From Alentia gelatinosa (Eukaryota > Annelida > Polychaeta > Phyllodocida > Polynoidae): a DNA stretch of 64,000 nucleotides. A program made the position numbers and the translations under genes. How positions within the stretch are numbered: the first letter of the stretch is position 1; each line of letters starts with the position of its first letter. The stretch is from positions 45,754,028 to 45,818,027 of the forward strand of contig OX465580.1 in NCBI GenBank assembly GCA_950022655.1, in the 5' to 3' direction. Below are positions 1 to 64,000 of this stretch, in pieces. A model generated the notes under the pieces. It saw nothing but the letters and a program-made list of their open reading frames with translations, did no database searches and was not told the origin of the DNA.

Positions 1-2054
1 TTCTACTAGTGGATTATATTAGCCATTAGTCAGTGTATATCATTTAATGGCAAATTTAACCTTTGTCCTCAAAAAGACTATAAACTAATAGTTCTATTTT
101 CAGGAACCAAGTTAGTAGAGGGGCCGCAGATATGGTCAGGTTGGGTTATCAGACGCCTGAACATTTTATCAAGGCTTTATAGTTGGCACATAGATATTGG
201 AGGGTTCGTCTTTTTTGCATTGAGCTAGAAGCCTATATTGGATCATTCTAACTTTTAGGTGATGTATATATAATGTGCATGTTTTCCCATACTTTGCTTG
301 ATTTGCACCATGAAGGGAGTCTGTCCCATCAGATCAGTGTGCTCAGATTGTCAGAATAAGAGGTAAGTGAGTAGTTGTGGGGGTGGGGATGGGGGATGGG
401 GGAGAGGGTTCGGTCTATGGTCAGTAAGAGCACAAGGGTGAATAACTGGTAAAACAGGTTATCTGGCTCTAGTGAGTGTCCCATCAGTTGTAGGAAAGTA
501 GAGGATTTGGTCCTGACCATTTTATTAGGCCTTTATAGTTGAAGCATGGATAGTGAAGGGCTAAATTCTTTACAGTAATCTGAAAGCCTGTGTGAGCACT
601 CTAAACTCTAGGTGACGTATATGAGCATGTTTTCCGGTGCTCTAAAACATGATGCCCAATGAGAAAACCATGACGTCCTTGAAACATCACTGCAGAATGG
701 ATATGTAAACAATGCATGGAAAAAACACACCACCTAACAATGCTGATGGCTATTTCAGAGTAGCTTGAATTAATTGTCAAGAAATGCCAGTATTTCATAG
801 GAACTCAGTCGTTAACCACCTCACGCTTTGACCAAAAATTGATGTTTCTGCGTTGACGATCACGATTTATTACTTAGCAATACCTTTGGGAAGAAAGAGT
901 TGGCTTTCTGGATGAAGAGAAAAAATGTGTAGGAGTAAATGGCTAAAGGAAGGTTTGCATGTGGCGAGATTTCCTATAGTAACTGCTATCGGACTGCAGC
1001 ATTTATCACCATTTCCTGTCTCACCGTTCTCCCCTCAAATGACCTAGTCAGCAGGCTCATGTGCATGACATTCTTATCTGCCTCTTTGTCACTCTCCCAA
1101 ACATCTAACAGACCCGCCGTGATATGACCATGCCTGTCGCTATGACGTAAAACATCATCAGTCAACCAAACAACCATAAGTGCCAAGTGTTGGGATAGAA
1201 ACTTACGGCATCTTTGTGGGATCCATGCTGTTCCCTACAACTCTCTTTTCAAATGTTCGAAGCTAACTTCAAAACTGTATTTTCTATTGGAAAGACCTAC
1301 TTTTTTGACACAGAAAAGTAAATGCCCATATAATACATCTGATTACCAAGGTAATCCTCGATCTAATACTGAACTATTTATCAAAATTCCTATTCAAACA
1401 TCACTTAGTATTCCTTCCTACTCGGGAAGGTAAAAGATAGACATGAAGACGTCATTTCAGCTTTTAACTTAATATGGATATCTTTTCCCCGAAAGTGAAC
1501 TTTAAACAAGGCAATTTTCGTGTAAAAAACATTCTTCTTATTTTTCATCAATGGTCTGTCAAGATACTGTTAATCAAAGAGCCAGATGAAACGCTAATAA
1601 CCCAGGCTAAGAATTTCAAATTACTTCCACAATTGACAACTTCAAGGAAATGTTTTCTAAGAACTAAGGAATGGAAGATGGCTTTATGAACATTTAGGAC
1701 GAGGAAGATTAATTAATGTTGAGTTTTTCACACAAACATTAATATTAAAAGCCATCGGTAACAACAATTACAATTCAGCTGTGGCTTATTAGTAATCATC
1801 CTTAATTTGGGACGTCATATCTATTGAACAAGATTCATGTAATTGGGCATAACCTGAACTTTTCCTTTGAGCTTTTGTTTCATATTTCATCCTACCTGGT
1901 CCTCATTAAAACCTTTCGGCATGGATAATAAATCATCATTGTATGATATACGACTATGATTAGTCTGTCTTTTTGGTATAGATTCACTTCTATAATCCGG
2001 CTTTTTCTTCCTAGCTACATTCATGAAGTCTTAGTATCATATAGGATGCTTTAC
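1..2054. other. Non-coding stretch, no gene seen
   Basis: No ORF here resembles a protein family; the longest open frames are 60-75 codons and lack domain features. Base composition is AT-rich and ordinary. The only internal structure seen is the diverged duplication at 161-655, listed separately. Confidence 0.6.
161..655. repeat. Diverged direct duplication (two copies of about 140 bp)
   Basis: The segment 161-298 and the segment 517-655 align by eye along their length. Both carry CATTTTAT, then CTTTATAGTTG, then AGAAGCCT or GAAAGCCT, then TAGGTGA-GTATAT and GCATGTTTTCC. Similarity is roughly 70 percent, so this is an old duplication or two copies of one interspersed repeat. No terminal repeats or coding content were seen. 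Confidence 0.45.
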
Positions 2055-2058
2055 CTAT

Positions 2059-2451
2059 TGTCCCGCCGCCATTATGGTAGCCGGTAAGGGTGACATAAAA
2101 CCCGAGTTTAAGAAGACAAGACACATCTAGTCCCATTCACATCCGAAGACCAAAAGCCTCCTCTTTATTCCAGTATATATTCAAGTCTCCACATAGAAAA
2201 TGGGCCAATGCGCATGAGCAGTTAATGTTTACATATCATCAGATAAGACTGCAGCAGGGGAATGTGATATCACCTCTCATTGTTTTAGAATTCGCCAGAG
2301 GTATTCATAACATGCAGTACATGTTGATAAAAGCATTTTAAATGTTAATAATATTTTGTCTGCTATTAGAAACGTTCCCACAGTGTCTGGGATACCAAGA
2401 ATAGTCTTGCTAATACCTTCACAACCTTGCTAATACATTCACAACGGTACA
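2059..2451 (-). repeat. 3' LTR of the gypsy element
   Basis: This 393-bp copy matches 8808-9200 with a single difference noted at 2340. On the minus strand it begins TGTACCG and ends GGGACA. Near its minus-strand start are two tandem 20-bp units (TTGTGAATGTATTAGCAAGG and a near copy). A TATA-like AATATATA (about 2172-2179) lies a few bases from an AATAAA polyadenylation signal (2164-2169). Confidence 0.95.
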
Positions 2452-2466
2452 TTACCCCACCAACTT
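2452..2466 (-). promoter_or_regulatory. Candidate polypurine tract before the 3' LTR
   Basis: Directly upstream of the 3' LTR the minus strand reads AAGTTGGTGGGGTAA. It is purine-rich but not pure, and sits where plus-strand DNA synthesis would be primed. The assignment rests mainly on position. Confidence 0.4.
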
Positions 2467-2517
2467 ATTTTAACTTTTATTATATAAAAGTTAGAAATTA
2501 TCTCATTGATCAATACC

Positions 2518-4269
2518 TTAACCACATTCTGCAAAACTTTGGAATGCTGTTCTCTTCATACCTACTTCAACAGGTCTCGGAACTTCTTCCTTACAGTCCT
2601 TCTTTCCTACTTCAATATCATTGTTTCTCTTAATCTTAAGTTTCCGGCATTTTCCTATAATGAACTTCCGTGCATAGCACACAATTATACTCAAGATTCC
2701 AACAATAAAAATCATACCCCACATCAATGACTGTCTATAAGTTTGGTGCCAAACTGTACGAGTAGGCACTGGGTCAAGTGTCATCTTCACTGAATGGATA
2801 GTAGCACGATCAACTACCTTCAGATGTTCCAGTAACTTGCTATGAAATTCATGCGGTATTCGGTAAGTCACATTTGGGAACGTTATGACATGATAACGCT
2901 GGTCTAGCTTAGAAGTAAAGGTACGAGCTTGATATGTAATAATATCTGAAGAATGCAGGTTACACCCTTCTCTCAAGTGCCATAATTCAATTCCTTGAAT
3001 AGTATACGAGAAAGTCTTACCACTATTACAATAAACCTTAACACTATTTGTAACTAGAGATTGCATAATATACTTATTTCTAGACCAGGGATGAACAACA
3101 AGGTTACGTGCTACTTTAGTAACTTCAATAGGACAAGCGGAAACTGACTCACCTAATAAATCAAGTTCACATCCATTTTATTCCAACACTCTAACTTCAC
3201 ATATTTTGAAAGATCTACCTTTACACTTTTCAGGTATAAACATTTGTGTCCGTTGAGTGTTTATAGCTACTTCAATTCGAGGCAAAAGTTTTTCAGCATA
3301 ATCATGCTTAACTATTGGAAATGTTACAAACCGCCATAAGTAGTAAATAGAAGGTTCAGAAGCCCATAAACATACTTTATAGATAAGTCTACGTGGTTCA
3401 GCAACAACTAATTCCACATTAGTATTCTGATAATACCAAACCAGATCCTGAACTCTACCATGTTTAGACAAGTGATGCAATATTTCACTTAGATGAGTGG
3501 TAGATAGTATGTCCTCTGACAACTGACCATACTCCAACACTCTCCTAGCAAGCTTAAAGTGTGAGTGTTCCTTTTTATATTTATCTGCAGCTAACTCCAA
3601 TGCAGAAATCCACCGATCAAAGTGACGCGCCACTCTGACCTGGATTACGGCTCTACGAAGATGGTCCGTGTTTTCAGTCATTTGGTTTAACCGTCCAGTC
3701 ACTTTCTCTGCATGCTTCTGAAGTCGCTTAATGTCCTGTTGATTTTCCATGGAGTACTTACGAGTTAAGTTCACAACACTCAACAGCTCCCGTTGATTAT
3801 GATACACCGTGTCAACACTCTTTACTGCCTCGTCCACCTCAGCCTTCAGTGCGTCCACTTCAGCATCAGTAGCGAGCCCAAACAATGAGTGTCCTACATC
3901 ACCAATTAGATCGATGAGACCGAGAAGTTTCCTATTTCCACCAATATAAGATGTTGTAGTTGTTGACAACTCAACTTTATGGCCACTAAAGTTGATGTCA
4001 AGTCGATCAAGTCTTCCCATAGTGTGGTTGAGATCACCTTCAGCCAACCACTTCCTGTCAGAACTAACATGCGTTCGGACCTCCCGAACCCACGCCGGCA
4101 TGGGGGGTTGTACTGGCGCATGGATAGTAATGACTGCCGTCCATTCCGCTTTCATAACTCCAGCCTCACCAATCTTTTCAGCAATGACTCCATTCGTAAT
4201 CGGTTTCCGTATAACATCAGCTTCAACAGAGACAAGCATGTAGAAGGTAAGTCCTATAATTGCGTACAT
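2518..4269 (-). pseudogene. env: F-type envelope glycoprotein ORF interrupted by one stop
   Basis: The third ORF starts at ATG 4269, overlapping the pol end by 16 bases in another frame. It begins with a hydrophobic signal peptide (about residues 1-18). Near residue 115 is a glycine-rich hydrophobic stretch G-L-I-D-L-I-G-D-V-G-H-S-L-F-G, which fits the fusion-peptide region of baculovirus F and errantivirus Env proteins. Heptad-like helices follow. A TAA at 3178-3180 ends the first 363 codons; the same frame then stays open to 2518, and this downstream part holds a transmembrane segment (W-G-M-I-F-I-V-G-I-L-S-I-I-V) and a basic cytoplasmic tail. No clear R-x-K/R-R site precedes the fusion-like stretch, only N-R-K-L-L. 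As it stands the product lacks its membrane anchor. Family assignment is by pattern. Confidence 0.8.
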
Positions 4270-7200
4270 CTTGGTCGTTTAGGACCAGTATAATCAATAG
4301 CCCAAGGTCTTTTCCTATTAGACCTCCGAATACCGTGACTCGCAGACTCAGCTGGCATATCAATGTCCATTGACTCCTCAATACCGTCTGTCAACTGAGT
4401 GGTGTCATGAGTGGATGGTGCTACAGGAGTAGGTAAATGCGCAATAGTTGGCGGTGGCGCATCTGAAGCAGGCGGTGTCACTGCGTCGGAATGTTTTGTC
4501 TGAGGCTCCTTTGTTGATGGGGCTGGTTTAGGAGTTGTTTTTAATTTCTGGGGTCGAGTTCTGTAGTACCGTGTGACTCTTGGTCTAATTGACATCCAGT
4601 CACCGTCTGTGTCAACATGCTGTAGTTTGTCACGATTGTATACCTTTGTTCTTTCTCCCCCATTGATAGACTTGCACCACACCACATTTCCTCGTATTCT
4701 TGTCACCTCTTTCGGCATATCCCATTTTGAGTCAAAAGGTGCCCGCTCATACGCCTTTGGTAACACTCGATCTCCTACCTTAAGTGGTAATGCATTAGCC
4801 CGTTTCGTAGCTTCAGTGATATAACGTTCTTTTGATTTTTGTGTGTTTTTACAGGCATCATGCAAAGCATCTCCCATCCTCTCAAGTCGTTGACCCAAGA
4901 CAGTTGTTGATTCAGGAGCTCGATTGGAAGGATACCGAGCCCGTCTACCATATAGGAGGTAGAATGGCGAATAACCTGTAGTTTCAGACACAGACTGTCG
5001 GTATGCTAACAACGCAGACCCAAGATGCTCCTCCCATGTTGATATGTTATTGTTTACCAACTTCCGTAAAATGTCCTTTAGACTGCGATGCCATCTCTCC
5101 AACTTCCCATTAGTTTGTGGGTGATATGGTGTAGTACGTCGCACTTCCACTCCTAATTGATGTAAATAGTCTTGCAACGTGGCATTGGTGAACTCAGTAC
5201 CGTTATCGTGGATAATAATGGCAGGAACACCATGTCTAGGAATATAATCCCGGGAGAGTTTTTGTACAACCGCTTCTCCAGTTCTGTTGGAAATGGGATA
5301 GGCCTCAGCCCACCCTGTTGCGTGATCTATTAAAGTTAATAGGTACACATTGCCCTCTACCGATTTAGCCAGTGGACCAACCAGATCTATTCCAACTATT
5401 TCTCCAGCATAAGTCGCAGTAGGCATACCTACTGGTGCTGGCCGTGTCGTACGTGATTCGTTCATTCGACACGTTGGACAGTGAAATATTGTTGACCTTA
5501 CTGTATCTCTTTGTTTCGGCCAATAATATAACTCTCGGATCCGTTGCAAGGTTTTTGTTTGTCCTTGATGTCCCACCTCCGTATGAGCCTTCACAGTGAT
5601 GTCATGACGGTAGTCTATTGGCAGCACAAGCCGTGGGTATGACAATTGATCAGGTAATTCTTTTGTACACCACAATAAACCATCATGCCGATGAAAGTAA
5701 CTACCTTCATTATCTGCCAAGTCCCACTCATCCATTTCATGTTGTTTTTCACGTACCTCATCTTTGTTCAGTCCATCCCAACGCCAGGGCACTTCCTGCG
5801 CGGGATTAGCTTCAATGTCAACCCAGTCTGTTGTATTGCATTCTCCTACTTCAAGGCACGGGTTACGGGCGAGCATATATGCACCTACCTCATACCATTC
5901 CTCATCCTGAGTTGAGGGTACAATCCGTGAGAGCATATCAGCCCTTACATTGTTTTTTCCAGCTCGGTGCAGTATGGGTGCTCCATACTCGGCAATCAGG
6001 GAGGCCCAACGTTGTACCTTTGTATTCTTGACCTCACCTAAAAACAGGGCCTTAAGGGGCTTTTGATCTGTCACGATAACCAGTTCTGCCCCATAAAGAT
6101 AAGGCCTAAGAGTCTTTAATGCATGAACAATAGCATAGGCCTCTTTCTCAATGGTACTCCATTTGAGTTCAGAACCTCGCAAAGTGCGTGATACATATTG
6201 GATAGGCCTCTCTACACCGTTGCTGTCTTTTTGCACTAATATGGCTCCTATTGCCTTGTCCGAGGCATCAGTGTAGAGAATATATGGGTCCCCAATAGAT
6301 GGATGTGCCATAACATCACTCGAAACTAGTGCCATTTTTAGTTGATTGAAGGCCTCCTGGCATTGTTCTGTCCAAATCCAGGGTACACCTTTCTTCGTCA
6401 GGTACTGCAACGGTTCTGCAATGGCAGCATACCGACAGATCAATTGACGATAGTACCCAGCCATTCCTAGGAACCGGCGCAACTCAGACACATTGGTTGG
6501 AGGGTGTAGATCATTGATGGCACATGTCTTCTCGGGATCGGCAGCAATACCATCCCCAGACACTATATATCCTAGCAGAGGTAGCTGCCGCTGTTTGAAT
6601 TGACATTTCTCCTTTTTAACAACTAGTCCTTCCGCCTCCAGACGGGCTAGCACTTCCTGGACATGTTCCTCATGTTCTTCCTGTGTCTTGCTGTAAATCA
6701 CTATGTCATCAATATATACCATTGCGCAGCGACCTATAGCATTTCCCAAAACCCTTTGCATTTCTCGTTGAAACACAGCGGGCGCATTTGTAAGTCCAAA
6801 GGGCATACGTACCCACTCGTACAGGCCATTGTGTGTAACAAAAGCAGTCTTTGGAATATCACATTCCTCTACCGGAATTTGCCAATATCCAGATTTTAGG
6901 TCGAGGGTGGTGAACCATGATGCTCCTGTGAGGTTATCGAATATATCTTGTATTCGCGGCAAAGGATGGGCGTCTTTGCGAGTTATACTATTTAATTTGC
7001 GATAATCTATGCAAAAGCGAATACTTCCGTCCTTCTTGGGAACTAGAGTCACAGGTGATGCCCAGGGTGATTGGGATGGACGTATCACCCCTTTTTCTAA
7101 CATCTTTTGGATTTCTTCTTCTACCACTTTTCTCTTGGTCAGTGGCAAACGATATGCCCTCTGACGGATAGGAGGATGATCACCGGTATCAATGTTGATG

Positions 7201-7499
7201 TGTACTCCATTAGAACACCCTATTTCACTTTGAAACACCTTAGGAAATGCCTTTGTCCATCTAGAGAGTTCAGTCTCACCAAGTTCAAGGTCACTTACTT
7301 CTGGCAAGGAACTCTCATATAGTACACCATTAAAGAATACTTTCCCTTTTTCACAGTCTATCACCGCCTTTAGTTTCTTCAACGTGTCCTGGCCCAGTAA
7401 CAGATCGTGTTTAATGTTGTCCGTTATAATGACATCAATTCTTTCCTCCATCAAGTTAACAACAGTTCTGCCTTTCACAGGGAGACTCTCACCTGATTT
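4254..7499 (-). CDS. pol: Pol: protease end, reverse transcriptase, RNase H, integrase
   Basis: About 1,080 codons with no break. Counting from the GTG codon at 7478 as residue 1: the protease tail L-L-L-G-Q-D is at 26-31; RT spans about 110-310 with L-D-L-K-S-G-Y at 192-198, the F-G-L-T-N-A-P motif near 227 and catalytic Y-I-D-D at 255-258; RNase H starts with Y-T-D-A-S near 402 and has H-R-A-G-K-N-N near 504; the integrase zinc finger H-x3-H...C-x2-C is at about 632-670; the catalytic D,D,E are near 698, 758 and 794. A proline-rich tail follows with a basic patch. No ATG is needed if the product comes by frameshift. The env ORF starts 16 bases before the pol stop. The intact length suggests that the element was active recently. 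Confidence 0.95.
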   Translation of the reverse strand, partial: KSGESLPVKGRTVVNLMEERIDVIITDNIKHDLLLGQDTLKKLKAVIDCEKGKVFFNGVLYESSLPEVSDLELGETELSRWTKAFPKVFQSEIGCSNGVHINIDTGDHPPIRQRAYRLPLTKRKVVEEEIQKMLEKGVIRPSQSPWASPVTLVPKKDGSIRFCIDYRKLNSITRKDAHPLPRIQDIFDNLTGASWFTTLDLKSGYWQIPVEECDIPKTAFVTHNGLYEWVRMPFGLTNAPAVFQREMQRVLGNAIGRCAMVYIDDIVIYSKTQEEHEEHVQEVLARLEAEGLVVKKEKCQFKQRQLPLLGYIVSGDGIAADPEKTCAINDLHPPTNVSELRRFLGMAGYYRQLICRYAAIAEPLQYLTKKGVPWIWTEQCQEAFNQLKMALVSSDVMAHPSIGDPYILYTDASDKAIGAILVQKDSNGVERPIQYVSRTLRGSELKWSTIEKEAYAIVHALKTLRPYLYGAELVIVTDQKPLKALFLGEVKNTKVQRWASLIAEYGAPILHRAGKNNVRADMLSRIVPSTQDEEWYEVGAYMLARNPCLEVGECNTTDWVDIEANPAQEVPWRWDGLNKDEVREKQHEMDEWDLADNEGSYFHRHDGLLWCTKELPDQLSYPRLVLPIDYRHDITVKAHTEVGHQGQTKTLQRIRELYYWPKQRDTVRSTIFHCPTCRMNESRTTRPAPVGMPTATYAGEIVGIDLVGPLAKSVEGNVYLLTLIDHATGWAEAYPISNRTGEAVVQKLSRDYIPRHGVPAIIIHDNGTEFTNATLQDYLHQLGVEVRRTTPYHPQTNGKLERWHRSLKDILRKLVNNNISTWEEHLGSALLAYRQSVSETTGYSPFYLLYGRRARYPSNRAPESTTVLGQRLERMGDALHDACKNTQKSKERYITEATKRANALPLKVGDRVLPKAYERAPFDSKWDMPKEVTRIRGNVVWCKSINGGERTKVYNRDKLQHVDTDGDWMSIRPRVTRYYRTRPQKLKTTPKPAPSTKEPQTKHSDAVTPPASDAPPPTIAHLPTPVAPSTHDTTQLTDGIEESMDIDMPAESASHGIRRSNRKRPWAIDYTGPKRPRCTQL

Positions 7500-7675
7500 T
7501 CAACAACTGGTTCTAGCAAAGGAACTCGTCTAGTTTTGTCACACAACGCTAGCCAGAATGATTGTCTCATCAGGGTACACGCCGCACCCGTGTCAACCAG
7601 AGCAGTGGCTTCTTTTCCGCTGACATCTACCACTACTCGAAGTCGGCCATCGAGTACGGCTACTGGCCGTTTCCC
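7475..7675 (-). CDS. Aspartic protease of the gypsy element
   Basis: This reading frame, -1 to gag, encodes the N-terminal part of a retropepsin. It opens at the slip site, reads a short beta-strand-like run and then the catalytic motif L-V-D-T-G-A at about 7588-7605, with the active-site Asp at the GAC codon. It ends at a TGA at 7475-7477. The second conserved protease motif, hydrophobic L-L-L-G-Q-D, lies at the start of the pol frame, so the protease domain spans the two frames. The two frames overlap at 7478-7499 and are again offset by -1. I saw no slippery heptamer in that overlap, so a one-base indel is likely. The domain matures the polyproteins in the particle. Confidence 0.8.
   Translation of the reverse strand, partial: GKRPVAVLDGRLRVVVDVSGKEATALVDTGAACTLMRQSFWLALCDKTRRVPLLEPVVENQVRVSL
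7634..7675 (-). promoter_or_regulatory. Candidate -1 ribosomal frameshift signal between gag and protease
   Basis: In gag frame the minus strand reads AAG GGA AAC, giving the slippery heptamer G GGA AAC (7669-7675), which has the canonical X XXY YYZ form used by some retroviruses. The gag frame stops three codons later (7660-7662), and the protease frame is exactly -1 relative to gag. Twelve bases downstream is a perfect 7-bp stem, TACTCGA (7650-7656) with TCGAGTA (7634-7640), around a 9-base loop. The spacer is somewhat longer than the usual 5-9 bases. Confidence 0.65.
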
Positions 7676-8595
7676 TTACCAGAAGCTTTGTACTGGCTAC
7701 AAGCCTTATCCTTGGCCATGTGTCCAGCTTGGCAACAATTATAACAGACAGGTTGGCCGTCTGTTGTCTAGGCAGGAATCCCCTTTTCCTTTAATTTTTG
7801 TGGCCCTTTACTGCGACCTCGGCGTTTCTTATCCAGCTGTTTCTGCATCTCAGCCATTTGACTCTCTAACTTCTGTACAGTATCCATCATTTGCTGGAGA
7901 CCAGTACCGGAAGCTACTTGATTTACACTCACCGGATTTTTCAGGGCACCTATTTCCATTGGCTCCTCCTTTCGCGTCACACCGGCAAGGTTTCGTGCCC
8001 TATCCATGGTCATGGCACGTTCGTAAGCTGCCTCTAGAGTGAGTGGTCGGGTAGCATGAACCTGGATGCGAGTTTCACTTGACTGAATACCAGCAATGAA
8101 GGTACGAGTCAGTCTTTCCAAAACCACCTCCACCCCTAACTCCGCATCCGTATATGCCCGATGTACTGCTTGGTCGAAGTCGCGGGCATATTCTCGTACA
8201 TCTTGCAGGACCCCCTGTTTCATTTCATCTACGGCTTTCCTGAGATATTCATTTTCGTCAGCACCCAGAAACTCTTGCTCGATTCGTTTCCTAATGCGCT
8301 CCCATGTAATGGGTTCCTGGTCAGCTGGTTGTCGGCGCCCATTTTCTTCATCATATTCTCTTATCCATCTGCGCACTGCCACATCCAACCTTCCTTTCAC
8401 CAAATAACCAACTGTGGCTAATGTTACCTGATGGGTAGCAGCACACCATTCCTTAGCACTGGATATTTCCTCTACCCATTCCCGTAGGGCAGTCTTGTTT
8501 ACACCATCCTGTACACCGATACGTTTAGCATGATGTTCCATTAGTTTTTGTATGGCCCGACCATCAATCCCATCTTGTGGATTTTGCCCATCCAT
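7660..8595 (-). CDS. gag: Gag polyprotein of the gypsy element, with in-frame UAG before the zinc knuckle
   Basis: The structural protein starts at the ATG at 8595, about 210 bp inside the 5' LTR, and reads 275 codons to a TAG at 7768-7770. The middle part, around residues 90-190, has the helix-rich pattern of the retrotransposon gag domain (W-E-R-I-R-K-R-I-E-Q-E-F, then Q-G-V-L-Q-D-V-R-E-Y-A). A short coiled coil and a basic segment KKRRGRSKGPQK follow. The same frame continues past the TAG through a zinc knuckle, C-x2-C-x4-H-x6-C (last spacing two longer than the usual x4), to a second stop at 7660-7662. The TAG therefore cuts off nucleocapsid. Its context (TAG ACA ACA) is not a known strong readthrough signal, so a point mutation is the simpler view. 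A GGGAAAC slip site lies just before the second stop. Confidence 0.85.
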
Positions 8596-8783
8596 CTTGT
8601 CAGTTCTGTTTAACTGAATAACTAATTCATGGGAGTATCAAAACTCGATACTGCAGCGCCCAAAACAGTTATATCAGTGCCCAGAACTAACAACTAAATC
8701 AGACATACCTGTCCTTCATTCAGGTGTCTCCTCCATTCGAGATGTTGTCCTTTTATCCAGAGGTCTTGTCCTTCTATTTAGAT

Positions 8784-8801
8784 GTCTCGTCGTGGTCGCC
8801 A
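8784..8801 (-). promoter_or_regulatory. Candidate tRNA primer-binding site
   Basis: Six bases inside the 5' LTR the minus strand reads TGGCGACCACGACGAGAC, beginning with the TGG that pairs with a tRNA CCA end. The first eight bases TGGCGACC fit the end of some tRNA-Arg species; the rest does not match one that I can name. Position is right for a PBS, the primer identity is uncertain. Confidence 0.55.
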
Positions 8802-8807
8802 AATATA

Positions 8808-9200
8808 TGTCCCGCCGCCATTATGGTAGCCGGTAAGGGTGACATAAAACCCGAGTTTAAGAAGACAAGACACATCTAGTCCCATTCACATCCGAAGACC
8901 AAAAGCCTCCTCTTTATTCCAGTATATATTCAAGTCTCCACATAGAAAATGGGCCAATGCGCATGAGCAGTTAATGTTTACATATCATCAGATAAGACTG
9001 CAGCAGGGGAATGTGATATCACCTCTCATTGTTTTAGAATTCGCCAGAGGTATTCATAACATGCAGTACATGTTGATAAAAGCATTTTCAATGTTAATAA
9101 TATTTTGTCTGCTATTAGAAACGTTCCCACAGTGTCTGGGATACCAAGAATAGTCTTGCTAATACCTTCACAACCTTGCTAATACATTCACAACGGTACA
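8808..9200 (-). repeat. 5' LTR of the gypsy element
   Basis: This is the 393-bp partner of 2059-2451 at a constant offset of 6,749. It carries the same TATA-like and AATAAA motifs (about 8921-8928 and 8913-8918) and the same tandem 20-bp units. As the upstream LTR on the minus strand it should hold the promoter for gag-pol. The flanking CTAT at 9201-9204 repeats the CTAT at 2055-2058. Confidence 0.95.
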
Positions 9201-9411
9201 CTATGTAAATGTATAAATATTTCGCTACTGTGAAACAAAACTTATCAAAACCTATTAGATAGATGAAGAGAATCTCCCGAAATATGTACTTTTTTCTGTT
9301 TTGTTTTAGTTTTAGTTTTAAGTGAGCATTGCTCTTTTTATGATTCTGAATTTTCCATGTACAGGTATAGATGATTGTTGTTCTTAATTTACATGTTTAT
9401 CATAATGCTCC

Positions 9412-10732
9412 ATGGACAAACCTGAAATGCCTGGCAAAATTAAAATGGATACCTTTAGAATGCATACTGACAGTAAAGTGGTGCCAGACCAAGTTTTGAT
9501 AGAAGTCAACAAGGAGACCAAATTATCGCCCAAGGAATCAGAGCATGGACCTAGACCTACCACTGACTCTTCACAGGCAGACATCATTATAAAGATAGAT
9601 GAGCTTGAGACTCTCCGTAATTGCCAAGAAGCCATCGCTGATAAAACATGCAAAATAAGCATGCTGCTCCACAGCAGAGACTCAACAAAATACAACCTCA
9701 GGAATATTAAACAATCTCACTGCTAACATGAAGAACTCAGGCAAAGTATGGTGGCAAGTGACATGTTATCTGATGAAACCTGTGGGGGCAACCTAGACCA
9801 AGCTAGAAATATATTGCTGGTCACAGAGAAGGTGGATAAGCTAAAGCCAGAGGCAAACAGAAAGATCCTTGTCATCGATGGTATCCAGGTAAAAGAGGGT
9901 GAAAACTTGACGGACCATGTGCAGCAATTACTTAAAGATCTTGGTTTAATGCAGGCCATTGAGTAAGTCAAATTGATCTATCAACATGGATCCCCTGACC
10001 CACTTAGGCAGCAAAAGAATCTGATCCTGATGTGCTTTGTCCACACTCACTAAGACTAGGATATTCCAGAATATTTTAAGCTACAAACCCTACCCCGCTA
10101 GAGAGAAATCTCCTTCAGTGACGACTTGAGCATAGAGGATCAGCACAAACAAAATGAACTGAGAGCCATTAAGGCAGTTGCAAAAAGTTGAAGTGTCCTG
10201 TCAGGGGGTTGACCCTAAAACTGGAATGAATTAAATATACAGATGATGAAATACACCAACTACCTAAAGGGCTCTCTATTCAGGATAACAACATGGTCTC
10301 AACCAAAGATGGTATTGCTTTTCAAAGTGAACACTCCCAATATTCAAATCTCTACCTATGCAAGATCTACTGTGTGTATGATTTGGCAGAACAATGCTAT
10401 CAGTTCACTGAAGTCAAATCTGCCCAAAATGACGAACGCGCAACCAGCGCACGAATCAAAAACCAGGTAAGGGCCTGACAGCACCAGTGGAATGGACCAT
10501 GCAAAGATACAAGGTCATGAAGGCGATCTTACTTGAGAAGTTCCGAAACAACAATGATCTTAAAACAAGCCTCCTAAACACTGGTACTAACCACCTGTAT
10601 AGAGCTACTTCAAACAAGTTATGGGGATGTGGTTTCCATTTTGGCCAGATAGAAATAATCTGTCAGGAGAACATCACGAGTAACAAGCTAGGGGAACTAC
10701 TCGTGGAAGTCAGGGCCATGCTGTCAAACTAA
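9412..10732 (+). pseudogene. Decayed LINE ORF1: coiled coil, RRM, C-terminal domain, NADAR
   Basis: Plus-strand relic, just beyond the gypsy insertion. The frame from 9412 has polar, helix-forming residues; after a TAA at 9724 it continues in frame with heptad-like helix and then V-I-D-G-I-Q-V-K-E-G-E-N-L near 9875-9915, which fits the first RRM strand and helix of L1-type ORF1p. After a stop at 9964 the frame shows the C-terminal-domain signature I-S-F-S-D-D-L-S-I-E-D-Q. At about 10228-10478, in another frame, comes Y-T-D-D-E-I-H-Q-L-P and then a NADAR N-terminal half (S-N-L-Y at the S-N-F-Y position, then E-Q-C-Y-Q). The C-terminal half is at 10487-10732 with L-W-G-C-G and N-K-L-G-E-L-L-V-E-V-R. 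Several stops and at least two frame changes make it non-functional. No endonuclease-RT follows. Confidence 0.75.
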
Positions 10733-10859
10733 ATGAGTGAGTGATACGTTTTAGTCACCTAATATAAATTTCATAAAATAACGAGTAGAACTGACTTCTC
10801 TACAAGATTGGATGCAATGTTGTTGCAAAATTATTATAAAAAAACAGGGTACTAGTCAA

Positions 10860-11060
10860 GATAATCTTAGGCTAAGACCGTCTTTAAAAGATCTTACTGT
10901 CCTATAGACAAGATACCTTGGAGGATCTTAGAAACATCTTAGGCTGAGACACTTAGAGGTGTTAGAACTGTCTTTTAGTCAAGATTATCTTAAGATATCT
11001 TAGGGTATCTTAGCTCAAATAGCCTCCAAAATGGTCTCAGCCTATGACAAGGTAGGAGGT
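10860..11060. repeat. Cluster of ATCTTAG / CTTAGGCTRAGAC words
   Basis: At least seven TCTTAG words occur between about 10860 and 11010, including ATCTTAGGCTAAGAC and CATCTTAGGCTGAGAC, and GTCTCAGCCTA closes the stretch in inverted orientation near 11033. This looks like the inside of a small palindromic element. Ends and target duplication were not resolved. Confidence 0.35.
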
Positions 11061-11402
11061 GTCGTAGAGGCATGTGACGGCTTTGTTGAGCTTTCGATTT
11101 TGACCGTTACGAGATTAAAGACATATCGGTTAATTTCCTAGTACATATATAGCTAATTCAAGGGGCTCCTTTTAGAATATCCCCTCCCAGAAAAGTCCCT
11201 GCTTGAAATTCTGATAAAGAATTTCCCCATCCCAAGAAAACTCCCTCCCCTTCCCCCTAGAAATTGGACCCCCCCCCCCCCCCCCCCCCCATCCTGCTCC
11301 AAGAAAGAGAAGTTAGGCCTCCATTGAAATGTCAAAAAGAAAGTTCCCCTCCCGTAAAAAGTTGGCTCTCAAGGGAAATACTGACAACCCACAACTGGGT
11401 CA

Positions 11403-11460
11403 TACTTATTTATATACGCCGGGTGCATTCAGATGTAAAATGGTGGTTTTCGTGCAGTGT
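11403..11460. repeat. Solo terminal segment of the CACTGCACG MITE family
   Basis: The segment has TATATACGCC followed by GTAAAATGGTGGTTTTCGTG and CAGTG. This is the same end sequence that bounds the MITE at 44881-45432, in inverted orientation to its left end. The partner end was not found nearby, so this is a fragment or a solo end. Confidence 0.5.
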
Positions 11461-12740
11461 GTTAATTCAAGTGTTAGAGTCCATGGGTCACTGGTCATCC
11501 TTGTCTATGATAGAACTGAAGTACTGTACATTTCATATGTAAATCAATCAAATGTAAATTGGCCTATTTTACCTATTAATGTTGGATAAACTCGACAAAA
11601 CGTTGAATTTACTCATTAGAAATTAGATTGAATCACAAAGAACCAGTTTGGGCTGATAATCAAAAATATCTAACAATCAAGGTACGATATGCCTTTAATA
11701 TGGTTTCCAGTCATTATAAAGACATCGAGTTTTATATTGTGAATGTAAATTGCATACTTCAAGCTTCTGATATTGAACCACGTGTCGCTCAAAACGGCCA
11801 ACACAATAACAGTTGCTGAGAAGATATTGATACCACTGTATGTGCACGCAATGCTTTGATTTACCCTTACGCGATGGTCTCGCTGATATACAGATAATTT
11901 GAGGGGATTTACATAATTGTGGTATTACTTGGCTGGCTTGGTGGTTCAAGCTTGTTCTGGAGGTGTTTCTCTATTCTGCCCTGCCCTGCCCTACCCATCC
12001 CCTTGTCAGCGCAGCGACTGCCCTGATAAAAGCGTCGTCTACTTTTGTCTATTACTCCCTAGAATATGCACGGCAGTCCCATGGAGACAAATTACAGTGT
12101 AGCCTCTGCTCACCACAGGAACTGTGGACAGCTGGAGTCGACAGGGGCGGCATTAGCGCCTCCTACCGGCAGTCTCTGGGCCAGGATTAGGAGGAGATAA
12201 AATGCGTATTGTAGACAATCAAGAGGCATTTGCCGTACCAGTACTACTCAGATAAATGGCCATATCTTGTCCCAGATGTCCGGATGATTGGGAGGTTAAT
12301 TGTATTTCTATATACTTATTAGCTTACAACTTGGATTCACGCTAATCCCGAGATGGTAAAAATATATTTCGGCCCACATCCTATATGAATGAACTCAATG
12401 ATAGCCACGAGACATTGTGAAGTGTATACACTCTCTGTTATACACTGGAACTTGGGAGCTATTGATTAATTACTATCGAAATTTCAAAGAATAAACAGTG
12501 GCTTGTGCCTTTAAACAGTGGACTTATCAATTTAGGTCTTAATATCACTAGATACTCGCAGAATCTCAGTAGGTACTGCAAAGTGACACGGAGCCCTGTC
12601 CCTGTAGTTGGCATAAAAAGGGTAAACAGCAGAGATAGATGTTGTCGAAGAAGCGAGAGATATTCTCATTAAGGCCATGGACATTGAGGCATGAAACTCT
12701 CTATTGAACAATAGTTTGTATTGTAATCAGGAGAAACTGG

Positions 12741-13690
12741 GTCTGATTTTTTAAACCTGCTAAATTACGCTTTTATCTTGGAATCAGACACCAAAAGAAA
12801 GGTTTTAGAATAACACTCCTTTTTATATTTTATATTAGTCACTGACTAAGTACCTTCCAGAAAGACTTTATTCCAACAAAATCAGATGAATGGCCTAGAT
12901 TTGAAAGCCTTTTGAAATTGTGCTGCATGTTGTTCGACCCCCTAAATTATTTCAAACTTCAAGAAACGTTATAAATGCTTATAATTTGATAAAAACTAAT
13001 ATTGTATGATGACATATGCTATATTTGACCCAAACCCCTTTTATCATATATTAGATTTGAAGCAAAAGCTCTGAACCATATTTGGGGTGTTGGACAACAC
13101 AGGGGTGTCAGAAAATACAGGGGTGTTGGACAACATATTTATAAACTTACTCAGAATGATGAAAAAAATGATATTAGTGGCTATATTTCTTTTTATTTTA
13201 AATTAAAGATAATATCACAGTTTATATAAGGGCATGTTGTCCGACACCGCGGGGTGTTAGACAACACGTTTTCAATTTTTGAGCCACAAAAAGTATATAT
13301 GTTTTATCTAGAAAAGAAAACAAACTGGGTATTTATAAGTGGTATGGATACTTAACATATATTATACAGGGATTTTTGTTATTCTATTATGATTATCATT
13401 TCCTCTATACATCTTTCAACAGGTGTGGTGTCCAACACCCTATTTTCGGGGAAAATATCATCATTAAATCACAATATCTTAATATCAGAATGGATACTCT
13501 GATTGTGTTGAAACTTTCAGGAATCACATTCGGAATGTTGTTCAACATTTTATAATAATGGGAAATTAATTTCCATGCTCCATGGGGCTCTCTGTTTTAA
13601 AGGTCGTGGATTTTTGTTACCATTTTGATATTCATTCAAACTTTTACCAATTTCTAAAACATTATTGTCTAAACCTCTTATGACGGGATC
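12741..13690 (+). repeat. Unclassified interspersed repeat with GTTGTCCGACACC hairpins, copy 1
   Basis: This stretch is similar over about 950 bp to the reverse complement of 31560-32630. Shared blocks include AAACCTGCTAAATT at one end, GAACCATATTTGGGGTGTTG, repeated GGTGTTGGACAACA words and, at the other end, TTACCATTTT with CTTTTACCAATTT. A hairpin lies at 13236-13265 with arms GTTGTCCGACACC and GGTGTTAGACAAC. No coding capacity was seen. The class (DNA transposon remnant, SINE-like or satellite-derived) is open. Confidence 0.7.
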
Positions 13691-13969
13691 ATAATGTTGT
13701 CTGATAAGTACGACTCATGGTTGTTCGGTGAAGTTGCCGTTAGCAAAAGCAAAGATGTCAAAGTCGTCAGCGAGTTGCAAATGCCGTCTGCCTCAAGTGT
13801 AGTCGCGACCAGGAATGGGAAAACGACCTGAAAATCGTTGAAGAAGAGGTTTTGTGGAATTTCTCTGAGCAAACAGAAACGAAAGCACTAGAAGAAAAAC
13901 AGACAAGGTAAGCTTCAGATATTAGTATTATATTGGCACAATGTGGAATTACGGAGACAGCTGCCAGAA
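13691..13969. other. Flank between repeat copy 1 and the LINE
   Basis: No gene is supported. The sequence abuts the poly-T that ends the LINE on its 3' side (minus strand). I looked for a target duplication of ACAGCTGCCAGAA near the other LINE end and did not find one. Confidence 0.4.
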
Positions 13970-13992
13970 TTTTTTTTTTTTTTTTTTTTTTC
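13970..13992 (-). other. Poly-A tail of the LINE
   Basis: A run of 23 T on the plus strand, that is poly-A on the LINE strand, sits about 210 bp after the ORF2 stop (14204). It marks the 3' end of the inserted copy. Confidence 0.75.
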
Positions 13993-14203
13993 ATGAGTAG
14001 ATACAAGACAGTCTGCTGAGGTACCAGGTTTTGTGTGTCTTCCATTGACAATGTAGTATAGTCTTGTACAAGAACAATTCTGTCTAGATAATGAAAATAT
14101 ATTACAGTGTACAGAATATACAGTTGATGGGGGTAATGAAATGAGATGAGTTTTGGTCTACACCTACTTGTCCCAGACAAATGCTTATTTCAGATGATGG
14201 TTA

Positions 14204-15894
14204 CTACCTCATCACCATTTTACATTTCATCTTTACATGTTTTTTATACAGGTATGCCGAGCAGTTTTGTACTTCACGCGGTAAATCGTTCCATACTAGC
14301 ATTCCCTCATAAATGGGTTTTTTTCTGAAAAAGGATGTTCTCGGTCGTTTTAGTTTTACTTGTCTCTTGAGTTGAGCTCTTGTTCTAGGATCAACATTAC
14401 ACATATTTTCACTGGCGAAACGTTTCATAAATACATACATCAGATACAATCTTCGCTGGTCCAAGAAGTCAATATTACACTTGCTATGTAACTCTTTAAC
14501 ACTTAGATCTATCATCTTTGTCTTCATGCATATTCTTAGACCCCGATTTTGTAATTTTTGTAGCCCATGAAGCAGATTTTTATTAGCACCATTTATAAAG
14601 TAACCGCTAAAATCAAACAAGGGTGTTATCATGGTTTTTATATATTTTGATACAGGTTTCTTTTGTAATATCTTTCCTAATTTTTTGAAGTTGAAACAAT
14701 CTCTGGTTGACCTTTTTAGTGGTACATGCTATTGAGTGTTTCCAAGATAGTGTATTGTCTAGTGTTATGCCGAGATATTTGAAAGATTCACATTTTGGTA
14801 TTTTACTATTGTTTACTATTACATCTAGATTATTAATTGTCATCTTATTGTTATTAAGTTGGCTAGCTGATCCAAAAATACATAGTTTAGTCTTTTTTTC
14901 ATTGATAATCATATCATTATCAGAGCACCACTGTTCTAGGAGAATTATGTCATTTTGTACACGATGAATGCTATTGTTAATATCTATGTCATTAGTATAC
15001 AAGACTAAATCGTCAGCATAAAAGATGTGAGAACATTGAAAACGAATATCTTTAATGTCATTAATAAAACAATTAAAAAGTAAAGGACCTAAAATGCTGC
15101 CTTGTGGAACCCCTGAAAAATTTTCAATGCTAGAGGACAGAGTGCTGCCAACTCCAGTACACTGATTCCTAGTACTAAGATAACTTGCTATGCATTTGGT
15201 AATGTATTTCCCTATTGAAAAGTGCTTTAGTAATTTTTCTATGATAAATTTTCCTGTTAACTCGGTCGAATGCTTTACTAAAATCTATGAAAAGGCATGC
15301 AGTTAGGCGTTTATTATCTCTATGTGTGTATAAGTCGTTTACCAAGTGCATAACAGCGTCAGTTGTTCCCTTTTTCTGGCGAAAACCATATTGTTTATCG
15401 TTGATTAAGTTCTTGTTTTCAATAAAATTAGAAATATAAGTGTGTATAATACATTCAAATAACTTTCCGGGAATGGGTAGTAAAGAAATCGGTCTCCAAT
15501 CATTCATAGTAAGAGGACTGGATGTTTTGGGAATCGGGATAATTTCGGCAAAGGCCCAAGATTTAGGGAAAGAGGAATAATCTAGAATATTCTGAAAAAG
15601 ATATCGTAGTTGGTCTATTAGGACAAAAAAGGCATCTTTCAGGATCCGAGAATTCACTCCTCGAAGACCACTAAGTTTGTGTTCATCTATATCAGAGACT
15701 GCTCTATAAACCTGATCTAGAGTTATCGTTAAATTTGCAAGGGCGTCATAGTTATAATCATAGTTATCCAATAAGTCTGCCGATGCCTTATTCGGTGTGT
15801 TTCCACCAACAGATGCGAAGCGGGAGTTTACATAATCAACCATAGCACAACCTTCAATATTACAGTCTTTTTCGTCACAATAGATTTTTGTCAT
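14204..15894 (-). pseudogene. LINE ORF2, reverse transcriptase and C-terminal part
   Basis: The RT part of ORF2 copies element RNA at the nicked target. The piece 15894-15175 has D-W-R-P-I-S-L-L-P and the motif A region C-L-F-I-D-F-S-K-A-F-D. Then, in a different frame, 15130-14613 carries G-V-P-Q-G-S-I-L-G-P-L-L-F and the catalytic F-Y-A-D-D-L (about 15008-15030), and 14632-14204 carries the typical LINE C-terminus L-Q-N-R-G-L-R-I-C-M and V-W-N-D-L-P. At least two frameshifts separate these pieces (near 15180-15240 and 14613-14632). The catalytic Asp residues themselves are preserved. Similarity is to CR1/L2-type RT; I would not fix the clade more finely. Confidence 0.85.
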
Positions 15895-16016
15895 ACTAAT
15901 GTCCTCTTTAGGGTCATATAAGTTCTTAGTTAGGTTCCAAAATTTCCTTGGATTATGTGAAGCATTTGATAGCTTTGTTTTCCAATAATCACTTTTTGCT
16001 TTACGAATGTTTTTAT

Positions 16017-16394
16017 TTATCTGTTTTTCAAAGTATTTACTACTTTATATATTGCGTCTGATTTGTAAAAGTCCATATTTAATAATAACTCCTTCCTTTC
16101 GATCATAAGGTCAATAATATCTTCCGTTAGCCATTCTGCCTTTTTCTGACTAAATTTGTAGAGTTTAATTGGACATTTCTCGTTTAGATATGCTTCTATC
16201 TTATTAATGATAATATGCCATTGTGTTTCAGGGTCACAACTATGATAAAAATCGGACCAGTCTTGTTGAAATAAAAAGCTCTGAAAGTTTAGAATATCAT
16301 ATGCTTTATAACTTCTACCATAGAATTCACATGGTTCCGAAATCGGGGGGGGGGGGGGTAAACTGCCGGTGAGCAACAATAGCCAAGTGGTCAC
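16017..16394 (-). pseudogene. LINE ORF2 linker between endonuclease and RT
   Basis: This 125-codon frame carries the connector that follows the endonuclease, with the phrase A-E-W-L-T-E-D-I-I-D-L-M-I-E-R-K, similar to the 'W-i-t-e-e-I' block of the LINE at 22579-25005. It is out of frame with the endonuclease ORF because of the G/C homopolymer at about 16347-16356, and out of frame with the RT piece after about 16020. It has no enzymatic motif of its own. Confidence 0.7.
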
Positions 16395-17022
16395 TTATTA
16401 AATGCGTCATGATGGTTACTTTCGCTATAAATCTACTATTACTCAACAAATGATCGATACAGGTGCCGCTTTCTGGAAGGGTAATTTCTTCCACATGATT
16501 CTTAAGGTTATTGTTACGTAGAAATTCAAATAGTTTTTTGCACTCTGGGGTATTGCATGTTCTGGTGTTAATATTATCATCTCCAAGAAAATTAAATTCG
16601 TAGTTTTGGTATCTGTTGTCATTTTTAATTTTGACTAGTTTGGATACAAATAAGTCAATATCACCACTTGGGGGTCGGTAATAATATACAATTAACATTT
16701 TCTTATTGTTTAGCTTGTTCACCTTTAACACCATTATTTCACAGTTCTCATCTGATACTGTCCATTCACACTCTAGTGTGCAATATTTACAGTGCTTATT
16801 CTTAACATAACAGCAAAGACCACCACCGATTTTATCGTCTCTATCTTTTCGAAAAATTATATAACCATTACGAGTAATCATGCCCATGGTATGTCGATGG
16901 GTCAACCAAGTTTCTCCAAAGCACATGTAATCCACATCATTAAATAAATATCCTACCTCTTCAATATGTTTATACAAACTCCTTATATTAAGGTAACCAA
17001 TTTTCAGAGTGGGTCTAGCCAT
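16347..17022 (-). CDS. LINE ORF2, APE-type endonuclease
   Basis: The endonuclease nicks target DNA to start reverse transcription. From the ATG at 17022 the frame reads I-G-Y-L-N-I-R-S-L (catalytic Asn region), C-F-G-E-T-W-L (catalytic Glu), V-Y-Y-Y-R-P-P-S-G, then F-L-G-D-D-N-I-N in place of the usual G-D-F-N, I-D-H-L-L-S-N and S-D-H-L-A-I (catalytic Asp-His). All main active-site residues are present. The frame ends in a run of prolines caused by the homopolymer at 16347-16356, after which the element continues in another frame. A longer start at 17106 exists, but the family normally begins close to the first beta strand. Confidence 0.85.
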
Positions 17023-17106
17023 TATCTTCGGTATTGATGATAAGACACCTAGCATGAGTGAGAATGAGGTGAGTATGACAGATGATTTGCAGGACCATGC
17101 GAGCAT

Positions 17107-17541
17107 ATACTGCCGGCATATCCGCGTTCACCGTTGCTAGGTGCATACAGCTATAAAGCTTTCACACAGTAACGGGTGGCATGGTGCAAAGTGTCATATA
17201 GATATTGGCGCTGCTCCCCGTTATATTTTATTAAACGTGGACTATATTTCCATTAATGTTCAGACGGATGTGAAGAACTTATACAGAGGGTGATATGCTG
17301 ACTTAGTGAAGTCAAAGCAAAGTACAATAACATCTGACGACCTGAGAGTAGGCACTATTAAGAGTCATATGTTCATCATACAGAAGTAGCAAAATTCACG
17401 GCAATATCAATGATAGCATAATATCGACAGATGTTATTATTATAGATTTCATATAGGTTAGAACCAATACGACACAATATAGCTCAGTTTGGTATGACTT
17501 AGTGAAGCCTAATACCTCTCCGAGGATAGTATGTTCGTGAG
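17107..17541 (-). other. Spacer between the SGNH ORF and ORF2 of the LINE
   Basis: This 435-bp stretch inside the LINE has no open frame with recognisable content. It may be an intergenic leader for ORF2 or decayed coding sequence. I saw no repeat or RNA motif in it. Confidence 0.4.
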
Positions 17542-18177
17542 TCACTGATGTATCCCTGCCTGGATATTTTTTAACAATGCTCTAATCAAGATTTTGACCA
17601 TTTTTTTAACGATAATAGTTGTGTCTGGATGACATCCATCATTCATCAGTGTGAGCAGGTGGTAAGTGCGTCCGGTGTTGCTCCTATAGCGATGTATTGT
17701 GTGGTGGATTCGAGGGGTATAAAAACCTTGCGAGTCGTTAAGTCGCCCAAGTTCAGTAGATAAGCACAGTGCTCTATCATTAAGTTCAGCTTGGTCTTCA
17801 TTATACCTGTCATTGCCTTTGTTCCAGGTCCGCAGGCATATTGAATAAACTGTAGTGAAGATCATCTTTATATTAATGTCACCTATCCTTTCTTCCTCGA
17901 TCATTTTCTCACATTCGTTTAGGATTCGTACCATCTGCCCTTCTTTATCCTCCCGTCTAAGCATTACTAGCTTCTCGTCATCTTTGGTTGTTAGGTCGCA
18001 AATACCAGCCGAAACGTATATTATTCTGACTCCAGTCAGGTAGCCAGGTGATCGTAATGACATTCGTATTCTAGCTAATGAGGCGCCACTAATGCTTTCA
18101 GTAACAAAAATCTGCCTTATACGTATATCACGTTGTAGAAAGCGAACCCGGGAGTCACCTATCAAGAGTCTACTCAT
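17542..18177 (-). CDS. SGNH/GDSL hydrolase ORF of the LINE
   Basis: An SGNH-fold esterase of the kind found in ORF1 regions of CR1-like LINEs. From the ATG at 18177, residues 7-9 are the block I G-D-S motif with the nucleophile Ser, followed by R-V-R-F-L. Block II is within E-S-I-S-G-A-S-L, block III corresponds to S-A-G-I-C-D-L-T (the usual G-x-N-D has C for N), and block V is D-G-C-H-P-D, giving the catalytic Asp and His. The whole 211-codon frame is unbroken. A longer in-frame start exists at 18225, but it overlaps ORF1. The chosen ATG overlaps the ORF1 stop as ATGAGTAG, which suggests translation by termination and restart. The substrate is unknown; a role in membrane or particle handling has been suggested for the family. 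Confidence 0.8.
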   Translation of the reverse strand: MSRLLIGDSRVRFLQRDIRIRQIFVTESISGASLARIRMSLRSPGYLTGVRIIYVSAGICDLTTKDDEKLVMLRREDKEGQMVRILNECEKMIEEERIGDINIKMIFTTVYSICLRTWNKGNDRYNEDQAELNDRALCLSTELGRLNDSQGFYTPRIHHTIHRYRSNTGRTYHLLTLMNDGCHPDTTIIVKKMVKILIRALLKNIQAGIHQ

Positions 18178-19425
18178 CTTGTAGGTCTTTTGGTGCAGAC
18201 GGATTAGCAGTTGGTTGTTGCTCATTGCCGTTTAATGCAGATGGATTAACGACTCTTTGGACTTCTGTAGCAGACACAGGTTTATCAGACGCTGGTTCTT
18301 TATCGGTTGTCTGCTGCTTAGCTTCGGCGTTAATGGTGCTTGACAGGGTAGCGCGCACTCGTTCGAGTATGCGACCTGCTTGATTGAGTCCTAGGTAGGT
18401 GTTATTGTCGTAATGGTCACTCTCGAAGCTGGCCCGCCTCCCCAATATGCGTCACGGGTCCCCTCGATGATTTGGTTCGGGTGGGTATTCACTAATTTAG
18501 AATTTAGATCTGGATGTTGTAGGAATTTGGCCAGAACAATCTTTTCCAATATTAGCGTTTTCTTTGAGTCCCAATCAGGTATGTTAATGGTTTTTCCAAG
18601 ATTTGTTACCTCATACGGGCTTTCTGTCTCCAGAATTTTGGTACCAAGAACTGTGTTTCCTACATGTCCTGCTTTTGCATAGACATATGCATGTTCAGCC
18701 GAATTAAACTCATTTGACTTCATGATTTCATACGTTATCTTGCCTTCATTGTCCCTAGTGAACCATGGGATAGACATTTGAATAGGCGTTTGGTACATAT
18801 TATTCAAATATGATCCGTGTCCAGCAAATACAATAGAACCAAGTTTCGTTGTCCTCGGGCCACCCCCAAAAGGTTTTGACCAAGCTGTTTTCATCGGGTG
18901 TTTGTCAACATGCTGTTTTGCTGCTTCAGTCTCCATTGGTGCGGGGTCAGGTGCGTTTGTCACACCGTTGGCGGGGTCCTCTGTCAGTTTGGTATTAGGT
19001 GCGATTGCTTGTGGTCGTGGGTTCTCAGGCACTTTAGGTATGGGCTTGGATGCGTCATTCGTTATTATTACAGGGGTACTTCGATTCCCCGGCGCTGGTC
19101 TCCAGTCAGGTGGATAGATGTCGACGGGCAGATCATTCATGTCGATATAGTTGTAGACTGTTCCGTTGACCTTAATCCCTTCAGGGATGAAGTCTGCATT
19201 GTTGCCAATGCGGCGATTGTATCCGACTACCATTCGTCCTATCCCACGGCTTTTCCGTATTTGCCACGGTTCGTCAGGTCTAATTACTAGTTTACAATTC
19301 AGACTTTGACCGGTGACTCGATGAGCGTTTCGCATGAAGCGCTCGCATGCGCATTGATTCGAGAATGAAACGATGATTGGTTTTGGTCTATCGTTTGGTG
19401 CATTATTTTTTGGGTTTCCCGACAT
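18170..19425 (-). pseudogene. LINE ORF1 second half: RRM end, CTD and NADAR domain
   Basis: From 19425 the frame reads the second half of an RRM (R-P-K-P-I-I-V-S-F), a C-terminal domain (I-R-P-D-E-P-W-Q-I-R) and the segment I-K-V-N-G-T-V-Y-N-Y-I-D-M-N-D-L-P (residues 84-100). A proline-rich linker follows to about 190. Residues 195-330 are a NADAR domain: F-A-G-H-G-S-Y-L-N-N-M-Y at the S-N-F position, S-A-E-H-A-Y-V-Y-A-K-A (conserved Glu), W-D-S-K-K, A-K-F-L-Q-H-P-D-L and D-A-Y-W-G-G-G. A frameshift near 18430 moves the end into the frame 18445-18170, which carries the expected last motif G-L-N-Q-A-G-R-I-L-E-R-V-R. The domain order matches the relic at 9412-10732. NADAR proteins are N-glycosidase-like enzymes, some removing ADP-ribose from guanine. 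Role in the LINE is unknown. Confidence 0.85.
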
Positions 19426-19436
19426 GCGACTGATAT

Positions 19437-20210
19437 TTAATCATCATCTTGAGATAGATTTAGGTGCATTTCATTACAAACATTGTCTAGAATAAAATGC
19501 ATATCTTCATTCTGACGGTGGGGTATCCCTAGCAAAATAGCATTTCTCTCTTTGTCTGTGAAGAAGCATCGTGTGTGCGGATGTCTTGGTACTGGACCTT
19601 TCATGTTAGCTACAGTAGCCTCAGCATATGTATGCGGTTTATTGGATGTATTTCCTCCAGGGGTAGACGGAGAACCATCAGTACCCTTCTAGGCGGAAAC
19701 GAGTAGGTCTAGTGTTGAGCGTGTTTCGTGTAGGTCTTTTTCCAGTTTCTGTATTTTTGTCAGCATTTCGTTGTGGATTTCTGTGTGTGCTTGGTCATGT
19801 TTTGTTTCGTTTGCCTTTACGCTAGCTGAGAGTGTGTCTATTTGTTTGGTGAGATCTGTTTTTGCAGAATCTATCTCGGTTTTTAGTTTATCACTCAGAG
19901 TGATTGTTATATTGTCCATTTTTGAGTTGAGCTGGGTTTGCATATTTATGATCAGCCGACTAAGATTGAGATTAGGGTTGTCTGAGTTTTTCTCAATTTG
20001 AGAGTTTACATCAAGGTTGTCTGAATCGGGTAATTCAATCGGATTGTCAAAATCCTCCGGTTTGTACCTTTTGTTTGTGTCTTGCGTTTTAATAAAGGTT
20101 ATTTCTTTAGACATTGTGCGCTCTCTCTTGCGCTGGCCCTTGCTACGAGTGTTGCCGGAGCTCGGTGGGGTAGACCCGGTGCTGGACCGCTTTGCCTTAC
20201 CTCGCCCCAT
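19437..20210 (-). pseudogene. LINE ORF1 first half: coiled coil and start of RRM
   Basis: From the ATG at 20210 comes a basic N-terminus (G-R-G-K-A-K-R-S and S-K-G-Q-R-K-R-E-R), likely nucleic-acid binding, then a long heptad-rich helix (about residues 60-165, with N-M-Q-T-Q-L-N-S-K-M-D-N-I) expected to form a multimeric coiled coil. A TAG at 19689 interrupts it; the same frame then continues through a proline/threonine linker to N-A-I-L-L-G-I-P-H-R-Q-N-E-D-M, the first strand and helix of an ORF1p-type RRM, and stops at about 19440. The second half of the RRM follows in a different frame from 19425. Thus one stop and one frameshift separate it from its NADAR half. Confidence 0.75.
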
Positions 20211-20337
20211 AGCGATGTGCACAGTGAAGAATGTTTCACAGAAATATCGAAAAACCACACTGACCTTGTTATATCCAGATACCTCAGTACTGTCTATGTG
20301 ACTTTACAGTGTACTTTCAGTCATTTCTAGGTCTGAA

Positions 20338-20819
20338 GGTCCGTTTGAGATCACATTAAATCCGATCTAGGGAGCAGCAGTGCGCAGCATGTCTTCACTT
20401 GCGAGAGGCCATTATTATTCCTGTTACTGATCGCCCACGCCGAGCAATCTTCCCATATTAATGATTGATTGCAAATGTTGAAATTATAGTGGTAGGACTG
20501 GGTTTGATAACTAAAGATAATCTGTTAATATTTCAAATAATAGAATGGTTGCAGAAGTACATTGCTGAGATGTATGGAGAAAACTACCCCATCGAGGAAC
20601 TAGAGCCTACTCACTCAAAAACCTTTTAACAAATTCCCTGTTGTCTGCAGAGTAGGAAAACGATAATATCTATGAGCCTGACACTCAACTGGATGCAGGG
20701 TGCCATCGACAGGTAACTTGAAATAATTCTAAATAATAACTAAAGGGAAGGTGGCAAAAACAGATAATATCTTTGTAAATATTTATGATATTTCTATTTT
20801 TTCATATTTCAGAGACATT
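20338..20819. other. Non-coding stretch between LINE and Crypton relic
   Basis: No gene is supported. Low-scoring frames with many stops cover the region. It may hold the N-terminal part of the Crypton-like relic in unrecognisable form. Confidence 0.4.
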
Positions 20820-21446
20820 TGCGTGACATGGATTAAAGTGAGAACATCCTTTGCTTTGACGTATTCCGCTTGTCACAAGAGGTACTCGCATCCAAGCGAA
20901 AGGAATTAAAAGAGGCAGGACTGGGAAACCGACCATAAGTGGCACAACATATCACAGAGACTGACGAGGAACTGTTCTGGTCAATGGGTTTGCTGGGTTA
21001 AAGTAGGCCGAAGTCACTCCAAAATACTATTCTTGTTTACTTCACGAAAGGTTTCAGGTGGCGCAGCTGCCATGAGGCAAAGCAGTGTGCCTATGATGAT
21101 GTTTGTATCTAGAGGAAAGTGCATGGAGTGGATCAAATAAGTCACTAAGACCAGGGTTGGAACGAAAGGCTCAGATCCAAGATAATTTCGGCCAATGATA
21201 TACGAAACAGGGGGTGCTGAACATTACCCTGTGAGGCTATTTCAAGTGTTTCAGAGCAAGCGAGCGGCAGCGAGTTGCGAACCAGAATTTGCGATGTACC
21301 TGACACTTAAACAAAACATGACAATATCAAATCCAATTTGCTACATCAACTGTCCTATGGGTGTTAATTACTTGGGTAAAGTAGTCTTTAAAATGGCAGC
21401 TGACGCTGGCCTAGTAGAGTGGTACGGTCAGAACCTACATGATTGA
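20820..21446 (+). pseudogene. Crypton-like tyrosine recombinase relic (DUF3504 type)
   Basis: The plus strand holds broken frames matching the DUF3504 domain, which derives from Crypton transposases and is found in host genes such as KIAA1958 and QRICH1. The first part, about 20860-21110, reads V-L-A-S-K-R-K-E-L-K-E-A-G-L-G-N-R-P, then I-T-E-T-D-E-E-L-F-W-S-M-G-L-L-G and L-V-Y-F-T-K-G-F. In another frame, 21195-21446 reads Y-E-T-G-G-A-E-H-Y-P-V-R-L-F, F-Q-S-K-R, then C-P-M-G-V-N-Y-L-G-K and M-A-A-D-A-G-L. Several stops and at least one frameshift are present. The catalytic Arg and Tyr of an active recombinase were not located, so this is a dead copy. Confidence 0.7.
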
Positions 21447-22018
21447 ATGTGCATCTTGTAGTGCTGGTAGCAGCCTCTTACTAGAGGACCTTCTGCCTCC
21501 AAGTCTATCGTTTGAGGCCCAAGTTCCGATAGTTCCTGGATAATCCTGTCAAGACGTTCTATGACAGCTGGAATGTTCCTGGGGGTACAAATCTGCAGTA
21601 ATGTTAACATCCATATGCATTATCACATTTCATCAGATTTGTCAAATAATGTAACTTTGTCTCCTTCACTAGCTATCACTGTCTATAAATCAACTTGAAC
21701 TGTTTTGTTGCACAAGGCGCCACCAGGTCTTTGAACCTGTCTGAATTCAAAACCAGGTAGCTCTAGGGTAAAATGCCAGAACACTGTTGCAATGATTATT
21801 TTGTCAAAGATGTTACCGGCCCCTTGGCCGTACACTGTGATTGACCAACCACCACCTGGACGAAGAAAACACCGAATCTGTATGTCTTAAAGACAAATGC
21901 TGGTAGGTATTGCAGTCCATTGTCTGTCTATTCTCAGAACTAAAGTCATAGTGCACAACACTCCGAAACCTAACTACTAAAATTAATTGGGGAAATCCTA
22001 ACGAGGTTCATGGAACAC
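21447..22018. other. Non-coding stretch
   Basis: No recognised gene. A 60-codon minus frame (21428-21610) is leucine- and glutamate-rich but has no family match that I can name. The segment ends at the T-rich 3' tail of the next LINE. Confidence 0.4.
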
Positions 22019-25000
22019 CTTTTTTTTGTTGTTTTTTTTGGATAATGTTTATTCTGGAGTTGAACTAGTAAGGACTGGAACGTCCTATTTTCGGTAGGCT
22101 CCAGGGCCATTTATGTTTGCCTTAATTGATCTATGAAGTATAATAATAATAACTATGTACATCTAGGAGATTTCTAGTTCACATTTAACAGATATTTATA
22201 ATATCATTTGTTTTCTAATATCGACATGTCAATGGTATATACAATGATATTCTTCATCAGTTTCTTAGATGTGGGTAGGGTATGGGTTGGAGTATCGTAT
22301 AGATTATCTCAATGTAGACCATTATGATAACTCGATTTTCAGTATTTTACTGTCTAGTATGTTAGTTGTCTGGCAAGTAGACGTGCTTTGTTTTCTTCCT
22401 TAAATAATTTATAGTTGTCTATTAATCTCATTTCAGTGGGAAGTATGTTCCATAGCTTTGCTGATTTGTATAATACGCTACGTCTGTAGGTCTCAGTTTT
22501 GAAGGCTTTCTGAGTTAGTGTTGGTGCAGTGTTTGTTCTAGTGTTGACTATACTTAGTGCACTTTTATATGCTTCTAGTCAACTTCGTTTGTAGGCTACG
22601 TTCAGTATATGCGATTCCCGTCTCTCTCTTAACAGGTTTATCCCGCTATTTCTGTGGATTAGGGCTGTATTAGTATATTGATTTACTTTTAGGCATACCT
22701 TCAGTGCTTTGTTTTGCATTTTTTGCAGTTTATCCAAAAGGGTGGGACTACAGTTATGTATGAATACGTCACCATACTCAAAGAAAGGTAGTATCTTTGC
22801 TTTATACACTTTTATCGCTTGCTGCTTGGTCAGGAATTTCCTAATAAGTGTAAGGAGATGCAGTTTGTATCCAGCTTTCTGTATTAGATTGTTTATATGT
22901 GCGTTAAAGTTAAGATTCTCATCCAATTTTACCCCCAGGTAGTTGAATGTTTTAACCATTTCCAGTTGTTCATTGTTCAGCATAACTTTTGGTATTTCTG
23001 CTTCCCTTAGTTTCTGGTGTGTACCAAAACGCATAAGTTTTGTCTTGCTGGTGTTGATAGTGAGCTTGTTGTTTGCGCACCATTTTGCTAGCCTATTTAG
23101 GTCTTCTTGTAGGGCCATGAAGGCTGTGTTTGGGTCTTTGTGTGCTGTGTAAAGAACAGCGTCGTCTGCGTATAATTTTATTCTACAATTTTCTATTTGG
23201 GAATCTATGTCGTTTATATAGATTAGGAACAGAAGAGGTCCTAATGTGGACCCTTGGGGTACTCCATGTGTAATGTCTTTGGTTGAGGAACATTTCTTAT
23301 TTGCTATCGTGTATTGTTTTCTATTACTTAAGTAGTTGTGTATCCACGCACATGTTGTTTCGTGAAGGCCATAGGTTACTAGTTTTTTGTTTAGTATGCT
23401 GTGATCTACCGTGTCGAAGGCCTTAGCGTAGTCTATGTATACTGCTAAAGTTATTTCTTTATTATCTATGTTTTCGAAGAGGTCATCAGTGTATTCAGAA
23501 ATAGTTCCTATAGTCGATCTTTTAGGTAGGAAGCCCCCTTGGTTTTTATTCAGCAGGTTATTTTCCAGTAGGTGTTCAAGGACATTTTGATGTATTAACT
23601 TTTCTAGGATCTTTCCTGGAAGTGGAAGTTCTGATATTGGTCGTTGGTCGGTAACTTTTAGGCTATTGGTTTTCTTTGGTATTGGTGTGATACGCCCTAC
23701 CTTCCAGACGTCTGGGAAAATACTAGTGTCTATTGTTAGTTGAAATATATATGTTAGTTGTTTGGTAAGCTTTTGGAATGCATCTTTTAGTATCCGAGTT
23801 GAGAGGAAGTCTATTGCTGAGGATTTATGAATGTTAATTTTGTTAATTAGTTGTTCTACTACTTTCTCTGTGATTTTTATTTTCTTTGCAATATTTTCTT
23901 CCGCTTCCCGAATGTTTTTCCACTCCTCATAGAAGTTTTGTGCGAGTTTCGGCCCTATTTGCGTGAAAAAATTGTTGATGTATTCAGCTGTTTCGTCACA
24001 CGGTATTCGCTCCTCAGTTTCTAGATTTTCAATTGTGATTTGTTTCGTTGTTACCTTGTCCGGAATTATTTGTTTTATTCTTTTCCAAAATTTATTTGGG
24101 TCTTCATGCATGTTACTTTGAATGTAGTCCTTTTTGGCATTTATTACACTTTGTTTACAGTTGTTTCTTGCTTGTTTGGCATATGTATAATCCTCTGGAT
24201 CGTTTGTTGTCAGGGCATGCTTCCATGCTCTGTCTTTTTAAATTATTTCCTCTATTTCCTCTGTTATCCAAGGACTCTCTTTACTCTTAAATTGTAGGTT
24301 TTTTAGGGGACACATGGTTTCTAGGGAACGCTTTATGTTTCCAGCTAATATATCCCAACATTCGCTAGGGTCCTCACATTGGTAGAACGGTGCCCAGTCG
24401 TACATACTTAGGTCTTGTTGGAAGTTACCTTTGTTGTAGTTCTTATACGATCTCCCTAGGATTTGTTTAAGTTCATATTCTTCTTTCTTCTTCTTTTTTG
24501 TGATGTATATGGCCCGATGGTCGCTGAGGCTATATGTTATTGTGCCGCTGTTTGTAACATGTGCTATGTTCGAGAAGGCTAAGTCAATAGTATTATCATA
24601 GCGTGTTGGAGTGTTGATGTGCTGTTGTAACCCAGTTGTGTTGACCAGATTTTTTAAGATTCTCATTTCATAAGAGTTTTCTTCCTTGTAGTTTATATTA
24701 AAATCCCCTAAGATGACATACTCATGCTTGTTATAGGATTCTCTTAATTTTTCAATAGTATCTATTAAATAATTTACTGCGTTTTGTGCACTATGGTCAG
24801 GTGGTCTATATACTATGCCTATGATGAGCTTCTTTTGGTTCGATGGTTCGAGCTTTAGCCATTTGCATTCAATATCTTCTGTACTTATATCAATATTTAG
24901 TTGGTCAAGTTCGCTAGTGGTATCGGTGATGTCATTCTTTACATAAGCTGCTATGCCTCCGCCAATTTTGGTTTCACCCTTTTCGTTTAGCCTGTGGGTA

Positions 25001-25110
25001 TACACTCTATGAGCATCTATCTACATCCACGAAGCTATGATTAGGTCACTTATTATAGCCGATTCGCGTGGTGCGAGATTCACGACATTAATAGTCCATA
25101 AACTAGCTAG
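22019..25110 (-). mobile_element. Second LINE, 5'-truncated, CR1-like
   Basis: Minus-strand LINE copy of about 3.1 kb. Its 3' end is marked by two A-runs on its own strand (T-runs at about 22020-22039), followed inward by a 3' UTR with AATAAA-like words and the ORF2 end. ORF2 runs from the endonuclease (about 25105) to about 22362. No ORF1 is present, which fits 5' truncation during insertion. Its RT differs clearly from that of the LINE at 14204-15894, so this is a separate family. Confidence 0.85.
22362..25105 (-). pseudogene. ORF2 of the second LINE: endonuclease and RT
   Basis: The frame 25005-24238 carries the endonuclease: G-G-G-I-A-A-Y-V-K, G-I-V-Y-R-P-P-D, I-L-G-D-F-N-I-N and S-L-S-D-H-R-A-I. 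Upstream to about 25105 an N-terminal strand is readable, but the E-T-W-L block with the catalytic Glu seems deleted and a TAG lies at about 25020. A TAA at 24238-24240 separates it from the rest in the same frame. The piece 24111-22579 (510 codons) is RT: D-Q-R-P-I-S-E-L-P, V-Y-I-D-Y-A-K-A-F-D, H-G-V-P-Q-G-S-T-L-G-P-L-L-F and L-Y-A-D-D-A-V-L. The C-terminus (K-L-W-N-I-L-P near 22450) follows in a shifted frame. With the missing Glu and two breaks, it is dead. Confidence 0.85.
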
Positions 25111-25143
25111 ACAACAAATTACCAACACTCACCTCAAAGTCCT

Positions 25144-25364
25144 GGGGCCCGTTTCTTAATCTAAGATCGTTCATGTAGACCCTTTTCTGTAAGCCATAGA
25201 AACCCAGAGACGATGTGGGCCAATTTTAATCAACACGCATGGACGACCTTATGGATGACTAATACTGTCTTAGCGAACAGACTTAGTTATTATCAAACGA
25301 TAACTCTTGTATAGGGTGTAGAATAGGGTCTTCATGTTCGATCCTAGAATATGAAACGGGCCCC
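25144..25364. mobile_element. Small MITE with GGGGCCCGTTTC terminal inverted repeats
   Basis: The ends are GGGGCCCGTTTCTTAATCTA (from 25144) and the inverted ATCCTAGAATATGAAACGGG-CCCC (ending 25364). The outer 12 bases match exactly and matching resumes at A-GATCG further in. Length is 221 bp with no coding capacity. A target duplication was not evident. Confidence 0.6.
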
Positions 25365-26554
25365 TGTATCCTAGAAGGTCATCAAACAATGAAACAGTAG
25401 AGCTGTCACTATCATAGGTAAAATATTCATGCCTTTATCTCCATTGTAGGGGAAGAGCTGTTCTATGTTTTTCCATGTCAAGTAACTTATAATCATTAAT
25501 AAATCCTTAGCTTACCAGTGTTGTCATTCCAATATGAAGGCACATTCCTAGTTATGGATGTTTATATATGAAAAATAGTTAATATTCAGCTGATACATGC
25601 ATTTACGCGATGGCATATATAGGAAAAAACTGGTTAGTTTCGTGAAGTGTATACAATCCCTCACAATATCCACGCCGCATGCAATTAGACTTAGACAATA
25701 ACGCTCAGGAAGTGTAACTTCAATCCTGTCTGTCCACACCAGCTTATTGACCGTACAGAACTGTGAGGAATCACATTCATCCGTAACTGACACTGAAACC
25801 GTCCATGCACAGACTTACTAGTAATGATTTTTTAATATCAATATACAGTTTTTCAATTTGAAACTGTAAACTTCTGTGGGGACTCATATTGATACTGCAT
25901 AGAAAAAATATGGGTGACTGTGGTAACTCTCACATCCCTGAAACAAAACATTCGATGTGGTTAGTCAAATTAAGTATAATTATTCTAAATCTGAAACTTT
26001 TTTTTATTTAATCAATTGTATTTGACATAGGCAGTTGTCGCTCTTCCACACAACCAGCGTGTATAGGTGAACAGATGAATTGTATGTATGATAATTACAA
26101 TGGAATTGATGTGATAAGGTGCCATTACAAAACAATTGCAGGTCGTGTCACCTGGGATCCCAGTACAGCAATACGTTTATTACATATAAATTCTCTAATT
26201 TTCACTAGTGATTCCTGTTGAAACGCTTTGCTAGACTTACTCAAGAAAATTGTCTGAGAGGTTTTAGAAAAGGTTTTCCACAATGATATGCCCACATGTA
26301 AAAATGATTTAAAAGAATGTTTCCCATTGTGGCCGGGGTAGTGCTATGTCGTCTATTTTTGCGGAACAAGTAAATCAACCCTCATGGTGCGTTTTCTTCC
26401 TTAGAGCTCATTAATCTGTGCTCCCCAGGTATCACTATGGCACACCTTTCCTTTGATATACTGTTACTGATATGTCGACCCTCTTCAGACGCTCCCTTGC
26501 TTAATTACGCTACTCTTATACTCTTATGAATACAGCTTCTGTATCCTTGATGTA
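25365..26554. other. Non-coding stretch
   Basis: About 1.2 kb of AT-rich sequence without a recognisable gene. A minus frame of 81 codons (25548-25793) has no family signature. Nothing repeated was seen. Confidence 0.5.
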
Positions 26555-26825
26555 CTACTGTCCAGAAGGAAGGAGCAGTGGTCTGCCAAGGGAATGATGC
26601 ATGTTCTTTCGATTTTGATTGCAGTAAACGTATCGATTTTTTTCAATTTTCCTTAACACCGTGAACTTATATTTCATTTTCACTATTAGAAGCTCAGAAT
26701 GCTTTTGATAACTTAGTGTGCTATCCATAAAGGCCCCTAAATAGTTCATTTCAGAACCTACGGATATTTCTTCCTTTCCTACAAATAACTTCCCCTTTTT
26801 TGACGTACTCGACTTGTATGTAGAC

Positions 26826-27000
26826 ACATGCTCGCTGGCTAAGTGGTAGGGGTGCTCGCCTCGAGCATGGGAGATCATACCAAAGATTTACACAAAAATG
26901 ATACCCACTGCCCATTCTGCTTAACACCCGCCATTAGAATGAGAAGTAGGGGGCTAGGGCCTGAGTGGACAGCCGTATACCCGAATTTGGTGATTGTGTA
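26826..27000 (+). mobile_element. tRNA-derived SINE fragment inside the third LINE
   Basis: The plus strand has an A-box-like TGGCTAAGTGG (26836-26846) followed by GGGTGCTCGCCTCGAGCATG, as in a tRNA head, but the B box is missing. The body that follows (TACCAAAGATT, then CTGCTTAACACCCGCCATTA and GTGGACAGCCGTATACC) resembles in layout the conserved central part of V-type SINEs reported from molluscs and other invertebrates. That match is from memory and approximate. Confidence 0.45.
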
Positions 27001-27764
27001 TATATTCCCTTGATAAAAATTGCTTGAAAATAAATTTTAAATGATAGACTGCGCTCGTTTTCTTTATATTGATAGTTAGTCTATTCAAAGTATACCAGTT
27101 AATCAATTTATCTACGATTTCCTGCATTTCCATCTCTGCGATCATATGACCAGGATTCCTTGTCAGAACCACTAAGTCATCAGCATACATTAAAGACTGG
27201 CATTTAGACAATTCACAGGATGGATTAGATTGTTTTTCACCATACAATGTATAACATTTTCGGCCCTTCAAATATGAATGGAACCATCTTATCAGAATCG
27301 GGCCCACACCAGCTTCGGCCATCTTGAACAACAAGATATCTTTACCAATGCAGTCAAAAGCTTATGTCTACATAGGTGGCTATTGTAATTTTATCCTTGT
27401 TATTAGCTTCTAATAGATACTGAGTCAAAAAAATGACTACCATCACCAAGCTATGGACTGAATAATGATAATAATCGGAATTATTCCTAACAATATAAAA
27501 ATCAATTTACCAAGTTGATCAATATTTATCCATGTTGAATTTAATGTGAATTATAAAGGTTATGAATTTCACTATAAATACGTTTTAATCTCTCGGTAGA
27601 GAATGGCTCATTTACTACCTTAGTAAGAAGGACTCAAAAAATGTTAACCTTGATAAAGGGAATCCAAATCCCGATCGGTTCAATTAAATGCCTGCAAAAA
27701 TTATTCGGCTGTCTTGTAGGTCTACTGTCACCTCACCACATAAAAATATACTGATTCAGTTTGA

Positions 27765-27776
27765 CCCCCCCCCCCC

Positions 27777-27832
<56 letters not shown>
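27765..27832. repeat. Poly-C run and (AC)n microsatellite
   Basis: Thirteen C (27765-27777) followed by about 26 AC units (27779-27832). The repeat sits inside LINE coding sequence and makes the run of C-V residues in the minus frame there, so it expanded after the LINE had died. Confidence 0.95.
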
Positions 27833-27834
<2 letters not shown>

Positions 27835-28369
27835 CTTATTTTCCGAAACCTGTATTGGTGGTCATTAAAATAGCCGCTCCTTTCAAGAAAATCATAAATC
27901 TGACTAAGTAAAATCTTTTCCAGGACCTTCCCCAGTATAGGCAATACACATACTGGTCGCCGGTTACCCATGGTCTGCAGATCACATTGCCTTGGCAGGG
28001 GTGCTATCCTGCCATTCTTCCAAAATTGGGGGAAGCTGCTGCTCTCGATCAGGTTGCACAATAACCTTGTAAAGGGCTCCAGGGAATCTATCAATAAACC
28101 CTTAAGTTAATTAAATTCAGATGCTCTATACCGGAAGATTTGTAGGTCTTAATCATATTCAAAATTTTTAATTGATTTTCTTTATCAATCTTGTCAATGT
28201 TTATCTCAAAGCCATCAGTATATTCCCGGATGACACCCGGCAGCATGCAAGAGAAAGACAATTCATTGTTTGAAATTTGCCTTTCTGAAACAAGTATTGC
28301 TCTGTTCTCCTTGAGATAATATGAGAAATTGTGGTTATTGAGCCCGTACGGGTGACCATTCGAGGTCAT

Positions 28370-29599
28370 TTAAACAGACACAGTCCGGACTCAGTCACTA
28401 CATTTTTTTATTATACCGCCTACAAAATCAATCGATAACTCAACGTCTCACTCGCCGGGATTCTCCATGTAACTTAGGTAATGTTATACTGCGCTGCTCC
28501 GGTTTATTCTTTTGCAAAAGGTTGCTCGAGCGCTGCAGTGTGAAGCCGGCTGCTCTCCAAGCACATGCTCTGTTAAACACCTGCTTACATCGATTAGCAG
28601 AGTAGCTATTAGCCAGCACACAGACGTCAACAAACTAGCAGTTGTCAACGTCATCTTGCCTTGGTTACTGAGTTCCAGCGGTGTTATCTTTTGACTCGAC
28701 TCAAGCTTTGTAAGTGTTGTTACAGAACCCCCATAAAGATTAGAAGTGTGTAATGGCCAAATATCTAACGTGGGGCGTTCATGTGATACCGTTTTGATAG
28801 CTTAAATATGCGAAACCAATTGATAATAAGTCAACTCGCCGACTGACACACACTACTCTGGTTCATCGCTCTGTAAAATGCTCAAGCAATGTGCAACGCC
28901 GACTGGCAGGAGCGCCCCACGGACAACAGCGAGTGTATAACTTTTTACCAATTTCTTTTGCATATTTAAGCTATCTAAACAGTATTCCCACTTGTGACAG
29001 GAACTTTGTAAGACCTCGCTGAACTCACGTATAGGAGAGAACCACAATTTTCCTTTTTCTCACAACGCATGCTGGTCTCGCAGGCAACGCAAGAAATTTC
29101 ATTAGTGAGACGAACGCGGATCACGGCGGGCACAAACATTATTTATACTACACTAGTAGCAGCAGATGTTATTTCAAAGATATTCGCTCACAGGTATATA
29201 GTAATAGACTTTTATAATTCCCTGCTTATAGAGTTTTTGCATATATTTCTTCTCATCATTTCTCACAGAAATAATTCCTCGCCCAAGAGAACTCTCACCA
29301 TCAACAAAGAAGGTAACAAAAAACACAAATTCCGTGCCCATATCTATGCTAATTGGACCAGGACTGCACTGTCTAAATCTGGCACGGAACAGGCAGTGAA
29401 TGACTATAAACGGGCCTCACAGCTCAACGACAGCACGCCTAGCTTGAAAGTCCTGACGCTGCTGGCATAAAGTATTTGTTTCTTGACGTGCATTATTGGT
29501 GGAGCTGAAATGGATAATCCCTCTATAATCTATTACAGCCATTCCAGTCCGTAATCCAGTGGCGGCAAGAAGCCTCGGTTTCCGGAAACGTGGCTGATA
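28370..29599. other. Non-coding stretch, one unexplained ORF
   Basis: No gene family was recognised. The longest frame is 29069-29470 (+, 133 codons), with an internal hydrophobic helix-like stretch (L-L-I-E-F-L-H-I-F-L-L-I-I) and a polar C-terminal half. It has no upstream signals and lies between LINE fragments, so I would not call it a gene. Confidence 0.45.
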
Positions 29600-30050
29600 A
29601 AAAATCATTAAGTACGATTTAAAGAGGACCCAAATGAGCTACATGAGCATGAGAAAATTACCAAAAATAAACTATGGAAGGAAGCTAAAATAACGAACAA
29701 CCAAAACGACTGGTTAGCAAATTAAGGTAGAAACTCAACGAAAGCAAAAAGAACTACGTACAGCAAAACATTTAGCAGGACAAAAATTAATTCTTGGAAA
29801 AGATGGAACTATTATTTCCCAAGGCCGAGAAAAACAACTAGTGAATCTCGATGACAAATCAGAAACACCTGAACACGCAACGGCAGATTATATCAACAAC
29901 TATTTTGCTAGAATCCTAAAAAAAGCTCGCAGAAGAGAGGAGGACGGCAATGTGGTTACTCAAGCCGTCATGCTAGATATCGAGATCACGATCGATAATG
30001 TGGACATCACATCTGACGCTGTTATAAATATCGATACGAATAAATAATTA
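29600..30050 (+). pseudogene. LINE ORF2 linker fragment, plus strand
   Basis: A plus frame running to the stop at 30047 reads E-L-R-T-A-K-H-L-A-G-Q-K-L-I-L-G, then G-T-I-I-S-Q-G and A-T-A-D-Y-I-N-N-Y-F-A. This is the connector between endonuclease and RT in CR1-like LINEs (compare E-Y-I-N-N-F-F-T in the LINE at 22579-24111). An upstream part around 29620-29720 reads K-N-K-L-W-K-E-A in another frame. No RT core follows. Confidence 0.6.
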
Positions 30051-30059
30051 GCCTCATAA

Positions 30060-30145
30060 CTTTGACTTAATTTCACCGGAACATAGTTTCCCTCTATTCC
30101 CAAATCGTCTGCATACAATTTAAGGTCACACATTGTCAGCTTCTG
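30060..30145 (-). pseudogene. Short RT scrap with Y-A-D-D motif, minus strand
   Basis: The minus frame reads C-D-L-K-L-Y-A-D-D-L-G-I, the active-site turn of a LINE RT. Only about 30 codons are recognisable. It lies head-to-head against the plus-strand fragment at 29600-30050, so the locus is rearranged. Confidence 0.5.
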
Positions 30146-30489
30146 TTTAATGTTTGAGGTATGGTATGGCGAGTGCGAGTGTAGAATGTGCCTGATCATC
30201 CCAGGGTGTCCAGGGGTTTTGCGGATCAGGGCTTTACCCCCTGGGCGAGGTTGTAGGCCAGGTTAGCCTGGTCTACTGGTCAAATGATGTTGAGCTGACC
30301 ACTGACTTGACCTTGATGCGGCCGGCGGCCTCATAATGGTTGCGTATCAGCCTGAGGTCAGCTTTACAGAGGCGAAGAAATGGCCTATAGGCTTACCCGC
30401 AATATGGTGTCCCACCAGCTTTGCATTCCCGTCCTCTACATTTTAGTCCAGGCAGGGCGTGTCTGTGTCGGCATGTCTCTGGGATGTTA

Positions 30490-31250
30490 GAATTTTGTTG
30501 CCTGCCGACCTGCTTGCGACCCTGTTAGCACTACTATGTATCCAGGCTTTTGTTTTAGGGATGGGGTTATACTTATTAGGGTATCTGGATATAGTGCTAT
30601 GGTTCTAGCAGCAAACCCCCTCCTGGGGGTCCAGGGGTAATTTCCATAGAAGACCTTGTATCATAAAAAGCTCTTCCCAGGATTTTGTTTTAAGGAGGGG
30701 GTTACATTATATGTTAAGCTATCTAGGAATATAGTCAGAGGTCTAGCAGCATGGCCCCACATGGTGGTCCAGGGAGCAGAGCCCCCAGGATCATATGGCA
30801 ATATTGCCAGAGGTTTAAGAAACCCTTAATGGGGTCCAGGCAAATCCCTCTGAAACATTTGGATTTCATAGATTACACAAGTTGTCCCCAGGTTTTTGTC
30901 TCAGGAAGGGGAAAATACATACCTGAGACCAGGTACCAGGGGTCCAGCATTAGGGTCCTCATAGGGGGCAAAGTTGGTGAAACCCCCTGGCTATACTTGG
31001 ATTCCACACTTATAAAAGCTATACCTCGGGTTATGTCTTGGGAAGATTTATACACCTGAGACTACCTGGGGAGATTGTCAGGGGTCAGTGGCAAATTCCA
31101 TCTGGTAGTCCAGGGGGCAAACCCCGTAAAGACTTGGATTTTGATACATTATACAAGTTGTTCCCAAGATCTTTTGGTTCAGGGAGGGGGTTACATACCT
31201 GAGAATACCTAGGAATATCAGTGGGGGTGCAGTGCCAAACACTGCATGAG
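30490..31250. repeat. Degenerate tandem repeat, units about 130-210 bp
   Basis: Five units begin with variants of CCAGGTTTTTGTCTCAGGAA followed by GGGGGTTACATACCTGAGA and TACCTAGGAATAT (starts near 30540, 30680, 30890, 31025 and 31155). Each also contains a GGGGTCCAGGGGGCAAACCC-like block. The units are strongly diverged, so this is an old array. No coding capacity is supported. Confidence 0.65.
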
Positions 31251-31290
31251 AACCACCATTTTACAAATATATGCGCCCAGCATATATAGG
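31233..31290. repeat. Solo end of the CACTGCACG MITE family
   Basis: CACTGCATGAGAACCACCAT followed by TTTAC and ATATATGCGCC is the left-end form of the family at 44881-45432, with two changes. No partner end was found within 1 kb. Confidence 0.5.
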
Positions 31291-31559
31291 GGTGGGATTT
31301 TTAAAACCTGCTAAATTGCCAAAATAAGCTTATTCAAGGTTCATGTTGTATAAACGTATCTCATGAATGCAAAAATGAAATTATTTGGTGTATCTTTTGA
31401 TAATCTTTCTTTCCAACATAGGGTTTTGTAGAGCTCTAAGGAAATTTTCCTTCCGAAAATCAACAAAAACTGTGTTTTTCTATTGATTTTTGCTTTGTTC
31501 AAAATCTGGGAGACACAATTTCGAGCAAATTGTATTTATTAACATGTTTAAAGCATATG

Positions 31560-32630
31560 TCATGAGAAGTGTAGACAATATAATTTTGAAAATTGGTAAA
31601 AGATTGAAAAAATATTAAAATGGTAAAAACTATCCAGGACCTTCAAATTTTCCAACATAGAGACCCATAGAGTATTTTGTTCAAGACCCCGACTTTCAGA
31701 GGAAAATACTAATGAGATATATATTGAGAAATTAATTTTTCTTTATTGTACAATGTTGACCAGAATCCTGACTGTGATACCTGAAAGTTTCAACACAATC
31801 GGATTATCTATCCTGATATCAGAACATTATGATCCCATGATAATATTTTTCCAAAAACATGGGTTGTTGGACAACACACCTCTAAAGGATGTGTAAAAGA
31901 AAAAATAATCATAATAGAATAACAAATATCATTGGTTATGTTTAGTACCCCTACCACTCATGAATACCCAGGTTGGTTTTTTTCTAAATAAAAATATATA
32001 CTTTTTATTGTTCAAAAACTGAACACGTGTAGTCCGACATCCCGGGGTGTCGGACAACACGCTGTTTTACAAGTTATGATTTTGGGGTTGTTTTTTATCA
32101 GTAATTGAGTGGTTTGTTTTGTGAAATATAGCTTATTATCATTTCATTAAAAATATAAAGTATTATAGCCTCAAATATTATTTTTCTCATTGTTCTGAGT
32201 AATTCTATTAATGTGTTGTCCGACACCCCTCGTGTTGTCCGACACCCCTGTGTTGCCCAACACCCCAAATATGGTTTAGAGCTTTTCTTTTAAATCTAAT
32301 ATATGAAAAAGGTATTTTGGATAAAATATAATGTGTGTCACCTTATAATATTAGTCATTCTTAAGTTATAAGCATTTATAACATTTCTTGAAATTTCAGA
32401 TATTTAGGGGGTTGGACAACATGCAGTATTATACACAACTTCAAAAGGCTCTCAAATCTAAACCATTGATCTGATTTTGTTGGAATAATATTTTTCTGGA
32501 ACGTACTTAGTGGGTGAGTAACATAAAATATAAAAAGAAGTATTATTCGGAAATTCTTTTTTTGCGTGTTTTATCCCAGGTTCAAAGCTGAATTTAGCAG
32601 GTTTCAAAAATCTGACCCATAGGTATGCTT
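31560..32630 (-). repeat. Unclassified repeat with GTTGTCCGACACC hairpins, copy 2
   Basis: Inverted relative to copy 1 (12741-13690) and similar along its length. It holds the motif at 31863-31882 (GGTTGTTGGACAACACACC), a hairpin at about 32027-32060 (arms GTCCGACATCCC and GGGGTGTCGGACAACAC) and a cluster at about 32215-32275 (GTGTTGTCCGACACCCC twice, then GTGTTGCCCAACACCCC). The outer end has GAATTTAGCAGGTTT. No ORF was seen. The hairpin words are better preserved between the copies than the sequence around them. Confidence 0.7.
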
Positions 32631-32736
32631 TTGCGTATACAAGGTCGTCCTAGACCCCGAGGACTCGTCATGCCTTATATGGACTGCCTACTTCACCGGT
32701 ATGGTGGTGGCACCATAAATATTAGAATTATTAAAG

Positions 32737-33001
32737 CATTACCCTATCCCCGGATAAAAGTAGAGAAGCAGTAGCTGGGAGTATAAAAATTTTATTGAAT
32801 TTTATGATAATAGAATTGATAAAATTATGTCGATCTTACTGGACAATCATATTAATATGTAATATGAATATGAATGGTAAGTAATATTACATAATGGTAA
32901 TTGACATTTAGAATAAAGGTCAATTAATATAAGTATAAAATATGATATACAATACAGTAGTATGAAAAATACGTAGGTAATTGTATATTATAATGAAATA
33001 G
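32737..33001 (-). repeat. B2 repeat of the tyrosine-recombinase element
   Basis: AT-rich 265-bp unit that starts CATTACCCTATCCCCGG and ends ATAATGAAATAG, matching 33246-33509 with one length difference in an A-run. It forms the outer 3' end of the element on the minus strand. Confidence 0.9.
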
Positions 33002-33047
33002 GCCTACGTGAGTAGGAAGAAAGAAGAGAATGGTTGAGGGTGGGTGG

Positions 33048-33245
33048 GACGAAAAAGTACTGTAGTACGTGTGTACTGCAGGACGGGTGGAGAAGAAGTG
33101 AGACCAGGGTCCGGACCGGGCTGTACCACGTGACCTCGGGGTAGGTGAGAAAGCCGCGAGGGGGCAGGAGGGGCGCCCGGGAGGCGCGGTAGAGGGGGAC
33201 ACCGGGGAGGCAATGATTACCCCTGAGCAACGCCCATGGGTATAC
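33048..33245 (-). repeat. A2 repeat of the tyrosine-recombinase element
   Basis: G-rich 198-bp unit, GACGAAAAAGTACTGTAGTA to CCCATGGGTATAC, repeated at 37648-37845. It joins directly to B1 as GGGTATAC-CATTACCC, the expected A2/B1 junction for a circular-junction template. Confidence 0.9.
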
Positions 33246-33509
33246 CATTACCCTATCCCCGGATAAAAGTAGAGAAGCAGTAGCTGGGAGTATAAAATTT
33301 TATTGAATTTTATGATAATAGAATTGATAAAATTATGTCGACCTTACTGGACGATCATATTAATATGTAATATGAATATGAATGGTAAGTAATATTACAT
33401 AATGGTAATTGACATGTAGAATAAAGGTCAATTAATATAAGTATAAAATATGATATACAATACAGTAGTATGAAAAATACGTAGGTAATTGTATATTATA
33501 ATGAAATAG
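33246..33509 (-). repeat. B1 repeat of the tyrosine-recombinase element
   Basis: Inner copy of the AT-rich repeat (compare 32737-33001). It lies about 40 bp after the recombinase stop codon (33551). Confidence 0.9.
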
Positions 33510-33550
33510 CCAAGAGCCAATGTAAGGAGAGGGGGGGTGGGAAGAAATTA

Positions 33551-34557
33551 TTAAGAATTGTTATTGAGGGACCTAATCAAAGCCTGGTTCACAGCCTTGG
33601 CATCAGTGTCTTTGATGTAGGTCCGGTGGGCATTCGACTTCCAGCCCCCGTACCGCTGGATGGCGAGTTCCGGCATACCAGCCTGGAATGCCTGCGTCGC
33701 GGCAGCCTTCCGGAGGCTGTGGAGTGTGTAGGTAGGGGGCTGGTTTGCCGCCTGGAGGAGGGACTTCCATTCCTTCGACAGGGTTCTCGTAGTGAGTATT
33801 TCTCCGTTTGCTAGGCTGAGGAATGGAGCCGTAGGGTCGGCCGTAGGAGCGGCTGCGAGCATGGTCCTGATGGCGCGCACCGGGCACGAAGACAGTTCGG
33901 GGGATGCTTGTATCACCACTGTATTTTCCTCCTCCGCCTTCTGCATATTTTTCGCGGCTTTCACCCGTATTGATGCTTGAGTGGGCGTGACGACCACGTC
34001 TCCTGTCACGCCGGGTCGTACTTTGCCGTAGATGGTGGAGCTACTTCGCTTTGCCGCAGCGCGGCAAAGAAGATGATCAGAACCGCGGCCTGCAGCCCAA
34101 TGTGTATCGGGGAATCGGTCAGGGCCGTGAGGGCCGCTCTGAAGACGTCCATTGGGAATGGCGGCTTGACGTTGGGATGGTATTCCTTGTTCCGTCTCAT
34201 GGCATCCAGCGCGCACTTTACCCGGAAGTCCTCCGTCTCCGCGACATCGCCGCCCGTCAGCCGGAGGTGCGACCGCACGTGCGACAGCTGGTTCGCGACC
34301 GTCGCAGGGGAGGGGGAATGGCCCGCGACATACTCTAGGTACGCCATGGTAAAGCTCACGGTGGGTCTCTGGGGGTCCGCCCCCATCCTCCGGCAGAAGG
34401 CTAGGTAGGTCGCGACGGCACTCCGCTGGTTCGCGACCGTTCCGGGGGCACGCGCCTCGCATTGCCGCGCAGATGCCCTCGTCTGGAGTGATCGTAGCGC
34501 CGGATCTGCATGCGAGAACAGGGTAGAAAGAAGTGTGAGTGCAGGGAATAACTTCAA
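33551..34557 (-). pseudogene. Tyrosine recombinase of the DIRS-order element
   Basis: This enzyme integrates the element by strand exchange instead of a DDE integrase. The N-terminal part reads in the frame 34557-34006, with a SAM-like core-binding region (V-A-N-Q-R-S-A-V-A-T-Y-L-A-F-C and V-S-F-T-M-A-Y-L-E-Y-V) and the first catalytic Arg in F-F-A-A-L-R-Q-S-E. The C-terminal part reads in the other frame to 33551, with L-H-S-L-R-K-A-A-A-T (the H-x-x-R pair) and G-G-W-K-S-N-A-H-R-T-Y-I (final His/Trp region and the nucleophile Tyr). All four key residues are visible. A frameshift near 34006-34030 splits the gene. It follows RNase H with almost no gap. Confidence 0.85.
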
Positions 34558-34589
34558 CGAGAGAGTGAAAGTTTATATAATTAACGGCC

Positions 34590-36120
34590 GTGGCAAAGTC
34601 TCTCGAGGTCAGGTGGGCTCGGCTGAGGGCGTCTGCTACGGTGTTAAGTACCCCAGGGACGTGTGTGTACACGTAATCCACCTGGAGTCTGGCTTGTACC
34701 GTCCAGGCCTGACGGGCACACTCGGCCAGGACGGGGTTCCTGGCACGCCCTGACCTGAGTGCCTGGAAGGTTCCCATGTTATCGCAATACACTTCCATAC
34801 GGGTCCCTCGGTCGCGATCCGTGAGGAAAGTGCACATGGCGTAAACCGTGTTGAGGGCCTCGAGCTCCGCGATGCAGTCCACGGGGTCCTCCACGGGGCA
34901 GACTTTCCCGGAATAGTATCTACCATCCGTGCCCCCTATTCCGCTCAGGCACGCGTCCACTATGATGCACTTGGTGGGAGGCCCTCGAGGTATCAGGGCA
35001 TGGCCGTTCCATCCCTCGGCGAACCGCAGGAACCACTGGAGGTCCTGCCGCATCTCCGAGTTGATGTTCATGTAGAAACCGGCCATTCCCGGAGGGCCTC
35101 GAGCAGTTTGCTGATGAACGGTCGGGCCGGCCGTATACACTTGGCGACGTGGAAGACCCGACCGAGGACCGACTGAAGCTGTCGTTTCGTCAGCGATCGT
35201 TTGGAGGAGACGGCCCGTACGTGCTCCCGCATATCTTGTAGCTTGTCCCGGGGGATACTGAGGGACATATCCACGGAGTTTATGACTATGCCGAGCCATG
35301 TCACAACCCGGCTCGGGGCTGGGCTTTTTCCCTGGCCTCGGGGAGGCCCAATTCCTTGAAGAGCGCTCGCGCTGTCTCAAAGTCGGTGGCCGCCTTGTCG
35401 GCCGTCAGGGAGAGGATGATAAGGTCATCCAGGTACATCGCGGCATCGACCCCCTTCTGACCGAGGATTTTAACGATGGCATCTGCCACGCACTGCATGT
35501 GGTAGGAGGAGGCGCGGGCACCGAACGGCATGGCCGTGTCACAGTAGTACCCCTCCTCCCACGCGAAACAGAGCAGAGACCAGTCGAGGGGGTCGCACCG
35601 GAAGTTCTTGTATGCCCGGGCGATATCGATCGTGGACATATAGCTCCCCGGCCCCGAGGCCACCAGGCGACCGAAGAAGCCATCGACGGTCGGGAGGCCA
35701 TGTTCTCTCTCTTCACCGTAGACAGAGTTTTTGACGATATAGCCGTTAACGCTCGATTCCTTGCTCGATTCTTCACGCGTGTCATTAACGGCGACACGTG
35801 GCACCACGGGAGAAAGGGGGGGTCCTCGAATGGACCCATGAGGTTGGAATGCCCCTTCTCCTTGTCGATGAACTTCGCTATCTGGTCCGGGTATCCCGTG
35901 GCACTGGGATGGTTAGGCACTCCCCGCGTGTCGGTAACCGGGCCGGCGTACCCCAGGGGAAACCCGAACCTAACGAAATCAATCAGCTCCTCCTTTCCGG
36001 GGATACCCGAGAGGTACCGGATCCAGACTGGGATGTTGAGATCAGTCGGGATCTCGAAACGGGCCCCGAGGGCGTTGGGCATCCCCGTGCGCCGCACCTG
36101 GTCGTATATGTCGGCGTGTC
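34590..36120 (-). pseudogene. Reverse transcriptase and RNase H of the DIRS-order element
   Basis: The frame 36097-35780 gives the RT N-terminal block V-R-F-G-F-P-L-G-Y-A-G-P, N-H-P-S-A and M-G-P-F-E-D-P-P-F, typical of DIRS-type RT. The frame 35807-35301 gives S-T-I-D-I-A-R-A-Y-K-N-F (motif A), M-P-F-G-A-R-A-S-S and the catalytic M-Y-L-D-D-L-I-I-L (L-D-D in place of Y-x-D-D). A further frame (35304-35068) gives the thumb, K-R-S-L-T-K-R-Q-L-Q-S-V-L-G. RNase H is in the frame ending at 33551: I-I-V-D-A-C-L-S-G-I-G-G, E-L-E-A-L-N-T, V-Y-C-D-N-M and Y-T-H-V-P-G-V-L-N-T-V-A-D-A-L-S-R. At least three frameshifts separate the parts; catalytic residues remain. Confidence 0.85.
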
Positions 36121-36148
36121 CCGGCAGCCCGGGGGCTGAGAAGTGGGG

Positions 36149-37560
36149 CTAGTGGGCCTGCCTGTGTCCGGCGAACGTGCCGGGGTCGGTCCGGACTCCG
36201 GGAGAGGGAATTCCGGTTTCGCAGAACTCCCTAACGGCAGCGAAGTCGATTCGTAGATTATTGTTGCCGTCCTCCCAGGGCAATTGCCGAGCCAATTGCT
36301 CCGAATCCCCGCCGTCGCCCCTATACACGGGAGTGTATTCCTCGGGGGGGCGGGTTTTCCTGCTGGTGTGAGTCCCCCAAGTGCTCGGCACGCGGTGTTG
36401 TTGTCACGTGGGGTGTTACGTCACAGGTCGTGCACTCCCTGACCGGAGCCCCTCGCTGAGTGCACTCGTACTGGGTCCGAGGGGTGTAACACGCGCCACA
36501 CTCAGTCGCGGGGCGCGTCCGGTCCGTTTTTTTAAGCCGCCGTGTGTTGTTTCTGCACTCCTGAGAGGTCCGTGGTGCGGAGCGTGTGTCCGGCCTGCGG
36601 CATCCGGCGTGGGGCAGGTGCAGGTGTTGGTGCAGCACTCTCATACCCGCCACCGTACAACAGCTTCCTGTTGCACGCGTGTATGGAGTGCGTGCACATC
36701 CTGCCGACCGAATCACAAAAGGAGCACACGTGCAGCCATTTGATTCCGCCATCTTGGTGGCCGTTCCGCTGGCGGCACCCCTTCTCTGAGTTGAATGCCC
36801 GGCACGGCAGCTCCCGTCCCCCGGCCTTGCCCGTGTCTTGACCGTCGTGCACCGTCGTAGTCGCCGTCATCGCGAGCCGGACCCGCTCGTCTTGTATACG
36901 CACGTGGTCGGACCAGTATATTCTCCCGGCCTCGACCTGGTCAAATATGAACTACGACCAACGCCTGACTCCGGCCCACGGCCGTGTCTGGGCGTCGATG
37001 GAGACCTGGGACAGGTGGCGGTACATGTCCCTCCTATCCTCCTCGGGGACAGCCCGGTGGTCCTCCATCATTACCAGGAAGGCGCTAACATACTCCATGG
37101 GGCCGAGCGTGCCCCTGACCTCAAGCCTCTGATTCACGGTGAACAGGCCCTCACATTCGACATACATATACGGTTTAGACAGTAATCTAACGGTATGGAG
37201 ATCTGAACTAAACCTACCGGCCGTGCGGTCGTGTCGGAGTCCTTCACGGTCGAGTTCTTTCTGGAGGAATTCCTCTGGGAGGTACCAGTCGCGACGTTGC
37301 CTGGGCGCTGGGAGACGGGATGCCTGATCGTGGGCCCAATCCCTGGTCCGGTCCTCCGCGACGGTGCGTACCTCTCGCGACGGTCGCCGGTTGTGATGCC
37401 CTCGATGGTGATTTCGCCCGTTGAAGTCCCTTTATCACCTCCAGTATCTGAGCGACATTCCCCTCCAGAGCCGTTATTCTCGACGTCTTGACCGTCGAGC
37501 CTGCGGTGCCTGAGACGTGCTAGGCACGGGGGTGTTCCTGGTATTCGGCATTTCCACTCT
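36149..37560 (-). pseudogene. Gag-like ORF of the DIRS-order element
   Basis: Broken minus frames cover this region. The clearest part (36903-36700) reads L-P-C-R-A-F-N-S-E-K-G-C-R-Q-R-N, then W-L-H-V-C-S-F-C and a further C: a Cys/His cluster like the putative zinc-binding site in DIRS and Ngaro Gag-like proteins. Upstream, 37167-36952 reads G-P-M-E-Y-V-S-A-F-L-V-M-M-E-D-H, the helical part. Downstream, 36391-36149 leads into the RT start. The exact start codon cannot be set because of frame changes. The protein probably packages element RNA. Confidence 0.65.
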
Positions 37561-37647
37561 TCTCTATCGTTCTATCGTACTCTATCGTATGTATGGTGTG
37601 CTGGCCTATACTCGGGGAGTATTGGGCTGCGAGCACGTGGCCAAAGA

Positions 37648-37845
37648 GACGAAAAAGTACTGTAGTACGTGTGTACTGCAGGACGGGTGGAGAAGAAGTG
37701 AGACTGGGGTCCGGACCGGGCTGTACCACGTGACCTCGTGGTAGGTGAGAAAGCCGCGAGGGGGCAGGAGGGGCGCCCGGGAGGCGCGGTAGAGGGGGAC
37801 ACCGGGGAGGCAATGATTACCCCTGAGCAATGCCCATGGGTATAC
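37648..37845 (-). repeat. A1 repeat of the tyrosine-recombinase element
   Basis: Outer 5' copy of the 198-bp A repeat. It ends at GGGTATAC, after which unrelated sequence (AATTGCCTCC) begins, fixing the 5' boundary of the element at 37845. No target duplication was seen, as expected for this class. Confidence 0.9.
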
Positions 37846-40759
37846 AATTGCCTCCGGAATATTATCGGTGACTGTCGAGGATTAGTTAAATCAGATACTA
37901 TTCCATATATAGCCGCCGCGATCAGAATATCCGACGACGACTGTTTGCAAGATTGAGCTATCTGACAGACACGATAATCTCTCGATTTCTACCCACTCTT
38001 CCATTTGCCTCTCCACTTCAATTAAAATCCTACACGAAATGATAATACAAACTCCAGATAATTAATCATTAAGAGAACATCTATATGAATCGCATCTATG
38101 CTGAATCTCCTCCGTTCTACTTCTAGGAACCCTCAGCTTTAGCCCTATGACAACCCGAGTCAGACCTATTTAGCTTCCTATTGCCCGTTCATTCTGTTCG
38201 GGCCACGCGCCAAATAGAAGCTGACAAGGGAAAAATCACTTGATACAGTCCAATATGGTGCAGCCATTTCCTATTATGTACAAGCAAAAACAATGGGACG
38301 GTAAATTGTATACAAATCTGGCAGCAGATACAAGATATATATCGGATTGCAATATGAGACGCTGTCACACCCGTGAAATGCAAGATTATTGTGGACAATG
38401 CTACTCGGTGGAGCTTCGCTGTCAGACTTTATTTCGCTGCTGTGTTTGTGCTCAGTCAGGCGGGCTTACCCACAACCAGACCAGGGACCGGCTTTCAACC
38501 ATTACAAATCACTTCTCAGCATGACACGGACTAACGCGTCCACCCCCAGTGATACCACGATCCTTCACCTTCACCGGCTTTATCATCCACCCTCAGGCGA
38601 CCTCCCGAGGGCCCTCAGCACAGTGCCCTTTGTTCTGTTTCCAGGAGGACGAGTGGTAACCCTAAGTCCTGGGGATAGGGGTCAATCTGCAGCGTGTTTC
38701 CCGCGCGCCAGGCAAATCCCAGGTTTTGCGGGGATCGGAAGGAGAGAGGATAGAGGATGGGGGTGATCTGTCTGGGGCTGTCAGGGAGCTGCTGAGGCAT
38801 TAACACCACACCCGTCTCTTCACTCCTGCAAGGATGCTTAATAACGCCCCTAGGGTCCTCCAGCAGCTACCAGACCTCCACCCGAGGCTCTTGTGCTTGC
38901 GGCTTCTCCTCACGTGGGGTCAACGTTCGCCCTCCTCTTTTCCGGTAATGATATCCCCGCCCCCTCAGCCAGACACTAGCACCCTACAACTATATGGATG
39001 CCGCCCCCGACTGTGAATCAAAAATTAAACCTGACAGCATCCGCCATAAACAAGGCATGATTATATAGAAGCGGGGCTATAGTAGGCGGCAGCGGGGTAC
39101 GGAGCATATATATTATACTGTCTAATGGAGATTTCCGGCCGACTTTACTGGCACATGAACTCATCTGTTTATATTTTTTACTTTCATCTATTTTATCAGA
39201 AGTTGGAAACGAGAGAATAGCGCTTGGAAAATATGTTGTTTGACCTTTCCCCGTTCTCATTGAAATACATGAATCCCCAGCTGCCTAAATGGGGTTTCTT
39301 TTAAATGTTACTTACCATATTCCTGCAAATGTTGGACGTTCATCTGAGCATATACGTACAGATAAACTATAGGAAGTACTCCCTGAGGATCTTACTAATC
39401 ATAAAAGACCCGGCCCTCATCCATGCAGTGAGCGCAAGCATTGGATTGGCAGCCACGCCTGCCTCAACACTGTTCCGAATAAAAGGTTGGTATGGTTTGG
39501 TCACATACGGTGTTTGCGGTGTGCGACTGGAACCAAGCTATGTTCTATGTAGGTTCTGAAAGCAGAAATACGTAATAAGAAATAATCATACCTTAATAAA
39601 TTGATAAGGAAGTCTAGCTCTATGGTCGTTTTTCTTTTCTCTTTTAAGGATACACATGAAAGGAAATAAGAAAATGGAGTTTGAAGTGCATGAAATAGCC
39701 TAGAAGCTTGGCCTATGTGCTCACTCACATTTTAGGCCAGGTAATACCCGCCAATATATGATACATTATGGGTAACGCCTCCGTGTTTACACTGGTTTAG
39801 CACGAAATGACGCACACTCGAAGCAGTTTAAAAAATCAGAGAGTGACAGACACATCCAGCTCGTGGTTCAAGGTGGCTGCAGACCCCACCCCACAAGAAC
39901 TATCATACTGTAGCTCTGGTGGCCAATGTAGGGCAGGCATGTTTCTAGGGTGGTCAGTGGACATGTCACATATCGCTGGAGACGGTCCCCGCGCCTCACT
40001 TAAATCAGAGAAGATGGCATAGACCCATGGGATAGACTTGAGTGGCCTGCTGGTTATTACTATGTGGAGGAGCGCTTCATACCATAGATGGATGGACAAC
40101 TCATACATGCTTATATCATGTATAAGGAGCAAGTTCACACAAATACACAGAGACACAGCTACAGAGATACACAGAGTGACAGACATAGAGGTACAGATAC
40201 ACACAGATAAAAGGCAGATAAATATGCACTGACAGACAATGGCATGCGCTGTGTGAAGAGAGAGACTTCCAGTCACACACTGGCCTACACTGTCAGATAA
40301 ATCCTTGTCTCTCTCTCTCGCCTTGTTTGTAAACACACAGTAATATCATTTTGTGTGAATGTTGATGACTAATTAGTTTAACTTACATCAGCTATATACC
40401 ATGTAATGTTATGAACATCAGTCTCACACCACCACTACCAAGTATCATACTGTGACAGGGTCGTTTCAGTTCAAAACGCCCTTAACAAAAGGAAACTGAT
40501 ATAAAATAAAAATTGCGGTGCTAGCAAATCTCTTCGGTAGAAATTATGCCTAGTTCATACCACAATTTGTAATCTGTATCACAAGTCATTATAATTAACC
40601 CGGCCACACGCCCAACGGTCATGTAAAGCTGTGTATTTTATGCACGCCATCTAATCAAGATATCTCCATATAACCAATTTGATCTGATGTATAAATTTCA
40701 GTTTCATTATTACAAAGTTATACTTTTCATACTTGTTGATATACCGTAAAATGATATGG
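37846..40759. other. Non-coding stretch of about 2.9 kb
   Basis: No gene or repeat was recognised. Open frames such as 38389-38766 (+) and 39836-40336 (-) have no domain signature, and the latter is dominated by low-complexity ACACAGA-type sequence near 40140-40210. Nothing else stands out. Confidence 0.5.
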
Positions 40760-40769
40760 TGGTACAGGT

Positions 40770-41560
40770 GAGGTCAGAAAAAATCGTGGCAGTGGAATCG
40801 CAGGTTTCTGCGATTCCGTCTATGACACCTCACTATAGGCTGCGATTGAAAACACCAATCGTAGAGGTCCCTGTCATAGGGTATCGTAGCCTATTGGGAA
40901 GATATCATGGTCATCGAGGATGATTCACAGATTGGATCACGGTTTTGGTCGTAAACGTACGACCTTTGTACGATACGATCAAATGAGAATGGCAAATATT
41001 GTTACATAAACATTGACCTACATCGTGCAAATGGTCTTATATCGTCCAAAATCGTCCTAATGTACGACACCTCCAAAGGGTGTCGTGTGTGTCGATTCAT
41101 GCATCAATTTCATTTACTCAGGTCCAACATTAAGATATATATAATTCCATAAAGCACTTAAGGCCATTGGTAATATAAGAAATAAACAAGATATAAGAAA
41201 TACAAGCCATATATATGATATTATATATATGGCTTGAATATCAGTAAGCTGAATCATCGTTAATACTGGAACCCAATATGTCAGTTGTGTGGATGGGAAG
41301 GGGGGTGCATGGCTTCCACATCCCTTACAATCTATGTTAGTGATACAATAATTTGTTCGATTTGAACGATTCATGTGTCTCCCTATGATCTATTTTATGT
41401 AACCAAATTTGACGAGGATTGGCCACAAGGTCATATATTGTTTGATAGATCGCATCGTACAATGGTCGTATCGTTCAGAATTTATGTAACAGACCCTTGG
41501 GACCTCCTGATGGGCTACGAAATGGCCATCGGGTAGTATGTCATAGACCATCTGCGTAGA
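40770..41560. repeat. Diverged inverted-repeat region rich in TCGTA/TACGA words
   Basis: The left part holds TTGTTACATAAACATTG, GTCTATGACA, GGTCCC and many TACGA words. The right part holds the inverted TTTATGTAACAGACC, TGTCATAGAC and GGGACC words. A short perfect hairpin GGAATCGCA ... TGCGATTCC lies at about 40793-40816. This looks like an old palindromic DNA element of about 0.8 kb, but the arms are too diverged to set ends. Confidence 0.35.
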
Positions 41561-41564
41561 GGGG

Positions 41565-41700
41565 TGAGGAGTTAGCTCAGTTGTTAGGGCACTGGACTGG
41601 TATCCCCAAGGTTGTAGGTTCGAGTCCCACCCCCGGCAGTGGTATATTTACTGCTATATCAGAGGCCAATCCTTCTCATACCATGTCTATGTGGTGTTGG
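41565..41700 (+). mobile_element. tRNA-derived SINE (tRNA-like head)
   Basis: An A box (TTAGCTCAGTTG, 41572-41583) and B box (GGTTCGAGTCC, 41618-41628) lie at tRNA spacing, with a D stem GCTC/GGGC. The acceptor arm does not pair (GAGGAGT against CCCCGGC) and the anticodon arm is poor, so it is not a working tRNA. A non-tRNA body follows (TGGTATATTTACTGC and on). The 3' end is not clear. Confidence 0.6.
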
Positions 41701-42755
41701 AATTAAAAGAACTCTCACCTCGGTAGATGAGTAGGGGTGAGATTTCTACCTGAAATCACCACATATATTCGATCACCACCCTCGTGGTGTAAAAGCACCA
41801 TAAAAGCGATAAGCACGATTGCGCCCCCCCCCCCCCCCTTATGGTGTAACCTACGCCTTTGAGGAGTATCATGAACAAAGTCTTTATATGCTGTACAACG
41901 TATTGAAATGGAAATGTTATTTGAACATATTGCATTATCTATAAAACGACTCATGTGCTGAAAAAGTCTTTGCGCACATGAGTGATATTCAAAAACGTGA
42001 CGCCACACAGTAAACCTATAGCGCTGCAGTCTATAATTATGTATGTTCCTATCTGTTATTTTATATTTGATACGAATCGGATTATGTATACACCTGTGGT
42101 TGATATGCCGTCTTTGAACCAACCATTACCTTCCCTTTCGGGAATACTTTGAACTGAACATGATTTCATGCAAATCTGTTAAAGGCTGGGAGGCAGATAC
42201 AAATAACACTCAGAGGCTTGTTCGGGGAACAGGAGCCGGGTAAACTGGAAGTTGCTTATCTAAAAACGAAGTAGAGAGCTACTCATATTTCCTCTTTTAT
42301 CTCAGCCTCAGACACCGCCTGGGAGTCGGCTGAGGAAATAGTTAATAGAGTTACATGTAAAGTTGAGAAACTCCGAAGAGCCTACAGCAATATGGAATAT
42401 AGAGATCCCCTATGGGAAAGGTAGTGTGAGACAGTGTTCCCTTTTTAGCTTAGGAAATAGCATCCATTATATTGAGGATCGTAGACTTTCTCGGTCTAAA
42501 CTCATTACAAGTTTTTTTTAAATGCAGTACTATGTATCTAATAACATAGATCTTTGGATATGTTAAATAACGTTTACAGAGGCATTTCTTAGAACTTTCA
42601 AGAACCTCATGGGAATCGTATTTCACCCATGGTATTTGTTATGACATATATATGACTGCAAGATGTACACTTATATACGTCTTTATATGAAGCGAATACA
42701 CGATGGAAACTAGGACTAACTTATTTATGCAAAACCAGAGCTATATACGCCGGAC

Positions 42756-42756
<1 letters not shown>
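41701..42756. other. Non-coding stretch with poly-C run
   Basis: No gene seen. A C-run (about 41824-41838) lies inside the minus frame 41715-42122, whose translation is low-complexity and not believable as protein. Confidence 0.5.

Positions 42757-42832
<76 letters not shown>
42757..42832. repeat. (TA)n microsatellite
   Basis: About 38 TA units, directly preceded by CTATATACGCCGGACG, similar to the CTATATACGCC words next to the second TA array at 44906-44964. The two arrays may come from copies of one MITE family. Confidence 0.9.
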
Positions 42833-42834
<2 letters not shown>

Positions 42835-44672
42835 AATTAGGGTTACATCGGTCATTCTCATCCTTATAGGATCAGAATTCATGTTTCAAAATGCCTTATT
42901 AGCCACCAATAGGCAATTTAGGTAAAACCCTGTTCCAATAAACTGCAAGTTCCCGAACTATATTATTTCATAGGAATAGCTCCTACCTATAAATTAGCAT
43001 CTCAGAAGCAATAATCAGGCGGGCGTGCTTACAATGTACAGACCCTAGTCACATATTTCCCCAATGTCGGGTGATAACTGTCACACAGAGCACCGCCCAC
43101 CAAACCCTCTCACCTTCTGTATTTCTGCTCAAATTCCTCCCTCGGATGGAAACAAACGAGAACACACGTAGGGGCCAGTCTGTGAGCCCCCCGAGCGTGA
43201 GACACAATCTGCTGAGGAAACATAACCCGGCACGTCGGAAAAACGGTAAAAAAGAGGTTTCCTCCACCACCGGCGACCGGCAAGCAATAATGAGAAGGGA
43301 AATAATGGGACGGTCATGGAAGGACGGTCTGAGCATAAAGGTCATCGTGTCGACCCTTCTCCAGCGCCGCCTAGGGAGTGGTTCTTTGTCTGAAATGCCT
43401 ATTGAGAATGCGGACTAGGCTGCGACTAGGCAGTCCCAAGATGCTGTGAGACTCTCGCTGATACCAGAGGCTGGGATTGGAAGAGCGACATCCATGGAAT
43501 GTTGAAGTTACAGTTATATGGTTCAAGGATAGCATTTAACGTGTTGGATACTTATTGTAATTGATTGAGTATACCTGCTCTTCAGTACTACCTAATTTGG
43601 AAATAAAAGGGATCATGTTATCTGGGTTATCTGGCTCCCTTCTGGCTATGTTATGAAATTAGGATACTGTGCAAATTCGGCATGTCATCTTTGAAGTCTA
43701 GGGTGAAATGAGGCTTTTTCACATGAAAAACAAAGTGTTAGTTTTCTCCAATTCTGCTTAGAGTTAATTATGGCAAATAACAAAGTGTCCAAGGGAGCAC
43801 AGCAAACTTAATATTCTGATATTATAACATTTGTGGCATTCTACATAGCTCTTTACTGCAAATAAATACCACTCAGTTACATTTAGTCAGTAGGATACCC
43901 TACCAGTTGTTTCCTGTGTGATATCTACAAGACACCCTTTATTTGAAGTCTCTATGTTGATCATTGAATGGGAAATGACGGACGGAAAATTAAATCTGAC
44001 TTGTTTACTTATGATAGCAGTCTCTCAATCAGAATGTCATATCCAAAGTTTTTCGATACAACGACTGGTGGCATCACAGTTTTAGAATCCTAGGCCTGCC
44101 TGAACAATTCTGTGACGTACTATTCATGAACTTCTCATCATTTCTATTGACTTATTTTTCGAAAATCTTATCTTTTACAATTCCTGAATTTGATTGACCT
44201 AGCTCATTTAGTTTTACCCATATAAAACGCTCAGGATAAGTGTTCTTCTAGGCATGGTTATCTGCTTACAATACCGGGAATCCTAGAGACACAAGTGTTC
44301 GACAGTAAACGGAGTAAGACGCAATATTGAGCCACTACAAACGCTGACCTGGGGCTCCCACCTCCCTACCGCTATTTTAACAAGCAACAAATATATATCC
44401 GTCGTAGACGGAACAGCACAGTTGCAAGGAAAAGGGTTTGGTAGATTTCCACGTGCGTAGTTATGGCCAGGTTGGCAGAAACCTAGATGGCAGTCTACAG
44501 GGTGACAGTCTCTTGGCTGGTTTTTTTCTTCTTTTTTATTAGTCAAAAGAACAGTTCTGCTAGCAGTCAGATCTTCCACTGTCTTGTGGAAACACATGTA
44601 ACCAGAATACATAGTTAGTACATCTAGATCAATGGTGAAGATGGTGACGATGAAATAGTAACACATTACAGC
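42833..44672. other. Non-coding stretch
   Basis: No recognisable gene. Overlapping frames at 43049-43418 on both strands arise from GC-richer sequence and have no family signature. The minus frame 44283-44666 (127 codons) follows a LINE C-terminus and may be part of its 3' UTR. Confidence 0.5.
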
Positions 44673-44880
44673 TCAATCAGGACTTATCATTGTTCTCCAA
44701 TCATAAACTGTGCATGGCTGCTTAACTAGTATTTTGAAGGGTTTGAGACTAGCTGAGCACTGGGTGGCCGCGGGTAGCTTGTCCCATAGTCGCAAACCTC
44801 TGTTCATAGGCGACTTGTAGGATAGACCAGTTCTAATCGGACGTCTTTTGAATTTGATTTTATCTGAACTACGGGTCAAC
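44673..44880 (-). pseudogene. LINE ORF2 C-terminal tail
   Basis: The minus frame reads Y-K-S-P-M-N-R-G-L-R-L-W-D-K-L-P and then F-K-I-L-V-K-Q, the common end of CR1-like ORF2 proteins (compare V-W-N-D-L-P at 14204-14632). The fragment stops exactly where the MITE at 44881 begins, so the MITE may have inserted at, or been captured next to, the truncated LINE. Confidence 0.65.
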
Positions 44881-44902
44881 CACTGCACGAAAACCACCAT
44901 TT

Positions 44903-44965
<63 letters not shown>

Positions 44966-45432
44966 GCCATCGCGATAACGCACGTATCGGCTGTATAGTG
45001 GCATGTTTATATTTATATACGCCTCTTATACGTGCCTGCGTTTGGGGCGTCTACGAGGTAGTTTCCATATGTAGACGCGCGCGACTTGGCTGTCTTTCAC
45101 GCCTGGCGTATCAGGTTTTATGAAAGTTTTATAAAATAAATTGGTAATATAATATTGCAATTTTCATATAATACAGACTTGGATGGTTAATGGCAAATGG
45201 AATATGCTACGACTGATGTCCCCAAGTGGCAGAGGTCCGAATTATTGGATAGTGGCGTAAATAAATAGAATCAGGCGTATATATGACGTATATAAGACCG
45301 CACCATGGACACGTATATACGCCACTAGATAAGGCGTCTATGAGACGTCTAATAGGTCGAACTTCTAGACGCAAAATCCTACTGTTAGACGCGTTTCGAA
45401 TACATATGTAAAGCGGTAGGTTTCGTGCAGTG
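44881..45432. mobile_element. MITE with CACTGCACGAAA terminal inverted repeats
   Basis: The left end CACTGCACGAAAACCACCAT (44881) continues TTTACATATA; the right end, inverted, reads CACTGCACGAAACCTACCGC then TTTACATATG (ending 45432). The inverted repeats span about 32 bp with a few mismatches. The 552-bp interior has a TA array and many ACGCC/GGCGT words, no ORF. Solo ends of the same family lie at 11403-11460 and 31233-31290. No clear target duplication. Confidence 0.7.
44906..44964. repeat. (TA)n microsatellite inside the MITE
   Basis: About 29 TA units beginning just inside the left inverted repeat of the MITE at 44881-45432. Confidence 0.9.
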
Positions 45433-48400
45433 TTGCTTGTTTAAATGATTAAATAAAATCAGGAAAAAGAATGTTGCAGTGTGACTGGTCCATCAGTCAA
45501 AGACCTGTCCGATATGAACGAAACCTGTAAATTGCAACCCCAGCCACTCCATGTAACCCTACACCTCCTCCTACCCCTACCTCTCCAATCCTCCAGTTCC
45601 CCTGAGTAGTATATTATCAGAGCAATAAGTGCCACCTGAGGTAGAGTTTTGGACTATGTGCTAGCAATTAATACCTCTGTACTCCTTTCCCTAAGAATCC
45701 CGTACATTCATTGGAGAACAATATTTTTCTGACCAGTGTCAAGACTCTCTACGTGCAGAGGCGTGGCGCTACTTCACATCAAAAGCCAGACACCTTTACC
45801 GATGGTACTTCCTCACTCAACTACGCGCATGGGGGGACTCTCGAGGCCCGCGAGATCTCGCATGATTTAGGAAAGGCGAATGAAGAGACGCGGTCACTTC
45901 CCAAAGGAGCAATGCGGCAGTCCAGCGTCCATGGACTGGCGTTTACTACTGAGAACAAATGCGTGACCGGGACAACGAGAAAGAGGGAGTCAGTAGAACT
46001 GTCCAACCTGTGATTGTCAATATGTTCCTTACAGTGCCCCCGTGGTCAGGGCAATTCCTGCAGGTCCAATTTACCTATTGGTTTTTCCGCGTTCAGTTAC
46101 AATAAAGAGGGAAAGATTTACGAGAGGGCCAAGGGGGGGGGGGGGATTCTCTGACATGACTCCCACCCGTGTCTGGATGCCGATGAACGCATGCATATTT
46201 ACCCGCTCTCATCCTGCATGCTGCGCGGGTGTCGGCTCCGTATCGACCGCGGCAGGCCTGACGAAGACGGATGAAGTGAGATCATGTGTCGGTCATGACT
46301 GCTGAACGCGTTGCACGCCGCTGAGAATTGGCAAGTTGCTGTGAGGGACAGGGCTACAGATTCGTATAAATGTAGCAATAGCGAGCTACTCAAGTATGAT
46401 ACGCTCATTATCGGAGTAGCAGATCATATCTAACAAGTATTTGGTGTGATATTGTGAATCGTTAAACGGGACGCCGCATATCCTGTTTGCAAGAATCAGA
46501 CATGATGATTACAAGATACCATACAGTTATAACATGAATAAAGAATGAAATATTATATTTGGTGTTTCATTTCCTTCTGAAATACAAAGAACCTTTTTTG
46601 ATATGAGAATTAATCCGAATGAAATACGATAAAGATAGTATTTCATATCGTTGAAATGCTTGATCAAGAAATGCTTGATCATAATCTCCTTAATCACACG
46701 ACGTATGAAAGATGTGTATTACAGAACATTAACTCCTACTATTCGTTAATTTTACACAATAATAGCCTCTATGGTGACGATAACTTATGGGGTTTCCATA
46801 AGAGAAGAAATTAGCAGACAACGAGTTAAATGGAGATCCTCTCAATCCGACTCCCTTCTGAACATTTAAACTACATTCACATCCTTATGTAGGTACAGAC
46901 GGGGCTTAGCAATTCAGTAAACACTCCTACACCCACCGCTCCAACTGCTACATAGGTCAACGGAACGAAAAAATACACTAAATACGTTCACATCCTCAGC
47001 TATTCCTCTATCAAATATTTTCTATTTCTAACATCTTGATTTTTATATGTGTCAATCATAAATACTAGCTTTTTAAAAGAGGCTAATTGTAAGTAACAAG
47101 TATCAAGTTGGTGTGAGAAAGGGATGGTGGAAGATTGTGAGCGAACCAATACCTGAATAATAAAAAGAAATATACATTTGTACTTGCTGTATTTCATTTC
47201 CTTTCAAGTAATTTTGTCATCAGACGATTATGCTTTTTAGTTGCCTATCATCAAATCGTTGATGCATTCAATCACTCAACATGGACGAAATATAATAACA
47301 GGTATCACGAAAGAAATGATGACAGTACGGCAAGAAGTTAAATCATTTGATAATATGAATGTATATGTATTTGGGCGTGGGTCATTGACGTGGTTCCCCT
47401 CTGCCATACACTGTTAGCATCAAATATTGTTTGCGAGCACATAAAAAAATATCACGAGATACTTTTAGTCACCCCGACAATTTTACCCACGATTGATGTT
47501 GTAGGCTTGATTCCGATTCATGCGCCTTTCCGCAATTTTACAGCAACAATGTGATCTTAATTATACTGAGAGGTCTTTTCTATGGCTTTTACGGTTGAAT
47601 TATGGCCATCGTTAATTGTACTTACTGTCCTTCAGAATACCTTCATAAATCTGTTCTCAGTAACCGCGCAGTATCTCCATATAATAGCAAAGGTCGGGTC
47701 TCTTCAGAAATATTCCAGGCACATTCCTTCGAGAGGTGCATTGCCTAGCCCCAGGTTGATATATGAGCAGTGAATAGACAAAACGCCTCAAGAAACAGGC
47801 TCTCACATCGACACATCACAGTCTAATTTGTCTTTGTGTCGCCCCCAACTAGTCTCCTTAGAAGAGAACTTCTTGGACATCCGACCGCAGTCACTGCCTC
47901 AGATAAGTACACCTAAGAGTTGGTTCTGCCACCCTTTGCGCATTCCCAAGAACAACAATGTGCAGCTTTAATGAGGTGAACAAGGCCGTAAGAGCTATAC
48001 AGCAGGGAAGACACTGTTCATTATCTAAATGTACTGCGTCACTTCCCTTGATAGCGACTTTACTTTCTCGGAGACAAAATGTGAATGTCAGTGAAAATAT
48101 CTCCTTTTAGAAGATTCAACTGTAAGTCCCACTGAGACGGAGTCTCTCTCAACAGCAGTCACTCGCAGACATAATTTTCCTTCGACTTCAGGGAAATTGA
48201 TCAGCAAGATATTGTACTTTGTCTGATACCTTTCTCTACATCCTAACGCCAGGGACATAAAATGTAATGTGGGAGAATTCGACAGGGAGCATTCTATAAT
48301 GTTGTTCATGTAATGAGTGGGATATTAGAATCAAACGAAGATTGAAACTGAATCCATCAGATGAAGGATTCATCAACTTTGAACAATCATCAAGTAATTA

Positions 48401-48686
48401 TTAAAGCTTAAGAGGGCAATAATTTTTGTGGGAACTATCTCTAACAACCTCAGAACCTGATCTGACACGAAATTACTAAATGAGTACGGATAAATGTGTT
48501 CAGCAAAGTTATGAATCTGAGAAAAATAGTATAATTGCTTTAATCTGGATTCAGGACTTATCCTAATTTCATTCGGGAACTGGAAAGATGTAGAGGATAA
48601 TTTCAAAATCACAATTTGGGAACTACAGCAGCCTGATTCATTTATTGTAATTTTCAAACCCTGCCGATATGCAGATTTCAGCCTCT
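45433..48686. other. Non-coding stretch of about 3.2 kb
   Basis: No gene or element recognised. A G-run (about 46131-46144) is present. The plus frame 45711-46013 (100 codons) has no signature. The region 46400-48600 is AT-rich and featureless by eye. Confidence 0.5.
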
Positions 48687-48687
48687 A

Positions 48688-48874
48688 AGGCCCAGCATCC
48701 ACTTTGCTCCCGATAGCCTCCGATAGATCTTACGATGCGTGCATCGGAGTGCATTCTCTGGTGTATCGTCTACGGGCTAAAGTCGACTTTCCAACGCGAT
48801 ATTGACTTTGTATATATGGAGATGCATCATTAGGCTTATCGTTGTGTATCGGGAGCTCAGTGGATGCCGGACCT
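48688..48874. mobile_element. MITE with AGGCCCAGCATCCAC ends and TA flanks
   Basis: The left end reads TA-AGGCCCAGCATCCACTTT and GCTCCCGATA; the right end inverted reads TA-GGTCCGGCATCCACTGA and GCTCCCGATA. About 25 of 29 positions match. TA flanks both sides, as for Tc1/mariner-type insertions. Length is about 187 bp, no ORF. Confidence 0.65.
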
Positions 48875-49848
48875 AATGTTTTAAGTTAAAGGTTGTCATC
48901 CAGGTTCTACATACACTCTTTGACGCTACATACAGCTCGAAACTGCTCCATTTCCAATTTCTAAGTAGGCATATTGTTGGGTTGTTGTCACTTAAATTTA
49001 CAAATATGCTTTGTAACACTGATTTCCGTGTCATATTTTTACTGTTTTCCTAATCATCTTGTATCAGAAGGAACAACATAGTTCCTGGGTAATATTTTGA
49101 GTTCGCCATCTCCTGAAGGTCTATTATCTCACTTGAGGCTTACACTCCGGCCGATGCATCCAAGTCGGTTGCTGTTGCCCTGACCTGTACCCTTGGCTTC
49201 AAATCCTCAAGTCAAATATAGACTACCCTGAATTACTTGACTATTAATGTGTTAGAGACAATGCCCACGGGAAAGAAGTACACTATCCTCCTCGGAAATT
49301 TCCAAGGCGGTCACGTGGGACACATCATCCGGGCTCCACTTCCCACTGGACAAAGGACTTACCACCCTCTCATCCTACAACAAATGCTTCTTTGGGATTT
49401 ATTCTTCTACTCACCCTTTCGCAGGGCTTCAAATCCCCAATTAACAATGGACTACCGTGAATTACCTCACACATACTTAAATATACTCGCGAAGAGAGAA
49501 GCAAGAAACTTTAATTTCAACGAAGGTCCTAAATACAGTCTTGAGAAATCGCTGAAAATACGGAGACTGGGACACACTGATCAATGAAGGAGGTTGCTAT
49601 TACTTTATACAATTATTGCAATTTGTCAGCTTAAGATTGAGATATACCATGTCATGTTTTACGTACCTCACTTATTACTTCTGCTTTGGGTACTGTCCTA
49701 ACTTGTAATTCTTAAGCTACACTTGTTTGGCAACCAATACCCGCCTATAGTCCTTGTTTTATATTGTATTGCACACATTGTTTGCTCCTTTTATGAAAAT
49801 CCTGAATGTACAGCAATCTCTAACTCTACTTCATGTCCTTTATGAATT
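48875..49848. other. Non-coding stretch with a small internal duplication
   Basis: TTCAAATCCTCAAGTCAAAT (about 49198) and TTCAAATCCCCAATTAACAA (about 49428) begin two similar 45-bp blocks ending in CTACC-TGAATTAC. The plus frame 49237-49587 (116 codons) spans the second block and is probably not a gene. Confidence 0.4.
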
Positions 49849-50724
49849 GGATACCCATGGCCTTTGGTCAGGGGTGGTCATTGCCCCCACTGGTGAAACA
49901 CCTCTGTACTAGCGCACCCCTGCGCCACCTCTCCCCTGTCGGCCGCACTAAACATCAAAGTTCTCCCAACCCACCTCTCCCTATAACTATTGGCTTCTTG
50001 GCTATTTCTATTATTTTATTATTACATGTTCATCACAACTATGTAATATTACATAATAATTTCATTATGTTATCATATACCTTTTCATAATTGACAACAA
50101 TATACATATGTCAATTATCCATTTATCCTTATTATTGATATTCATTGTATAACCTTATTAATATCAATAAGAACTATAAAATTTAATAAAATTTTATGAG
50201 TCCACTCCGGCTTTCCTCTTGTTTTCTCCTGGGATCTGGGGTAATGGGATACCCATGGCCTTTGGTCAGGGGTGATCATTGCCCCCCCTGGTGAAACACC
50301 TCTGTACTAGCGCACCCCTGCGCCACCTCTCCCCTGTCGGCCGCACTAAACATCAAAGTGCGCTAGGTCGACACTGTACTCTGCCTCATTCGCTTCTTAG
50401 GCTTCATACCTCACACACGTACTTTTTCTTCCCCACCCACCCTCTCCTCTTTTCTCTTTTACTCCTTACACTCGTAGGGCTATTTCTATTATTTTATTAT
50501 TACATGTTCATCACAACTATGTAATATTACATAATAATTTCATTATGTTATCATATACCTTTTTATAATTTGCAACAATATACATATGTCAATTATCTAT
50601 TTATCCTTATTATTAATATTCATTGTATAACCTTATTAATATCAATAAGAACTATAAAATTTAATAAAATTTTATGAGCCCACTCCGGCTTTCCTCTTGT
50701 TTTCTCCTGGGATCTGGGGTAATG
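49849..50724 (+). mobile_element. Non-autonomous tyrosine-recombinase element, A-B-A-B layout
   Basis: Two tandem units of about 398 and 477 bp. Each begins GGATACCCATGGCC with TTTGGTCAGGGGT and TCATTGCCCCC, contains an AT-rich block, and ends GGGATCTGGGGTAATG. The starts resemble the A-repeat end of the element at 32737-37845 read in reverse (GTATACCCATGGG, CAGGGGTAATCATTGCC), and the ends resemble its B end (GTAATG). Thus it is an A1-B1-A2-B2 element lacking all ORFs. Interior sequences differ from the larger element, so it is a relative and not a direct deletion product. No target duplication. Confidence 0.75.
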
Positions 50725-51010
50725 ATACTGACGAGATGTACTGGCACCCCTCTCATAACACTCTCTAAGTGGTATTCTGTACAAGGTTCTCACAATCTAG
50801 GGGAGAAGAATTCTTAACGGACTAGGCTTAGAACCTTGAGATCCACTGGCCTGCCTCCCGTGCTAAACACGTACATCAGATTCACATAATGATGTCACCT
50901 AATGGGAATACTGTGTACTTGGCGCCCTAGTGGCTTTATTTGGACTAGAATACAGAATATCACTTGGAGAGTGTGAGAGGGGAGCCACTGCAGGATGCGG
51001 AGACATACAC
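50725..51010. other. Short non-coding flank
   Basis: No feature recognised between the non-autonomous element and the foldback at 51011. Confidence 0.4.
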
Positions 51011-51150
51011 AATATTGACTGGTTTCAGATACAAACGACCGTATGCTCCGAGGAGTTGACGCCTAGTAATATCCGAGCGTGAGCGAGGATATTGCGCAGA
51101 GTCAACTCCCAGGAGCATACAACCACTTTTATCTGAAACCAGTCTATATT
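51011..51150. repeat. Foldback palindrome of 140 bp
   Basis: The left arm starts AATATTGACTGGTTTCAGAT and contains GTATGCTCCGAGGAGTTGAC; the right arm is its near reverse complement, GTCAACTCCCAGGAGCATAC to ATCTGAAACCAGTCTATATT. Arms are about 65 bp around a centre near GAGCGTGAGCG. Further GTATGC/GAGCATAC words follow at 51240-51290, so the foldback may be part of a larger element. Confidence 0.7.
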
Positions 51151-53552
51151 GCATTTATTATCCACCTTTTCTGGACAAGTGGCATGTCCATATCAGTTCA
51201 TTTACGTTATGCACTATTTTCCCGTACACACTATTTTTCCGTATGCGCCACCCGGAGCATACAACATATCCGTATGCGGCGGGGAATGGCCATACAAACT
51301 CCCTATGTGTTTTCTATGGACACTTTGTATGAGGTGGATAATAATCTAGTCCCTGCTCCCCAGTATCTGCACCATCCTCTGAACTACTAGACTTTATCTC
51401 ACCCCTGGTACAACTTTAGCCATAGGAATAACGATAGGAAAAAATACTCAACGATCACCCCGTGACAATACTATGCCTTAGTCGTGGCGTAGTGTATATG
51501 AGATGACGTCATAGGCGCTTGACCAATCAGCGGCCAGGATTTCAGAGAGAAGACAAGACAAGCGATTTAAACATCCCTAAAGGCCCGATTCCATTGGCCT
51601 CCCTGTCACCGATCTAGAGTCAGGAAGCACAAACTGACTTTTAGCACTGCTGACCCAAAATCGGTAAATAGAAACGATGCAGCTTGTGAAATGACCCACG
51701 ACCTTTTCTGCTTAGATTTTGCAATGTGGCACCACCTACCACCGAGTGAAACCTTGGTCACTCAGTGAAATCTGCTACCCTCATCGATTTTTCTGTACCA
51801 CGCACAGTCAGTGTCACTCACAGACAGAATTTCTGGATAACTCGAAAAGTCTCCGGCATTTTCGTTGGGAAATAGAAATGGGCCTTTACAGTGAAATGGG
51901 TGAGATAAATCCAGAGCTACACTCGAATCATGAAATAAACAATACTCCATGAGTAAGGATGTGCCATAATCGTCATGGTGGCTAATAGAAGTTTCTTGAT
52001 GTAGTTCTATATAATTACTGTATGCCCATGCGGTATATATTGCAAATACGCACCGTTTCGCAACATAATGTAAAAATACTGTCATTTAGAAAAATAGTTA
52101 AATATTAGTTATTAGCCAAATTAGATTAATCATTTTGTTGATTTGGGGTATATAGTAAATATCAAAACAATGTTTTACATGAGTACTACACTGCGAGGAT
52201 TCATTTGAGCATGTAAGGTTTCAGCCAGGAGCAGCATGGAACTAGGACGAACAGCCCTAAAAGGAAGTTTGATAAAGGAAATTAAAAATACTTTATCAAG
52301 TTTGAGTTACACTTAGCAACTGTATAGCATCCATAGTTTAAGGATTGGACCATGTAATACAGGGCAGAAGACGGAAGAAATCTAGCAATTACATGCAGTT
52401 ACAACATAGGAAAGTAGGTAATGCAATGATGAGGCTTACTGCTGAAATGTTACTATATTCATAACAAACATTGTAAATGTAATAGCAAAAATATTTATAG
52501 ACGACGCTGGATAAAATATGATAATAAATTTTAGTATATGGTCGAAAATCACGAAATGGCAGCAAATATGCTATATTTTGAATATCTCAAAAAAAGAATT
52601 TGGAAAATAGTTCCAATGGTTTTCACATATCTAGGGCATTGTATGGCACTGTCCAGGACCTTAAACCCACACCCATCTCGAATATTTTTACCAAATATCG
52701 CTAAAAAATGTGAGGGCGTCACGTTACGACACCAGCATAAAATCGTGCATGAAATTAACTAAAAAGTGCCAGAAAGCAATGAGTTTCGTAACGTGACGTT
52801 TTTATTTTCATATTAGCCCTGTGCTAAAGCTATCTATGGTAGTTAGCGTTCCTAATTTTGCAAATGAGTCTTTTGACTCATACATCTATTTAACTAGGAA
52901 CAACTCATTTAGAGGACTGCAGTAATCCTCAAAGACAGAATGGAGGTAAAGTTGATTACATACCACTCTAAATCAACAATAGACCACTGTACACGTGATT
53001 CCTTTTATCTGCAGTCTTATTAAGATCCCACATCCAGAAAACCCATTGAGATATTGGAGATTTGGAACGTTAGTATGTGATTCAATTGTTGTAGGATGTT
53101 ACATAAAGGACTTGTATTTGAAGATCTATCAAAGACACGGTTCCAGCATATATCACGCCGAAAGACTGTTGCAGCCTAGTTGTGAAGGTCGAAGAAATGT
53201 TTGTCATTGGAAGCGTGAAAAGGATTGAAAATCCCTACACATACTGCACCTAATTATGATTGTAAATTCCAAACACAACTCCGGACTAACCATTCGTTAA
53301 GTCGTTTGTACTCTCACGGCGTTCGTCACTGCGGTATCAGACATGTCGTCCCTGTAGACAAGTAGGCGTGAGTGGGTTTCCTTGTCCATCCGCTCTCATC
53401 GACTGACCACTTACATGTGACCTTAAGATAGAACTTGATGGTTGTCAAGCTACCTGTATGGATGATTCGCCTTGGGAACTTCACCATCAGGCGTTAGCGT
53501 TTAAATATTGAGGGTTTATAGGTATATATGCCTCAAATAGTATCGTATAGTA
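51151..53552. other. Non-coding stretch of about 2.4 kb
   Basis: No gene recognised. At about 51580 a MITE-like end (AAAGGCCCGATTCCATTGGC) resembles the inverted end near 55365-55398 (AAAGGGCAGATTCCACTAGG), but neither has a partner nearby that I could confirm. Confidence 0.45.
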
Positions 53553-53839
53553 AGGCCTGGCGTCCACCTACTGCCATAGAAATTTAGACCTATCGATATG
53601 TCACCGATACAAAAAGCAAATATATGAGACATATCGGGAAGGTGCAAAATCGTAGACATATGTCTAGACATGCCGATCCACTACGCATTGTATGGGTTTT
53701 TATCGGTGTCTAATCGCAGAAACGTGGTCAACTTCCCCGATATTAGGGGAAGTTCCGACGCGATTTTGGTTTGTTTTATCGGGATGGTGCATCCTGGACC
53801 ATTATCGGAACCATATCGTAGCAGGTGGGCGCCGGGCCT
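53553..53839. mobile_element. MITE with AGGCCTGGCGTCCACCT ends and TA target duplication
   Basis: Left end TA-AGGCCTGGCGTCCACCTAC, right end inverted TA-AGGCCCGGCGCCCACCTGC. About 19 of 22 positions match and TA flanks both sides. Length is 287 bp. The interior is rich in ATCG-type words with no ORF. Ends are related to those of the MITE at 48688-48874. Confidence 0.75.
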
Positions 53840-54057
53840 TATGTTTATCGACTTAAGTTTTAGGGGATGAGAGTATTAGCTGAGACCGCTCTGTACAAAA
53901 GGTAGGTATGCAAAATTTAACTGAGATACAATTTTTTTTTTAAACCAACAACATTGGATGGTTCATATGTACCAGTTGGCAGTGTATAAGTTACGTGTTA
54001 CCCTGGCAAGAATACTATTGTACAATCTGTTATAAATCAACCAAGACCAAAAACTGA

Positions 54058-54204
54058 ATTTCTGAAAAAGCACCCTTATATAGGGCGGCCGACTTGTGGA
54101 ACAATCTACCTGAATCAGTAAGGAGATTTGACCAAAAATTACAGTTTAAAAAGGCAGTCAGGAAACTACCTACCCTGTTAAGTCTAGTTGTACACCTGTC
54201 GTAG
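54058..54204 (+). pseudogene. LINE ORF2 C-terminal tail, plus strand
   Basis: The frame reads Y-R-A-A-D-L-W-N-N-L-P-E-S-V, then Q-F-K-K-A-V-R-K-L-P, and ends at TAG 54202-54204. This matches the last helix region of CR1-like ORF2. Upstream sequence is not recognisable, so it is a short 3' fragment. Confidence 0.65.
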
Positions 54205-54263
54205 CCCGCCCTCTTGTTTCCGGTCTGTCCTACTTCTCACTCTTTCTGGGCTGGGCGAGTTGT

Positions 54264-54400
54264 TTTTTTGGGGGGGTTTTTTGTAAACTTTTATTAGGGT
54301 ACTGACATTATTACAAGTCTCCAGGTTCGGCCAAAGGCCGTTCTGCCACCTGGTCCCTCTGATGGGGGTTGCAGTTAACAAGGCAGTGTATTTGACGTAT
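54264..54400 (-). other. Probable LINE 3' UTR tail, minus strand
   Basis: On the minus strand the sequence has the paired words CGGCCTTTGGCCG and CCTGGAGACTTG, then AATAAAAG and an A/C-rich end (T/G-rich at 54260-54285 on the plus strand). It resembles in layout the 3' UTR of the LINE at 22019-22360 and lies tail-to-tail with the plus-strand LINE end at 54058-54204. Confidence 0.4.
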
Positions 54401-56051
54401 GGAAAGGGCAGATTGAGTCAGATCTGCATACATAGTGGTAAACAACAAGACCAAGTTATGAGATGCGGAGTCTGACAATAACAGCAGTTCACAGAGGGGT
54501 ACAACAAGAAAGATGAGATGGATGATGACAATCAAAATCGGAATAAAGGTACATACACATACATAGGAATACATATAGAGAGCACAAACAAATGCTATAC
54601 GTGTGTACATTGTTAAACATACACATACAAGTGGGGGTAAAGGGCCAGTCGGGGGAACAGAACAGACGAACAGATATCTGGTACTGGAGAAAGTAGGTAA
54701 AAGGAAAATAAGCAAGCCAAATAACTGATGTTGAAACGCATTCAACATGCTATATGGTAGGAATACATCTACAGTGATTTGTATACAGTTTTCAGGAAGT
54801 GTCCATTGTCAAGCACCGTTGCAAACACAATCTGGTGGTGAGTCAGGCGGGTCCTGGGGCGAGTGAGTCCACAAGCCGAAGCATGTTCCCTCACTCAACC
54901 ACCGAAAGGTTCTGGAGAAACCTAAACAATCTGTTCGCTCTACTTGGAGAAATGCACCTGCAAAAGTAACCTGTTGACCTGGGGAATCGGCCGTATATGC
55001 AGACCAACTTAGGTCATCCGGGCAAACCCGTAGCGCTCTTACGCATGGGCTCTCTGTTGTGCTGCTCGGGGACTTCCCGGAAAAAATTACACCACAGTCG
55101 AGCAGTTCTTGGTTTACCCCACCCCAACCAGAAATCCCCCTCCCCCCGAAATACCCGTTTAAATCGGCGGGAATGTTTAAAATTTGAACTTTCCACGGAA
55201 GGTATTGCGGAGTATCGGCACCGAAAAGATTTGGGTAAAAATCGGTATTATAACGCACGATATATCTAGAAGTATTTAGTGGCCTCTTCCACCACAAATA
55301 GGATAGTGTACGATTCTACGAGAAATATTACGATAAAGCTCGATATAAATTTCAAGCGTTTTCGGGCAATATCTGTGGCCTAGTGGAATCTGCCCTTTAC
55401 ACTGTATTGATGGAGATGAATACACCTCATGAAAGATATTACATGATCACTGCCAGCAGTATTCCATGTACATCCCTCCAAAAGACTCCAATAGACTGCA
55501 ATTTACGTCACCAAGAATTAGTAGCGGCATGAAATTGTCAGTATCTATGTTATTTTACCAAAATGCAGTCTCAAATGGGACCGATGACAGTGGAACGCAT
55601 TCGCCAATCTTCCTGATATTTGGTATGTTTTAGTTCATATATTCACCTAATTGCCGTATCAATTTCAAGTAGTAATACCAAAGGGAAGTATGTCAAGTAT
55701 TGTTATTTATGAATATGTAAGACGTTTGATCGGCTTAGCGACTGCTGATATGTGACTAGATCCTCTGTGGTCCCTGGCATTGGAATGAGGAAATTATGTT
55801 AATTGATTAGTCAACACGGTTTTCATAGGTCGGTTTGGTCACCTGACTTATTTCCAATCTTATGGTTGGTTCTCCTCACACACAAAGAAGGGCGGGAAAG
55901 TTTTCCTGCCAATCAGAGTCTTTGTTTTGTGTGGCAGAGGGTGGGCTGTAGTGTGTGCTTCCCCCTGGTGTAGGGTGGGGGAATTATCTCTCAGCTCTCT
56001 CTCTGTGGTGAATGTCGCCACCTTGTGGTTAGTCATATGGGAGAAAGATTG
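54401..56051. other. Non-coding stretch of about 1.6 kb
   Basis: No gene supported. The minus frame 54809-55297 (162 codons) is tryptophan- and serine-rich without family signature and without conservation evidence. Sequence at 54540-54640 is CA-rich and simple. Confidence 0.45.
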
Positions 56052-56273
56052 GTGTTCCTCACAGGTGTTTTTGTGTGTATTGGCACCTGTCATATCAGCA
56101 GTTTCGATTCTGGCTAATCTCATTCAGGCTATGATTGGCTGATCGGTATTTCTATGTCAAAGGGGTTATGAGGGATCTGGTCACATCTAGTCGTCTTGAG
56201 TGATGAGGTGATGTGGTATCATGTTTTATAAAATTTGTTCCTCATGGTGTGAGGTGCGTTCCCCTGGGGGTGT
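56052..56273 (-). repeat. Pseudo-LTR, downstream copy
   Basis: 222 bp matching 58200-58421 at a constant offset of 2,148. It lies just beyond the 3' end of the coding part. It contains a hammerhead-like core on the minus strand (see 56091-56136). Confidence 0.9.
56091..56136 (-). ncRNA. Hammerhead-ribozyme-like core in pseudo-LTR
   Basis: The minus strand reads CTGAATGA, then a stem GATT-AGCCAG-AATC, then GAAAC, in the order of the hammerhead catalytic core. Penelope-like pseudo-LTRs are known to carry minimal hammerheads. Two problems: the CUGANGA box has one extra base, and no good cleavage triplet follows GAAAC. The same core recurs in the other copy (about 58239-58284). Confidence 0.35.
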
Positions 56274-56327
56274 GCTTCTCGGTTCCAAACATAGGAAAAA
56301 AAATTTGACGTGGCATTAGGGGGTCCA

Positions 56328-56891
56328 TCACTCGTACCTACTATCCATTGTGTTTAGCCCGGATGGGGCTTGAGTTTTCATGCGGTGGATCCAGTTGTAT
56401 TCCACCTTGAGTCTCAACTCCCGGGCGGAGTTGCTCGCCGGGTGTCGATGTATGAAGTCCACTATAGTGAACTCCATGTCTTGTGTGCCTTCGTGTCCTG
56501 CTTTCCTGAAGTGTTTTGGAACATCACTGATTGTGCTCATCGTTTCCACAGATCTTAGATGTTCTCTCATGCGCTCCTTGATTTTGCGTTTGGTCTGGCC
56601 TATATATTGCATCCCACACTTTTTGCAGGAGATGCAGTATATGAGATTCGAGCTGTTGCATGTGACATTATGTTTACTGTTGTAGGTTTTGCCAGTGGTG
56701 TTGCTCTTGATCTTACCCGATGTTTCGATCCGTTTGCAATAGTTGCAGTTCAGCTTTCGGCACACGTTGCGGTTGGGATTTCTGTTTTTTCCCTGTCCTT
56801 CGTTTGGGTGGAAAGTCGTCTTGGCTCTCACCAAGAAGTCCTTCAGGTTCTTGGGGGGTCTATAGCCCTTGATCAGTCTGCTTTCGTACAA
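56328..56891 (-). pseudogene. GIY-YIG endonuclease domain of Penelope-like element 1
   Basis: The C-terminal nuclease cuts the target for insertion. The frame has a Cys cluster (L-N-C-N-Y-C), then N-L-I-Y-C-I-S-C-K-K-C-G-M-Q-Y-I-G-Q-T as the GIY-YIG strand pair, R-K-I-K-E-R-M-R-E-H with the catalytic Arg, and later a Glu (R-E-L-R-L-K-V-E-Y-N-W-I-H). The stop is at 56328. The frame start at 56891 is inside the protein; it is offset from RT by a frameshift near 56890-56940. The nuclease part itself has no internal break. Confidence 0.85.
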
Positions 56892-57790
56892 CCCTTTTGT
56901 GGTTGTAGATTTCCCCAGTATCTCCCAGTTTTTTCAACGATTTTTGGGAGAATGTTTTTGTTTGGCCTAGTTGTGCTAATGAGGTATGCTCTCCCCATTG
57001 TCTCTTCCTCCTTTTTCGTTTTCGTTTGTTTTAGGAGGTCGCACCTGTTCAGTTCGTTAACCCGATCCTGGCAATCCTGAAGGATTCTGTCCGGGTAGCC
57101 TCTTTCTCTGAATTTGTCTATCTTGGTTTTGGCATGTTTTTGGTAGTCGCTATTGTTGGTGCATATCCTTTTCACCCTTAGGAGTTGTGAATAAGGTATG
57201 CTTCTCTTTTGGGCTGGTGGATGTGCCGAGTAGTACCTGAGGTATGTGTTTTGGTCTGTTGTTTTCACATATAGGTCGCTGATCAGTTCCATATCCTCTG
57301 TGATGAGGATTCTGGTGTCCAGGAATGCTATGCTCTCTTTGGAGCTTTCCATCGTGAATTTGATTGTCCGATGGTAGTTGTTGAGCCATTCCAGCCATTT
57401 TGTGAGTTCTTCCTGTCCATGTTCCCATATGAAGAAGATGTCGTCTATATATCTCCACCAGACCTTGGAGGTCAGGCGGCTATTATTGAGCATCTTCTTT
57501 TCTAGGTATTCCATGAACAGGTTGGCATATGAGGGTGCCAATTTAGTTCCCATCGCAGTACCACCCACTTGCAGGTAGTTTTTTTTCGTTGAATTGGATG
57601 TTGTTTTTGGTAAGTACCAACTCCAATAGGTGAGTTATACTGCTGTTTTGTGGCATCTTGAGTCCTTGTCTTGTATGGTCGAGTTTGCGCTCGATCACTG
57701 CTATTCCCTCTTCATTGGGGATGTTTGTGTATAGGGCTCCCACATTTAGGGTCCCTATAATGTCTCCATCGTTGAGTTTTCCCACTTCTG
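56873..57790 (-). pseudogene. Reverse transcriptase of Penelope-like element 1
   Basis: The frame 57785-57543 has I-I-G-T-L-N-V-G-A-L-Y-T-N-I-P, where the motif A Asp is replaced by Asn. After a frameshift at the T-run near 57577, the frame 57568-56873 has G-T-A-M-G-T-K-L-A-P-S-Y-A-N-L-F (motif B), the catalytic W-R-Y-I-D-D-I-F-F-I-W and F-L-D-T-R-I. The lost motif A Asp and the missing N-terminal part mean that RT is inactive in this copy. Confidence 0.85.
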
Positions 57791-57913
57791 AAACCTTTTG
57801 TTCTCGGCAGGAACTGCGGAGGGCATAATACTGTTGTATCGAACAATAGGGCTGTACAGTGAGGCACTGCGGCTGGCAGCACGGCAGCCGGCGGCGCTAG
57901 CACCACAGCCCTT

Positions 57914-58199
57914 TTGAACGCACTCACACACTACACAGGGTGTCAGTCTAACGACAAACACCAAACAGTGAAAGAAGTCAGAAGGTCACGTATCACTGAC
58001 TTCTTTAAGCCTATGAGCAGGGACTCTCCCCAAATAGGCAACGGAAAGACTGGAAGCAGTAGCACCAGTCTGCCCGGTGCAGTTTCACTCAGACACGAGA
58101 AAACTGCAGTGAACCCGAGTGGTACACCCACCAAGGTTCCCAAGGGTGGCAGAAATGTTAAACATACTGCCAAAACCCAACACCACGAGGGGGAAATGT
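57914..58199 (+). other. Short plus-strand frame with PIP-box-like I-T-D-F-F-K motif
   Basis: A plus frame starting 57914 and running into the pseudo-LTR (to 58282) contains R-S-R-I-T-D-F-F-K-P-M. I-T-D-F-F-K is the core of many PCNA-interacting motifs, but the leading Gln is absent. The frame lies between the truncated RT and the pseudo-LTR. It could be a chance frame or a scrap of another gene. Confidence 0.25.
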
Positions 58200-58421
58200 G
58201 TGTTACTCACAGGTGTTTTTGTGTGTATTGGCACCTGTCGTATCAGCAGTTTCGATTCTGGCTAATCTCATTCAGGCTATGATTGGCTGATCGGTATTTC
58301 TATGTCAAAGGGGTTATGAGGGATCTGGTAACATCTAGTCGTCTTGAGTGATGGAGTGATGTGGTATCATGTTTTATAAAATTTGTTCCTCATGGTGTGA
58401 GGTGCGTTCCCCTGGGGGTGT
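58200..58421 (-). repeat. Pseudo-LTR, upstream copy
   Basis: Partner of 56052-56273. Differences were seen at five positions or so, for example A versus C near its start and GGAG versus GAGG near the middle, which suggests moderate age. Confidence 0.9.
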
Positions 58422-59265
58422 TATTTATGAATGTTCTATTTTTAGATATGAGGCGAAAGGCATTCACCTAACGGAGCGATCATTAAGCATTGTGTCCTAT
58501 AACATGATTATAACTCGCCTTCAGTGTTTAATTCTTATTATAAAAACGGTGCGTGAGATGGTTCTGGTTTAAGTACAACGCTAACTTTTTTTATGGTAGC
58601 TCAAGGACTGGTCGCTGATTGGTGAATTCTCTGTTCACGTAATAACAATTCTGTATTGTTGCCATTATTGGCATATATAACTCCATGCCACTCAGCATGG
58701 TCTATGGAAACTCAATGTTCAGCATATGGGATTTTATTTTAGGGGTAGGATAAGACACGTAGTCCAGCAGAATTATGCAAAAGAATGGGGGTTCACTTCA
58801 TTTTGGTATAGAAGCATGAAACTTGGTACAATGGTAGAATTTGATGCACTTATCAAAATTAGAGAAGGGGCCAAGCTCACCTTTTTCAATATGGCTGTGA
58901 AATCCAATATGGCCATCAAGGCCCTCTAAGATGAATTGTAGCTGTATTTTTCCTTGAATGGACAGTGAAATATTCATCGTGCATAATATCAATTTGTAGT
59001 CAAGCAATCTATTGCTTTGAGGCATTGCTTATCTGTCAGCCATCTTAAAATCCAAAATGGCTGCCAAAATCAGGCTTGAAACCTATGTGAAATAGCAACT
59101 CAGCTATTCATTATCCGATCTTTTAGTGTGACACCTTTAGTTCAGGGTTTTGGTGGGTTTTAATGGATTTCATATTGATCTCATATTTTTAGATAAAAAA
59201 TAGCTGCCAAAATCAGCCTCAGCTGTTTATCATCATAACTTTAAGTGTGACACCTTTATATTAGG
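58422..59265. other. Non-coding stretch
   Basis: No gene seen. Between 58840 and 59210 words such as AATATGGC and CAAAATGGCTGCCAAAATCA recur, a simple sign of old repeats. Nothing can be classified. Confidence 0.45.
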
Positions 59266-59365
59266 GTTTCTGAAGGACACAAGATATAAAGGTATAACAT
59301 GTGATTGAAATAGTTGTTTCTGAAGGTCACAAGATATAAAGGTATAACATATGATTGAAATAGTT
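59266..59365. repeat. Two tandem copies of a 50-bp unit
   Basis: GTTTCTGAAGGACACAAGAT begins a 50-bp unit at 59266, repeated at 59316 with two differences. Array of two units only. Confidence 0.9.
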
Positions 59366-60008
59366 GCTCACCATAATGGATGCTTTAAAAACTTTCATCA
59401 TATTTCTAATGGTATGACTGTCCATGTCATGCCAATGAATGGAGCTTGGAAGTAATGTATAACCAGTATCTTTGGATATGACTGCTTGCTATAGGTGCAC
59501 AGTATATGTCATTTATTGATGACTCAAAATGAATATATGTGTGTAGACGAGGCGTTCGGAGTCCGGTGTACGACTGCACTGACGACCAGGTATGTTTTTT
59601 CCCACTTCGAATCCGCGCCGGAAACGTATTTCCGCTCTGATTCGGATTCTCATTGGTTCTTGTGGGTGGTTGTCTTGGGAGACATGTACACAATGTTTTC
59701 TAAGCATGTCATTGGCCCTGCGCCAGGATGTGACCCGATCTGACCTGTGGTGACCTATGCTGACCCAAGATGGAGTCAGGGGAGATCTGGTTTACGTTTT
59801 TATGCTTGAAAACTAGTTTTTGAGTGCAGTTTCGCCTTCTTCCGGCTCTTCAGGTACGTTTGGGGACTTTCTGATGGGATAATGTTGTGATCATTGTCAC
59901 TTTTATGTATGATCAGTGTGCAGATATTGCTGTCGGACTGTCATGGGTTGTTTTTTGTGTACTTTTGTGGGTGTGTCTGGAGTGACAGTGGCCCTTTTTG
60001 TTTTGTTT
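59366..60008. other. Non-coding stretch
   Basis: No gene supported; short frames on both strands between 59427 and 59743 overlap each other and have no signature. Confidence 0.4.
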
Positions 60009-60066
60009 ACCTGGGAGCTGTTTCAAAATGTGGGTTAAGTCTAAGGTTTTGAAACAGCTCCCAGGT
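60009..60066. repeat. Perfect 20-bp inverted repeat with 18-base loop
   Basis: ACCTGGGAGCTGTTTCAAAA (60009-60028) and its exact reverse complement (60047-60066) are separated by 18 bases. The arms could form a stable hairpin. It lies about 110 bp beyond the 3' end of Penelope-like element 2 and could be its terminal structure or a small MITE. Confidence 0.9.
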
Positions 60067-60202
60067 CATTGTGCAGCCTGGATTGAGGAAACTAGTGTAA
60101 TATTATTAGTAAATTTTTAGAACCATGTGTCTTGACATGTCTGTCTTGACTTGTTAGAGTGTGGTCTTCTAAAAAAAAATTTGACGTGATTTTGGTTGTT
60201 TC

Positions 60203-60757
60203 TCATCCATATTTGTTGTCCATTGTGTTGAGGCCGTATGGTGCTACTGTTTGTAGTCTGTGTATCCAGTTGTGTTCAATCGTGTTCCTTAGGGTTTTGG
60301 CTCTCTCACTCTCTGGGTGTTCATATATGAAATCGAGGATATAAATTTTCATATCTTCGGTTCCGTTGTGCTTCTCTGTGTTGAAGTGGTAAGCGACGTC
60401 GTTTTCTTTATTCGTTTTGACTGCATACATATGTTCTCTCGTGCGTTCTTTTATCTTTCTTTTCGTTTGCCCTACATATCTGGTCCTGCATTTTTTGCAT
60501 TCTATGCAGTATATCACATTTGAGCTGTTGCATGTGATGTTGGTTTTCGTTTCCATTTTTCGGTTCTTGCTTTTGATTTCCCCCGTTTTGTCTAGGGAGC
60601 TGCAGTATTTGCAGTTTGGTTTGCTACATCTGTTCGTGTTTGTTTCGGAGATTCCTCTATTGGGTTTATCCAGATGGTAGTCGAGTTTTGCTCTGACCAC
60701 ATGGTCTTTGATGTTTTTTGGTCTTCGGTATCCCATCATTAGGTCTGCTCGGTGCAT
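60203..60757 (-). pseudogene. GIY-YIG endonuclease domain of Penelope-like element 2
   Basis: The frame has a Cys motif (C-S-K-P-N-C-K-Y-C), then N-V-I-Y-C-I-E-C-K-K-C-R-T-R-Y-V-G-Q-T as the GIY-YIG pair (Y-V-G in the second), R-K-I-K-E-R-T-R-E-H with the catalytic Arg, and H-P-E-S-E-R-A further on. It is unbroken to the stop at 60203. The start at 60757 is internal; it joins RT through shifted frames near 60760-60990. Domain layout equals that of 56328-56891. Confidence 0.85.
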
Positions 60758-60799
60758 TGTTTTTGTTGTGGTTGATTTGCCTAGGGTGTCCCAATTTTT

Positions 60800-62610
60800 C
60801 TTACAGCTGTTTGGACATGTTTTTTCCCGGGTCTGAAAGTAGTTGTGAGGAAAATTCTTTTCTTCTCATCTTTTGTTTTTGTTTTCGGTTGTAGTAGTTC
60901 CTCTCGGTTTCTTTTGGCGGCCTTTTCTCTGGCTTCGTTTATGACTTCTATTGGGTATCCCCTTTCTACTCTCTGGTAGACTGTGTTTGCAGCTCGGTGG
61001 GTGTGCCGATTCGTACCTGAGATACGAGTTTGTATCCGTTGGTTTCGTGTATAGGTCCGTATAGAGTTTATTGTTTTTGTCTTTTTTCACCCAAGTGTCC
61101 AGGAAACTCACTTTCTCTAGGGACCACTCAGCGGTGAATTTTATACTATGATGGTGTTCGTTGGTTCTTTTTAGCCATCTATTTAGTTCATCTTCTCCAT
61201 GTTCCCAGATGAAGAAAATGTCGTCTATATATCGGAGCCAGGTGTTTGGTTTTAGTCCTGGTTTTTCTAGAATTTCATTTTCTAGTTTTATTTTCTAGTT
61301 TTTCCATGAACAGGTTTGCGAAGGATGGAGTTACTCTTGTTCCCATTGCTGTGCCACTTTTTTGTAAAAAGTTTTCCCCGTTGAACTGGAAGTTGTTCTT
61401 TTTCAGTACTGCTTCTAGAATCTTGCAGATGGAATCGTTTGTTGGTTTTTCATGTTTGTTTCTCATCTTTTCCAGTTTTTCTCATATTACTGTGATACCT
61501 TCATCTGTTGGTATGTTTGTGTAAAGCGAGGTTACATCCATTGTGCCGATGATGCTGTTTTTGTTCGTGTTATTCATGCTTTCTACTTTGTTTATGAAAT
61601 CTGTTGTGTCTTTCACAAACGATTTCATTTCTACCACATACGGTTTCAGAAAGATGTCCGCCATTGCGGAGATCCTCTCTGTGGGGCAGTCGTTTGCCGA
61701 TACTATCGGTCTGCCCGGGGGTGGTAGTTTGTTTTTGTGTACCTTTGGTAGGAAATAGATTTGGGGTGTTCTTGGTTTTTTTACTATGATGGTGTTCGCC
61801 ATCTTTTTGGTTATTTCCCCATTTTCTACCAATTCTTCAACTAGATTCTTCATGTTTTGCTGTGGGGTCTGACTCTAGTTTCTCATATGTGTCAACCATG
61901 TGTAGTTGTTTGTGGGCTTCTGCTATGTAGTCTCGGGTGTCGAGGACTACTATAGCACCCCCCTTGTCTGCCTGGAAGATTACTATCTCTTTATTCCATT
62001 TTAGACTTTTTAGGGCATCTTTTTCAGATTTTTCTATGTTTTGTTTGCCGATTCTGCCTATTTTACATTTTCCTAGGTCGTTTTCTATATTGCTTATAAA
62101 GGTTTCTAGATTTGCTGAGCTTGGTGGTGGTTTCCAGAGGGATTGTTTTTTCAATTTCAAGAAATCTATGGTATTGCCGTATGGGCTTATTTTGTCTAGA
62201 ATGCTACTTGTAGTCTTACTAGATTTTGCGTTATTAAATTTACTCATGAATTGCTTCGTTCGAAGTCGGTTTGAGAACAGATCTAGGTCCTTTCGAAGTT
62301 CTCCCCTTTCAACATAGGTTTGTGTGGGGCAGAATTTTTGACCTTTGCCTAGGATGGAATTTTCACTTTCACTTAATTTGTATTTCGACAGATTGACAAT
62401 TATTTTACCTGAAATTTCACATGTAGACATAGAGTCAGACAACAGATTTTTGAAACTTTCAGAATTTTTATTGCTGAAGTTCACATTCAAGGTGTCGTCA
62501 TTGTACACTGTGGGTTTATTTAGTGCATTCGTTACATTGAGGTTTTGTTTCAAATCAAAGACAGTCTGGTTTCGTAAATGTTCATCGGTCTCGGGTCGGG
62601 GGACATTCAT
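60800..62610 (-). pseudogene. Reverse transcriptase of Penelope-like element 2
   Basis: From the ATG at 62610 the frame (257 codons to 61837) gives the N-terminal extension typical of Penelope RT: N-L-S-K-Y-K-L-S-E-S-E, L-G-K-G-Q-K-F-C-P-T, E-L-R-K-D-L-D-L-F, and then A-D-K-G-G-A-I-V-V-L. The frame 61853-61482 gives Y-F-L-P-K-V-H-K and I-I-G-T-M-D-V-T-S-L-Y-T-N-I-P (motif A, Asp present). A stop at 61482 is followed in frame by [17 protein letters not shown] (motif B). The catalytic Y-I-D-D is encoded near 61220, and S-F-L-D-T-W-V at 61111-61080. At least two frameshifts and one stop occur. It belongs with GIY-YIG-bearing Penelope/Poseidon-type elements. Confidence 0.85.
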
Positions 62611-62642
62611 GGTTGTCTGATTTTTCAGTACGGACAGTTCGT

Positions 62643-63977
62643 TTATCGCCGAGGACCTCCTCGGCTGTGGGGTTGGCGGTTTCCCCGATGCGCTGGGCCG
62701 CGTCCCCTTCCAAAAAACTGCCCACGGTTTCTGCGTTGTCCGAAGTAAGGGCGGTTTTCGGGTACTAGGTTCCTGTCAAGCACGCTGCCCCCAGCCGAAG
62801 TGCCTTCAGGGAGGGGGTTCACATTCGCAGCTCTCTCTTCTTCTTTCTTACGTTGATTCCGGAAGAACTGGGTTTGCAAGCAGCAGGTTGGATCTAGTAT
62901 GTCCTGGTCCGTCACACGATTAAGGGCGACTTTTCTCCCCTTTGCATTGAGGGCCGCTCTTTCCTTCTGGTCTTCGCGGACTACCAGGCTATCCAGGTTC
63001 TCATATGCCTTCTTGATGTAGGCTTCAGCTGAGGTAGGCGTCTCCTGTTGCTTTAGCATCGTTTGGACGCCTTGTAGGTACCCATTAGCGGTTGTATTAT
63101 GCTTCTCGGCTGTGACGTGGTTAAACGCTGCAGCTTCCTCCATAATTTCCTGGGCCGCCTTGCGCCGGATTTCCACAATCTTACGCGCTAGGTTTGTACC
63201 CTCAAAGTTTTTGGCAACCGTTCCAGGCCGTAGCACCAGGGTTCTATTAGGCCCTCACTCATCGCCTCTCTCATCCACTCGTGTCGGAGCGCTGACCTCA
63301 TTGAGTCTAGTTTGGCGATTCTTGCGTGTTTGTAGATTGGCCAGACCGTATCCGGGAGGCGGTTGTCATCCTTCTCCTCTGAGGAAGAGAAACAAGCATT
63401 GAGAGTATGTTCAACTTTTGGGAAAACAAATTTGTTTTTATCAGGAGTGACGACAAGTTCAGCATTATCGGTTATAATTGCTGAACTAGCCCCTGTTTTT
63501 TCGGGGTCATGTTGAGCAGAATCAGAAACTCCCAAATTGGAAGCTCCCAGATTAGAAGTTTTTTTCTGGTTGTTTGTAACCTTCGTATGTCTAAGTACAA
63601 ATTGATTCAATGGTACATTTGCGAAAATGTTAGTCATTGCGTTGGAATTCAACTGGTTTGTACGGTATTTAGCCGATGGGGCCCTGTCAGTTGCAGTGGT
63701 ATGTGAGTCAGCTATGGCTGCCCCCATGTGTTGCATGGGTGCCGCCATCTTGGTTGGTTGTAGCATTTCGGAAATATTTGCGCACTCATCTTTCAAGTGT
63801 GCTGTTTGTTTCATTGATCAGAGTGTCATCATTAATACAACTCGCTATTTGGCTGTAGTTGTGTATAATTGCGCGGATGGAGGGCGTGTGGTCACCATCT
63901 GTGCCGACCTCGTATCGGGTGTAGGCCGCCATTGTCTCACTCGTTTGTAGCTGGCGCTCCCCACAGGGCGGCGCCAT
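62643..63977 (-). pseudogene. RGG-rich upstream ORF of Penelope-like element 2
   Basis: Three overlapping frames seem to form one former ORF: 63977-63786, 63814-63188 and 63236-62643. The first and second parts have no recognised domain (N-K-F-V-F-P-K-V near 63420). The third is helix-rich (I-V-E-I-R-R-K-A-A-Q-E-I-M-E-E-A and A-Y-E-N-L-D-S-L-V) and ends in an RNA-binding-like tail, F-F-G-R-G-R-G-P-A-H-R-G and S-R-G-G-P-R-R, with its stop 33 bp before the RT ATG. It may be a Gag-like nucleic-acid-binding protein of the element. Two frameshifts were needed to read it. A fused neighbouring gene cannot be excluded. Confidence 0.55.
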
Positions 63978-64000
63978 CTTGGAATTGTTGCGGCATTCAG

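Follow-up and report, generated by a model that had tools for sequence, protein, structure and literature searches.

A NADAR domain kept by selection in ORF1 proteins of two LINE lineages of Alentia gelatinosa

We analyzed a 64,000-nucleotide stretch of the genome of the polynoid annelid Alentia gelatinosa, here called the window. It contains a decayed copy of a LINE retrotransposon, and the design of this element is kept by a large LINE group in the same genome. ORF1 of this design consists of a coiled coil, an RRM, a C-terminal domain (CTD), and a NADAR domain. ORF2 is a GDSL/SGNH-type hydrolase, and ORF3 combines an endonuclease (EN) with a reverse transcriptase (RT). In two distant LINE lineages, purifying selection acts on the NADAR domain, and its active site is kept. 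By analogy with tested NADARs, we give a probability of roughly 0.55 to the reading that it would be a functional enzyme that hydrolyzes guanine-ADP-ribose in the RNA or cDNA of the element, a substrate that we infer.

Organization of the window element

The whole copy occupies 13970..20412 on the minus strand, as do all of its parts listed here. Its 5' boundary at 20412 is common to two relatives elsewhere in the genome (L042 and L043), and its 3' end is a poly-A tail, a run of 22 A at 13970-13991. ORF1 opens with a basic N-terminus and a coiled-coil-like part, the latter judged by eye (19689..20303); the first methionine (MGRGKAK) lies at 20210 and is followed by one in-frame stop. The same frame continues into the start of the RRM (19437..19688) and ends at a frameshift. 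The next open frame (18391..19440) holds the end of the RRM and the CTD in its first third, then a linker and most of the NADAR domain. The domain itself spans 18344..18837 and is broken by one frameshift near 18440, past which an open frame (18170..18451) carries the end of NADAR and a C-terminal tail up to the stop. The ATG of the hydrolase, ORF2 (17542..18177), overlaps this stop (ATGAGTAG). A gap of about 400 bases without a long frame (17128..17541), which lies within the colinear 97% alignment to L042, separates the hydrolase from the endonuclease of ORF3 (16327..17127; PF14529, E 7.6e-7). The reverse transcriptase (14613..16044) is read in two frames, 15175-16044 and 14613-15284 (PF00078, E 5.6e-15 and 2.3e-19). 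An open frame at 14204..14728 forms the C-terminal part of ORF3, of which 14420-14674 is matched by the RT of a second LINE in the window. With an endonuclease and a reverse transcriptase downstream of ORF1 and a 3' poly-A, the element is a LINE. A search for target-site duplications gave none at the window copy, nor at L022 and L044, two copies of another family.

The first-pass annotation had read a NADAR domain behind an RRM and a CTD from four ordered motifs. All four are present on the minus strand: SAEHAYVYAKA, AKFLQHPDL, and DAYWGGG share the open frame 18391-19440, and GLNQAGRILERVR lies in another frame, 18170-18451. The RRM and CTD hold up as well, on an alignment of 17 relatives and a weak profile match to L1 ORF1p. 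The RRM profile built from these relatives matches the L1 ORF1p structures 2ldy and 2w7a at E 0.002, and Pfam gave neither an RRM nor a transposase-22 match in the frames of the window and its relatives. On this match, ORF1 resembles the type II LINE ORF1 of L1 ORF1p (coiled coil, RRM, CTD), from which it differs by the NADAR domain added at the C-terminus.

The window copy is broken in several places and its region is rich in other transposons, as might befit a chimera in which a NADAR gene or another element had been inserted beside a LINE. The nearest other copy contradicts this. L042 (contig C8) aligns with window positions 20412-16378 in one piece at 97.2% identity, and a further three blocks extend the match to 14044, the limit of the L042 stretch compared. 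The two are colinear across ORF1, the hydrolase ORF, and the endonuclease, and the interval from there to the reverse transcriptase is about 1.3 kb longer in L042. L043, at the protein level a 76% relative, begins its homology to the window at the same 5' point, 20412, and relatives carry a continuous RRM-CTD-NADAR frame. In L043 the whole of ORF1 (687 aa) is a single frame that covers NADAR positions 31-162 of 163 (E 6e-24). Because colinear copies at other loci begin at this same 5' boundary, the neighboring insertion that the first-pass annotation had held against its own claim is not borne out, and we rejected it as having practically no chance of being right.

How widely is the design kept? 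A NADAR profile search of the 1.23-Gb genome returned 3136 first-look candidates. The best 150 were scored and all exceeded the cut-off; 93 of them sit in open frames that reach at least 500 aa, and a stop interrupts the match in 4, leaving 146 without one. Because these are the best-scoring 150, and our loci were drawn from the same set, intactness is biased upward. We counted 23 loci, 20 hand-picked for variety (L021-L040) and three chosen for their short frames (L045-L047). The known relatives L042-L044 were kept outside this count, as were L013-L020, short cuts that mostly overlap others. In 22 of the 23, an ORF1 with NADAR is followed by endonuclease and reverse transcriptase on the same strand, whole or broken. 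Together with the colinear copy and the continuous ORF1 frames, this lends strong support to the claim that NADAR is built into the LINE ORF1. The exception is L034 (C5:15167051-15176621), where one frame of 1040 aa encodes an LRAT domain, repeats, and NADAR at the C-terminus, and the stretch read holds no LINE downstream of it.

The family of L022 and L044 moved recently, since these two copies are 98.8% identical over 6973 bp and share their start base and poly-A end, with unrelated flanks on different contigs. Two separate observations concern single loci. At C11:26293400-26302600 (L043), copies of the window family stand head to tail at a spacing of about 5.4 kb (three copies, two of them within L043), and the 3' part of the reverse transcriptase is absent from the repeated unit. 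The genome's best NADAR match (L013/L041, C11:13149326; E 3e-50) is perhaps a host gene.

Identity, active site, and selection of the NADAR domain

The Pfam NADAR profile (PF08719) matches the first frame of the window domain at E 3e-18, with 67 bits against a cut-off of 35.1, so the profile hit on which the first-pass annotation staked its reading is there. The piece past the frameshift gave no Pfam NADAR match alone. E. coli YbiA (2b3w) is matched by the window NADAR at 1.6e-6. What marks the YbiA subfamily, according to the text available from PMC11125620 and PMC11543638, is that the third catalytic residue is Glu instead of Asp or His. This position is Glu in all 21 LINE NADARs aligned, window included, and in five of five more (L042, L044-L047), which places the LINE NADARs, as judged from sequence, in the YbiA subfamily.

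Searches beyond the genome found few relatives. Against the protein database, neither the 349-aa piece (576 candidates) nor a 680-residue ORF1 (4469 candidates) gave a match at 1e-3; with the NADAR piece (7 candidates), P0001 was the single match, at 32% identity. Viral contigs yielded no relative of the window's NADAR piece, hydrolase, or RT. A search with a two-row NADAR alignment retrieved NADARs from ten viral and two bacterial loci.

NCBIfam TIGR02464, named for riboflavin biosynthesis intermediates N-glycosidase, also matches (E 9.4e-16). Its name raises the alternative that the domain acts as an N-glycosidase on another base or nucleotide, like the riboflavin-intermediate type. The score of 58.4 bits, with the pieces flanking the frameshift scored apart, is below the family's own equivalog cut-off of 73.7, by which the window NADAR would not be a member. 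Furthermore, the NADARs tested in the available parts of PMC11125620 and PMC11833690 act on guanine-ADP-ribose. We consider another substrate quite unlikely and continue to favor ADP-ribosyl-guanine.

Among the 21 LINE NADARs, 21 of 154 well-filled columns are invariant, and these include three active-site residues: the Glu in the SAEHAY motif, a Lys seven positions further along, and the Glu in IIEGT. In the window these codons are at 18694-18696, 18673-18675, and 18463-18465, followed by an Asp at 18451-18453 and a Trp at 18442-18444 (all minus strand). Four more copies (L044-L047) keep the whole triad. In L042 a stop codon replaces the first catalytic Glu and the other two residues are kept, which brings the count to 25 of 26 LINE copies. 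With the window copy broken and L042 stopped at this Glu, both are dead copies. Alignment A3, of 12 non-LINE NADARs and that of the window, shows no variation at the three triad positions either. One bacterial NADAR (L012), with His where the third catalytic Glu is expected, was excluded from A3 and included in the tree. The triad corresponds to catalytic positions reported in PMC11543638, as far as its available text goes: E88 and K95 in the E. coli C7 protein and E43 and E125 in the NADAR of P. nicotianae. The latter two fit the positions in 8bau, assuming a two-residue offset counted from the alignment.

We measured selection in 14 pairs of LINE ORF1s by the Nei-Gojobori method, with silent sites near saturation in most of them. 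NADAR dN/dS is 0.047-0.175 in seven pairs; dS is saturated in the other seven. For the rest of ORF1 the ratio is 0.122-0.226, above that of NADAR in all five pairs where both could be computed, and dN is lower in NADAR than in the rest of ORF1 in 14 of 14. The least saturated pairs give 0.058 for NADAR versus 0.151 for the rest of ORF1 (L026/L030) and 0.175 versus 0.226 (L027/L035).

Retention of the three catalytic residues bears on a second alternative, in which NADAR is a reader: it would bind ADP-ribose on protein or nucleic acid and anchor the LINE particle where ADP-ribosylation is abundant, for example at DNA breaks or in stress granules. LINE ORF1 proteins are particle and targeting proteins, which would suit such a role. 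In addition, the cutting residues are themselves in contact with the bound ADP-ribose (PMC11543638, in the part available), so their conservation alone is no proof of cutting. A pure reader, however, need not keep all three catalytic residues, and nearly every LINE copy does. We regard the reader as unlikely and the hydrolase as the better account.

Two reverse transcriptase lineages and a separate hydrolase

The NADAR LINEs divide into two lineages. EN and RT of L038 match L1 ORF2p over their length (E 3.9e-86), and four loci (L023, L027, L032, L035) are 66-72% identical to L038. These five form lineage B, which by its sequences would fit the L1/Tx1 group. The first set contained 19 LINEs; the 14 outside lineage B, together with the LINE of the window, make up lineage A. 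Its member L025 matched R2 at 1.5e-11 and gave no L1 match at 1e-3. The RT piece of the window matched L1 ORF2p at 1.5e-6 and R2 at 1.1e-5, and clusters with lineage A in the RT tree. Taking an EN-RT closest to L1 ORF2p among solved structures as the mark of the L1/Tx1 group, the window's lineage A appears to lie outside it. Since lineages A and B both carry NADAR, one ORF1 design, in part with the hydrolase, sits on two distant reverse transcriptases.

In the NADAR tree, a branch with 100/99 support separates the 13 non-LINE NADARs (P0001, ten viral, and two bacterial) from the rest, and the five lineage B NADARs form a clade, also at 100/99. Lineage A falls into three sets (93/59, 98/91, and 92/80), the last of which also holds L034. 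The RT tree, rooted at its midpoint only, recovers the same three sets without L034, each on one side of a branch (100/100, 99/98, and 93/94). The NADAR of L013 has a long branch and joins one lineage A set weakly (73/89). Between lineage A sets, RT identity is 28-30% (L025 versus L022 and L039), which indicates that NADAR has been carried in LINEs for a long time. A second LINE in the window, at 22354-25020 on the minus strand, shares 32-39% RT identity with the NADAR LINE and falls among lineage A in the RT tree. Since it has no known NADAR, the domain is not established as a mark of the whole lineage.

LINE ORF1s are known to shuffle domains, and exchange of ORF1 between LINE lineages is a known theme (both PMC4120745, in its available text), so that NADAR might be a passenger captured by chance and without function. 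The agreement of NADAR and RT trees across deep splits argues against this, as do the dN/dS of 0.05-0.18 in computable pairs and the kept active site. We rejected the passenger reading on these three grounds as very improbable; a functional enzyme remains our reading.

The hydrolase ORF, with GDS/TDS/SDS, GxN/C, and DGxH motifs, is present in 17 of 21 loci examined. It accompanies NADAR in 15 of 15 lineage A loci (L043 included), in two of five in lineage B, where L027 has a fragment, and not in L034 (0 of 1); L045-L047 also match it. Pfam support varies. L021 scores over the cut-off for PF00657 and just under it for PF13472 (2.8e-7; 31.7 versus 32.9), L025 and L038 match PF13472 at 0.0015 and 0.0002, under the cut-off, and the window's own ORF gave no Pfam hydrolase match, its third block reading GICD. 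The blocks GDS, G, GxN, and DxxH of the SGNH/GDSL family are found in the relatives, which are assigned to it on these motifs. A profile of 18 hydrolase ORFs matched 4c1b, the esterase of a type IV LINE ORF1, at 1.2e-5, and two designed proteins at 1.5e-5 and 5.1e-5. We take 4c1b, listed as an ORF1-encoded protein, to be ZfL2-1. The type IV esterase shares the GDS, GxN, and DGxH motifs; unlike it, the hydrolase here is a separate ORF beside the NADAR-bearing ORF1. From hydrolase to the next EN-RT frame is 414 to 2507 bases (16 loci among L021-L040 with both read). In L040 a 215-aa frame lies between the two.

Possible role and known parallels

NADARs reverse guanine ADP-ribosylation on DNA and RNA, as described in the available portions of PMC11543638, PMC11125620, and PMC11833690. 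ORF1 proteins would coat the RNA of their element. As ORF1 wraps this RNA, a tethered NADAR would most likely keep it, or the new cDNA, free of ADP-ribosyl-guanine, by removing ADP-ribose from its guanines. The benefit could lie in countering the modification of foreign nucleic acid by a host enzyme, or in removing stray modifications that would otherwise halt reverse transcription. With the active site kept by selection, a chemical attack on the RNA or DNA of these LINEs may be reversed by the LINEs themselves. An enzyme kept in an RNA-wrapping protein would point to nucleic-acid ADP-ribosylation as something that affects retrotransposition.

The first-pass annotation had likewise proposed an enzyme that protects LINE RNA or cDNA from ADP-ribosylation. 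This proposal fits the kept active site, the purifying selection, and the published chemistry; no DarT-like or Scabin-like writer was found to go with it. Profile searches of the animal's own genome gave no match for DarT, although a control matched, and none for a Scabin-like enzyme, for which no control matched either. Clams have CARP-1, which puts ADP-ribose on guanine in DNA (PMC11209040, from the part available). The NADARs of DarT1-NADAR toxin-antitoxin pairs also have Glu, Lys, and a third acidic residue. They differ in that this third residue is Asp (PMC11543638, as far as its available text goes), not the YbiA-type Glu seen here, and this genome has no DarT by profile. A more speculative extension, which we offer tentatively and think would probably prove wrong, is that an undescribed innate defense of animals ADP-ribosylates guanines in retrotransposon RNA or cDNA. 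Two distant LINE lineages would then share a portable cassette of NADAR and hydrolase as a counter-defense, mirroring the DarT-NADAR conflict of bacteria and phages.

According to the available text of PMC11125620, it is still unclear what NADARs do across eukaryotes, animals among them. The earlier statement that no LINE with this domain had been described is out of date. A 2025 paper (PMC12477816) says in one sentence that the ORF1 proteins encoded by several Tx1 LINEs in the oyster Crassostrea gigas appear to hold NADAR, and it also places NADAR inside Gypsy retrotransposons of Ectocarpus. The oyster elements share a YbiA-type NADAR in ORF1, and lineage B has a similarly L1-like EN and RT, so the available part of that paper covers lineage B in kind. 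The same part makes no mention of a hydrolase ORF, a test of selection, or a second LINE lineage. The window's element, outside the L1/Tx1 group, differs from them too, a comparison made by description and not by sequence. The open-access literature searched yielded no other paper that links NADAR to retrotransposons or LINEs, and none there reported NADAR in a non-Tx1 LINE, its pairing with a separate hydrolase ORF, or selection on it. What appears to be new is thus the second lineage, the pairing with a hydrolase ORF, and the evidence of selection. NADAR LINEs add an ORF1 architecture that crosses LINE superfamilies.

The window holds further elements. A Gypsy-type element at 2518-8637 has gag and pol; a further ORF there matches Baculo_F weakly, below the cut-off. 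A DIRS-like element at 33551-36148 has a reverse transcriptase and a tyrosine-recombinase-type integrase. Two Penelope-like elements lie at 56328-57634, with reverse transcriptase and GIY-YIG matches, and at 60203-63254, with DNA pieces of the second 66-77% identical to the first.
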